Below, piece after piece: positions 1-64,000 of a stretch of 64,000 nucleotides of DNA. The notes under the pieces are model-generated. The model searched no databases. It was not told where the DNA came from and saw only the letters and a program-made list of their open reading frames with translations. How positions within the stretch are numbered: the stretch's first letter is position 1; each line of letters starts with the position of its first letter. This stretch comes from Liolophura sinensis (Eukaryota; Mollusca; Polyplacophora; Chitonida; Chitonidae): positions 32,539,385 through 32,603,384 of the forward strand of contig NC_088295.1 of assembly GCF_032854445.1 (NCBI RefSeq), written 5' to 3'. Both the position numbers and the translations under genes were made by a program.

Positions 1-1152
1 AGCAGGATTCGACTTTCTTTTTTTATTTGATAACACGTACACTAGCAACGTTGACAATCACCAGATGTATCTTACACATGAAAATAAATTTTGCACATCA
101 TATGTTCATAATCTTTACACACTACAGATTGCTACTAAAGTTTAAGAAGGAAGGACATAAAAGCCCAACCAGTTGTCCGAGAGGAACAATTTGAACACGT
201 ACTTACCATGCTGGAGTACATGTATTACAGCATACATGTAAGGATACATAAAGCAGCAAAGAATTTATTTCACAGAAAAAAAAAATTCCATATTCAACTC
301 TATAAAACTCAACAAAGAATACTTTATGCACAGTCACTACAAACCTACATGTACTGTATTGTGCACTGGGATATACTATGCATACACTCTTCATCCTCAC
401 ATATATGCCTATACAGTCATTCTATGAATTTTAAAATCCATATCATGCTCATCTGAACTCAAGATGCACAAAGGCAATCATAATCACACATCAATGACAC
501 AAATGTATTTTGTAAAACACATAAAATTTATAGTGTGCATGTCTGGTGAGCCCGGAGTGGCGTTCCATTGGAGAAGCAAAATAAGTCCATGTATGACAGC
601 ACTGGTTCTGACATGCTACAAGCTGAAGGAGACAATGTCGTTATATGCCCATAAAATTCTGGACAATTCTGGCCCAATGCTACAATCCCATGGGGCACAT
701 GAATACATATCCTGATGCAATACACGAACCAAATACACGCAGGTCTGAGATTGGCAGTAAGTCACCCTAAATAGAAGTACTAAATCTGATTGATCCAAAA
801 ACTCAATTTCTCATAGTTTTTGATCTATTTTTCCCTATCATCTTCTATTTTCATCAAGAAAATGGGAAACAATTTATTAAATTTATTACAGGAACAGGCC
901 TCTTAAAAGAACTTCGAAGCATATCACAATAATCAGAGATTATCTGTGCAACAGTTATCCAAACACATATCACACAAAGTTTGAGACTGTGACTAGAGCA
1001 TTAATAATGAACAGATGCTTTCAGCTAGAATCAATACAAATGATGCAGCAGGTAAACAGAGGTTCACATCATGCTTTTGCTATATGCAATGACAAAAACT
1101 GTTTATATCTGAAATAGGAAATGGGAGAAGCTAGAAAACATGGTTTTCAGTT
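1..1152. other. AT-rich DNA, possible 3' UTR of the small gene
   Basis: No coding exon could be supported. A minus-strand AATAAA lies at 22-27 and others around 880-895, so part of this could be the 3' UTR of the three-exon gene. The part from about 1150 to 1330 is a degenerate short repeat. Confidence 0.3.
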
Positions 1153-1328
1153 CTACAGGGATGTCAAAACGGACGGGGATGTCAGAATGAACAGGGTTGT
1201 CTGTATTAACAGGGTTGTTTGGCTTGAGTTGTCAGAATGAACAGGTACACGGTTGGGATTAACACCCAGGTCTGGATTAACAGGGTTGTCTGGATTAACA
1301 GGTACATGGTCAGGATTACCAGAGTTGC
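1153..1328 (-). CDS. Putative small gene, exon 3 with degenerate repeat and stop
   Basis: Acceptor atttagctcag in phase 1, then 57 codons to a TAG. The start reads GNSGNPDHVPVNPDNPVNPD, made by a short degenerate repeat (about 15-30 bp) that later shifts frame and reads TTLLIQTTLFILT. The frame is open with the upstream exons, giving 105 residues in total. The repeat means this exon could instead be noncoding repeat DNA next to a chance acceptor. Confidence 0.35.
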
Positions 1329-3882
1329 CTGAGCTAAATAAATCTGACTATAGGTATTTGCACAGGACCAAACAGAGACAATATAATATATTTCACATAA
1401 GTCTCGCATTTTTCATGTGATACATTTTGCCCGATTCTGATTCTTCCATCTTATATGGCCACTTTAGAAATGCGGGGCACAAGGGTACTAATAGTTAAAT
1501 GTATTTCGTTTGCTTGACCTCAATATTTCTCTGAACATTTCATGACAATTGGTTTTCTTTACACTAAGTATATTTTTATGACATCTGTGAATAAAAAAGT
1601 TACGCTAACATTCAGGTAACAATTTAGTGCAGCATCTATGTACTTAGCTGTCTCTATGTTCACTACAGCTACCGTTTCAAAGGTCTGCAGAGATTCGTAA
1701 CACAGAGGACCATCTGCTGAAATCATTAAGTTAATGAAATTGTACTAATGTTACTTATAGATTTATTGGTTGACCTCTACACAGCTGTTGTCGAAGTACA
1801 TGTACATTTAGTCCACAGAACGAATACTGATTTCAGTTCATTACACTGACTGACACACAATCATTGCTTAAAATATTTCTATGGCAACAAAATCTGGTAT
1901 TTAACAAATGCCTATATGTGTATTGTTCATACAATTAACAAACATGATCAAATTTCTTTCTAGGAAGCTTACATGTACATGACATACTGTGGTCATTTTT
2001 ACAGCAGCTTCTAGAGCTTTCACCAGTGCCTTTTCTTAGAAGTGACACTTTGGTATTAATCATTAGATTAAAGTACTATGTAGAGAAACCTTCCTAATGT
2101 TTACATTTCCAGAGCAGCCTTATAATAATTCAATTCATAACGATGGAAGGACACAGTTCCATATCACCAAAACAATGTATGCATATGTTGTTGTAGAAAA
2201 TGAGATTTCATACTCTTTCCACTTTAATCCGTCCCAAATTTCCTGACGACAATCACTGTGCGATGATACGAGTCGTCACAGAAACAGTGTCATGTCAGAA
2301 AACAGGTAAAACCAGCTGTGGGTCAAGCCTCGCACAGACATAGATATAAGGGATGGGACAGTCAGTGTATACAGGATTGATAAGGCCATGTAGTCAGCAT
2401 CCATTTAATCTACACTGAGCACGTGTGACAAAGAGAAATGTACATACATGCTCCAGGTGCATGTGACAGCAAATGTAGATATCAGATGCAAATCTTGTAT
2501 TCAATACTCATTTGTCAGTTGGAAAAAAATGACATCACATTATAAACTATGGTTTAAGTTTGATACCTAAATGCTACCATCTCCGAATCACCTACTTCCA
2601 CGAATGGGTTGCTGGCATAATTATGTTCAAAATTTACAACAGCATCTATGGTTGCTGTCTAATTTACAAGCAAACTGAGATAAAACAGCCACTAAATTTG
2701 TCACATTTCTGATCACACTTGATACTTTGGCTCACCTGTGCCCTTTCACATCTACAGCCTTGTACTGTTCAGCATTACTGGAAATGGCATTAACAGTCAT
2801 ATGGTTACACTCAAAAAAATTTTCTGTTGAGTATAACCATGCTGAACCTAAATATTCCAGTGATTTCTGTGACCAAGTAAAAGTACGAGATGAAGAACAT
2901 GCCAGATATCTGTGATTTTCTATATGCATTAAATTCATGCATGAAAAATCTTTCATTTTGATGTCAAAGTACCTGGTATCAAGTAAATACAATGTACAAT
3001 GTCATATTAAGGAAAGCATACATGCACAATGTTGAGTTGATGTTTTACATTCTCTCTACAGGTTCCAAAATCGTCTGCATTTCATAACAGTTTCTGGGAG
3101 ACAACAGTTTAGTACTGGGAGACAGAGACACAGAAGTACGATAACATTATGGAAAGTGTAGCACAGTTAGATTCAAGTTATCATCATGGGGAGTTTCAGG
3201 AGACAAAATGCAAATCATAGGCTTGTGTTGTTGTTGTCATGCTGTCTTCATGACCATACACACAGGCAGACATGCGGACAGGTAAAGATGGCCTACCCAG
3301 CATGTAAGTTATAGCTGCTATTTGTGCCTTGTTGGTGCCCGAGTATGCTATAACTGAGTCAGAATGCCTGGATCCTATATACACAAGAGCGGCAGAGTAT
3401 ATATATAGACAATGAAAAAGTAACAGAAAATTTTTAGTTAACGTGATCATGTGAATAAACTTTTCAAATGAGAGGTAAAGAAATATAAACAAAAATACAC
3501 TGGTAGCCGAATTCATATCTGAAAGTAACTGATAATCAACAAAATGATAGGAAGACAAATCTTTAAGTGAATCAAATAATATGAAAAAGAGAAAAAGGAA
3601 TATGGTACTACAAGGGCCCTTACATCTACATGTAGACTGTACTCAAATGTGTGTAATTATGTGTAAGATCCTTTGAGACAATGATCAAGGTTTTATCGTT
3701 CCTAAGAGAAACATGTGTGAAATATTTCAGATATCATGTGACAGCTATGGAAGCCAATAGTTGTTACATGTATGCACCTGCTTTTCTTTTTATCATACAT
3801 TTATACCACTAACTAAAGCAAACATTTCTATCCACAACATGTACAATGTAAGCACATTTAAGTAACCATGGCAACCACTCAC
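1329..3882. other. Intron of the putative small gene
   Basis: About 2.55 kb, AT-rich, with no convincing exon on either strand. Open frames here are short and lack splice sites in matching phase. Confidence 0.35.
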
Positions 3883-3984
3883 CTGCCTGAGCTGCAAGCT
3901 CCAGACCAGCATCATCAAACTCGAGCTGTGGGTCATCAGGGTTTTCCACCATCTCTGTGTCACTACCAAGGCTGCTGCCTTCTT
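3883..3984 (-). CDS. Putative small gene, exon 2 (acidic)
   Basis: 102 nt, phase 1-1, acceptor ttgtacag, donor gtgagt. The peptide is acidic and unbiased in codon use: EGSSLGSDTEMVENPDDPQL then EFDDAGLELAAQA. It looks like a disordered acidic region. No domain is recognised. Confidence 0.5.
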
Positions 3985-5526
3985 CTGTACAAAACACAAC
4001 CCAGCAAATGTGGCTATTACATGTACTAAGTCATATGAACTGAATACATTCTCTTCAGGGAATGTCACTCAATTATGGCAGTACCCAGGCCTTCATTTTT
4101 GTTTTTAAGCAGGTGTGTGATTTATAAAACACCCAAGCCTTGCAGAGGTGTGAAAATCACCTAAATTCATACCTCCCAGGCTCTCGATAAAGAGCAAAGG
4201 TGAGTGAGTTTGATAAATTGCCTGAATTTGAAGGCCTGGGTACAAGTACAGCATCTGTTACTGCTGTAAATCTTCAACCTTTTCAACCACTAAAGCATTG
4301 TTTTTAGTGTAATATATGCTTACAATTGTAATGAAAATCAGTCTAAAAATGGCTTGTTTGTGTAATTAAAGATACAAGCTTAATAAAACTGTGTAAATTA
4401 TTTCTCTACACTCCTTAGATCTCTCAGAATACTTCAAAATATTGTTTGCATACTAAGGTGGTTGAAAGGGTTGAAGAATTAGGGTACGTGTATTAAAGTG
4501 AATAAAATCTGCGTATTGATAAAATGATTCAGAAAAGTTTATGGCTGGAAAAAATAAACCAGAGCCTGTGAGTTCCATGTAGACAGAGCCTGCTGACTAT
4601 ACTGAAGACATGGAAGAGCTCAAACAGCTTTGTATGTGAAAGTTGTCCATGCAGACATGAGATGCAGTCCTGATAGAAATGAACTGTCTGATCGACAGAA
4701 TGTTCAACTAATCTCAAACACATTAAAACTATGGGTTAACATACACATATAATTAAGTCCTGCACAACTACAAGACAAATCTACAAACAATCAACACTTT
4801 CTGAGACTCCAAGTAAACATACCACAACTTAAACAGAATTAAACCAATATATCAATAAGATATGACAAAATACAGATTCCAGCATTCTATGAACAATATG
4901 ATTTGAGATAATATCAAATATGATAGTTCAGTTTAAAATGATTTTGAAGTGAAAGGTGAATATTTCATTAAGATGGGCTCAATGTGCTCCTCAGAATTTT
5001 TGATGTTCAGTGCCATTCCCGCACTCAGAAAAAATACTTTCTTGTTTACATCCTTTTTGATGGGATTAAGAAGACTGAAGGTTAGTTGTGCTCACAGATG
5101 GCAATGAAAATATCACAGTTTTTCTTTTGTGTTTTTTTTTTTGTGTGTTTTCAATGCTAGTCATGTGACTTCTCAAAATGTCTGTCAACAGCGTGCCGTT
5201 TGGTTGCTTTGAAGTTCTCGCACAGTGAGTTAATGCATTTTCATGGGTGAAGATAGTTAATGACGAAGATGTTGTTCAAGATTTAACTGGGAGATGACAC
5301 AGAATTTAACAAAGGAGAAAAGTTTGATTGTCATGAGTGGGAAGGAAGCTGCAGTTTGAAATCTCGGTGATGTCTTTGAGAGAAAGTCATGTTAAGAGTA
5401 ACAGTGAGTTTTAAATCAGGAAGCCAAGTCCATCTAAATGGACTAATATCATGGTTACAAACTAGCAGCCAGATGTAAGTGTTTACATATGAAAATAAAT
5501 GTCCTTTGCTATAACTACAGCCTTAC
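3985..5526. other. Intron of the putative small gene
   Basis: About 1.54 kb with a T-rich run near 5130-5145. The stretch around 4240-4460 resembles 49475-49660 (ctttaaccttttctaccattaaag-like and cagaatgtttcaaaatattg-like words), so it probably holds a dispersed repeat copy. Confidence 0.35.
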
Positions 5527-5566
5527 CCCAGTCAATATCCTTCTGATCCACATTTGGGGATGCCAT
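5527..5566 (-). CDS. Putative small gene, exon 1 (start codon)
   Basis: The ATG sits in a good context (caaaATGG) and opens MASPNVDQKDIDW, followed by a strong gtaagg donor in phase 1. The next exon's acceptor is in matching phase and gives DWEEGSSLGSD. I do not recognise the family. The evidence is phase agreement over three exons and two good splice-site pairs; no transcript data were available. Confidence 0.5.
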
Positions 5567-6599
5567 TTTGATGGGTGTGTTATTCCTTTGCCTCTACACA
5601 GTTCTCCCTGAAGACGTATTTCCAAGTATGTTCAAACTTCAAGATCTTCAGTTCACACTTTCCATCCGGTCGTGGACATATGGAATTTGGTCGCCTGAAA
5701 ACTAGTCTTTCTATTCGCGGTCATAGCTCAACTCTGCCAGAAACAAAGTACGTATCACGAAAACAAGGGATGGAAACAAAAAATACGCAAATCTCTCCAG
5801 AAGAAGAGAAGTCTATCTCAATGACATCTGTCAAAATGACGTTGTTGTTGTACCGGGCATCTTAAACGACCCTCAGGTGGTTGAGCATACCTCGCAAAGT
5901 CTTTTGATCAAGGAGTTATAAATAGATCAGACATAAGCTATCAATAGATGAGTCATGCTACCGTCACACTGAAATGCCATTAGTTGATCACACTGGTCGG
6001 ATTTTTCCTTCCCAAAGATGATCACATCATTTGTTTACGTGTGTATGCATAGCGGACGTTCCTCTTATCGAAAGGCGGGGCTTAATCTCTGCCATAAAGT
6101 AGACCGATCATCAGCTTCAAAGAAGGATGAATTTGTAATCAAAATAAATTTCTTTACTGATCTGATGTTTTCACTATTCAGATAAAAATATTTGGTCTGC
6201 TTACATAAGTTGTCATCGGCTACATCGTGCTTTTTGTCTTTATTTACGACATACACTCAACGGGGTCGTCTGTAATTACCAGAAATAACCTTTGTGAAGG
6301 TTATCAGATTTTAGCACAAAGTTGTCTCCCCATGGTGCTCAACACATGCGAGTTCCATACGAATTCCCGTGTGGCCAATTTCAAAAACCCTTCAATTCAG
6401 TCATGAGAAGAATACTATTGCTTTATGTGACGTATTTCGGTGAATACACAGTTCTTAATTATCTGGGACTAATATATTGTTACATTAGTATTACCCCCGT
6501 TTTTTAGTCGGCCTTATAATACAAGAGGTCGTTTTAATACAATATTATTGGATCTGAATCTGAATCTAACATGTTTGAGTCCAGCTCATTTAGTAGGCT

Positions 6600-6720
6600 T
6601 GTCAGTTACCGGTACCTGGCAATGACGGTGGGTTACTCGGGGTACTCCAGTTTCCTCCACCCAAGAAAAAAAAAGAAAAAAGAAAGAACCACTGAGTCGG
6701 TCCGAATTTAGAGACTCGGT
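6600..6720. repeat. Degenerate dispersed element (gtactccagtttcctcc core)
   Basis: The core ggggtactccagtttcctcc followed by an A-rich stretch is a widespread word in marine animal interspersed repeats. The copy is short and worn. Family membership is from memory of the motif only. Confidence 0.35.
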
Positions 6721-8539
6721 CACGTTACTTCCCAAACAAACATGGGGTGTATAGCTTAGTGTGTGGTAGAGATGAGGTGTACACTCCATCGATATTGTCT
6801 GAGGTGTACTGTACCTCAAGCATATACAGACAGTAAAATCCACTGGTATGAGGTAGGCTGAACATTTTTTTTTGCACATTGTGCCCCTAACTTATTCACA
6901 GGCTGCCGCTTGATCCAAGTGTTGGATCAAGCGGTTGGATCGCACCCCCCCCTCCACCACCACTACCACAAAAAAAACACCCCCCCCCCAAAACAAAACA
7001 AAGCGTTTGTTAAATTTAACAGAAAGTATGCTGTCTGTGTGATGCTAGAATGTATTGTCATTGCAGCAGTTATTCTGTATATGCCACAACGATTCTATTA
7101 ATTCAACATAAATTTAGATTGTAGGCCCCTATTGGACCAACAGGAAATAAGGTCAATATTGAATATGACACGGTATTGTTATTACGACAAGACAACATAT
7201 TTTCAGATAAAATTAACAGTTTGTGGAGTGTCGTTGGTCGCGGGGTATGGGTATATTGTCTATCTTACCGTACCCTCCATATAGATAGACTCTTTTTCTT
7301 CACGAATGAATGATTATGGCTTTATGCCACATTGGCAATTTTTCAGGGAACTTATCTTTGCTCTGTACCAATTAGATTAACCGCCTTAAAAATACGTTAT
7401 TAGTGAAACTGATGTCAAAAACTTATCATAGGAACACTAGGAAAGAAAGTTTTCTTAGCACGAGTGTTTAACTTGTCAGAGCTTTCCATGCAGGTCATTA
7501 AGCAATTAAGATACAAGTATAAATCCGTCATGTATATTTACCCGTAAATTTACACTTTTTATATTATTTCTGTGAAATAATTATTAGTAATTATTTCTTT
7601 TACGTTCTGATTTCTACAAAATTTTATGTTAAATTTGATATACAAGTATGCGTACCCCATAAGGGGGAGGGTATTAAAATTTTAATGTGGCGTTTACCCG
7701 TCCCAGGGAACGATTTAAGCCACAGTTCCTAAATTTTAAGTTGCCTCTGAAATCTTTTCTGGTATCAGGATGTTGGATTATATCAGGATTCCCAGCATGG
7801 AATATTGCTGGGGTATTGTAGCTAATGTACTGAATTTACAATTTAGAGAAAATAGTTAAAGTGACCAGGATAGACTCGAGATTCACTAGATTGACTCAAT
7901 TCCTACTAATATATATATAGTTTAGCTATATGTTTAGGTAAGAAAAAACCAGTTCAGCACTTGACTTGGGTAATATTAAAAGCCCACACCCATGTACGAA
8001 TATGTGTATCCCCCATAAGATCTGATCTTGCAGACCAAAAACTGCTCGCAATGTATCAACCGTTTTCAATTTCTTGACGCAAGTGACTTGGCATTTTAAT
8101 TGCTTAATTTTAATTGCATATATATTTGTGAGAAATTAAAAACTGGGTGTAAAGGTTTTCTCTGCAGTGGAAAGGTTATTATTTTCTTTGATTTATAAAC
8201 GCCTCCTTCAGCGTGCAAAAAATTTCTCCGTAATGTTAATATTTTTCTCCATGAGCATGGAAATTCTCCGCATGACATGTATCCGCTATCTTTTGATTTG
8301 AAAAAGACGTTTCCATACACGCAAAGTCTTGGAGAAAACGCTTACACCGCTGAAAAACCCCTCTGCAACCTTGAGAAAACCTTTTGAGGTGTTTTATAGT
8401 CCAATTTATCAACTAATATCTGTCCCATGTGTTTCTGTGTTATATCCGTTTCCCACACATTTTAAATTGATATAACCTCCGACGTTCGTTCACCTGCGCT
8501 CAACCAATATGGACGTTCAAGGTCAATAACCGCAAGGCC

Positions 8540-9560
8540 ACTTCAATCCAAAACGACGCTAATAGCTCGGAAAACTGTCTACGTCCACTTACATGCCGAA
8601 CAAATTAATTTTGTCGGAAATGGACCAAAGAACCTCAGATTCAAACTAATACCATTATTCAAACTCATACTATTAACACCAAATTGATTTCAATTCAGTA
8701 TACGAAGAACTGTTATATAAATAGTCTGGGAAGTGGATTCCTGACGGAATGATACAGGCTGAGAGGAGTAAACGTCTACCCCATACTCCATACAGATTTG
8801 AAGTTTTTCTTGTTTACATCAGCCGAAGGTCAGTTTACTCCACTATATATTGAACCTGACTACGGTGACGTATAAGTGGTAAACGTTTTTAGCACGGTTG
8901 TAAAACAAACAAACGTTCTGGAAGTATGGGAAACCAATACATGTCCCCCGCATGTTCGTTTAAGAAATCAGAATAATAGGCACATGTCAAAGTCCAAAAG
9001 AGAACACAAATATCTATAATTTTGTTGGAAATGGACAAAACAACCTGACACTCCAACTTGATCAGGAACTTGTCAAAATTAAACTTGTGTGAAGTTTCAA
9101 TAAAAAAACAACTGACCATTTAAAAAAAGAAAATAAACGAACCCTGGAACAAAATAATTTTGTCAGAGTTTAGAGGTTGGGGTCTGAAACTCGAACTTGT
9201 ATCTGGTATTTATATACCAAGTTCAAATTTACTGCAATGAACCGTTTCGAAAAAAGTCCGGAAAACTGTTAAAAGTCCAAATTTAAACAATAACTGTCAT
9301 AACTTTGTCCACATTGGAAATAGATGTCAAAAACTTTAACTTAATCTGTAACTTGCTATGGTGAACCCATGTACCAAGTTCCAATTCAAGACAAAGAACC
9401 ATTTTGAAAAGTCAGAAAAATTGTTGAAGTCCAAATTTGGATATTAAAGGCGACAATCATTTTTGTTTTCAAACTGAACGCAGAGGTCCGATAGTCAAAA
9501 TTGGTATTTGGTAAGTTGTTACTGTACAAAGTTTCAATTCAATACGACCAATCCATGGAT
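8540..9560. repeat. Reiterated diverged module
   Basis: Related blocks recur: a 'ggaaaactgt...gtcca' word at 8571 and 9260, 'ttttgt(c/t)ggaaatggac' at 8608 and 9022, and 'accaagttc(c)aa(t/a)t' at 9218 and 9371. Spacing is irregular, about 150-450 bp. This looks like a worn tandem or composite noncoding element. Confidence 0.4.
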
Positions 9561-9637
9561 TCCATAGGAGACGATAGTACACCTTAAATGTAATTAAGAA
9601 TAACACAGTTTTTTTAAGAAGCATGCAACAAAAAGCC

Positions 9638-9643
9638 TTTATT
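9638..9643 (-). promoter_or_regulatory. Candidate distal polyadenylation signal of the RPTP gene
   Basis: AATAAA on the minus strand at the point where the AT-rich downstream region meets the different, reiterated DNA to its left. Use of this site would imply a 3' UTR of about 5.1 kb. Confidence 0.2.
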
Positions 9644-12600
9644 TTATGGAAAATATAACAAAAAAGTGTTAGTAATATATACGGTTGAGATACTTAACAA
9701 GTGGTATACAAAAATATTAAAATTGCAACTACAAAACTGGTTGGAATGCCCAGATTATGCAAAAATCGATGTAGAAATAAATCTTTAATTGTACATTATT
9801 AAGACATCTTATTTGTTCTAATGCATCAAACACAATCATTAACCGATATACTCATTACCACGCAATCAAGGGATGAATTCACCAGACAAAATAGCACCTT
9901 CATTGCAAATAAGTGTGCAACTATTGCAATTTCTAATCTTCACTACATATTTCCATGGAGGTAGAATGGATATTTTACCTCCATAACATACCTAGCATGT
10001 TAATTAACAAATACTTCGATATCAGTACATGACAAAGCATACAGTGTACAATGTTCACATTCAGCCAATTTTAAAGACTTGAATACAATAGACCCAACAA
10101 GATCATTCATGTGCATGATGTAAACACAGGTGGAGGCGGGGGGAGGGGAGCTTCTTTGCAAACTGTGACATATATACTGCTACTATTAAAGACAGACGCA
10201 CATTGTGTTCTAGTGGCGTTTAGGCCGTGGTATGTCAGATTGCCATAACATACACATATCCTTGAGCCGACATTCAAAGTTAAGTCATCAAGACGTGGTT
10301 TAAAGAGAACAGATGCGTAAATGCGACATGGTTAAAAAAACATTCTAAAAGATTACATGCTGGGACTGGGGAGCAGTTTAAAAGTCTATTCGGGCACTTT
10401 GGGCAAGAGTCCTATAGGCCCCGGATAGATGGCCCCGGAAACTCGAAGACCCTAGATTTTCATATAGGCGAGTTTTCAGCCATTCAAAGTTAACTGCTGC
10501 CGCAACATTTGTGATCCACACAAGAGTATGCATTCCAAAACTGACAAAAATGTGACACATTAGAAGTTAGCGCAGCAAGTTTAGCAGTCGTGAACCAGGT
10601 GTAACAATGGGGCCCAAAGTTTTATATGTCACAGATGAGCGTCTTTGGCGAAATGATTTTAAATACTTTCTTACTTCACGTTATTTGTGAAAAGCAAAGA
10701 AAATCTAGCTCTAAAATGTATCGTAACCAAAGTTGTGTATTTAGCCTGAAGCAGTTGCAGATAAGAAATCAACCATGTAGGCTCTTAATCTGATTGATTA
10801 AAAAATAATGATTTTTATCACGTAAAATGTGTGTGTGATGCACATTTAATTTTTATCAACATTGGAATAAGCAGTAAGTGCAAGAAAGCCTCTTGTGCAC
10901 ATCTGCAAAAAATTCATTTAATATGATAACAATATACATGCCCAATTTGGATCACAAGTCTCAAAAGCTTTAAATTAACCCATGAGAAGCGCTTCAAAAG
11001 TAATGGACCATATTTTCATGTCAAAAGAAGCATGCACAAATATACCTTACATTCTAACTATGAGCTAGACAGTGAAAGAACAAGAAACAACCCTTCATGT
11101 GCATAGGATGACATATGTTTAGAGTAAACATGTTCTAATCCTGTTGTTTTCAAACAAGTTTTGCGGATTTTTCACTCAAGGTGATAAAAATATTCTCAAC
11201 AAACCTTTAGTAGCAAAAAGGGGTTTGTGCATGTTACAATTCACAGTTCACAAAATGTAAAAAAAAACAAGTTATCAAAATATAAATGAACAATTACCTG
11301 AATGCTTTGCACATGCAATGTTACAATTAAAGAACATTTTTACAGCACATAAGAACATAAAATTGATCACAGGAAGCGGAAATGTAGTATCACATTTGTT
11401 CACATATCTAAATATCACAAACTTCAGGGTTTTAATTCTTACACTCAACTTCAGTACACAATTTCAAGAATTAGACCATTATTACATAACTACAAAGTAC
11501 AGACCTGAAGCAACACACCAGGTGGTAACCTGATGTTGTCGGAAGAGAAATCAACTTAACATTACAATACAATATTTAAAACTACATTTGAGTAAGCACT
11601 TTCAAGAATGTATTTAAACTGCACAGATCATGCAGGCCTACTTTGAAAGGTTTCAACAGCACAAATGATCACAAACCAGAACAGTCCCACTAATCATCTA
11701 GGAGATCTAATTGCAACATTATATAAATTCTGCATATAAAAGGTAAACATCTCAAAATGTTAAAATTGATCATAGTTCAATGGATTTCCAAATAATTTTT
11801 GGTATTCGATGTCATTCTTAAAAACTTAAGACAAAAACTCGTTTTAAATAAAAAACAATATTGGAATTATTAAGTATGCACCATTACAATATGAGTTTGC
11901 ATAAAATTATGGCCAAGAACTCATCTAGTCACCATCACTTCTCAAATGGACTGAGACAACTGACCACTGACAAACATTCTTGGAATCAGGAAAGTTGATT
12001 CTAGCAACTCTGCCTTTCTCTCTTTACCATGCCAGAATCACCAAAGTGATTCTTTTTCATGTGTCCTATATGTTTATGAGAGTTAGAAAAAGGGTTGTTA
12101 CATCCTCTTGATCACTATTCAAACTGTCTTATTGAGTTCTTCATTTGTCAATTCTTGGACTAATTCGATTTCTGGTTTACATAGACGATATCTTTTACTT
12201 ATGTTAAGTCGTATGATATAAACCCACACTACATGTTGACCTCACATCTAAAATGCGTATTGTCTGGAATAACATAATTATTCTACTTTAAAACCATGTC
12301 GCATAAACCAAGAAAACTGTATAATGTTTTCATGTAACTATTAAAATTATTTGTCAATATAACTGAAACCAAATATATGTTCATAAAGCTCATATGTTAA
12401 AAAAATTCTCCAACCTAACTCTACTCTTGGAAAAATTATTATTTTTATCAGTTAAATTGCTCAAGGATTTCTTTATAATAAATTCCTGAATCATCCTTAT
12501 TTCCTTCCCACAGGTTTCCATCCGTACTTCATGCATTTATCTGAAGTTCTCTGATACCCCACAAGGCAATCAATGTTAAATCTGATTTACCTCTTTACAC

Positions 12601-14614
12601 CGTTCGTAAGACAGACCCTAAGCTATAGACAGTTTGCCCTCAAATCTTTAATCTTGCTATCAATTTTACATCAAATTTTAAGTCGTTAATTAAAATTCAT
12701 ATAACCAAAATTGTGAACTTTTTATTCAATCTCTGTCAAACTCACTCGCACAAGTTAATCCTGGTTATAATGTCTTTTTGTGATATTATTTTCAAATTGT
12801 ATTAATGTTTTCACCAGTATATTACTTTTATTGCTTTCATTTTTTTTCCCACTGCTTACATCCAACATTCACAAGGCTGTTTCTAGAATATTTTTGTGTT
12901 ATCTAGAAGATGGGGAAGCCCTGTGGGGTTTTATTTCCATCAAACATGTTTAAAATATATATACACACATACATACATCCATCTGAAAAAAATATGTGTT
13001 TATCTCTTTCCTTTGGTTTAAACATACAAAACCAAAATAACATAGCATCCTTTTTTTATTTGTAAATGGGCATATAGCAAGAGAGACTTAATTATAGATA
13101 TATATATAGATACACCCTCTTTTAATTCAAATCATAAAATGTCAACATTTTCTCAGTGTTAAGATTAAAACATTCATTATGATTCAAATATTAAGAACTG
13201 TAAAATGTGAGTGCCAACATCCAAAGCTATGCAAGGGTAAAATCTGTATTTGGAAGTAATGTTTTGTGTAGGTTGAAGGGACTGTTCAACATTTACAGTG
13301 TGAAAAGCTTCAGGAATGTGCAAACCACAATACCTTAAAGTGTTATTCTGAGATCAAATTACATCATTTTCTTATTTTTTTTGCAAAGTTTAGAAACTGT
13401 TAGCCTAAAACCACAGATACTTTCCCTTTCCATCAACTCCAAACATGTTGGATTTACCAGTTGTAAAGTTACATATAACATTTCAGTTTTAGGAGTGTAA
13501 AATTTATGAAATGAAAAAAAGGGTCAGTGGGATATAGTGGTGTATTCTATGGCTTGACAACTTGAGCACTTCATGAAAATATTATTTCCTATCTATACAG
13601 ATGGGAAAAGTATAGTGAAACATCTAACATTTTATACGGAAAGGTTAGAAATATTACATCTGTCTTAAACGTTTCATTTACTAACTAATTAGGTTATATC
13701 ACAATCTTTAATATATGAAAGTAAAATATAAAAATATAACATAAACTTTAACAACTGGAATTCTCATATATTTCTACGAGTTAATATACTATTTGTATGT
13801 ACATGTCACTGTATTTCAACTCTCTCAAGCACGTAGTGTACATATCACTGTTTAAGATATGATGAAAAATATCTTCTGAACACATGTAAGAAAATAAACT
13901 TCGTACCTTCAGTTTTGCAATGTCTGGTGACGTTGACATTTTCATTTAACAAATCTGTTTTTAAACAGATTTAGTCATTAATCTTGTGAACATTCTTCTA
14001 TCAAAGTAATGATGATGACGTGGGACTTTTATGTATATTTAAGGCCCTTACATGCAATGTGGGTCAAGAAACTTCAAATAAATAATTTTCATCATTTTTA
14101 TTAAAAAAAAAATATACCCTTTTTCTGACCCTTCTTGTAAAACCAAATCTTATTTAAAACAAGAAATCAACAGAAAAACCTGGAGCTTATTCACAGATTT
14201 GCCCACAATACAAAGTATATGCATGCACAATTAAGAGCTTGCCCGCATGTATAATTACATTCTTTCACCACAACCAATCGTCTTACTCCAGATGTCACGA
14301 TCCCTTTATAGCTCAGTTGTGGCCACATTACCATAGACAACTTCTGAAAAGGAAGATAACGCATATATTTAGATAACTCATGCCATTTGTGTTTTACGCC
14401 ATAATCAAGAGTAAGTTAAAACTTGTTGCAGTGAGGTTTACGGGTGAAGAAAGTACAAGAATGCCTTTAGGAACGAAAAATCTTCCTGACAAAGCCCGAT
14501 AAGCCTCTTGATAAGTCAAACACAAAATGGGCTTATTCTATCTGGCCACAGGATGTGGACTTTCAATTAAACTAGTCTGAAGAACGAAAAGAGTCACTAA
14601 ATACAGATTAGGTA

Positions 14615-14620
14615 TTTATT
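14615..14620 (-). promoter_or_regulatory. Candidate proximal polyadenylation signal of the RPTP gene
   Basis: AATAAA on the minus strand, about 140 bp past the TAA stop, with a T-rich stretch (minus strand) around 14575-14590 downstream. The motif is common in AT-rich DNA. Confidence 0.3.
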
Positions 14621-14758
14621 TGTTGTTTTTTTGAGTGGCTTAAGTAGCAAATGCTGTGTACAGTCAGTGGTCACACCACACTCTTGATGCCATGACCAAA
14701 TTGTTCAATCACTTCACTGTTGTACTGGTTGTATAATTCAACATCTAAAGATACAGAA

Positions 14759-14923
14759 TTACACTTCACAATCAAAGTCACCTTCAAACTTTGTGTTTTC
14801 ATACAGATTCTCTTCTGTATTAAATCCCTGATTCCCATAAATGTGCTCATCTTCAGGTTGTTCCTGGATTAACTTCTGTCTCACCACCTCACAGACAGCG
14901 TCATGAATAAACACATACTGAGC
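14759..14923 (-). CDS. RPTP terminal exon: end of PTP domain and cytoplasmic tail
   Basis: 165 nt, 54 codons and [21 protein letters not shown] is the last helix of the PTP domain. The tail then contains HIYGNQGF and ENLYENTKF, two Tyr-x-Asn motifs that fit Grb2-type SH2 ligands when phosphorylated. No second PTP domain follows. Acceptor gttttag. Confidence 0.93.
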   Translation of the reverse strand, partial: AQYVFIHDAVCEVVRQKLIQEQPEDEHIYGNQGFNTEENLYENTKFEGDFDCEV

Positions 14924-17900
14924 CTAAAACAAAGAATGGTCGGCTCATTTGTTTGCTTGATCAAGAATTTCACTTATATTCAATAATGTCACGAGCATTT
15001 TCACTTATATTTAATAATGGCACAAGCATTTTCATTTATATTTAATAATGGCACAAACATTTCACTTATATTTAATAATGGTACAAACATTTTCATTTTT
15101 GTCAGGTTCATGAGTGGAGGATGTTGGAGTGCTCGGAGGTAACCAACAACATTGGCAAAAAACCTGGCAAGCCTCTTGACTTAAAGCCATAGCCAAATGA
15201 GAGCTGGATTTGAACATGCAACCTGACTGGTCAAGGGCAAGGTAGTTGCAACAAGCCCGCGCCTTAACCATCTGAGCAAGCGTCTCCCCACCTAGGACAG
15301 AACCTGGGTGTTTCACACACGAGACAGATATCGATAATCACTTGACAAAAAATATGTCAAATGTGTAGTGATATTATAATAAGTTTCAACCCTACTATTA
15401 ATTTGAGAGATTTATTTATATGACTGACTATTGCTTCATATTTAGTAACAGAAGTCAAGTTATATTTTTAACTGATACAATGCTGGTCAGTTTCTCGAGG
15501 CGGAAACCAGATTGTCCAGTGTAAACCATGGACCTGTAGCAAGTTAGTGCTTTACCACAGGTGACGTATAGATTTATTTATTTAATTGTTATGTTATTAT
15601 GCCATCCTAAAGTACATTTCACTTATATGATGATGGGAGGAAAATAGGTATAGCTCAGGGGAAATCCACGACTATCTGCAGGTTGCTGTCAGGCCTTCCC
15701 ATGTGGTTTTCAAAGAACGTTGGACTGAGCACACAGTCACACAAGCCACATCAATCGCTTTAAACTGTCACCAAGGCCCAACAAACAGTGACAACACAGA
15801 AGATTAACTTAAGCTGGTATTTTCACTTATATGACAGCAGACAGGCATTTTAATACTACAGTAGTATGAGTGAAGAGCCTGAGTGGCCAAGTAATGCAAT
15901 ATATGAGAATGTTCAACTGCTGTGAGGTTTTTAGGTAGAGGAAACCACAGCACTGTACAAGTTACATATATGTGACAAACCTATTTACACATATATAAGG
16001 TCATAAAAGCTGAATTCAAACAAATAGCCTCTGACTGGTCAAATGGCAATGGTTGAACTATAAAGGCAGTCCAGACTGCCAGAAAGGCTGAGCGTGAGCC
16101 AGATGTATATACAGGTATATACATATATATATACATCAGGTATATATATTTGTTCTGGCTTAGCAACAGGCCCAACATGCTTAGTAACAAAAAGAACATG
16201 ATGTTCTCTGGACTTAGCATGCACTGTTAGGCAGACATATTCAGTATTATGATTTGAAAAGTCTTGTAAGCACATACATGTACACATTCAGGTGAGTGTT
16301 TCAGATAACCCAGGTAAGAATTTGGACTGATTGGGTCAACTACAGTATGATTCAACCTTGAATCATGATATGATTACTTCAATAAGATTAAAACAAGGGT
16401 CATGTACACCAATATATTGGGCCTATTGATCAAGAAACCACAAGTTAGTTTCACTCTATTAATGGTGTGTCAATAATCAATAAATCAGCTTTAATTTCCA
16501 CGCAGCAAATCTTTAACGTTTATTCTTCACAGGAAGACTATGTACGGTAGAGAATATGCTAAAGAAGCCAACGGTGCACAGTACCTCAGTCTGCACCATG
16601 CGTGGTCTGTGATTTCTCATCGTCAGAACAATCTCATAGATGTCAATGGTGATGTCAGATTCACCTGAGAGGTCATAGAGTTTCTCACGGATTTGGTCAA
16701 CGGCGATGAATGACCCTGTCCTTCCCACACCAGCACTGGAAACAAAGTACGTGCACAAATATTGCCCTGAGAAACACTGGAACAATTTCAAAGCAAACAC
16801 ACTGAAACTTCCTAAGGCAGCTGACTGTTGAAGTCACTTTTACACTATACACATCCTCACTGAAAAACAACTTTTTGGCTATAGTGTACTGTTTGTCAGT
16901 TTATATGCATACTACAGTATATAAATGCCCTGTGGCCATATTTAGCTGAAAACACATGCAGCATCCAAAGTAATTAAAATTAATTAAAAAATTAATGTGG
17001 GTGTGGGTGAGATGGTGTGAGATGGTGTGTGTCTTATTAACATGATTAACAGGAATTATTTATATTTATTTGACTGGTGTTTTAATGCTGTACTCAAGAA
17101 TGTTTCACTTATATGACGTAGGTCAACAATATGGTGGGAGAAAAGCGGGCAGAACCCAGAGGAAACCCCTGATTGTTGGCAGACCTTCCCACACACAACC
17201 ACAGAGGAAGCCAGCATAAGCTGGACTTGAACTCACAGTGACCGCATTGGTGAAAGGCTCCAGTGTCTTTGCGCCATGCTGGCACGCTAACCACGGAGGC
17301 CATGAAGATGAAATAAGATGAGATTGTTTGATTGTAAACACTTATCAGAAGGTGGTTCATTTATTGATAGAAGCAAAAGATGTAGTAGAGCTTTCTGAAC
17401 TGTCAATCAAGAACATGCAATTGACAAATCATAAGCAGTATTACTGCAAATAAGTCAACCAGATGTCCCACACTTTGTTTACAAATGTTCAATTTTTTGT
17501 GATGTCATGAATTCGAAACTATTTTCACTTGGAATGAAATGTAACATTATCACAAGAAGGGGTGGTGGGACATTTGATAGGTAGGATCTATCCATTTTAT
17601 AGGCAGTAGTTGGTGGTTTTTACTAAAGCTTACATTGTGTATTATTTACCACCATCATTAAGTGCAACAACTTCAATGGTACACTTAGTACAACCAAATT
17701 ATTCTCTCTAGCAGCATTATTACATTCATCTCTTAATACGCAACTGGTGACACCAGTTAAGAGACAGGGCATGTGTTCTATAGACAGTATACACATATAC
17801 ATTGTGTGAGCTGTATGCAAGGTTTAATTACCTGCAGTGTATGAGGAGAGGTCCACTCATGTTTGGCCTCACATGGCTTCTGACATCCTGAAGAAAGTTC

Positions 17901-20900
17901 ACCATATCTTCACTGTCTGACACTCCAAAGTCAGGCCACATTAGATAGTGAAAATGCTTCAGTTTACGTCTTATGGAGCCCTTCAGATCAAACATAATAC
18001 ATGCAACTATTTGAATCTGTCATTCAATAATTTATTTATTTATTTGATTGGCGTTATATGGCGCGTTCAACAATATCTTCCACAATGAGCGGAGGAACCA
18101 GCATCAGCTGGATTTGAACTCACAGCGTTCATTTGGTGAGAGATTCCTGGGTCATTGTGCTTCACTAGCACGCCATCCCAAACATATGGAGGCACTACCA
18201 TTTGTAAACCATTTTTTTTTTAAAGTTTGATTAATTTTCATAGAAAATATAATGCTAGCATCAAAAATATCATAAGATCGTACGATGAAGATTCACATCT
18301 ATACAACTCACCACACAGATAGAAAACTCCCTCAGATCATGTGTGTTGAGGCTGGAGTAGGATATAGATTCACATCTATACAACTCACCACACAGATAGA
18401 AAACTCCCTTAGATCATGTGTGTTGAGGCTGGAGTAGGATGAAGATTCACATCTATACAACTCACCACAGAGATAGAAAACTCCCTCAGATCATATGTGT
18501 TTTGAGATTGGAGTATGATGTAGATTCACATGTATACAACTCACCACAGAGATAGAAAACTCCCTCAGATCATGTGTGTTGAGGCTGGAGTAGGATATAG
18601 ATTCACATCTATACAACTCACCACACAGATAGAAAACTCCCTTAGATCATGTGTGTTGAGGCTGGAGTAGGATGAAGATTCACATCTATACAACTCACCA
18701 CAGAGATAGAAAACTCCCTCAGATCATGTGTTTTGAGATTGGAGTATGATGTAGATTCACATGTATACAACTCACCACAGAGATAGAAAACTCCCTCAGA
18801 TCATGTGTGTTGAGGCTGGAGTAGGATGTAGATTCACATCTATACAACTCACCACACAGATAGAAAACTCCCTCAGATCATGTGTGTTGAGATTATAGTA
18901 TGATGAAGATTCACATCTATACAACTCACCACAGAGATAGAAAACTCCCTCAGATCATGTGTGTTGAGGCTGGAGTAGGATATAGATTCACATCTATACA
19001 ACTCACCACAGAGATAGAAAACTCCCTCAGATCATGTGTGTTGAGGCTGGAGTAGGATGAAGATTCACATCTATACAACTCACCACAGAGATAGAAAACT
19101 CCCTCAGATCATATGTGTTGAGATTATAGTATGATGAAGATTCACATCTATACAACTCACCACAGAGATAGAAAACTCTCTCAGATCATGTGTGTTGAGG
19201 CTGGAGTAGGATGTAGATTCACATCTATACAACTCACCACACAGATAGAAAACTCCCTCAGATCATATGTGTTGAGATTATAGTATGATGAAGATTCACA
19301 TCTATACAACTCACCACACAGATAGAAAACTCCCTCAGATCATGTGTGTTGAGGCTGGAGTAGGATGTAGATTCACATCTATACAACTCACCACAGAGAT
19401 AGAAAACTCCCTCAGATCATGTGTGTTGAGATTATAGTATGATGAAGATTCACATCTATACAACTCACCACAGAGATAGAAAACTCCCTCAGATCATGTG
19501 TGTTGAGATTATAGTATGATGTAGATTCACATGTATACAACTCACCAAAGAGATAAAAAAAACTCCTTCAGATCATGTGTGTTGAGATTGGAGTATGATG
19601 TAGAGTATGATATACAACTCACCACAGAGATAAAAAAAAACTCCCTCAGATCATGTGTGTTGAGGCTGGAGTAGGATGTAGATTCACATCTATACAACTC
19701 ACCACAGAGATAGAAAACTCCCTCAGATCATGTGTGTTGAGATTATAGCATGATGTAGATTCACATCTATACAACTCACCACAGAGATAGAAAACTCTCT
19801 CAGATCATGTGTTTTGAGATTGGAGTATGATGTAGATTCACATGTATACAACTCACCACAGAGATAGAAAACTCCCTCAGATCATGTGTGTTGAGATTAT
19901 AGTATGATGTAGATTCACATGTATACAACTCACCACACAGATAGAAAACTCCCTCAGATCATGTGTGTTGAGGCTGGAGTAGGATATAGATTCACATCTA
20001 TACAACTCACCACAGAGATAGAAAACTCCCTCAGATCATGTGTGTTGAGGCTGGAGTAGGATGTAGATTCACATGTATACAACTCACCACAGAGATAGAA
20101 AACTCCCTCAGATCATGTGTGTTGAGGCTGGAGTAGGATGAAGATTCACATGTATACAACTCACCACAGAGATAGAAAACTCCCTCAGATCATATGTGTT
20201 GAGGCTGGAGTAGGATGTAGATTCACATGTATACAACTCACCACAGAGATAGAAAACTCCCTCAGATCATGTGTGTTGAGGCTGGAGTAGGATGTAGATT
20301 CACATGTATACAACTCACCACAGAGATAGAAAACTCTCTCAGATCATGTGTGTTGAGGCTGGAGTAGGATGAAGATTCACATCTATACAACTCACCACAG
20401 AGATAGAAAACTCCCTCAGATCATGTGTGTTGAGGCTGGAGTAGGATGTAGATTCACATCTATACAACTCACCACAGAGATAGAAAACTCCCTCAGATCA
20501 TGTGTGTTGAGATTATAGTATGATGAAGATTCACATCTATACAACTCACCACACAGATAGAAAACTCCCTCAGATCATGTGTGTTGAGATTATAGTATGA
20601 TGTAGATTCACATGTATACAACTCACCACAGAGATAAAAAAAACTCCTTCAGATCATGTGTGTTGAGATTGGAGTATGATGTAGAGTATGATATACAACT
20701 CACCACAGAGATAAAAAAAAACTCCCTCAGATCATGTGTCTTGAGGCTGGAGTAGGATGTAGATTCACATCTATACAACTCACCACACAGATAGAAAACT
20801 CCCTCAGATCATGTGTGTTGAGATTATAGTATGATGTAGATTCACATGTATACAACTCACCACAGAGATAGAAAACTCTCTCAGATCATGTGTTTTGAGA

Positions 20901-23900
20901 TTGGAGTATGATGTAGATTCACATGTATACAACTCACCACACAGATAGAAAACTCCCTCAGATCATGTGTGTTGAGATTATAGTATGATGTAGATTCACA
21001 TGTATACAACTCACCACACAGATAGAAAACTCCCTCAGATCATGTGTGTTGAGGCTGGAGTAGGATATAGATTCACATCTATACAACTCACCACAGAGAT
21101 AGAAAACTCTCTCAGATCATGTGTGTTGAGGCTGGAATAGGATGAAGATTCACATCTATACAACTCACCACAGAGATAGAAAACTCCCTCAGATCATGTG
21201 TTTTGAGATTGGAGTATGATATAGATTCACATGTATACAACTCACCACAGAGATAGAAAACTCCCTCAGATCATGTGTGTTGAGGCTGGAGTAGGATATA
21301 GATTCACATCTATACAACTCACCACAGAGATAGAAAACTCCCTCAGATCATGTGTGTTGAGGCTGGAGTAGGATATAGATTCACATCTATACAACTCACC
21401 ACACAGATAGAAAACTCCCTTAGATCATGTGTGTTGAGGCTGGAGTAGGATGAAGATTCACATCTATACAACTCACCACAGAGATAGAAAACTCCCTCAG
21501 ATCATATGTGTTGAGATTATAGTATGATGAAGATTCACATCTATACAACTCACCACAGAGATAGAAAACTCCCTCAGATCATATGTGTTGAGATTATAGT
21601 ATGATGAAGATTCACATCTATACAACTCACCACACAGATAGAAAACTCCCTCAGATCATGTGTGTTGAGGCTGGAGTAGGATGTAGATTCACATGTATAC
21701 AACTCACCACAGAGATAGAAAACTCCCTCAGATCATGTGTGTTGAGATTATAGTATGATGAAGATTCACATCTATACAACTCACCACAGAGATAGAAAAC
21801 TCCCTCAGATCATGTGTGTTGAGATTATAGTATGATGAAGATTCACATCTATACAACTCACCACAGAGATAGAAAACTCCCTCAGATCATGTGTGTTGAG
21901 GCTGGAGTAGGATGAAGATTCACATCTATACAACTCACCACAGAGATAGAAAACTCTCTCAGATCATGTGTGTTGAGGCTGGAGTAGGATGAAGATTCAC
22001 ATCTATACAACTCACCACAGAGATAGAAAACTCCCTCAGATCATGTGTGTTGAGATTATAGTATGATGTAGATTCACATGTATACAACTCACCACAGAGA
22101 TAAAAAAAACTCCTTCAGATCATATGTGTTGAGATTGGAGTATGATGTAGAGTATGATATACAACTCACCACAGAGATAAAAAAAAACTCCCTCAGATCA
22201 TGTGTGTTGAGGCTGGAGTAGGATGTAGATTCACATGTATACAACTCACCACACAGATAGAAAACTCCCTCAGATCATGTGTGTTGAGGCTGGAGTAGGA
22301 TGAAGATTCACATCTATACAACTCACCACAGAGATAGAAAACTCCCTCAGATCATGTGTGTTGAGGCTGGAGTAGGATATAGATTCACATCTATACAACT
22401 CACCACAGAGATAGAAAACTCCCTCAGATCATGTGTGTTGAGGCTGGAGTAGGATATAGATTCACATCTATACAACTCACCACAGAGATAGAAAACTCCC
22501 TCAGATCATGTGTGTTGAGGCTGGAGTAGGATGAAGATTCACATCTATACAACTCACCACAGAGATAGAAAACTCCCTCAGATCATGTGTGTTGAGGCTG
22601 GAGTAGGATATAGATTCACATCTATACAACTCACCACACAGATAGAAAAACTCCCTCAGATCATGTGTGTTGAGGCTGGAGTAGGATGTAGATTCACATC
22701 TATACAACTCACCACAGAGATAGAAAACTCCCTCAGATCATATGTGTTGAGATTGGAGTAGGATGCTGGTTCCACAACCACCTCTCCATACTGCTGCACG
22801 CCATCACTCTCATCTGGCCAGTACTTTACGCATTTATCCTGAAGAGCAAATGTTTACATCTTAATGAGGGCAGGTGTTCACAGCATGACTCCTGTACAGG
22901 TATAGCACTTATCATCAATGTTCTTTTTCATCTTTCTGTTGACGGTTGCACTGTGTATTCAAGAATATTTTACATACTGCCACTGCTTGAAACAAACCAA
23001 GCTCCACCCAGAGGAAACTATGTCTATACCACCTCATCAGGTAGCTGAAACTGGCTCTAGGTGTGCAGTCTCATTTGCAAAAGATTAGTCGTCCAGAGGA
23101 AACCACGTCTAGCACACTGTCAAACAGCTGAAACTGTCACTGGGTGTGCAGTCTCTTTAGTCAAGACAAAATGGCATAGAGGAAACCAACTATCATACAG
23201 CATCTCCAGGCAGCTGAAACTGACTGAGTCAGTAGTGTCATTAGTCAAGAATTAATAGTCTGAAATGATTTGTGCTGGAGATCTAACTTTAAGTTAATAG
23301 CCATTGTTGAGGAGTCTGCCACACCTGAATTTGCAGTCTGAAAAGGTTCTATTGGCCTAGATCATAGGTAAAATTCTATACATGGCTATATACACTTTTC
23401 TAGAATACATATTTTAATATATATGTTTTCCTTGTCACAATAAAGACCATTTCATGCCTCCTAGATTAAAACTGTTTCTTTTTACAATATTTATTTGATT
23501 TGTGTTGTTTGGCACACTCAAGAATATTTCATGTAAACAACTGCTGTCAAAATTATGGTGGGAAGAAACTGGGTTCAGGGAAACCTATGACCCTCTGCAT
23601 CTTTCTGACAGACCTTCCCGTGTACGGCTGGGGATGAGCTGGACATAGCAACCGCAATGGTGAGAGGTTCCTGGGTCATTCCACCGTGCTGGAATGCTAA
23701 CCACCATGGCCATGGAGGATCCCTTTGCTATGATATTGCTGCAATACTGTTTAAGTGGCACAACAATGATTCATTCATTGGCTACCTGTCCTTTCTCCTG
23801 CAGCTTGGTCAACATAACAATAATGCTGACATCCTGCTCCCAGACCATTCTCCAGAAATCCTCCAAAGTTGCATTCAAAGGACCCTGGGCAGCAATGTAC

Positions 23901-26900
23901 TCTCTTTGAGAATGATAACCCTGCAATAGAAGCAATTGGGTGGACCATCAGCAATACTAATTTAAAACTCTCAAAACAACAAAACATCATCTTACCATCA
24001 CAAATGCTTAAAAGTAGCTTAAAAGAGAAATTATCCAAATTGAATTCTAAATACCATTTATTTTCCAACTATGAACAAGGCATTGACAAATGTTACATAT
24101 TCCCCTCAATGGTTGCTTATCAATAAATGATGCACAATGACATATTGTATTAAAGCAGGCCTAATTTAGAATTGGTAGCAACGCCACCAAGGCAAGTTAG
24201 TAATTAATATGGAATATCCCCCAGTGATATCCTTCTCTACATGCAGTACTTTACAAGATAATATCCCTAACATTTTGTTTAACACTGCTTTCTTTATTAT
24301 TGGACGCCCAGGGTAAGACATAAGGCGAGCTAAAAATTAAGGGATGCAATCAATCTCCTCTCCATGAATTAGTCAAATTAGTAAGATATTCTTATTTGTT
24401 TAGTTTGACTTAAACTGCTCATTAGGGCAATTAAGTGAGCTGTGAGTGTGACCATGTTGAGTGAGCTGTGCACCACCCTCGGGAATAATTAAGCCAGTAG
24501 ATCATACATAAAATAAAAGAATTTTAACCAGATTAAGTTAACTAATACGCATCAAATTTGATAAAAATTTGCGGTCTCTTCTTCCTTAAATGTGTGCTGA
24601 TGTCTGTGTAAAATGTGAGATTAATTCCACAAGAAGACTGACTGAGCATTCTCTACCCGATAGGACATGATTTTAATTACACTCCTCATTAAGGATATTG
24701 ATATCCATCAAAATCTGCTGAATTTACAAAATTTCCCATTTCCGATATCATTCGTTGACTCTTGACTCTGATAATAATTGGTGAGTGAAGTAGAGTAAAA
24801 GTGGGCAGGACAAAGACACAAATTCTTTGCTAACGTAAGTAATATGCTTCAAATCTGACGAATTTACAATAATCTCTTTTCTTTGGTTTGTTTCGTAAAC
24901 AATGACTGGAGTTGCTCGGAGTAAAACTTGACCACAACAAAAGGCTTCACCAGACTCAACACACATCAAAAAACTGGAAAGATGTTTTATTTCTGTCCAC
25001 CAACTATGTATTAAACAGCACACCACTGTTAATAAAATGTGCATGTCAAATACTTCAATGACAACTATAATAATAATAAAAAAAGAATGTGGATTTCCTC
25101 AAATGAAAGCGGAAGCAGCATTACAAACACAACCCAAGATTCATTTCACTTACCGGAATGTAGTTGGCATTGATATAATCTGAGGCTTCATCATCTTCAA
25201 CTGGCAACAGTTTCACGCGGGTGTCATCAACTGTCATCACCAAAAATTAATTGCTCAAACTTGACAATAATATTTATTTCTTTGATTGGTGTTTAATGCC
25301 GTACTCAAGAATATTTTACTTATATGACAGCAGCCAGCATTACGGCTGGAGAGGCACGAGATGGACTTGAACTCACAGCGTTGACAATAATGATTCTCTG
25401 GCTAAAAATGCTGAAATTTTAACTACAATACATCAAACACTGATTAATATACATGCAAAACTGCCAAAGTGAAGCTATTTATACAAATGTACCTTAGAGA
25501 GACTATACTAGAAATTTTAGGCAACAAATAATCAGCACAAATCCAACTGAAATTTTTGTGATTATTGTAGAATAGGCCAAATAAATACCTTTCATAAATT
25601 TCAGCCTTGTTTGTGCATGTGTTATGATTCAAAATAGGTAATAAAGAAAATTTATAAAGCGGGTGGCTTTATAATTATTTCAAACATCAGAATCATTTTA
25701 ACACTATATCATATCAACAGTACAGGTATGAATTAATAATCTCAACTAATCTTGATAATTCAGAAAATTTGATTTGATTAGTGCGATTAGATATTTAACA
25801 GCCAAATCTCTGGTCTCAGTCTCTTTAATGTTTCCATTCATATAACGTATGGAAAGTTCACCTGTTTTGACCAATTTCCACCCAACCCATACAACATGTA
25901 AAATCTGCTACATACCATAAATCGTTGACCTTTTCAACCAGAATGGCATCAAACCATAGCTGTGTGCCAGACCGTGAAATTTGCCACTTTTACTTTGAAT
26001 GATCGAAACTTAAAACGGTGCTGCAATTGGTGGGTTGGACGATTGTTTTCTCGCCTCGACTGATGGCTAGACAAACATTGCCATGTGAGTACGATGCTCA
26101 TGCTTGGTGACATGAAAGTAGTCCAGTCGAAACTGGCTTGAAGAATTCCAGACAACACCTTTATTTTTATCCATGAATTAAAATGAAGAAAGTATCAAGC
26201 CACAAGTGTCGATAAACCTGTAAATTCCAAAACTGTCTCAAAGCATGTTCTTGTCAAACTGACAAGCTGGCGACAGCTTTTCCAGCTACACTGCATCAAT
26301 GAATGCATTATAAGGGGAGCAGTGTTGACTGTTCACAGTCCCATAAATAATTGTAACAAATCAGCATGCAAATGTATTTCAGTGATAAAGACTGACAAGT
26401 ATCTGTCGTTAAGCTCTCGTTAAATACAGGAGGGAGTTTTCCACGCCTCACACATGTGATGTTTTGTCATCCTATTTTAGAAGTTTTCTATTTTCCCTGC
26501 CATTTCATTTTGGAAACCGTCAGTTATACACGTAAACATACTCTGGTACAAGGTTTCCTACACTAACACATGTTCAAACATCGGCCTCGTGTTATTTTGT
26601 CAGTTGACTGCCATGTCTGTACATCAGTAACATTGAACTAAGCCTGTATAGGTAGACAAGAACAATCTCCGGACATTCCCAATTTCATAAAATGGTGATC
26701 ATAAACTCAACATCCACAGACTGAACATTGTGTTCGCACTGTGGAAATGGATGCCCATTACCAGCTTCATATTGCAACAATTGTAAACATTGTGTTAATG
26801 CAAGGCCAAATTTATTCCTACTCACATTTCAGTCATTGTGTAAGTCTTACAGATAACTGACAGCTTAGAGAATTCAACACTGACCAATTAGATGGATTTA

Positions 26901-29900
26901 TTTTCATTGACCTTCCCACTGGAAAAAAAAAAGTCAACTTGATTGTGAAATCTTCCGCCAAATCTAAACTAGCCAAATGAAGGCTCAAAATTTTATGTAC
27001 CTTTGCTTGCCTAGTGAAGAGCCTATGCATTTTAATTTGGACTTTTGGGTTTGATTTTGTTAAAACTAACAAAGATATTCACAACATTAACATGTAATCT
27101 TTTTTTTTTACCATGGGTAAAGTTGAAAACAATTACCAAAACAATGGGTGGTTAGATCAGGATTGTGATTGAGGGCTCCTAAAATGCTCAAAGGCTATAT
27201 CAATAGCTGGGCGAAGTTGCCATTGGCATATCAATACAACTTGGCTGTTTATATTTCAATACGCTGTCAGTTTTAGATTGACCCTTCCTCCGCAAAATTT
27301 CCACAAAAAGAATGATACTGTTAGATCATGAAAGCCTCCATTGGTACGGTGTGTATGTTTTGATGCAAACAAAGTGAGTGAAAACAGATTTTCTTACGAG
27401 AAGAAACATGTAATACTGAGTCTAATTTCTGTATTTAAAGGCGGAGCAGAGCAGTGGCTCGTTTTTACCAACTTTGTGTTCAACGTACAAAAAAAAAAAA
27501 AAGGCTTAAGTTGAACCCGATATGGTGGGTTGATCGGATTACATGCCACAGACAACTAATTTCACCTCAAGTTGCCTCCACTCACACGTATTGAGAACGG
27601 CCAAGGACTGAGTAGAAATTTAGTGTCTAACTAACATGTTCGCTGTACCTGTACGTGTGTTGTTCGTTTGCTGCACAAACTCTTACACATGAGCTTATAT
27701 TATAAATTAAGTTGTGTAATAGGCTATTACACAGGTTGCGTCCATCATTGCTCGTAGTCAACAAATCATTGTACACAAAAGACAATATAGCTCTAGAAAT
27801 CACCTGAGAGGCTTACATGTTTGCCTTGCACACTGACTCAAGACTGACCACTCAAAGCCTACTCAACCCATTCACTGGTGAGAGTGTATCCATCCACATC
27901 GCTGGCCAGTTGACACGTGTTGACTTTCTATATTGTCTATAATCATATGGGTGAGAACCATCAACCACCCACAGTAAGCTATTCAACTTATCTGATCAGA
28001 TTTGCCGACAGTCCTTGACCCTGTTTTGTCAACTTTCTCTCGAGTATTCCGACTACAAGTGTTGATCAGCTGGACAAAAAGGTCAATGAGTTACAGTATG
28101 TTTGAGTTTCATGAAGCCCCAAATTTTGTTTGTGGATGTGAAAACAATCTAATCAGCTGGGTCCAATCAGTCAAAATAGGATTCAGCTGACTGAATTTTT
28201 GTTGTGAAGATCTAAAATTCATGCAGTATAACTGGTGTAAAATACAAAGCACTTTTAAGGCTCTACCCCATCCATGAGGTTTACAAAAATAATTGTGTAA
28301 ATAAATTTATATGTTGCATCAAGATCTGGCGTACTGCAAAGCAAATATTTGACGTTTCACTATGTACAATCATATTTAATTCAACAGTTTCTTTTACTTT
28401 TAAGTTTCACTCTGAAATAAATAAACACCATACTGCATGTTTATCTTCACAAAATTCACACAACAGATAAACTTGTACAAAAGACACAAATGACACAATA
28501 AGTTATAAAACTTACAAGGTAGGATGTCAGTGTATCGGTTTTTCACACGATTATCCTCTAAGGATGCAGCTGTCACAGGCAACTTAGGGCTCAGTGTCTT
28601 CAGCCACTGCATGGTGTTGGGGAAACAAAAAGTACAAGGATAACTTACAATGACAACAACAATACCTACAGCGGTATGAAAAATGCTTCCCAGTACATGC
28701 ACATAAATCCTAGTACTACTAACAATATGGTGTGAGGGATTAGACTTTATCACACAAGTGCAATGTACAGGAAAAAAATCTCTGATGATATTCAATAACA
28801 AAATAATTAACACATAAATTTATTAATCTGTAACAGTGAGAGGCATGTGTAGATGTATATATATATATATATATATATACAGTGAGTGAGTGAGTGCTTG
28901 TTGTTTAATGTCGTACTTAGCAAGTGCCTCCTTGTTGCAGGATGGATTTCAACTGCTTTTTTATACAGTGCTGCTTCACCGAGACGACTTACTGAAGGCG
29001 AATAAGCAGCCCCGCCTGAGCCATTATACTGATACGGGTAAACCAGCCAGTGCACTTTCCCTTAATGATCAACACCAAGCAAGGAAGCTGCAACTTCCTC
29101 TTTTGAAGTCGTAGGCATGACCCGACCCAGGATTAACCCTGAATCTCCCAGCCCCGAAGCGAACTCTCAACCAACCGAGCCACCGGGGCAGCTATTGAAC
29201 TCTATAGATTACAGAAATGGGTTCCAATATTTAAGCATCTATACAAGTTTAAACTCTATCATAGTATTCATGTATAACAAAAATCTTGCATGAATCTTAC
29301 AAGGTATTCTTGGGAAAAGGTTAATTTACTGTCATGGTGCATGCCTTCCACCACATCATTCAGTTCACTGAGGTTAATGGGCCTGTAAACAGAGGCAGGG
29401 TAAACAGACATGACAGAGGCATGATCAGACTGTATCATCTGTGAATGTATTATCATTTAATAAACAAATACATCTCATCAACATTTCATTATCTGTCTTC
29501 ACAGCTTATCGAGAGCTTTATAATTAAATTCTATTCTGTATGTACTTGGTAAAATCACCACAAGGGCAGGCAACTTTCAAAGAATTTCATTAATGAATAT
29601 TATTTTTGATGTTGGAAATGATGTCTTGTTAATTATGATGTACATGCCCCTAAAGGAGCAGAATACACAAAAATGATGCAAACTTCATATGAATGACTGG
29701 ATAGTTAATTAAAAAATACTGTCTTGAATGAATTTTTTCAGCCTTTAATATAAAAAAAACTTGAAAATAATATTTGTAAGGTGAGTATATGAAACCAAAT
29801 CTTCGTACATATATAATGGTTCCAAATATTTATGCTCTACATGCCAATATGATACACTTATATTAATTTGTTTGGGTGTTTGAAGTTGGTCTTCCTTCTT

Positions 29901-32900
29901 CACAATTATGTTAAACCAGAATTTTGATTACATTTATATTTTCAATATATTCATAAATATTACACCTTACTTGGATGTAGGGTAATCCTCAGGCTCAGGT
30001 TCTTCATGAAAGGGAATGAAGATGGGTGACTGGGTCACATCTGATTCTGGGTAACTCCTGAAAGGAAAATTGTAGATCTTTTCCTTTGTCTTTCTTACAA
30101 TCATTCTTGAAAGGTTCTTCAAAACAAAGTTATTAACTAAGGTAAAAGTAGCTGGGCACCATTTACTTGAAACTGTAAGAACAAGTAACATGTAATAAAA
30201 GTTAGGGGCCAGAGAAATAACTTCTTTGTCTCATGAACAAATTGCTATTCACAATTAGACTTTGTATCTGATATTGATATATGGATTTAGGCTTATTTTT
30301 AACACTCAAATGTTTTTCAAAAATCTGCTAATTTACAAAATCATTGCTGAAAATACAAATTTCAAATAAAAACTGAGGGTCACCAAATTATTTTCATCTC
30401 AAGCACAAAATCACTTTAAACATGCAAGCATTAAAATAAACCAGGTCAGCTGTTTCCTAATAAACTCAAATGTCAAGTTCCTGTCAGTTAAGTGTTTGAC
30501 AGGAACTTTCAGTTTGACAGGAACTTTCAGAATGAAAGCGATTTTGAATGTAAACGAAGTATATAATATAAGTACACACATACAAGTATAAGCAGGCTAT
30601 TAATGACAGAATTTTACTGCAGAATGGAAGAACACATGTGTATGAACATGCCACAATGTATGCTACTGTCCATAAAAAATCATTTTATTAATTTCTGCTG
30701 TTGAATACATACGTGTCCTTCTGTTTCTGATGTTTAGATCGCACTGTGATCACAACAATAACGATGAGGAGAATGATTATCGCCAGGCCACATGACACGC
30801 TGACAGCAATGATTATTGTCTTGTAATCCTTTTCCTCTGTAACATCAGATATAATCAGATCTTGAGCTCTGTGAACACTCTGCTTTGTGTTTAATACACA
30901 CATTTATTCACCATTCGTACTGTCATATATTAATGTCACATTATGTCACATACTGATAAAGGTATCAGACGCTGACATTTTACAATCAAGGGATATCGTC
31001 TCTATTTCATCTGATAAATAAAAGCTTTCAAAAAGGTATACTAGTGCACGCATATCTTTAATTATAATTTATAAGAATGATAAACAATTCTAATTATTAA
31101 CAATTAACAACTCTCTAATTGAAACAAACACAAAGAACATGGCCAGTTTTAAATTATTTATTAGAATAACTATAGCAGTACGAATATTGATACAGAATAT
31201 AAGTTGTACATATAATACATTATTTATTATGCTAGCTGTTCATAAATAATTTAGATCAACACGACTAATATGTTCATATTCATCAAAGGTATATCAACCT
31301 TACACTATCTACAAGTCCCCATTCTACACACGGGCAATAACTGTGGAAATAACTGATAGACGCAACCCACACAAGCACACACACACACACATCCAGACAT
31401 GGTCTCTGTCATGTTTACAAAGTGTCAAGGCATTGACAAGGTAATGATGATGGACACACGGATGGATGAACTAAGTCACAAATAGAGAGACAAGCAGACA
31501 ACCTGATTGCTGTATCCATCCATATCATATGAGGAGGAGATAAAAATGGCTAAAATATCAAAAGCTTACGCACAAATCAACCTGGTTTTCAAGCCTGATC
31601 TAAGATCCTACCATGTGACCTGCACAAAATTTATTTTTATCTAGGATTAAATGGAGTGCAACTTCACTGCATTACCAAGACAGTATCAAAACATAATTTT
31701 ATTCCCTCATTTTTATGTAACATGTACTAAAATAATATGGAAAAGACATGAATATGAACTTTCCTTTTTATAGAATACGACTCGAACCAGTTCAACATGC
31801 TAAAAAACAAATCATGATTTTGATGTCAAATTTTCTTCCCATTAATTTAATGGCTCTTTTGCCAGGACACACCACATCATCCCGAAACCGTCTACATACA
31901 TGTATGTGTATCATCTATGCTTGTATTTTTTATCCCACCACTTTTATATCTCTCCTTGTTTATGTGGCATGTCAAAGAAACCAAAATCTCTCCTAGTAAG
32001 CTGAATCATGATACGAACACTGCTGTCAAAATTTTGATTATCAGTTGTACAATCATTCATCATGTTTCATGATGATGTCTTTTCAACTTCATCATCTTCA
32101 ACTTCCTCTACCTGGCACAAAGAACTGTTGGCATCTGCTAAAATGAAGAAACACAGCAGCTACGCAATACCTTTGTATCAGCCCTAATTTGCAGATTTGT
32201 GTACTATCCAAAAATAATAAAATTACTTCTAAAAGAGTCAACAGTTGCCAACAAATCTCTCAAATAAAAAAATCAACAACAATATTTATTATTGTTATAA
32301 ATTCCTATTTGGTACCCACAGGGGAGCACCTCAAAATATAAGAACATAACAATGGCTTCAGAAACTCAATAGTACATATAAAGGTACTAACCTTTACGAG
32401 CTTTCAGTATGATCTCTGCTCTGAAAACACGCGCGTTGAAACGGGGAAAACAGCAATCCCTATATTGTACTAGGTTTTGACCGTTCATACGGAGTTTACA
32501 TTTTCCACACAAAATATGATTATTAAAATATGTACCTATTATGGTTTTACTTTGAAACTTTGATAGGTAAAACTGGCATCACATAAATTTTGAGTAATAT
32601 GTCTAGAGAAAAGATTTTTACAGCAAAAATGATACCAGTTACCAGATACCTGGTAGTAATTTGACATATTTGTGATGTTATATATTACAGAACAACATAT
32701 TCTATAGCTTTGTGGTTTCTAAAACACAAAAATTTAGGTGGAAAATACTGCAGACAGAGAATCAAATGATTTTTCAGTAAGGAACTCTGTGTCCTATTCT
32801 ATTATTTATTTATTGATTTGGCAGATTTATGGTGCCACTGTAGCAAAATCTGTAGCACTTTTATGACAGCTGTCAGGGTAATGGTTGGAGCCTGAGGCAA

Positions 32901-35900
32901 GCCAAATACCCAGAGCAAACCACTGCCCTTTGGCAAATACATGACAGGCCTGCTGACTTAAAGCCAAAACCGAAACTGCCAGAACTGCATTTAAACTTGT
33001 GCTCTAATTTGTCAAGTCTTGTCATCAGATATACAGTGAGCCAGCGCTTTTGAGGAAGCAAGCCAAGGCTGAAGTGTAATTGGCTGGGGAAAGCATTAAG
33101 TGCCAATATTTTCTAACACCATACTGAATAGAAATAACAAACCTACTGTATGACTGATGCCAAGAATTCAGTTTCATTTTATGATCTAAACTATATATAT
33201 CAGTGTTTCAGCAAGACAAAATATGAAAAGCATTTGGCCTAAAAGGCAATTCAGAGATGTAGACATACCTTTGGTTCTATATCCCCCAACATACTTCGTC
33301 TCAGTGCATCCCCCTGCAGTACAGGAAAAGGCTTTCACTCTGTAAGGACAAATTCCCTGACTATTCATAGCTGTTATAGCAATTTATAGCAAACAGAAAG
33401 AAGAGACATTACAATTCACCTTTAACTCCCTCTTTCAACCTAAATAATCCCTCCCTTGATCTCTTTCACCTAAACAAGCCTACTCACATTATTTTCTGTG
33501 CGGTCTGTAACCTTACACTTTCTGCTCACCACATGTATGTATTGGTTATCGACAACTTGATCACCTAAAGAGTTACCAATTAAATTCAGAATGCCAATGT
33601 GAAGAAATGATCAAAAACAAAACTTTGGATTTTTATGCAGTCCATACCTACCTACTTCAACAGCGTGACAGACATTTTCAAAATTATATATGATTTACTT
33701 CTCACTTCAATGATGCTTTACCTGTACTCCATGCCTGGAAGCAGGGGACCATTACAGAAACTGTTCACACCTTTTGTACTACAGTTTGTGTCTTCTCCCA
33801 CAGTTAATGTAATAGCTGCTTCCCTCTTGGATCGACTACCACCAACTTGAGGGGTGGAAACAGAAAGAATGAAACTAATTTCAAGTCCAACTATATAGGA
33901 TCAGTTCCTAGAATAAAGGCTTAACTAAACATAGTTTGAGCTACGGGTAGAAAACAGTTATACAATAGCAACACATCACATAAGAAAGTGGCGCCAGCAC
34001 TTAAACTGATTTTGAACCTGTTTGATTAAAGTTGTTGAAATTTTTAATAGTTTTGTTTCTAGTGTCATAAAACCTCTGTAAAGTTTCTTTAGACTGTGTG
34101 CTCTTTGTCTAAAAATCAGATACAATGTACTGGCTCATACTGGCAATTTCCCGACATGGAGTCAAAAATACTCACTTTATTTTCAAAGCATCTCATAAAG
34201 TAGAGCCTTTCTGGATCAGCCATATTCATATTGACACATATGAAACAATCTGAGGATTCTCCATAACCTGTGCTTTATGTATCACTGTCTTATTTTCATC
34301 ATGAAAAGGCTTTTTATTCAGCTTTAAAGTAACATGTTGGAATATATATAGAGAAGCTTATACCTGTCTGAATAGACCAGCCTAAAGGGGTAGCTCTATA
34401 GGGAAGTTGGAAATTATCTTCGTTGGCTTTGTACCAGTTGTTAAACTCTATAAAATGGTCAGCTTTCATATTAGCCACTGTACTGGAGGCTACAACAGAG
34501 AAAGGCAAAACAAAAAAAAAAAAAAAAAAAAGCAAACTGAGTTCTGTGCATGATAACTTATCAGTCAACAAAGCACTCAACAGAAGTTAATCTATCTATG
34601 ACAACCGACAAACTGATCTATTGAATTTTCAGCATTGGAGAGAATATATTTACAAGATTCAAGCTTCTGTAATGAAACAAATCTGACACCAACTAAATGT
34701 GTCTTCTGCTTCAAACAAAACATATATGTTAATTGGATAATTGGCACAGTCCTACTTACTTCACTGAGGACACTTAAGCACTCAAAACTAAAACATAAAA
34801 GTTCATGTTTAGTACCATAAATCTGAAATGATCACCTAGTACACATCTTGGCAATCATTACCTGTAGGTTCATCACTTTGCACTGCATCAACAACAAGGC
34901 CATAGTCTGTGATTTTTCCATTGGTATCATTTGAGAAGAAATCTGTTGTGATTGTGATAGTGAAGGAACTGGCACTCTCTGGTTCAGACGAGGAGGGTTT
35001 GGTGTCAGAGCAGCCTATCACACAGCCGGTCGGTTGTGGTGGATCTGAGCAGAGAAAACCAGCACCATGATAAAAACACAAACAGCTATTCAGTGTCGTG
35101 CTCAAGAACACTTGACTTGAATATACATACATGTATGACAGCAGTCAGTTCCATTAATGGAGGAAACAGTAGTTCCCAGGATAAACCACTGACCTTTGGC
35201 AAGTAACAAATACACTTTCCCACATGCGATGTATAAATTCTCACTTTATTGGTGAAGGGCAATTCCAAGTGCTGTACTTTCTTAGAATAAACGTTCACTG
35301 TGATTACCAAATCGGAAATGTCCGGTGTAACTTTACTGAGGTAAGCTCAGATAAACTCAAGGATTTCACCAAAGGAACAAATTCCAGGAACATTAATTAC
35401 CTGTATCAACATTCATGCCATCACAAATTCAGGGAAATACAAGAAAACAGATGTATTGTACATACCAATGATGCTTTTACTAAATGACTGTCACTAAGCT
35501 ATTACATGGGTACAACAAATGAAATGAAACATGAGAGGAAAATCATCACATGCTCTAAATGTTCGGGTTAAAATGCTGAACTTTCACTTTATGAAAACAT
35601 AAGCTATCAGTCACAATGTTGCAGACCACAACTACTGAATTACATGAATCCTCATTTAAATGTAGATGTTGGAGAATGTCCTCCATGTCTGCTTTTACAC
35701 CAAATCTGCACTTACTTCCAGCAGGAGAGTAGTGTATTCTTGTCAACACTTCACCTTGGCAACACACACTCCCTGCAGATATCTGTGTGAGAGATAGACA
35801 AACTTTTATGACTTTCATAATCAGCTGACCAAGCTGTGTTTTCAACTTGTTCGGACAAAGGCTTGAGCTGCAATTATTATTAACCATAGTTAATTTTGCA

Positions 35901-38900
35901 ACAATACACTGGCTTGACAGGTGTTGTTTTGACAGATTTCAAAATAATTGACATTGTCCATGAAGTACATTTTCAAATGTACTTTATTGTTGTTGCACAT
36001 GCTGGTCTCTTTTAAACCAGCCAAGATCTTGTCTTCCTGATACTCTTGTCTGGTCTAGAAAAAACTTGTTACAAGCAGTTTACAGATGTTCCATTTTAAA
36101 TACCAGGAAATGGCTGAGCAGATTCAAGTTATAGTGAATGTGGTGACTGTGTACATACACTTTAGCTAACAACCATGGGTATTTAAATACTGCTTTCAAA
36201 ACACCTTTCTGAGACCAGCATGCAGAACTCTCAGAATCACACAATATGCAAATTAATCATAAGTAAAGTTTTAGGTCCTTTAATGTACACTGATATGGAT
36301 TAAATTTTTTGGAACAAATGGTAAAATGTCAGGATATTGGTTTTCACTGCTGGAATTTCTGACAGCCTGACGAGTAGCTCCAGTTAGATTTCTAACTAAT
36401 AAAAAGTTCTGGTTGTCAGGCTAGTAACTTGAAATTCTTACATTTTCCAAAGCAGCTTTTCCATCACACACATGTAGCTGAATAATACTAGTACTTACTT
36501 CATAGGTATAATTCTTCTCAGGTTCAACAGACACTGTTTGTGCGTAACGTGCTTCCCTGGCTGGTGACCAAGGAAGGATGAATACCGTCTCATTATCATA
36601 TTGCATTCCAGACAGCTGAAATATAACAAAAGGTCCAGGCATTCTGATAATGCTCATTTACCAGATTCTGTACACAATAAATACCACATATTTTTCTGAC
36701 TGGTGTTTTTCGCCATACTCAAAAGACTATTTCACCTATATGATGGCGGCCAGCATTATGGTGGGAGAAAACCTGGCAGTGCCCTGGGAAACCCAGAGCC
36801 ATCCACAGCTATAAATACTATAAAACAGATCAATAACTTTGCACAGTTAAATGTAAATCCTAATGAAATAAACAGATAAACAAACAAACATCGCTGAAAA
36901 TGTCGGGCAAGCCCTGTTAACTCAACACTGAGTTGTATAACTATAAATTGGACTCTGTAGTCTCTGGCATATGACATGCAAACTGTAAGTCATCCATATG
37001 GTGTGTGTGAGACAGATGTGATAGTGCACAATAATTCTTCACACATTTCATCATAACATCTTTCCAACACTTCTAATAATAGCAATAATAATATCTTTAT
37101 TTATTGAAGGCAGCTCAATTTACAAGGAAACTGTTCTTCTGCAAGGCCTTCACAGTCAAAACAATCTATAGGAAACGTACTTCAGAGTTCAATCAAAAAA
37201 ATACATCAATATCATACACATATATAACAAGACAAAGCTTCATGTAGTTTGAAAAGTGAAGCTACACATATTCATACATACAAAAAAACAACAACACAAC
37301 CAATAGTGCCGTCTGCACATCTATCTCAACAAGCAGGAGTAGTAGGGTAGTTGGCGACAGCGAATGTCACATGTAAGGATGTTGTCAATATACAATGTAA
37401 CATACCTTGTAGGTCACAGTGAAGTTAGTGATGTTGGCGTTTCTGTCTCTCAGTAGCGGAGCCTTCCATGTAACATTCAGGCTGTGAAACGTATCCTGTA
37501 TTTGTCTGATTTCCAGCTGGGTCACTTTACCTGGAGCTAATCAAATATTTACAGAAACATGAAAAAATATGTGACACACTGAAGGAAAATAATGTAAACA
37601 TCTCTTGTTATCAACAGCTTGACCAGATAAGACCAGGCTTTTGACCAGATTTTAAGAACATAGCGGCAAGTACATAATTTACATCTCAAAGAACGTGAAA
37701 ACCACAGAGGTTGACATGACAAATGTCCAGGCCTGATTTGTAGAATCCAGCCTAATGACTGCGGAATTGCTCTAAAAAATAAAAATAACACCTGTCAACA
37801 GTTCAAGTCCAAAGAAAAAACACATGTAGACAAATCTTCGTATTTTGGAAAAAAAGGCGAGTTGACCTATAATTGGCATATACATGTACTACAATTACTG
37901 TGTTTTCACCAGGTTAATTATTCTCACAAAGCAGATAAGCATTCACACATAACTGATCATGGTGCCAGAGCGACCCTTCTGTTCTTGAACAATCAGGCTG
38001 CACTAGAGAAAGGGAAATTACTTAAGCCTGTAAATGTATATCTATATTTTCTATCATGTTCTGTCTTACTAACCTGCTTCCAGTGTTCTAAATTCAGTTG
38101 TATTTGTAGATGGACCATTTCCCACTTCTGTTGAAGCCATCACTTTAACTTTGTAAGGCCAAAATTCTTCTAATCCCTCAATGGATGAACAATTGTTTTC
38201 AAAATCTGAAATAAAAGCTAGCATATGAATATTCAGTTTTAAGGTCAATGTTATTGGTGAAGAAACTATGGAGCTTCCATCATGTCTTTTACATGGAAAA
38301 TGGTTTCCGTGGATGTACAGTACATGCATAAGACTGTGCCAATGCTCTCAAGTGACAAATGCTATCCACACACTGGTTGCAAGGCCCCCAGAACAAATTA
38401 TCTATACTTATTTATTTGATTGGCACTAATGCCATACACAAGAATTGTTTACTTATATGATGACAGTCACATATATGAGTGGAGGAACGTGGAGTGAAAG
38501 ACTCCACTTTCTTGCATGTGAATACAAATCTGCACACAATATTGATGCAAGACTAGTGATCTTCAACGGACGTTAGACTGCGCAAACTGCTACACAAGCA
38601 TTGATGATTACTTACTTAAGATAACATACTTAGCTGATATGGATTCATTAAGTAATGAAATAATTTTCATCAAATAAAGGATTGCACTGTAGTCACAAAT
38701 CTACTGTCTCTCACTTGGACATTACTAAATGACATTTAAATGTATTATTGTTTCCATCAACTTGTGTTACGGATTGATGCATTTCGCTAACCTTTGGGCA
38801 CCCACCATATTGCATGTAATATACATCAAAAGCAGGGATAATCGACAAATAAATTTTGTGTTCACACAGTTTCTCAGTTGTGAAGACTTCGCCTGAATAT

Positions 38901-41900
38901 ATGTATTTCCCAAAAATAAACTGCTTTTAGAAGGCATAACAAATCTAAAATGGAGAAAGGATTAAAATGACCTTAACATACATGGTTTCTAGTTTCTGGA
39001 TGGCTAATGTTTGGATCAATTGATATAGACTCAATCACCTCATCTTTGGCAAATACGGTTCCTATTGTGTTTTCATGATCAAACTAGTCATGGATGTTTT
39101 GGTAAATTCATCTAGCGTTTTATGGCACGGCGAGGACCAGATTTGGGATTTGTAATTTCTGTGAGGTCTGGCTTGCATTGTTAGTGATAGATAATCCTGC
39201 CATGAATAGCCATTCATCCCACAGAGGTGCAGCAACTTCTGCTGAAAAAGCGACAGTCGCAGATCATCTAATAAAAGTACTGCCTTCATATCCCAATGAA
39301 ATGTTTTATAACGTGTTAAATAATCAGCGTATTTGTCACCTAATAATTGTTTGAAACATATCCACTTATCTCAGGTTTTCTCTGAATGAAAAGCAGGTAC
39401 AATGAACAAATAGGTTTAGAGTTCACAAAGTTTCTCGGTTGTGACGACTTTGTTTAAATAAATTTTTTTCACTAAAATAAACAGCTTTTAGAAGGCATAA
39501 CAAAGGACTAAAATGACCTTAACATACATGGTTTCTAGTGTCTGCATGGATAATTTTAGGATCCACTGACATACACTGTTTTCCAACAAGTGGTGTTTTT
39601 GTATACATGCATCTTTGGGAAATAGGGTTCCTGTTGTGTTTTCATGATCATACTAGTTATGGATGTTTTGATAAATTCATCTAGCGTTTTATGGTATGTG
39701 AGGACCAGATTCGCAGGTTTATTATTCCTATGCTGTCTAGCTTACACGTGTATTTATCTTGTAATGTATCAGGACTAAAGTTAGGTGTTACCAGTAAAGG
39801 TCTGTTAACTTCACAACTAGTATGGTCTGGTTCATGTGATGGCGACAACAGTCAATAAAAACCGAAACAAATTCCCTGTATTCTTCAGTGTAATAATTAC
39901 CGACTGGCTATATATGTGTGATCATGGAGGTATATATACTCCATGGAGGAACAACTTGGGCCCTTCATAGTGTTCAGTGTACGATATCGATATAACAGGA
40001 CTTGGGCCTTGTTTTAACAGGGGATTAGGCTGTCTGCCATGTGGCAAGTCTTCGCGCATGCGAAGCAGCTTCTGGCCCCTGGGGTAAAAGGTATTCAGAA
40101 TGCTCCCAGTTGTTCATCGCTTACTCAATTTGCTTGGAAATATCATGTTCACATTATAAACATGCTACCAATAGTTGAATAGTAATGACCACTCATGCAT
40201 GGTTTGTGTGCCTGATAAAGACGACCATTTCTGATTTGTTACAAGCAAATGAAGATACTACATGTGTACAGAGATACAAGCCTTTTGTCAATGCAAGAGG
40301 TACTTCACTTGTTTTTGTCCAAACACAAGAAAAGTATTTTTAAAGTATATTTACAAATAGTTCTAATATAAAGACTTTTTCATCGATTCATTAGTTCCCT
40401 TTCGTTAATGGACATGCATAAGTTGAAAACTCAACTTCATGGTGTTAGTTAGAATTTCCGTTCATTAGATTTTACCATAAAGAGCCATTTTTAAACAATC
40501 ATCAAATAACATGCCGCCAATGTATATATTATAACTGTGGAGGTTTGAAGAAGGATGACATTCCCGTCCAATCTGAGCTGGATTTGACCATATTCCATTT
40601 CAATGCACCACAGTTTATTAACCTCTGCCATGATAGAACACGATGGAATGCTGCCCTTGCAAATGTCCCCATAAGCAGTGGTTCACAGGTTATAGGCCTA
40701 CAGACAAACATTAGCAGGAAGCTTATACTTTCAACAGAGGCAGGTATTCACTGCATGTAATCCTCTTCGGTGAGTTATATTTTTAAAATCAGTGAGGACT
40801 GCGCATGCGCACCTGTCGATCAGCAGTGATTTTCGAGAAATGTAAGAATATAGTGTTTACAAAAATGAAAATTTTTAAGAAACCATTTATGAGGCCCTAA
40901 ATTGCCACATGTGCACATTCAGTTAAGTATTTCTCCAATCTTATTTTTCTAAATTCAGATCGTTAGTTGTGTGGAAATGTGAATTTATGGAATTCAAACA
41001 TGACCAATTTTTGATATTTATGAAAAAGGCCCATGTATTTCAAATGGGCAATTTTCTCAATTTTCAATCATTATTTAAAATGAATTGAGCTCTACTATGC
41101 CCAGAAATTATGAAAGAGGCAGTCCACCCTAAGTCCTACTAGAGGCGCGGTATAATACACTGGACACCAAAGAAAAAAGTGATATATTAAAATTAAGCGG
41201 GACTGAAGCTCCCCTCCTGAATTTAAAGTGGGGGAGCTAATTAAGCCTCCCATCTCCTTGAAATAATGTTTTTTCTATAGACCAAATAACATTGGCTGAG
41301 CGGTTTGAATAAAAATGCTTAACAAATAATGGACAACATGCAGTTTGTCCCGGATTTATAACAACTTGTTTCACTAGAAAATGTCGAAGTTTTGTCTCCG
41401 GCGATATATCTGATGAGAGTTTCTGGGGCTTAGGCAGCCCCTGGATCCTCATCTGATGGGTACCCAAAATTATGTGGCACCTGAGATACCAGTAATATAT
41501 TAAATGCTCAAACAGATTATGGACATGGACGTTGCCGTTTCACTTTATCCGTACGTTTGTTTCAGATTCACCGAGAAGCCCAGTCAGGTGGTAGCATACC
41601 TTGCCAGGTACAGGCCCAAACATCTATTGGAGACAGATTGCCGCTATGCTAATGGCATTTGGAGTGCAGAATCCGGTTCGAAATACTGCTGTTTGTTATT
41701 TTGGGGGTTTTTTTTTTTGGTTTCTTGGAGCAAACAAATCCTCTGGTGTGAATTTTCTTACAATGTTTTGTGTCCACATGGGGCTATTCACATCGTTGTT
41801 TGTTCCACTCAGGTAAATTCTCAGCTACCCGAATTATGGATTGTTGAAACATCTTTACATTTATTAGACTAAAATGCAACTAAAATTTTGGTTGGTGCGA

Positions 41901-44900
41901 CCCAAAAAATTAAATCCAGTACCACTTGTGCGACTAGAATATCATCATGGTACTGGTCATTTAAAGTTGTCATTGAATCGGTTTGTCAATCAAGACACAT
42001 GTCAACTTTGGTCAGAATCAGGGAATTCTGGACTGGTAGTTACATTGTCACCTAAGTCACTCAACTTGAGTTGCTGTGTCACCTCGAGTCGAAATCCCTG
42101 AGTGATGGCACATGTCACAGCACATGGTCAAAACATTCATGATGTGAACTCTAACAGTTCTTTCTCTCCTTAGTTAGAGAGTACACTGTATGCTTGTTTT
42201 TAAAGTCTGCTAAAACGTTTTTGAACTTTGTGAGGTTCACGTGAATAACTGTCTGACTTGTGGAATGTTTGCTTTTGAATTCCTGACAAAGTTTCAAACT
42301 GTCACACAATCATCATCAACAACACAGTATTAAAGCCTACTGGTAGGCATAAATTAGTGGTATAAGCTCCGTTCAAAGGAAGGTTTCTTTGACCTGTGAT
42401 CACAGGAATCATACTAAGCTTAGGCAAAAGTGGGAAGTGGGTACTTGTTCAGCTGATTATCATTTTTAATTTCTTTTCTTAGCATGGCCGTCTGATTGAC
42501 GATCTCTTAACTCTTCATTGTCTCAGGTCGTACAAAAGGTAGTAGGGGCCCAAACCATGGAGATTGAAAGAGTGTTGTGCTACAATGGCGATGCGTCAAC
42601 TTTCAGTTCTAAGTCATAGTATAGGCCTACATGTATTTTGAAACAAGCTACATTTTGTTGATCGATGCAAAAGGAACTCAAGCTATACACATACATATGC
42701 TTTATGTTAATTTTCACCTGTACTACATTCATCCGGTATGAACTTAATGGGAACCAATCACTTTCATGCTTTTTATATACAAGCTCCCACAACATGATTG
42801 CTAGAGTCCAATCGGAACTTTGTGAAGATGAGATACAGTGTATGTTTCTTTTACTTCTTTCCCATAAATTTATGATGCGCTTACCCATGTGCCTAAAAAA
42901 GCAAAGTAAACCTTGAGCCCTGAATTTTATGGAATAAATGTACATGTTCATATACACCGAAGAACTTTGCACAGCGTAACATTTATGCTACTTCCAAAGT
43001 AAACAGATGTGATTTATAAAAAATCAAAGCAGTGATGAAAATCACTTACATTCTCTCAAGCTGGCTCATGTATTACGACTGTATTTATTTACCATCTGCA
43101 TGAGCTTCATTCCAACTGTTAACACAGCTCAAGGGGCAAAACACACCGCATGTGTCCCAAACAGCAGTGCTCACATGCACTGTATAATTTTCACATAGGT
43201 GCTATGTGTTTCAAACCACCATTCATAGCTGGCACTTTATACTTACATCCTATTTCTAAACGTGAAGTTTGACTAGTTAAAATGACAAGTGGACAAGACT
43301 GTGTGGAAATCCAATACACTGGTTGAGTTTAAAAAATTTATTTTGCAGTAACCAGCAGATGTACAGAATCGGCGTTACATTTCTTTTATTTTTTATATCA
43401 AAGAACAGAAATCCCTTTACTAGGACAACGCTTTATTCTGTCAAATTATGGAAAGCTGTGATTCAACTTCATGCTGAGAAGTATTTCCTGTTTTAATACA
43501 ACACTAAGGTTTTACTGAATTGTGACCGCGTTGTGAATTATTGGAGCATGTTCACCGAATATCAAGATTTTTGCACACTCTGATCCAGTGAAATGAACAG
43601 ATTTCTGTTTGTGCTGTGGTGGCCTGCTGGGCACATGTGAGGTGAATCCATGGGTTGGATTGTTTGAACACCTGTCTGCGCATGTATTATATGTCACTGT
43701 AGCGATCACATATTCATCAATATAAAGCAACACCCAGTTCTGCTGAATCTTTGATGTAGTGCTCTGAAAGCTGTCAATGTTGGCCTACATACAATGTATT
43801 GTTGTCGTTTTCGGCATGGATGTAGCCAGCTAATGCATCTAGGGTTACACCCAGTCCTGCTTAATCTTTGATACAGTTCGGCAAGAGCTGTCAATGTTGG
43901 CCTACATGTATCCCCTCCCATTGTTCCTGAGTGTTGTTTTAGCGGACACCGACAACTTTAAGTTGAGGAAATCTTGATTAAAAAAACAAACAGGCACTTC
44001 AAATTATGGACTTTGATTTGTTTTTTCTAGCACAAAAGACAAATGAAGCTTTACACCATTTGTTTTCATTCCAGATTTCAAATCACGAAAAGTGAAGAAA
44101 AAATGGAGGATATATGGGAATTAAAGGAAAATTCTCTCCAGCCAGGAGGTAGATAGCATTAATATATATCAACCTGTTACACTTGCATGTTTCCATGCAG
44201 TAGGTCATGCAGCTATTAGCATACACTGTCAATAAGTGTCAGATCTTATTCTCTATTAACCAATTGTCATCCAAATGCAATGTTGTCTTGGAAAGATCTA
44301 AGCTGACCCCACTAAAATAAATGATTGTTTATGGCATAACGCAATTTCTGTGCTGGACACTCCAGCTATATTGTGGTGCTTAACCCCCAATACATTCTGA
44401 CTCTCAGGCCAATCGTTTTTAGATGTGTGTATTAAGTAAGTATACTGTGAATTATTGAATCTACCAGCGATAACAAGCCATCTGTTATGACTCCAGAATC
44501 CTCTCCCACATCCTGAGTCAATGTGTAGTTTGTTTAGACCAGGGAAAAGTTCTGGCGGACTCCAACATGTTCTTAGCTCTGTGCACTAGTCACTGTCACA
44601 TTTGTGTTCTGTATTACTGACCTCACTTACCTAGGTTCCTCTCCTAGATCCATCAGAGTCAGTGTGTAGCTTGTAGCACTAGGGAAAGGCTCTGGCCGAC
44701 TCCAACATACACTCACATTCTTAGCTCTGACCACTGTCACATTTGTCTTTACTACTGATCTCACTTACCAATGATAACACAGCGACTGTCTGGTCGCGAT
44801 TCCTCTCCCAAATCCACCAGAGTCAGTGTGTAGCTTGTAGGACCAGAGAAAGGCACTGGCTGACTCCACCATACACTCACATTCTTAGCCCTGACCACTG

Positions 44901-47900
44901 TCACAATTGTCTTTATTACTCACTTACCAGCAATAACTGGACTCCTGTCTCGCTGTGGTTCCTCTCCCAAATCCACCAGAGTCAGTGTGTAGTTTGTAGG
45001 ACCAGGGAAAGGCACTGACAGACTCCAACACGCTCAGTCCACTAGTCACAGTCACATTTGTGTTCTTTATTACTGATCTCACTTACCAGCGATAACTTGA
45101 TCCCTGTCTCGCTGTGCTTTCTTTCCCAAATCCACCAGTCAGTGTGTAGTTTGTAGGACCAGGGAAAGGCTCTGGCGGACTCCAACATGCTCTGTCCACT
45201 AGTCACTGTCACATTTGTGTTCTTTATTACTGACTTCACTTACCAGCAATAACTTTCTTCCTGTCTCGCTGTGGTTCCTCTCCCAAATCCACCAGAGTCA
45301 GTGTGTAGTTTGTAGGACCAGGGAAAGGCACTGACAGACTCCAACAAGCTCAGTCCACTAGTCACAGTCACATTTGTGTTCTTTATTACTGATCTCACTT
45401 ACCAGCGATAACTTGATCCCTGTCTAGCTGTGCTTTCTTTCCCAAGTCTACCAGTCAGTGTGTAGTTTGTAGGACCAGGGAAAGGCTCTGGCCGACTCCA
45501 ACATGCTCTGTCCACTAGTCACTGTCACATTTGTGTTCTTTATTACTGACTTCACTTACCAGCGATAACTTTCTTCCTGTCTCGCTGTGGTTCCTCTCCT
45601 AAATCCACCAGAGTCAGTGTGTAGTTTGTAGGACCAGGGAAAGGCTCTGGCCGACTCCAACATACACTCACATTCTTAGCTCCTTCCACTGTCACACTTA
45701 TGTTTTTTATTTCAGATGGCACTGTAAAAAAACAATAGCAATGAATGATTGCTCTAGATCAAAAAGCACATGTAAAGAAGATAAATGAAACATCAATTGT
45801 TCCCCTTTTTCCTGTCTATACAATTACTTTCAGCTGAGTGTTGAAGTACATGTTCTCACAAAGATTAAAAAGTCAAGAATGAGAGGGTTATGAGGTTATC
45901 TACAGAACAGTTACAAGTACATAGATCTCTCAAAAGCAGCTGTTACATTGTTACTTTTCAGCATCATCATAGAAAAGAAACAAATGTTATTTTTCATCAA
46001 ATTTCTGTTGTTCATCAAATATGAGAAATGATATATAAAATCTTGCTTTCAAATCATAAAATCTCAAGTTAAATAATTTCTGGTCTGAAATTTTGGGGGG
46101 CAAGACAATCATCACTTTTTCTCAATATGTCAAAAAAGAATTGTGTTCAGTTATAATCAAGAATATGTGGATGGAATGTAACCTTGTGTTGGTTTAGACA
46201 AAAATGATAGGACATACATGTGCAGTAGATAATGAAACTTCATAATCTGTATTACACGAATTTCCTTTCAATAGGCCCAGAAATTTGTCTGTTACCACAG
46301 TTACAGAAATTAAACTTATTAATATATCTACACGTATTGGATGCAAAAAAGAGGAAAAGCCAGGGACCCATTTAGGTCCCCTTGTAGGTGCAGGGAAATG
46401 CCCTAGTAGAGGGTTCAGGTGAGAAAAATTGATGCTGAATTGCAGTTTTTACATTAAAAAAGATAATCAGAAGCTAGATGTGGTGCATAATAAAATTATA
46501 TATTTGTATCACCATAACATTTGGAAAGGTGCAAGAGCACCTGGGAGCTCAACAAATAAGATCGTCTGTGACTGATTGATAGACAACGTTCCAAAAATTT
46601 ACTGATACCGCTACTGAGTAACTGAACACACCATACATGCTTTCTGCCCGTCAACCTCAATGTGGACTTCGTCCTGTGACCAACTTCAGCTGAGCTTGTT
46701 TTTCACACCATTGTCAACCTCTCTAGGTGATTTGCCTTTCTTTAAAGTTCAAAACATGACTGCTTTTATGCCATGAGCGACAGAGTCGAAACCACAGGCG
46801 CCTGTGCCAAAACCACTAACACGCACGGTCACTCAATGAGGAAATATCCATAACAACTGTTGTGATTGGTTGAAAATTTTTTCATAAATGGCCATCTCCA
46901 TGAGTCGGCATCATTCCAAATGGACAAGATCTGCTGTGGAGACTTAAACAACACAGCAGTTCAGTGACGAGAGCGCTGAGGTGATATCCCCTGCTCAAAA
47001 AGGACCCCCAAGGCTTCAAAAAAGTGGAAATCTGTCGATCTTTGGAGAATTTTAATTTTCTTGTTAAAGAGACACAACAGTGACAACAGCAAGTAACTGA
47101 TAATAAGAAGATTTTGTGACCAATTAAAACCTGGGATTAAGAGGTGGAGGGATATGAAACTCTAGTCTTCTCGTTTCATAACGCGGCAGTCTGAGACTTA
47201 TTATCAGTATTATCGTTAATACACTTTCTGAATATACTAGTAGCACAGATTCTAGTGCTGAAAATTGGCTGAGACCACTGTAGGTTTCGAACCAGCGACC
47301 TCGGAGTCAGGCACCAAATCACCAGCAATACATGTTAACCAAATAAACCACTCGACCAAAAGGCCTTCCACAAAAATAGATGATCAGTAGACTTTACAGC
47401 GAAGCTGCATGACTCAAAAACCTGTCTGATATATTCACCTAAGGGAGTGGCATCATTTGTGATCATCAGAGGTGTAAACTGACATCTAAACCAGTCCGAG
47501 ATTTTATCTGATTAACTCACTAACCACAGGATCTTCAAAGAAGACATCGCTTAATCTTTGCCATAGAACTGTCAAAATACGCCTAGTCAACAACCCGATT
47601 CCAGACAACGTTACTGAGGTCATTATAGTACATGTTTGCTTACATATTAATTCAACTATCACGAATTCTTCATTTCTAGTGGTATGATTGAGAGTGTCGT
47701 CAAAATCGCGTCTTTTTGAATGTCAGCTTGATCTGGCCGACGGGATATTTTTTGGTTTTATTCAAAGAAATCCGCCCATCCCATGCCTGAACAACGCCGA
47801 CTTTTAATAAATGTGATTTCGGAAAATGTACCTATAGTAAATATATGTTTGTAATACACCATTTGCTGCATTTTTCTGTTGTTGAAAACGTCTGAAAAAT

Positions 47901-50900
47901 AGGATCTTCAAATTTTACTTTGTGTTTTTACTTTCATTCTATGCACTTAAAGTATAAAAGAAAACTCAGGTTTTATTTTGTTTACTCGTTGAACTCTTGT
48001 AGTACTTTTATGGCACTGCTGAATGTGTACCATTAAAGTTTGGCTACCTTTGACACAAATGGATAAAAAAAACCCAAATGGAAATCACACTTAAAACTGC
48101 AGTGTTGTCGGGTCTGCTCGTCTGATCAACTGATCAAGGGGACTTGTCCAAAGTTCAGTCACCATGCCTGATGACTAAAATCTGTTAAATTACCGATATG
48201 GTTTGTAATTGCCATGTAAATAATTTTACGTCTGTGAGCTGTGTTCTTTATCCTCAATGGCATAAAATAAACTCAAGACAAAGCATGTTATATTTACATT
48301 GAATAGTCTTTTTTGGACATGGTCTTCTTAACAATTTCTTGCTTTTAAATATTTTTTTTCTCTTAAAATGTGAACAGCTGTAACAAGTCGGCTGTTTTGT
48401 GGTAGTTTGTAACTGTAGAGTGCAATCCTGCACAGGCAGATGTTCAATAATAGAACTATTTAAATTTTAGATATCTATTTCAACAACAAAACACACTAAA
48501 TTTTGCTGGGATTGTCTTCAATTATTTTAGTGTTAATTACATTTATTTACAACAGTATGACATATAAAATAAAATAAAATCGAACTGTCAGAAGGAGTAT
48601 GGCTGGTGAAAGTTGGTGTTGATAGAGCACATGGATTTGGCAAGCTACTTACGCGTATATTTAAAAGAGAATGAAAAAGTTCGTTAAAAATGTACAATTC
48701 AGGTCCGATTAAAATATTATTGATTTTCATGTGAGTGGTGAAGCAAAATTTGTACACATTAGAACTGAGGTTAAATGCTGATTTAACATTTTCGCCCTCT
48801 CTGTTATTGTAAACTGTCTTAACAAAATATTTTGTTTTTCCTTAGTAAAGTTGATTACTTCTATCTCGAAAATCCAGATGGAAGAAGCCAAGTGGCTTTT
48901 GTCAACCAGACAGCTCATACACTGACCAAGTCAAACTAATATCAGTTGTCATCTTTGCTCAGAGGATACAATAGGGAATTGACATCTCAATGGAATGAGG
49001 AACCCTTTTTAAGTCACAGACTTTTTTATGTGCTTTCTTCTCTCTATATGATCAGGGCCGGTTCATCTGACACTCACATTTAATATCTGTAAAAAGAATC
49101 GCTGCAGGCCCCTATGTAAAATTATCTTCCGCACAACAAAACATATCGGTCAAAGAACATGCAGATGCCTGCAGCAAAGTTTTTAGAATTATGAACACTG
49201 GGATTTATTTCAAACACAAATCAAGACAGAAAAACACAATAAATGATAGCAAATAAGTGATGCACAGGACAAAGGCCCTTGGTGAGTACAAAACAGGCAA
49301 ACAATTTTTAAAATTTATTTGATTGGTGTTTTATGTCGTACTCAAGGATACTGCACTTACACAACAGTGGACAGAATTACAGGGTTTAAAATTTGCCTCA
49401 TATGACATAGCCTTTGTCCGATATGGAGTCCCTGACACATAAAATTGAAAATTAAGATGGCGTGTATACTGTAAATCTTTGACCTTTTCTACCATTAAAG
49501 CACTTTGTTCAGAGAAATCTATGCACAGAATTATCACGAAAACGATGCTAAAAATGATTTGTTTGTGTCACTGAAGATGCAGTTTTATTAAACTGCACAA
49601 ATTATTTCTCTACACCCCATAATCATCTCAGAATGTTTCAAAATATTGATCGCAAAAATACTGATTGTATATCAGTTGTAAGATAAATTATGTGTAGGTA
49701 ATTTTTGAAGTTAAAATACTATTTGGATTTAAGACAGTGTCTTTTAATTCCTATTAAATTTTGTTTAACACTATTCTATATGTTCAAGTCAAAACGGGTA
49801 CGGGGTCGGGAAAGTCACACAGGGAAGGACTTTTACACCTGTTACTATTTATTTATTTGATTGGTGTTTCATGGCGGCCAACATTATGGTGGGAGGAAAC
49901 TGGACACCTATGCTTCTAAGTCACAGCGGATAAACAACACATGGGGGATAGCGGAGACATGTTCACAGATACCTTGACGGCTTTTATGAACGAAAACGCC
50001 AGTGTCAAGATTAAAAGAAGACAACAAAACGTGCATTACCCAGACTGCATTGCGGAAATGCCCAGGCTCTTAAAGGAGAAGAAAACTTAACTATCAAACA
50101 AATACCAATGAAGAGAGTATACATTTCCTTGCAGGTACATGCCATAAAAAATTCTAATATCTACCATAAGCTGATAAACTGTAAATAAAGTCAGTGCCAA
50201 AATCCTCTGTGGGCGACTTCATTTTGCCCAAATACTAGTGATGAAGTCGTCTGTGTTAGGAGGAGAATTGCCATCGGAAACTGCCGAAGTGCAGTTCATA
50301 CATTTCGGGTAGTACTCTTCTTCCCAGAAGGTAGCAAACAGTACAGTTTGTTTTCCGCTTCACGATCGGGAAACCGGAATGTTAAACATAGGTTCTGAGT
50401 TTACACGAACAAGCCGACAGTTTTAACGACTCACTGGCTGAGAGGCAACACACCCCCAGCATAAATTACAGGGTGTTAAAGATGGAGGATGCGAAGAAGT
50501 CAGCGATTTATGCCAGCTTTGCTGTTTTCAGACTTTATGTGTATGGCGAGGTAAAATCGCAAAATTATGCAGCAGGCACCACCAGATAGAAAAAATGTGC
50601 TCTTTTCAGTCCATAGTGTCATTGTTTTAAGTTTTCTTCTCCTTTAACATCAGTTTCATATCCCCCGGACTCGTAATTCCAGATTACAACAAATACCTCT
50701 TCTCCAACACCCACCTCTCAATAACACTACAACGATGTAACAATCAGTCAAAATATCAGAATAGCTAAGGTTAAGGCTCTCATAACAAAGGTATCAACCA
50801 AATTTGATTATATTCAGACAAGCAGATCAAGTAGAGGTCATGTAGAAAAACAGTAACCAGTGAGAACAGGGGAGTTTTGAGTTGGAACTCTTTTGTTGTT

Positions 50901-53900
50901 AAAGTAAAAACAGTCCTATGTCATGTAAGGCAAACTTTGTCAACATTAATCTACCAATCAACAGAGGCACAAATGACACCTGTTTCCCTTAACAGCTTTT
51001 GAAGTTCTTCAACTCCTCAGTTTTCTCCATTATTTGTTTACTTTAAATTACTTTTTGATTCTTTTTTCTCCTGCCTATGATACAGTAAATGTGATGAACA
51101 TTTTGATAGCTATATATCACATGATACTTTTGGACATTTCTTACCTTTTTTTGTAGTGATGAAAGAATTGGACCTTGAACCTTCCCTATTACTAAACAGT
51201 GAAACTGATAAAAAGACAGGAACATGACAACACTCCTCAGCACTTAGCACTGAGGGCTGTCACTGAGGAGTGATTAGCCTTAAGGGTCCGAGGAATGAAA
51301 ACAGAGAAAATCTTGATTGATGACAGGCTAATGGATTATCCCAAACTAAGGTATCTTACCCTCAGGATTCGTTCTGACGGTCAGCGTAGCCGGATCAGGA
51401 TTCTCATCTACACCTTCAGATTTCAGATACATCTCCAGTCTATACTCAATGTATGGGAACAAGTCTGTGACATTGTACGTGAAGTTCATCTGGCTTTTGC
51501 CAAACTGCTCATAACTCACATTTCCACAAAATGTCTGCGTTTGTGACTGAGGAAGACAAATGAGTAAAGTTTTAAACAAACATACTGGTATAATGAGAAA
51601 TTTCTGAACCACCATTAATATATTGCCAATAAGTATTTGACAACCTCTGTGTGGATATGGTCTGATATGAAGTGGAAACTACTTGCCTTCCATACTCTGG
51701 AAGCTGAGTACAGGGAGCTAAATATACATATGTATCAATGACTCAAGGGCCGGATAAAGGCATGGTGGATATACAACAATACATATACAGTAAAACTTGT
51801 TTGAACTGACCACGCCCGGTACTGCGAGAAAATTTTGGTTTTCACAAGATTTTAGGGCATTTTTGAAGCTTTGTCTGTCAAAAAAGGGATTTGTTTCATA
51901 CACGCAATTTTTTCTGTCACATTCGCCAAGGTAAAACTGCTTCTTAGGATATCTTTGCCCACAATGGACACAATGACCAGCTCTGTGCCAGTTTCACGTA
52001 AGACCTACTGACTTTATCAGTCGCGCATTTATCAGTCGCGCATTTCCATACAACGTCTCTTGGTTATTCCTAATGGGTCGCCCCATGACTGATTCAATGA
52101 AATATGAGAACTACAATGTATAGTGACAGAGAGTGACCTTAATGCATTATTTCACATCCTGAATAGCTCAGTCACCCCACTTCTTGACTAAGCTGAGCAA
52201 TGTACTGGTCAAACTGAAATTTAAGAGAATGTGTTCACTAATCTGAGAAACTGTTTATTAAGACGATTATCTCCCTTCTCTGACCTCTTTTGCCCCCCCC
52301 CCCCCCACAGTGGTAAAGGCAAGGGTTGGGATTATACAAAAGCCAGATTATACAAAGCCAGATTATACAAACTGGATTAATACGCACTAGATACGAGGAC
52401 TGGAAATCATGGATGGTATTCACAATTATAGATAAGTGCAGGTTTATTCAAATAAAATAACATGGGTTCCAAATGGAGATAAAAGTGGACTATGTGGCAT
52501 GGTTGGCACATTGACAAGATGTCATTTCCAGAGGCGTCGGTGTTAGAAGTTTCAATATACACAAATGTACCCTTGAGGTTTTTATAAATTACATGTATAG
52601 TACTCACTGCTACACCATCTTCTGTAAAGTGAACCTGTCTAAGGCAGCCATTTTCCTTGAACACCAGCAGGCGAAAATGCTTTACATTGGTATCCGTCCT
52701 CTCCCATATCAGCTCAAAACTTCGTGATGTTTTTGACGTTAGTGAGATGTTGACTGGGGAAGGACCTGAGAATTACGACAGCAAAGATATTTTTTTCCCA
52801 AAAAAAATCCCTGGAGATCGACCATGACCACATGTCCAGTGTTTAAACAAATGTTATTAATTATTTAGTATCAATCTGTATCATGTGGTATACAACATTG
52901 CTTAATTTGTCACACTGACCAAGCCATAGAGAGAAAATATTTATTGTATAATCCTGCAAAATTAGTAAATGAAAAAAAAAACTATAAAGTTTCTGTTCGC
53001 TACAGGTACACTATTACTATACACACATCAATACATGACTATATATATGCATATACACTTGATGCATACTTGTATATAGCTTAACACTGCCAACTGGGTA
53101 TGCTACTTGTATGTAGCTTAACACTGCCAACTGAGTATGCTACTTGTATGTAGCTTAACACTGCCAACTGAGTATGCTACTTGTATGTAGCTTAACGCTG
53201 TCAACTGGGTATGCTACTTGTATGTAGCTTAACACTGCCAACTGAGTATGCTACTTGTATGTAGCTTAACACTGCCAACTGAGTATGCTACTTGTATGTA
53301 GCTTAACACTGCCAACTGAGTATGCTACTTGTATGTAGCTTAACGCTGCCAACTGGGTATGCTACTTGTATGTAGCTTAACACTGCCAACTGGGTATGCT
53401 ACTTGTATGTAGCTTAACACTGCCAACTGAGTATGCTACTTGTATGTAGCTTAACGCTGCCAACTGGGTATGCTACTTGTATGTAGCTTAACACTGCCAA
53501 CTGAGTATGCTACTTGTATGTAGCTTAACCCTGTCAACTGAGTATGCTACTTGTATGTAGCTTAACACTGCCAACTGAGTATGCTACTTGTATGTAGCTT
53601 AAAACTGCCAACTGGGTATGCTACTTGTATGTAGCTTAACACTGCCAACTGAGTATGCTACTTGTATGTAGCCTAACACTGCCAACTGGGTATGCTACTT
53701 GTATGTAGCTTATCTCTGCCAACTGGGTATGCTACTTGTATGTAGCTTATCTCTGCCAACTGGGTATGCTACTTATATGTAGCTTATCTCTGCCAACTGG
53801 GTATGCTACTTGTATGTAGCTTAACACTGCCAACTGGGTATGCTACTTGTATGTAGCTTAACGCTGCCAACTGGGTATGCTACTTGTATGTAGCTTAACA

Positions 53901-56900
53901 CTGCCAACTGGGTATGCTACTTGTATGTAGCTTAACACTGCCAACTGAGTATGCTACTTGTATGTAGCTTATCTCTGCCAACTGGGTATGCTACTTGTAT
54001 GTAGCTTAACGCTGCCAACTGGGTATGCTACTTGTATGTAGCTTAACACTGCCAACTGGGTATGCTACTTGTATGTAGCTTAACACTGCCAACTGAGTAT
54101 GCTACTTGTATGTAGCTTATCTCTGCCAACTGGGTATGCTACTTGTATATAGCTTAACACTGCCAACTGGGTATGCCACTTGTATGTAGCTTAACACTGC
54201 CAACTGAGTATGCTACTTGTATGTAGCTTAACGCTGCCAACTGGGTATGCTACTTGTATGTAGCTTAACACTGCCAACTGGGTATGCTACTTGTATGTAG
54301 CTTAACCCTGTCAACTGAGTATGCTACTTGTATGTAGCTTAACACTGCCAACTGAGTATGCTACTTGTATGTAGCTTAACGCTGCCAACTGAGTATGTTA
54401 CTTGTATGTAGCTTATCTCTGCCAACTGAGTATGCTACTTGTATGTAGCTTAACACTGCCAACTGAGTATGCTACTTGTATGTAGCTTATCTCTGCCAAC
54501 TGAGTATGCTACTTGTACATAGCCTAACACTGCCAACTGAGTATGCTACTTGTATGTAGCTTATCTCTGCCAACTGGGTATGCTACTTGTATGTAGCTTA
54601 ACACTGCCAACTGAGTATGCTACTTGTACATAGCCTAACACTGCCAACTGAGTATGCTACTTGTATGTAGCTTAACACTGCCAACTGAGTATGCTACTTG
54701 TATGTAGCTTATCTCTGCCAACTGAGTATGCTACTTGTATGTAGCTTAACACTGCCAACTGAGTATGCTACTTGTATGTAGCTTATCTCTGCCAACTCAG
54801 TATGCTACTTGTACGTAGCCTAACGCTGTCAACTGAGTATGCTACTTGTATGTAGCTTAACACTGCCAACTGAGTATGCTACTTGTATGTAGCTTAACAC
54901 TGTCAACTGAGTATGCTAATAGTATGTAGCTTAACACTGCCAATGGGGTATGCTTGTTTCTGCACCTGAGTGGAAATGTACAGGACTTACGCAGCTCTAC
55001 ATCATATGTCTGAGAGATTGAGGAGTTGACGTTGTTAGACTGGGCCTTCAGCTTTAGGTGATATAACCCAGACACCGGGGCATGCAAGACATAACTGTGA
55101 TTCTTCTTATTCTGGTACGTAATCTCCTCTTGCCTAGAGAATCCACTTGGTCCAGTAACCATCAGGTAGAATTTGTCCACCAATCCTGTCCCGTTTGTCC
55201 ACGTAAATGTGATTGTCTTTTCCGCAGAGGACGACGTATTTGACACATACACTGGTACACTAGGTGCTGAAATACCCCAAAGGATTAGCATATATGAATA
55301 ATGCTAAGTACAATGAATAATTAAAAGTGCATATGAATGTTAAAAGTTTCAAACATTTTCAATCCAAGAAGGGAATGCCTGACGTACATAAGCTGAGAGT
55401 TAATAATGATATCAGGAATTTGTAACGTAATTGGCAGCGTTCAGGATTACAATGTACCTTCAGTTTTCACTAATGATCATCTGACCTGACCCATATAATA
55501 AAAAAGAAATCAATTTTGACTGAATGGTACCTGAGAAAATAACAATTTTGGTGCATGAGCCAATCAAATGATTAAATACATGTATTTAGTGACAACATGG
55601 ACTAACAAATTAGTGACATTGATATTTGTCTGCTGTATTTACAGTAACATGTATAAGCTAAGCTGGATATCAAGAAGAATTTCTGAGTTCAGAAACCAGT
55701 CAAACAATCCAGTCTAAAGTGCACATATCATTCTGAAGCCATTGCACAAAGCCTCAAATCTACCCTGACAACTTGTTAAGTCTTCCACATTTTCCACATC
55801 AGACACAAGAAAGCCATAAATCTGACTTCTTGTCAACAGATTCAAGTTCTCCTGACTGAATATTCACAAAAGTCACAGGATTAAAGATAAAAAATCAATA
55901 CATTAGTTCTGGAGATAATGTTTGTAAGCAATTCATGTATGTGATCTCTGACATCAAAAGTATATCAAAGGGCATCATGCCCACAATGTCATCGGGGTGG
56001 CCTAGCTGTAATGTATTTGATATGGCTCAGTAGTTTAGGGCAGAGATATAGCACGGCAAAATCCTATGAATTTTAGCCTGATAAAGTAGGTCCAAAGGCA
56101 TGCTGACTGCACATTAGTTCACCAAATGTTATAACAATCAGTTCTGCTGGGCAGATAGACGGCAAATGAGTATATAATATAACTATGACAATACCCTTCA
56201 GCTGTGTTGAAAATAAACTGCGTGTGCATTTTTGACTGAACGCTTCCTTAAAAAATTGGGCTGACAGCTTGTCTCCATGACCTAGCAAACACGATGAAAA
56301 GCTGAGGAACCCTTCAAATTACATAGCCTAGTCTGGGGTTCAACCCTTATGCTGTGTGCTTTGTTGTTAGGAGTAGCACTGTTCTTTTTCCAGAGAAACC
56401 ACCCTTGAAAGAAAATGGTTTTCAGAGACTTTCAAGAGCTTTCAAGAACTATAATGTCCTATATTTCCAGGGTTTCAATGACCACTAAGTTAATGTACAA
56501 TCCGTCACATGAAATTTAATGGATACTAGTATATGAGTAGGTATTCTGATACATGATTGTAAACTTGATGTAGCTTATATGCTAGTCCAATATTTCAAAC
56601 ACAACGCAATATGATATTTAACATTGGGAACCTTGTAATTCAATGAGCCGTGTCCCACTCTCTTCCATATTGTGCAGTTCTCTCCGCATAACATGACACG
56701 TTCAGTTTAAACAGAACCTTAATATAGTATCTGAACACAACAGAAAACTATTAAAACATTAAGTATGAAGCACAATGTTTCTGGTGCTTGAACCAAGCAC
56801 CACGTCTATCTCCACGCAAATTAAAATTTAAGAATAGATGCCTGGAGGTCTCATTTTTATAAACAACTACTTAAATTAGTACAGTCAACATCAGAATCAC

Positions 56901-59900
56901 TGTCATTCTGATTTGTTATTTCCATATATATACATGTAAAAAACTCTTTGACACAATTTGTGGTTTCACTTGATAATCCCAGCAACATACATGACATACA
57001 CATGGTACATGTATGTTTTGGTGAAAAATTTAATCGCTTATAAATGCTTAATGGCCTCACCTACAGTTTTAAGATTACTCCTGTTGCTAAGGCCACTGAA
57101 ATTGGACCCCGATCTGGTGGACACTTTGACAGTGTACTGTGCTCCTGGTGTCAGAGCGGAGGACAAAGCAGGCACAGTGATGGTTTTCTCTGCTCCATTG
57201 TGAACCGTCTCTGCAGTAACACCTTTTATCCCTGATGACACGGGGGTTGATCCTTGTCCTCCATACAGCTGCACACGAAGCCCATCATACCTACCAGCTG
57301 ACAGGGTAACTTTCACCTCAACACTGTTGGTAGTGATGGACAGAATCTCAACACCTGAGGGAGTAGCTGGAGCTGAAAGGACAACAGATTACGATGGAAT
57401 CAGGATCTTCAGATCTGTCAACATAAATAGTGTGTTGACGTGATTTGTGGATGGTGCAGTGAATGATTCTATAGCTGTTATCTGTAGTGCTATTACATGT
57501 AGGTAGGCAACTAAGCACTGGATTTAAACCTCACATGGCACACTTAGCATGTGCAAAGCAATAGTCTGATGATCTCTATATAAAATGCAAGCATTCTTGT
57601 CTGGCAGCAGTCTATTACTTCCACGATGAGAAATGTGTCAGTGTAAAAAGTTTACAACCATCCTACATGCTGTCACAATTGTTATTCTTCTCTTCTTCTG
57701 GCTGACCATTCTTCTGATCTGCATGTTCATTACCATCAGCTCCTAGGAAAAACATATCTGTTCTTTCTTCTTGTTATCTGTTGAAATAACATAGCTCCGT
57801 TGTTCTCTACTACTTTTCTGGTTGACAGTTCTCTTGCTACATAGAGTGTCAGACTAAATGGCAGCCAGTCGGCTCAAATTAAATGAGACTGTCTGCAGCA
57901 ATTAAAACATATCTGACTGGATTTAGCCATATAAAATGCTTTATGGACGCATGCTGATAAATTTGAAAAAGTGGCTGTGTTTTCTGAACTACACTGGGGT
58001 ACTACTAGTAGTAATAAACCATGAAACAAAGCTATTTTTCATTTGTTTTCCATGAATTTCCAACAGTTTTATTTACACAGCCACTTCCATCAAAGTTTTC
58101 ACTTCCATTTGATATTCGTTAAAGCCTGAAATTAGTGGCCCTGCATGTACATGTATGTTGCTACACTTTTGTTTACAGGCAATGCTTTCACACGGGGATG
58201 TCTGTGTGACATGTAGGCCACACACTTTACACTAACTATGCTTTATATTGGTGTGAAGGCTGCTTGATCAAAACTTAGAGCTACTCGTGTTCTACTCTCT
58301 CTAGAACTGTTCATGTGCCCAAACATGTTACAAATTCTGTCCCAGGAAGCATCAATCAGTGCATAATTGGGTTGTTTTCCCTCAGTCTGGAATATATATA
58401 CGCATTGTCCAGGGCACCCATCTTGGAATAATCAGGGGCAAATATATCCGTGCTCTGTGATTGCTCAATATTTGCACACTGAATGGCAAGTCAGCATAGG
58501 GTGAGACAAAGGCTTAGATTTATTCAGTAAACATTTTTTCTTTTGCACAAAAACATTTGTTATTTTGTACTCACCATTTTGTCTGAAGTAAAATGTCTAA
58601 ATCTGATCTCTTGTTTTAAAAATGTTTAAAAGTGGCTGAAGTGTACCTGACCACAAAATTATAATCAAAAACTCTCAATGTTTTTATAGTGTATGTGAGG
58701 TACATCATTTACTTTTTTGTAAATTTCAAAGTTTCCAAGGTGTTCCTGAGGTACACCTTCTAAGAGTTGATTTTTTCTCAAAGTTGCTGAGGTGTATGTC
58801 AGGTACATTATCTCATGCTCAAAAATTTCTTTCCCAAAAGTTTCTTAGGTAAACCATTCATTTTTTTTTTAACCTTTCAAAGTCTCTAAGGTGTACTTGA
58901 GGTGCATTTTCTACGTGTTGATTTTTTTTTCAAAGTTCTGGAGGTACAAGTGAGGTATAGGCATATGGCTGGGGTATACTTGAGGTACAGTACACCTCAG
59001 ATAATACAGAAGGGGTGTACACCCTATATGCATCTCACACTAAGGAGTACATGAGGCGTATTCCCCATACATATCTCGTCTATACCTCACGCTGAGGTGT
59101 ACACCTCATGTTTGTAAGGACTACACAGTCTGCATGGGCTACAAATTCACAACTGTTGGATGGAATATGGACATGTAGTCATAAACTATATACAGTAGTC
59201 TAGGACATTAACACGGCAGGTCAGATATGAGCTTTGGCACCTACTGTATTACATGTACAGTACTAAGTATTTTGGTAGCTGATATATCAGTCCATTTCAA
59301 ACACAATGCAATATGCCTCTTTAACATTAAAAAAACAAGTACTTTATCTCAAAACAAATTCTTTTACAAGGACTTTTATAGCACTGATAACCTTTCAACA
59401 AAATTCAAGTAGCTTCAAGGCTTCAAAAACCAGTGGGAATGTTATAACTCAATGGGTCATGTTCGACTGTCTTCCAAACACTTCAGTTCTTATCTGCACC
59501 ACATGACATGTTCAGACAGAATCATGATATAGTATTCAGAAAACTATTAATATAAATAGTATAAAGCACTCTACAATGTTACATGAAAATAGTGGACAAA
59601 ATAAAACCAAATATCACATCTATATCCTTGCAAAAAGATTTAAGATTAGATGCTTAGGAATTTCACTTTTATAAACAACAATTTATATTGTTGTACAGTA
59701 TACTCAGCATCAGAATCAGTCTCATTACGATATGTTATTTATATTGGTACATATAATTAACTCTCACACTATATTTAATTAGTGACATCATATGTTATAT
59801 TTGGCAACATACATCACACATGTTTTGCGAATCTCTCACATAAACCATATGCCCTCACCTACAGTGTCAGGACTACTCTGGCCACTAAAAGCACTGAACT

Positions 59901-62660
59901 TGGACCCCAACCTGGTGGACACTTTGACCGTGTACTGTACTCCTGGTGTCAGAGCGGAGGACAAAGCAGACACAGTGATGGTTCTAATCGCTCCATTATT
60001 AACAGTCTGTGCAGTAACACCTTTTATCCCTGATGACACGGGGGTTGATCCTTGTCCTCTATACAGCTGCACACGAAGCCCATCATACCTACCAGCTGAC
60101 AGGGTAACTTTCACCTCAACACTGTTGGTAGTGATGGACAGAATCTCAACACCTGAGGGAGTAGCTGGAGCTGAAAGGACAACAGATTACGCTGCAATCA
60201 GGATCTTCAGATCTGTCAACATAAATAGTGTGTTGTCGTGATTTGTGGATGGTGCAGTGAATGATTCTATAGCTGTTATCTGTAGTGCTATTACATGTAG
60301 GTAGGCAACTAAGCACTGGATTTAAACCTCACATGGCACACTTAGCATGTGCAAAGCAATAGTCTGATGATCTCTATATAAAATGCAAGCATTCTTGTCT
60401 GGCAGCAGTCTATTACTTCCACGATGAGAAATGTGTCAGTGTAAAAAGTTTACAAGCTATCCTACATGCTGTCACAATTGTTATTCTTCTCTTTTTCTGG
60501 CTGACCATTCTTCTGATCTGCATGTTCATTACCATCAGCTCCTAGGAAAAGCATATCTGTTCTTTCTTCTTGTTATCTGTTGAAATAACATAGCTCCGTT
60601 GTTCTCTACTACTTTTCTGGTTGACAGTTCTCTTGCTACATAGAGTGTCAGACTAAATGGCAGCCAGTCGGCTCAAATTAAATGAGACTGTCTGCAGCAA
60701 TTAAAACATATCTGACTGGATTTAGCCATATAAAATGCTTTATGGACGCATGCTGATAAATTTGAAAAAGTGGCTGTGTTTTCTGAACTACACTGGGGTA
60801 CTACTAGTAGTAATAAACCACAGACACAGCTATTTTTCATTTGTTTTCCATGAATTTCCAACAGTTTTATTTACACAGCCACTTCCATCAAAGTTTTCAC
60901 TTCCATTTGATATTCGTTAAAGCCTGAAATTAGTGGCCCTGCATGTACATGTATGTTGCTACACTTTTGTTTACAGGCAATGCTTTCACACGGGGATGTC
61001 TGTGTGACATGTAGGCCACACACTTTACAATAACTATGCTTTATATTGGTGTGAAGGCTGCTTGATCAAAATTTAGAGCTACTCGTGTTCTACTCTCTTT
61101 AGAACTGTTCATGTGCCCAAACATGTTACAAATTCTGTCCCAGGAAGCATCAATCTGTGTATAATTGGGTTGTTTTCCCTCAGTCTGGAATATACATGCC
61201 CACTGTTCAGGGCACCCATCTTGGAATAATCAGGGGCAAATATATCTGTGCTCTGTGACTGCTCAATATTTGCACACTGAATGGCAAGTCAGCATAGGGT
61301 GAGACAAAGGCTTAGATTTATTCAGTAAACATTTTTTCTTTTGCACAAAAACATTTGTTATTTTGTACTCACCATTTTGTCTGAAGTAAAATGTCTAAAT
61401 CTGATCTCTTGTTTTAAAAATGTTTAAAAGTGGCTGAGGTGTACCTGACCACAAAATTATAATCAAAAACTCTCAAAGTTTTTATAGTGTATGTGAGGTA
61501 CATCATTTACTTTTTTGTAAATTTCAAAGTTTCCAAGGTGTTCCTGAGGTACACCTTCTAAGAGTTGATTTTTTCTCACAGTTGCTGAGGTGTATGTCAG
61601 GTACATTATCTCATGTTCAAAAATTTCTTTCCCAAAAGTTTCTTAGGTAAACCATTCATTTTTTTTTTAACCTTTCAAAGTCTCTAAGGTGTACTTGAGG
61701 TGCATTTTCTACGTGTTGATTTTTTTTTTCAAAGTTCCGGAGGTACAAGTGAGGTATAGGCATATGGCTGGGGTATACTTGAGGTACAGTACACCTCAGA
61801 TAATACAGAAGGGGTGTACACCCCATATGCATCTCACATTAAGGAGTACATGAGGCGTATTCCCCACGCATATCTCGTCTATACCTCACGCTGAGGTGTA
61901 CACCTCATGTCTGTAAGGACTACAGTCTGCATGGGCTACAAATTCATAACTGTTGGATGGAATATGGACATGTAGTCATAAACTATATACAGCATCTAGG
62001 AGATTAACACTGCAGGTCAGATATGAGCTTTGGCACCTACTGTACTACATGTACAGTACGAAGTATTTTGGTAGCTGATATATCAGTCCATTTCAAACAC
62101 AATGCAATATGCCTCTTTAACATTAAAAAAACAAGTACTTTATCTCAAAACAAATTCTTTTACAAGGACAATTTATATTGTTGTACAGTATACTCAGCAT
62201 CAGAATCGGTCTCATTACGATATGTTATTTCCATTGGTACATATAATTAACTCTCACACTATATTTAATTAGTGACATCATATGTTATATTTGGCAACAT
62301 ACATCACACATGTTTTGCGAATCGCTCAGATAAATCATATGCCCTCACCTACAGTGTCAGGACTACTCTGGCCACTAAAAGCACTGAACTTGGACCCCGA
62401 CCTGGTGGACACTTTGACACTGTACTGTACTCCTGGTGTCAAAGAGGGGGATAATCCAGTCACAGTGATTGTTTTCTCTGCTCTATTGTGAACCGTCTCT
62501 GCAGTAAAACCTTTTATCCCTGATGACACGGGGGTTGATCCTTGTCCTGTATACAGCTGCACACGAAGCCCATCATACCTACCAGCTGACAGGGTAACTT
62601 TCACCTCAACACTGTTGGTGGTGATGAACAGAATCTCAACACCTGAGGGAGCAGCTGGAG
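14759..62660 (-). CDS. Receptor-type protein tyrosine phosphatase, R3-like, 5'-partial (25 exons)
   Basis: This is a type I membrane receptor that removes phosphate from phosphotyrosine at the inner face of the plasma membrane. The 25 exons total 3857 nt; after a 2-nt partial codon they read 1284 residues and a TAA stop. Order: three near-identical FN3 domains, one single-exon FN3 domain, three FN3 domains split over two or three exons, a membrane-proximal module (about 640-890), a transmembrane helix (about 896-921), a juxtamembrane segment, a PTP domain (about 988-1255) and a tail. Visible PTP landmarks are KNRY (1009-1012), WPD (1145-1147), [10 protein letters not shown] (1178-1187, catalytic Cys 1179) and VQTEAQY (Gln 1228 and 1232), so the enzyme looks active. 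A single PTP domain behind FN3 repeats is the R3 plan known from PTPRB/J/O/H and Ptp10D; the assignment to R3 is inference. Signal peptide and further FN3 exons must lie beyond the right edge. Exon joins were made by eye and have no transcript support. Confidence 0.88.
14969..15100. repeat. Short tandem repeat, about 34-35 bp, four copies
   Basis: The word 'cacttatatttaataatggc' followed by 'acaagcattt' recurs four times with point changes. It abuts a SINE copy whose own sequence contains 'cacttatat', so the array may have grown from the SINE end. Confidence 0.75.
15095..15312 (-). repeat. tRNA-derived SINE copy, degraded
   Basis: The right end on the minus strand has a tRNA-like head (gctcagatggttaaggcgcg, an A box) and a B-box-like 'gcatgttcaaatcc' further in. 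The body carries the taagtcaagaggcttgcc block seen in related copies. Confidence 0.6.
15575..15795 (-). repeat. SINE copy, same family, partial
   Basis: Shares 'acttatatgatgatgggagg', 'aggggaaatccacgactatc' and 'caggccttcccatgtgg' with the copy at 17060. It lacks a good tRNA-like end. Confidence 0.55.
16585..16735 (-). CDS. RPTP exon: PTP domain, P-loop and Q-loop
   Basis: 151 nt, phase 2 in and 0 out. Completes the P-loop as [20 protein letters not shown] and ends [11 protein letters not shown]. The invariant Arg of the P-loop and the Q-loop Gln are both present. Acceptor tttccag, donor gtactg. Confidence 0.95.
17060..17310 (-). repeat. tRNA-derived SINE, near full length
   Basis: The best copy in the window. 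Read on the minus strand it starts with a tRNA-like head (gttagcgtgccagc, A-box region), then a B-box-like 'gtgagttcaagtcc', then a body with the 'gggaaggtctgcc' block, and ends in the 'cattaaaacaccagtcaaat' tail followed by AT-rich repeats. This structure is typical of tRNA-derived SINEs. Confidence 0.7.
17832..17980 (-). CDS. RPTP exon: PTP domain, WPD loop and catalytic Cys
   Basis: 149 nt, phase 0 in and 2 out. Reads [20 protein letters not shown], with the general-acid Asp of the WPD loop, and ends MSGPLLIHC plus two bases of Ser. The catalytic Cys is in the last complete codon before donor gtaatt. Acceptor gatctgaag. Confidence 0.93.
18030..18195 (-). repeat. SINE copy, internally deleted
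   Basis: Has the 'ttatttatttgattggcgtt' tail, the 'gctggatttgaactcacagc' B-box region and the 'ggtcattgtgcttcactagc' head, but most of the body is missing. It sits directly beside the 77-bp array. Confidence 0.6.
18285..22764 (-). repeat. 77-bp tandem array of an exon 3' end plus splice donor, about 58 copies
   Basis: The first and last 'attcacatct' words are 4401 bp apart, about 57 periods of 77 bp. On the minus strand each unit carries the end of the PTP exon ([15 protein letters not shown]-like), the donor gtgagt and about 20 bp of intron. The rightmost unit is the real exon end at 22713. Variants (an agattatagtatgatg version, an extra-A 'gataaaaaaaaactcc' version, a shortened 'gatgtagagtatgatatac' version) recur in the same order, for example near 19560, 20640 and 22100, showing duplication of multi-unit blocks. 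Confidence 0.95.
22713..22838 (-). CDS. RPTP exon: PTP domain, KCxxYWP motif; source of the 77-bp array
   Basis: 126 nt, 42 codons, phase 0-0. Reads [20 protein letters not shown] and ends [17 protein letters not shown] before donor gtgagt. The last third of this exon and its donor are the parent of the 77-bp array on its downstream side. The array copies keep the donor but lack the acceptor and the first two thirds of the exon. This first donor gives a clean frame into the next exon. Confidence 0.9.
23010..23255. repeat. Tandem repeat of about 84 bp, three diverged copies
   Basis: Starts at about 23010, 23095 and 23178, each with 'agaggaaac', then 'cagctgaaact' and a 'gtgtgcagtctc'-like block. 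It lies in the intron between the exons at 22838 and 23786. Confidence 0.7.
23487..23715 (-). repeat. tRNA-derived SINE copy
   Basis: Shares the 'tatttatttgatt' tail, 'tcaagaatatttca', 'cagaccttcccgtgtacggc', 'ggtgagaggttcctgggtca' and the 'gctaaccaccatggcc' head with the copy at 17060. Its right edge is about 70 bp from a coding exon. Confidence 0.65.
23786..23920 (-). CDS. RPTP exon: PTP domain, AAQGP and FWRMVWEQ motifs
   Basis: 135 nt, 45 codons, phase 0-0. Reads [20 protein letters not shown] then [20 protein letters not shown], all canonical PTP motifs. Acceptor ctattgcag, donor gtagcc. Confidence 0.93.
23921..25153. other. RPTP intron, nothing further recognised
   Basis: About 1.2 kb of AT-rich intron between the YINANY and AAQGP exons. 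No additional exon or clear repeat seen. Confidence 0.5.
25154..25230 (-). CDS. RPTP exon: PTP domain, YINANY motif
   Basis: 77 nt, phase 1 in and 0 out. Reads [20 protein letters not shown] then ANYIP, the conserved DYINANYI segment of PTP domains. Donor gtaagt. Confidence 0.92.
25231..28515. other. RPTP intron with a truncated SINE
   Basis: About 3.3 kb. A shortened SINE copy lies near 25272-25385 (tttgattggtgtttaatgcc tail and gacttgaactcacagc). An A run occurs at 27489-27502. No coding exon could be supported in the rest. Confidence 0.5.
28516..28606 (-). CDS. RPTP exon: start of PTP domain, KNRY loop
   Basis: 91 nt, phase 0 in and 1 out. Reads [20 protein letters not shown], containing the phosphotyrosine-recognition loop KNRY. 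Acceptor accatgcag, donor gtaagt; the next exon completes ILPFDDTRVKL. Confidence 0.92.
28855..29195 (-). repeat. Second tRNA-derived SINE family, next to a TA microsatellite
   Basis: On the minus strand the right end reads as a tRNA-like head, cggtggctcggttggttgag, followed by a B-box-like region and a body ending in the 'gagtgagtgagtgcttg' stretch next to a (TA)n run at 28856-28879. It is unrelated in the body to the copies at 17060. Confidence 0.65.
29301..29382 (-). CDS. RPTP exon: juxtamembrane helix before the PTP domain
   Basis: 82 nt, phase 2 in and 0 out. Reads [20 protein letters not shown] then TFSQEYL, corresponding to the RPI/V...FxxEY wedge helix that precedes RPTP catalytic domains. 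Acceptor gtttacag, donor gtaaga. Confidence 0.87.
29971..30057 (-). CDS. RPTP exon: cytoplasmic juxtamembrane segment
   Basis: 87 nt, phase 2-2. Encodes an acidic linker, [20 protein letters not shown] followed by EPEDYPTS. The last codon is split and gives Lys with the next exon. Two tyrosines lie in acidic surroundings. Acceptor cctttcag, donor gtaagg. Confidence 0.85.
30713..30836 (-). CDS. RPTP exon: transmembrane helix
   Basis: 124 nt, phase 1 in and 2 out. After EEKDYK comes a hydrophobic segment, [20 protein letters not shown] then IVVITV, followed by the basic stop-transfer sequence RSKHQKQK. Acceptor tgttacag, donor gtatgt. This places everything upstream outside the cell and the PTP domain inside. 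Confidence 0.9.
30837..33268. other. RPTP intron
   Basis: About 2.4 kb between the last extracellular exon and the transmembrane exon. A short CA run lies at 31376-31391 and a SINE copy at about 32800-33075. A 26-bp exon-like stretch at 32112 is discussed under rejected items. Confidence 0.5.
32800..33075 (-). repeat. SINE copy, degraded
   Basis: Begins with the 'tatttatttattgatttggc' tail and has 'acttttatgacagctgtcag' and 'aaaccactgccctttggcaa' body words shared with the fragment at 35085. The tRNA-like end is badly worn. Confidence 0.5.
33269..33339 (-). CDS. RPTP exon: end of membrane-proximal module
   Basis: 71 nt, phase 2 in and 1 out. Reads [20 protein letters not shown] and ends RTK before donor gtatgt. 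It continues the YRVKAF strand F motif and leads straight to the transmembrane exon. Confidence 0.83.
33722..33845 (-). CDS. RPTP exon: membrane-proximal module, part 3
   Basis: 124 nt, phase 1 in and 2 out. Reads [20 protein letters not shown] and later [12 protein letters not shown], the xNGPLxPxxxYR motif typical of the last extracellular domain of R3 receptors. Donor gtaaag; the split Arg codon is completed in the next exon. Confidence 0.87.
34364..34489 (-). CDS. RPTP exon: membrane-proximal module, part 2
   Basis: 126 nt, phase 1-1. Reads [20 protein letters not shown] then an acidic stretch and PLGWSIQT. The WYKANEDN stretch fits the insert found between strands in this receptor domain. 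The acceptor is ttgtag; a run of 20 A (T on the coding strand) starts about 22 bp upstream of it. Confidence 0.85.
34862..35044 (-). CDS. RPTP exon: membrane-proximal module, part 1
   Basis: 183 nt, phase 1-1. It contains [20 protein letters not shown] then [14 protein letters not shown]. The F-F-S-N/D-x-N-G-x-I/V-x-x-Y/F-x-V-V pattern is the start of the divergent membrane-proximal domain known from R3 receptors, and is a main reason for the subgroup call. Acceptor tgctcag, donor gtaatg. Confidence 0.87.
35085..35230 (-). repeat. SINE fragment
   Basis: Contains 'gtcgtgctcaagaacacttg', 'tatgacagcagtcag', and 'aaaccactgacctttggcaa', matching the body of the copy at 32800. Confidence 0.5.
35716..35782 (-). 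CDS. RPTP exon: FN3 domain 7, part 3
   Basis: A short 67-nt exon, phase 0 in and 1 out, with acceptor ctctcacacag and donor gtaagt. Reads [20 protein letters not shown] and ends at Ala-Gly. It completes the FN3 fold (strand G) and joins the next exon as Asn-Pro-Pro-Gln-Pro. Confidence 0.8.
36499..36615 (-). CDS. RPTP exon: FN3 domain 7, part 2
   Basis: 117 nt, exactly 39 codons, phase 0-0. The acceptor is atatttcag and the donor gtaagt. Reads [20 protein letters not shown] and later [12 protein letters not shown], the FN3 strands C' to F with the PxxxYxY core. Confidence 0.85.
36685..36975 (-). repeat. SINE copy interrupted by other DNA
   Basis: The tail and body (gactggtgtttttcgccata, tatgatggcggccagcatta) run to about 36810. 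About 80 bp of unrelated AT-rich DNA follows, and the element seems to resume at 'gtcgggcaagccctgttaac'. An insertion within the SINE is one reading. Confidence 0.4.
37406..37536 (-). CDS. RPTP exon: FN3 domain 7, part 1
   Basis: 131 nt, phase 1 in and 0 out. Starts [20 protein letters not shown] and contains [20 protein letters not shown], the FN3 strand B Trp and strand C. It ends VTYK before donor gtatgt. Confidence 0.88.
38074..38205 (-). CDS. RPTP exon: FN3 domain 6, second half
   Basis: 132 nt, phase 1-1. Reads [20 protein letters not shown] then [20 protein letters not shown], a textbook FN3 strand F-G end. Acceptor tatttcag, donor gttagt. A 7.35-kb intron separates it from the first half of the domain. 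Confidence 0.88.
38405..38565 (-). repeat. SINE copy, partial
   Basis: Has 'tatttatttgattggcact', 'tacttatatgatgacag' and 'gtggaggaacgtgg', matching the tail and body of the main SINE family. No tRNA-like head. Confidence 0.5.
38855..39715. repeat. Direct duplication of about 300 bp, offset about 550 bp
   Basis: The segments near 38860-39145 and 39410-39705 share 'cttttagaaggcataacaaa', 'atgaccttaacatacatggt', 'gtgttttcatgatca' and 'aaattcatctagcgttttat' in the same order, with many point changes and small indels. Confidence 0.75.
43731..43918. repeat. Two-copy direct repeat of about 120 bp
   Basis: 'cacccagt(t/c)ctgct(g/t)aatc' followed by 'gagctgtcaatgttggcctacat' (with changes) occurs from about 43731 and again from about 43851. 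Confidence 0.75.
44460..45721 (-). repeat. FN3 exon-fragment array, about 158-bp unit, about eight copies
   Basis: Copies of the 3' two thirds of the exon at 45560-45721 with its donor (plus-strand words cttaccagcgataac, caccagagtcagtgtgtag, ggaccagggaaagg) recur at about 153-162-bp spacing. Donor words lie near 44630, 44768, 44937, 45087, 45242, 45402 and 45559. Only the rightmost copy has an acceptor and an intact frame; the others carry frame-breaking deletions, and the leftmost has lost its donor. Confidence 0.9.
45560..45721 (-). CDS. RPTP exon: FN3 domain 6, first half
   Basis: 162 nt, phase 1-1, acceptor ttttttacag, donor gtaagt. The peptide runs [20 protein letters not shown] then [22 protein letters not shown]3 strands A to C. 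It is the only copy in the surrounding exon-fragment array that has a good acceptor and an open frame. The junction with the exon ending at 38205 restores Ile-Ala-Asp in frame. Confidence 0.87.
47265..47372 (-). repeat. tRNA-like SINE head
   Basis: On the minus strand it reads ttttggtcgagtggttta (A-box-like) and, about 45 bp on, ggtcgctggttcgaaacc with an excellent B box. The spacing fits a tRNA-derived promoter, but there is no clover-leaf acceptor stem, so it is called a SINE relic rather than a tRNA gene. Confidence 0.55.
50482..50550 (+). CDS. Possible first coding exon of an unrecognised plus-strand gene
   Basis: ATG in a good context (aaagATGG), then 23 open codons starting [20 protein letters not shown], directly followed by gtaaaa. 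The preceding 250 bp are richer in CpG than the surroundings. No second exon was found, so this may be chance or a pseudogene fragment. Confidence 0.2.
51360..51546 (-). CDS. RPTP exon: FN3 domain 5, second half
   Basis: 187 nt, phase 0 in and phase 1 out. It reads [18 protein letters not shown] and later [15 protein letters not shown], the FN3 strand F region, and ends near TLTVRTNPE, the strand G end. The donor is gtaaga. Sequons at NVS, NFT and NVT. Confidence 0.88.
52294..52308. repeat. Homopolymer C run
   Basis: About 15 C in a row in the intron between the two exons of FN3 domain 5's upstream side and a run of 'ccagattatacaaa' words just after it. Length may be uncertain in the assembly. 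Confidence 0.7.
52608..52765 (-). CDS. RPTP exon: FN3 domain 5, first half
   Basis: 158 nt, incoming phase 1, outgoing phase 0. Reads [20 protein letters not shown], the usual FN3 A-B strands with the core Trp, and ends FTEDGVA before donor gtgagt. The acceptor is aattctcag. It joins in frame to the exon ending at 51546. Confidence 0.88.
53065..54957. repeat. 37-bp minisatellite, about 51 copies
   Basis: The unit is tgtatgtagcttaacactgc followed by caactgagtatgctact. Variants at the unit centre (taacac, taacgc, tatctc, taaccc) and g/a at gggtat/gagtat alternate in repeated blocks. The array lies in the intron directly after the exon 54991-55266 and contains no obvious exon sequence. Confidence 0.95.
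54991..55266 (-). CDS. RPTP exon: FN3 domain 4 (single exon)
   Basis: A complete FN3 domain of 92 residues in one phase 1-1 exon (276 nt), starting [14 protein letters not shown]. It has the strand B Trp ([10 protein letters not shown]) and the strand F Tyr ([12 protein letters not shown]). Several Asn-x-Ser/Thr sequons suggest glycosylation. Donor gtaagt lies about 35 bp from a long 37-bp minisatellite. Confidence 0.9.
55267..57060. other. RPTP intron
   Basis: About 1.8 kb. Its right part (about 56560-57060) resembles the segment just left of copies B and C (for example tttcaaacacaa(c/t)gcaatat and acaacatacat words), so it is the left end of the triplicated unit. No exon seen in the rest. 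Confidence 0.5.
57061..57372 (-). CDS. RPTP exon: FN3 domain, copy A of the triplicated exon
   Basis: Third (most C-terminal) copy of the 312-nt FN3 exon, phase 1-1, acceptor tttcag and donor gtgagg. It ends SNRSNLKTV where copies B and C read SGQSSPDTV, so it is the most diverged of the three at the domain end. The codon at the 3' junction joins to the exon at 55266 to give Ala-Pro-Ser, a typical FN3 domain start. Confidence 0.88.
58600..59115. repeat. gaggtgtac/gtacacctc motif cluster in intron unit A-B
   Basis: Many words of the form (t)gaggtgtac, gaggtaca or their reverse complement, at about 50-90-bp spacing, including the palindromes tgaggtgtacacctca and gaggtacagtacacctc near 58982-59108. 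The cluster recurs at about 61435-61915 and begins again at about 63925. Confidence 0.7.
59859..60170 (-). CDS. RPTP exon: FN3 domain, copy B of the triplicated exon
   Basis: Same length (312 nt), phase (1-1) and splice sites as copies A and C. It is open throughout and contains the FN3 signature [14 protein letters not shown]. Its first roughly 37 residues match the other copies almost exactly; later positions carry copy-specific residues such as [12 protein letters not shown] in place of the [12 protein letters not shown] of copy A. It lies 2798 bp from copy A and 2490 bp from copy C. Confidence 0.88.
61435..61915. repeat. gaggtgtac/gtacacctc motif cluster in intron unit B-C
   Basis: Duplicate of the cluster at 58600, with the same motif order and a few point changes. 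It is part of the triplicated unit. Confidence 0.7.
62349..62660 (-). CDS. RPTP exon: FN3 domain, copy C of the triplicated exon
   Basis: A whole FN3 domain of about 104 residues in one phase 1-1 exon of 312 nt, the most N-terminal one in the window. The acceptor is ...ctttcag before CTCCAGC and the donor is gtgagg after ACTGTAG. The peptide contains [18 protein letters not shown] and a C-terminal [20 protein letters not shown] stretch, matching FN3 strands F and G (PGxxYxVKVxT). It differs from copy B in about 13 of 89 compared residues although the flanking introns are almost the same. Confidence 0.88.
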
Positions 62661-64000
62661 CTGAAAGGACAACAGATTACGCTGCAATCAGGATCTTCAG
62701 ATCTGCCAACATAAATAGTGTGTTGTCGTGATTTGTGGATGGTGCAGTGAATGATTCTATAGCTGTTATCTGTAGTGCTATTACATGTAGGTAGGCAACT
62801 AAGTACTGGACTTAAACCTCACATGGCACACTTAGCATGTGCAAAGCAATAGTCTGATGATCTCTATATAAAATGCAAGCATTCTTGTCTGGCAGCAGTC
62901 TATTACTTCCATGATGAGAAATGTGTCAGTGTAAAAAGTTTACAAGCCATCCTACATGCTGTCACAATTGTTATTCTTCTCTTCTTCTGGCTGACCATTC
63001 TTCTGATCTGCATGTTCATTACCATCAGCTCCTAGGAAAAACATATCTGTTCTTTCTTCTTGTTATCTGTTGAAATAACATAGCTCCGTTGTTCTCTACT
63101 ACTTTTCTGGTTGACAGTTCTCTTGCTACATAGAGTGTCAGACTAAATGGCAGCCAGTCGGCTCAAATTAAATGAGACTGTCTGCAGCAATTAAAACATA
63201 TCTGACTGGATTTAGCCATATAAAATGCTTTATGGACGCATGCTGATAAATTTGAAAAAGTGGCTGTGTTTTCTGAACTACACTGGGGTACTACTAGTAG
63301 TAATAAACCATGAAACAAAGCTATTTTTCATTTGTTTTCCATGAATTTCCAACAGTTTTATTTACACAGCCACTTCCATCAAAGTTTTCACTTCCATTTG
63401 ATATTCGTTAAAGCCTGAAATTAGTGGCCCTGCATGTACATGTATGTTGCTACACTTTTGTTTACAGGCAATGCTTTCACACGGGGATGTCTGTGTGACA
63501 TGTAGGCCACACACTTTACAATAACTATGCTTTATATTGGTGTGAAGGCTGCTTGATCAAAACTTAGAGCTACTCGTGTTCTACTCTCTCTAGAACTGTT
63601 CATGTGCCCAAACATGTTACAAATTCTGTCCCAGGAAGCATCAATCAGTGCATAATTGGGTTGTTTTCCCTCAGTCTGGAATATACATGCCCACTGTTCA
63701 GGGCACCCATCTTGGAATAATCAGGGGCAAATATATCCGTGCTCTGTGATTGCTCAATATTTGCACACTGAATGGCAAGTCAGCTTAGGGTGAGACAAAG
63801 GCTTAGATTTATTCAGTAAACATTTTTTCTTTTGCACAAAAACATCTGTTATTTTGTACTCACCATTTTGTCTGAAGTAAAATGTCTAAATCTGATCTCT
63901 TGTTTTAAAAATGTTTAAAAGTGGCTGAGGTGTACCTGATCACAAAATTATAATCAAAAACTCTCAATGTTTTTATAGTGTATGTGAGGTACATCATTTA

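Follow-up and report, generated by a model that had tools for sequence, protein, structure and literature searches.

The window analysed here, 64,000 nucleotides of the chiton Liolophura sinensis, holds on its minus strand a gene that is predicted to encode an FN3-containing receptor tyrosine phosphatase, with the exon limits and the gene model set by sequence and homology. A PTP-domain exon of 126 nt (22713..22838, minus strand) is bounded by the putative acceptor CTTCAG/GATAAA and by the putative true donor GTG/gtgagt, and the repeat unit described below derives from its last 53 nt. The next exon (17832..17980, minus strand; acceptor CTGAAG/GGCTCC, donor TGCAG/GTAATT) contributes the WPD loop and ends with the catalytic Cys (...LLIHC). 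Translated and joined, the exons give a Pfam match to Y_phosphatase (PF00102) at 8.5e-62, and the best-scoring solved relatives of the host are receptor phosphatases, e.g. PTPRS and LAR. According to Pfam, fn3 lies above the cut-off in three exons near 57-63 kb and below the cut-off in one. A putative membrane segment, recognized by eye, is followed on the host-gene strand by PTP exons ending at a stop, and the piece carrying this segment gave only below-cut-off Pfam matches. The assembly was first published as Liolophura japonica (PMC11068029), a species name that has since been corrected by the authors to L. sinensis (PMC12441733). Its HiFi reads are reported with a mean length of 8,347 bp and 14x coverage (PMC11068029), so that reads could span an array of 4.5 kb.

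The intron separating these two exons is occupied by a 77-bp minisatellite (18280..22765, minus strand) of 58 copies including the exon end, with 58 intact GTGAGT donors, for which TRF gives a period of 77, 58.1 copies and 92% matches. As modelled, the intron would measure 4,732 bp, with 4,433 bp contributed by the array. The standard unit consists of the last 53 nt of the exon (22838-22713) and 24 nt of intron, and thus spans the exon-intron boundary, in agreement with the original prediction that the array copies the exon end, the gtgagt donor and about 20 bp of the intron. The same prediction of about 57 extra donors following the true one in transcription order also holds, since the donor GTGAGTTGTAT is found on the minus strand of the array 58 times in identical form, once as the true donor and 57 times as a copy; GGTGAGTTGTAT is likewise counted 58 times on this strand. 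The GTGAGT hexamer is intact in 58/58, so that the units carry a duplicated splice signal, and the stretch from -3 to +8 reads GTGGTGAGTTG in 57 donors and TTGGTGAGTTG in one. U1 scoring of all units, which had been proposed as a check, returned a duplex energy of -9.2 for each of the 58 donors, a strength shared by 28 of the 3,971 non-array GTs on the minus strand of the window. Strong donors have a density of 12.9 per kb in the array, versus 0.47 per kb in the rest of the window minus strand. Adjacent donors are spaced by 77 bp in 52 of 57 cases, the others being 78, 79 and three times 80.

The units have diverged from each other: 32 distinct sequences are present among 57, the longest exact repeat inside the array is 206 bp, and blocks of at least three identical units are absent, the longest run being two. 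The number of unit types and the length of the longest repeat suggest an array that has diverged and turned over, rather than a fresh one-step expansion. Between the exon copy and its nearest unit 2/53 sites differ, and the mean over the units is 7.1, a simple count that is inflated for units with indels. An acceptor-like CCAG is found in 33/57 units where the exon reads CCAA (CCAGCC in 33/57), and CTCCAGCC in 32 units. A search of the 609-Mb assembly (632 contigs) with a pattern of 33 letters and up to two mismatches, which skips very common words, returned 55 matches, 55/55 of them inside the array; with this proviso for common words, a dispersed satellite or transposon family is ruled out. 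Where the array ends in the intron, CATCGTAC (18280..18287, minus strand) lies in unit register with the exonic CATCCTAC (22765-22758), 7/8 bp being alike. Minisatellites are usually thought to be born by duplication between such short direct repeats, and this imperfect 8-bp direct repeat, CATCCTAC/CATCGTAC (CATC[C/G]TAC), is the likely birth repeat, judged by its position. In the introns of the two nearest paralogs (L001 and L002, at 32.77 and 32.95 Mb of C1, 3,850 and 3,870 bp long), neither such an array nor GTGAGTTGTATA is present, and the donor they share, ATACAT/gtaagt, is unlike the array donor.

To follow the reading frame, the exon beginning at 22838 was joined in silico, from each of the 58 donors, onto 141 nt of the exon beginning at 17980. 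With donor 1 all 89 codons would be open, and this is predicted to be the only donor that leaves the frame open. The later donors, 57/57, run into the same in-frame TGA in the first extra unit, so that single use of any array donor gives a nonsense transcript, and not merely the frame-shifted isoforms that the original prediction had expected from later donors. Inclusion of a single mini-exon (40, 41 or 43 nt) via a CTCCAG acceptor leads to a stop in 32/32 units having this acceptor, and the one case of three-mini-exon inclusion that was tried stops too. The gap between adjacent mini-exons would be only 37 nt. A reading of the units as mini-exons was dropped, given this gap and the nonsense produced by every single inclusion. 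As regards intron gain, the sequence shows a single intron made longer by the array, and mini-exons included singly would be nonsense.

A second exon-edge array is located in the same gene (44630..45711, minus strand). It is composed of exon plus GGTAAGTGA, in units of 157-159 bp with a last one of 138, and has seven donors, the first at 45559, spaced by 157, 159, 157, 159, 159 and 138. Its parent exon (45560..45721, minus strand; acceptor TTTTTTACAG/TGCC) is FN3-like by eye only, and Pfam gave no match on 45561-45719 or 45600-45719. Read-through of its donor meets a stop at once. In a protein search this exon recurs at further C1 places between 32.65 and 33.09 Mb, eight of which were compared together with the window as nine paralogous loci. 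The donors per locus number 7, 3, 8, 2, 1, 6, 2, 1 and 2, and the 5'-most copy has an AG acceptor at its start and is stop-free in 9/9 loci, although the match of the first copy at L079 ends early, perhaps at a frame break. Stops are present in 11/32 downstream matched pieces, versus 0/9 first copies (Fisher p 0.08, not significant alone), the pieces being alignment segments rather than whole copies and several of them stop-free. The eight first copies of full length show 203, 153 and 259 differences at the first, second and third codon position, respectively. Taken together, the one to eight donors per locus and the stop-free first copies indicate that the number of donors varies and that the first copy remains for the most part readable.

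Exon-edge arrays were also sought elsewhere in the genome, in 33 stretches drawn from the first 100 matches of each of two spaced donor-word searches in the first 12 Mb of C1; two of these (L019 and L030) held no TRF array bearing the donor word. An ORF of at least 30 residues ends at the first donor in 18/33 stretches, and 22 of 24 donor-set ORFs (all except L028 and one L032 frame) were scanned with Pfam. Donor-bearing stretches adjoin an exon end recognized by Pfam above the curated cut-off in 9/33, the families being SUFU, SNF2-rel_dom (a marginal match, 25.4 v 24.9 bits), Branch, Ank_2, Antistasin, DUF4457, Prominin, PTR2 and DNAPKcs_CC5. The Pfam match ends at most seven residues from the donor in eight of the nine, and about 50 residues earlier for Branch. 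Two acceptor words were followed in the same way, TTTGCAG with 20/22 arrays (18 with a TRF array; 10/13 last-acceptor ORFs scanned, leaving out L067:1204, L068:1150 and L072:333) and TTTACAG with 20/25 (17 with a TRF array; 10/10 ORFs scanned). They yielded 1/40 stretches with a Pfam match, an RNase_H of retroelement type at L100 that lies outside any TRF array and is counted as the one in 40 but not as a host exon. The contrast between 9/33 and 1/40 (p 0.004) has to be read with acceptor words being weaker markers of real acceptors and with not every ORF having been scanned.

The word TGAGTGG was sampled in the first 20/23 arrays, excluding two already in the donor set (15/20 with a TRF array; six ORFs, all scanned), and gave a Pfam match in 3/20 stretches (Dus, VWC and EGF_CA), which does not differ significantly from 9/33 for the donor words (p 0.50). 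In all three cases the exon end and a donor lie inside the array, and two hold TGAGTGG within the donor. Thus, TGAGTGG is a poor control, since it can sit inside GTGAGTGG donors. Of the longest ORFs crossing an array edge on both strands of the TGAGTGG and TTTGCAG sets, 35/47 were scanned (antisense 11/11 and 11/11, sense 6/11 and 7/14, respectively). An antisense YTV match among them at L074 (21.3 v 21 bits, with no significant stretch) was not counted as a host exon. Genome-wide, the spaced donor words show no consistent excess over their reversed words (GGTGAGT 4,537 v 2,479; GGTAAGT 2,497 v 2,934); the corresponding counts for the acceptor words are 729 v 413 (TTTGCAG) and 3,286 v 2,722 (TTTACAG). 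It is conceivable, if on balance doubtful, that in this chiton genome minisatellites arise again and again at 5' splice junctions, with donor-side mirages in hundreds of genes and almost none on the acceptor side, donor copies being survivable, as the message can still be made from the first donor, and acceptor copies not.

The longest invariant run in the 77-bp array covers 12 columns across the donor, which was reached in 1,374 of 20,000 column shuffles, so that a special conservation of the donor word is not significant. When 18-20 independent events are assumed, the chance of 12/77 positions remaining untouched is 0.03-0.05, and the untouched donor stretch gives a weak hint of constraint. 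In nine exon-verified arrays elsewhere, most of them fetched in part only, an ordering of windows by intactness places the donor word between 17th of 88 and 39th of 46, and the donor word therefore appears neither clearly purged nor clearly kept.

The array is most probably a neutral, donor-side "mirage" minisatellite. The 8-bp direct repeat CATCCTAC/CATCGTAC may have let the exon end and the 5' splice site duplicate in tandem, and slippage or unequal exchange would then have expanded the array, exclusively towards the intron, until it comprised 58 copies. Normal splicing would use the first donor in vivo, the sole donor that leaves the phosphatase readable, and the array would be tolerated because of this use, while a transcript from the single use of any other donor would be nonsense and presumably degraded. 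A neutral mirage is supported by the birth repeat in register, the confinement of the pattern matches to this array, its absence from the two nearest paralogs, the open frame with donor 1 only, the ranks of the donor word, the differing copy number of the sister array, i.e. the second array of this gene, the 9/33 stretches adjoining an exon end recognized by Pfam, and the undisturbed splicing reported for amphioxus mirages. Against it count the 58/58 intact donors, the exon association of the TGAGTGG stretches, which is not significantly different from that of the donor words, the stop contrast at the sister loci, which alone lacks significance, and the reversed GGTAAGT word, which is as common in spaced arrays. 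The intactness of all donors, as well as their density as 58 strong and identical sites (12.9 per kb, compared with 0.47 per kb for the remaining minus strand of the window), would suit a regulatory decoy, in which U1 sites compete with the true donor and slow splicing or divert transcripts to nonsense, so that some tissues would have less of the phosphatase. Single diversions are indeed nonsense, and decoy exons are an idea raised in papers on intron retention. However, such a role is unlikely, as donor words are without special conservation in the nine exon-verified arrays, the sister array ranges from one to eight donors over nine paralogous loci, and amphioxus mirages are reported not to alter the mRNA (PMC3087553, PMC3902484).

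Functional phosphatase isoforms, frame-shifted or with inserted repeats, could be envisaged from a unit of 77 bp, which is not a multiple of three, but they are scarcely credible given that all 57 later donors, all 32 single mini-exons and the one three-mini-exon case stop before the next exon. U1 is known to suppress premature polyadenylation (telescripting), and the density of donors in the array would fit a protection of the long intron, in which array-bound U1 suppresses such polyadenylation or keeps the RNA on chromatin. This, too, is extremely improbable, since the intron is long mainly through the array itself (4,433 of 4,732 bp) and there is no other pointer to it. Long tandem arrays are error-prone in assemblies and the HiFi coverage is only 14x, so that the copy number, or even the existence, of the array might be an artefact; this is very unlikely with 32 distinct units among 57 and with HiFi reads that, at 8,347 bp on average, exceed the array in length (PMC11068029). 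As far as can be judged from sequence, the array is best seen as neutral and probably harmless, since a working message is predicted from the first copy only.

How a donor is chosen when identical 5' splice sites lie close together has usually been studied in constructs with few sites. Here, a host gene with intact-looking exons offers 58 equal donors, only the first of which is predicted to be productive, and the array offers a natural and useful setting for testing how a donor is chosen. Because the first of the equal donors alone is predicted to be productive and the sister array has one to eight donors at nine loci, the rule of choice should be readable from ordinary long-read cDNA. If minisatellites do arise recurrently at chiton donors, in hundreds of genes, the splicing machinery of animals can handle tens of perfect donor copies in a row, and the array is a ready-made test of a first-donor rule.

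Minisatellite-like tandem duplications of exon-intron boundaries have been described as "mirages" in amphioxus Adh3 and the globins BflGb6 and BflGb9, where normal splicing was suggested (PMC3087553), and splice-site-bearing repeats are likewise described for lancelet PGBD5 and troponin C (PMC3902484). Mirage units measure 10-72 bp in Adh3 and 150-160 bp in the globins, are unstable in length, and many, not all, keep the splice signals (PMC3087553, PMC3902484). Like these, the chiton array is a tandem minisatellite that duplicates an exon-intron boundary; only copy 1 would be part of the exon bounded by the CTTCAG acceptor, with the other copies predicted to be intronic, and by this architecture the array is to be placed with the mirages. 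It differs in its host, a mollusc rather than a cephalochordate, and in its 58 units with the donor intact in all, whereas not all amphioxus units are described as intact. Furthermore, the chiton cases found are donor-side, while amphioxus mirages are described on both sides. The view of the original prediction that no such case had been described is upheld for RPTPs in the literature searched, but not for the architecture, which is known from amphioxus mirages and human boundary repeats; only these were found in that literature, and none from a mollusc. In human segmental duplications, internal tandem repeats occur at exon-intron boundaries (De Grassi and Ciccarelli, 2009, PMC2812944), and they resemble the chiton array as minisatellites that overlap such boundaries and are able to bring splice sites. 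The human repeats are described with units of 30 bp on average in four copies and are tied to new introns with transcript support, whereas no new intron is shown for the chiton array. Similarly, a stretch with splice signals is duplicated in the Rogers model, in which introns are gained when AG/GT proto-splice sites undergo tandem genomic duplication (compare potato RdRp, PMC4974935); unlike in that model, the chiton array enlarges an existing intron, with no new intron position demonstrated. What is new here is the mollusc host, the 58 intact donors and, apparently, the involvement of many genes, and the array extends the boundary-repeat phenomenon to a mollusc, apparently in many of its genes.

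At its end, the PTP-domain exon whose donor is copied in the 77-bp array (window 22713) is two codons shorter than its two nearest paralogs, reading REFSISV| as opposed to REFTITNIH| (exon ends compared at window 22713 and at 6340-6500 of L001, one of these paralogs). The next exons of the window gene and of both paralogs align and have a common acceptor, and the donor may have changed its position. Where the window gene holds the 77-bp array, the L001 intron contains coding remains (2200-6800) that, judged by eye from the sequence, are retroelement-like.

A further tandem array, with 51 copies of a 37-bp unit, is located at window 53062-54954. It begins a few tens of bases past an exon-like donor, AGCTGC|gtaagt, which is absent from the unit itself, and a Pfam search with the ORF upstream of the array gave no match. 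The fn3 exons and their adjoining ORFs at 57041-63900 form three repeats spaced by about 2.5-2.8 kb, a larger tandem duplication within the phosphatase gene.

Among the loci carrying paralogs of the second array's exon, the copy in L079 (220-381) may be frame-broken; its match ends early, covering residues 1-40 or 1-44. The genome-wide search for PF00102, in which 151 matches were scored, also gave G000, a locus at C13:7959036-7960592. Its open frame runs for 891 residues without a stop and matches PTP twice; the locus appears to be a retrocopied receptor phosphatase that lacks introns.
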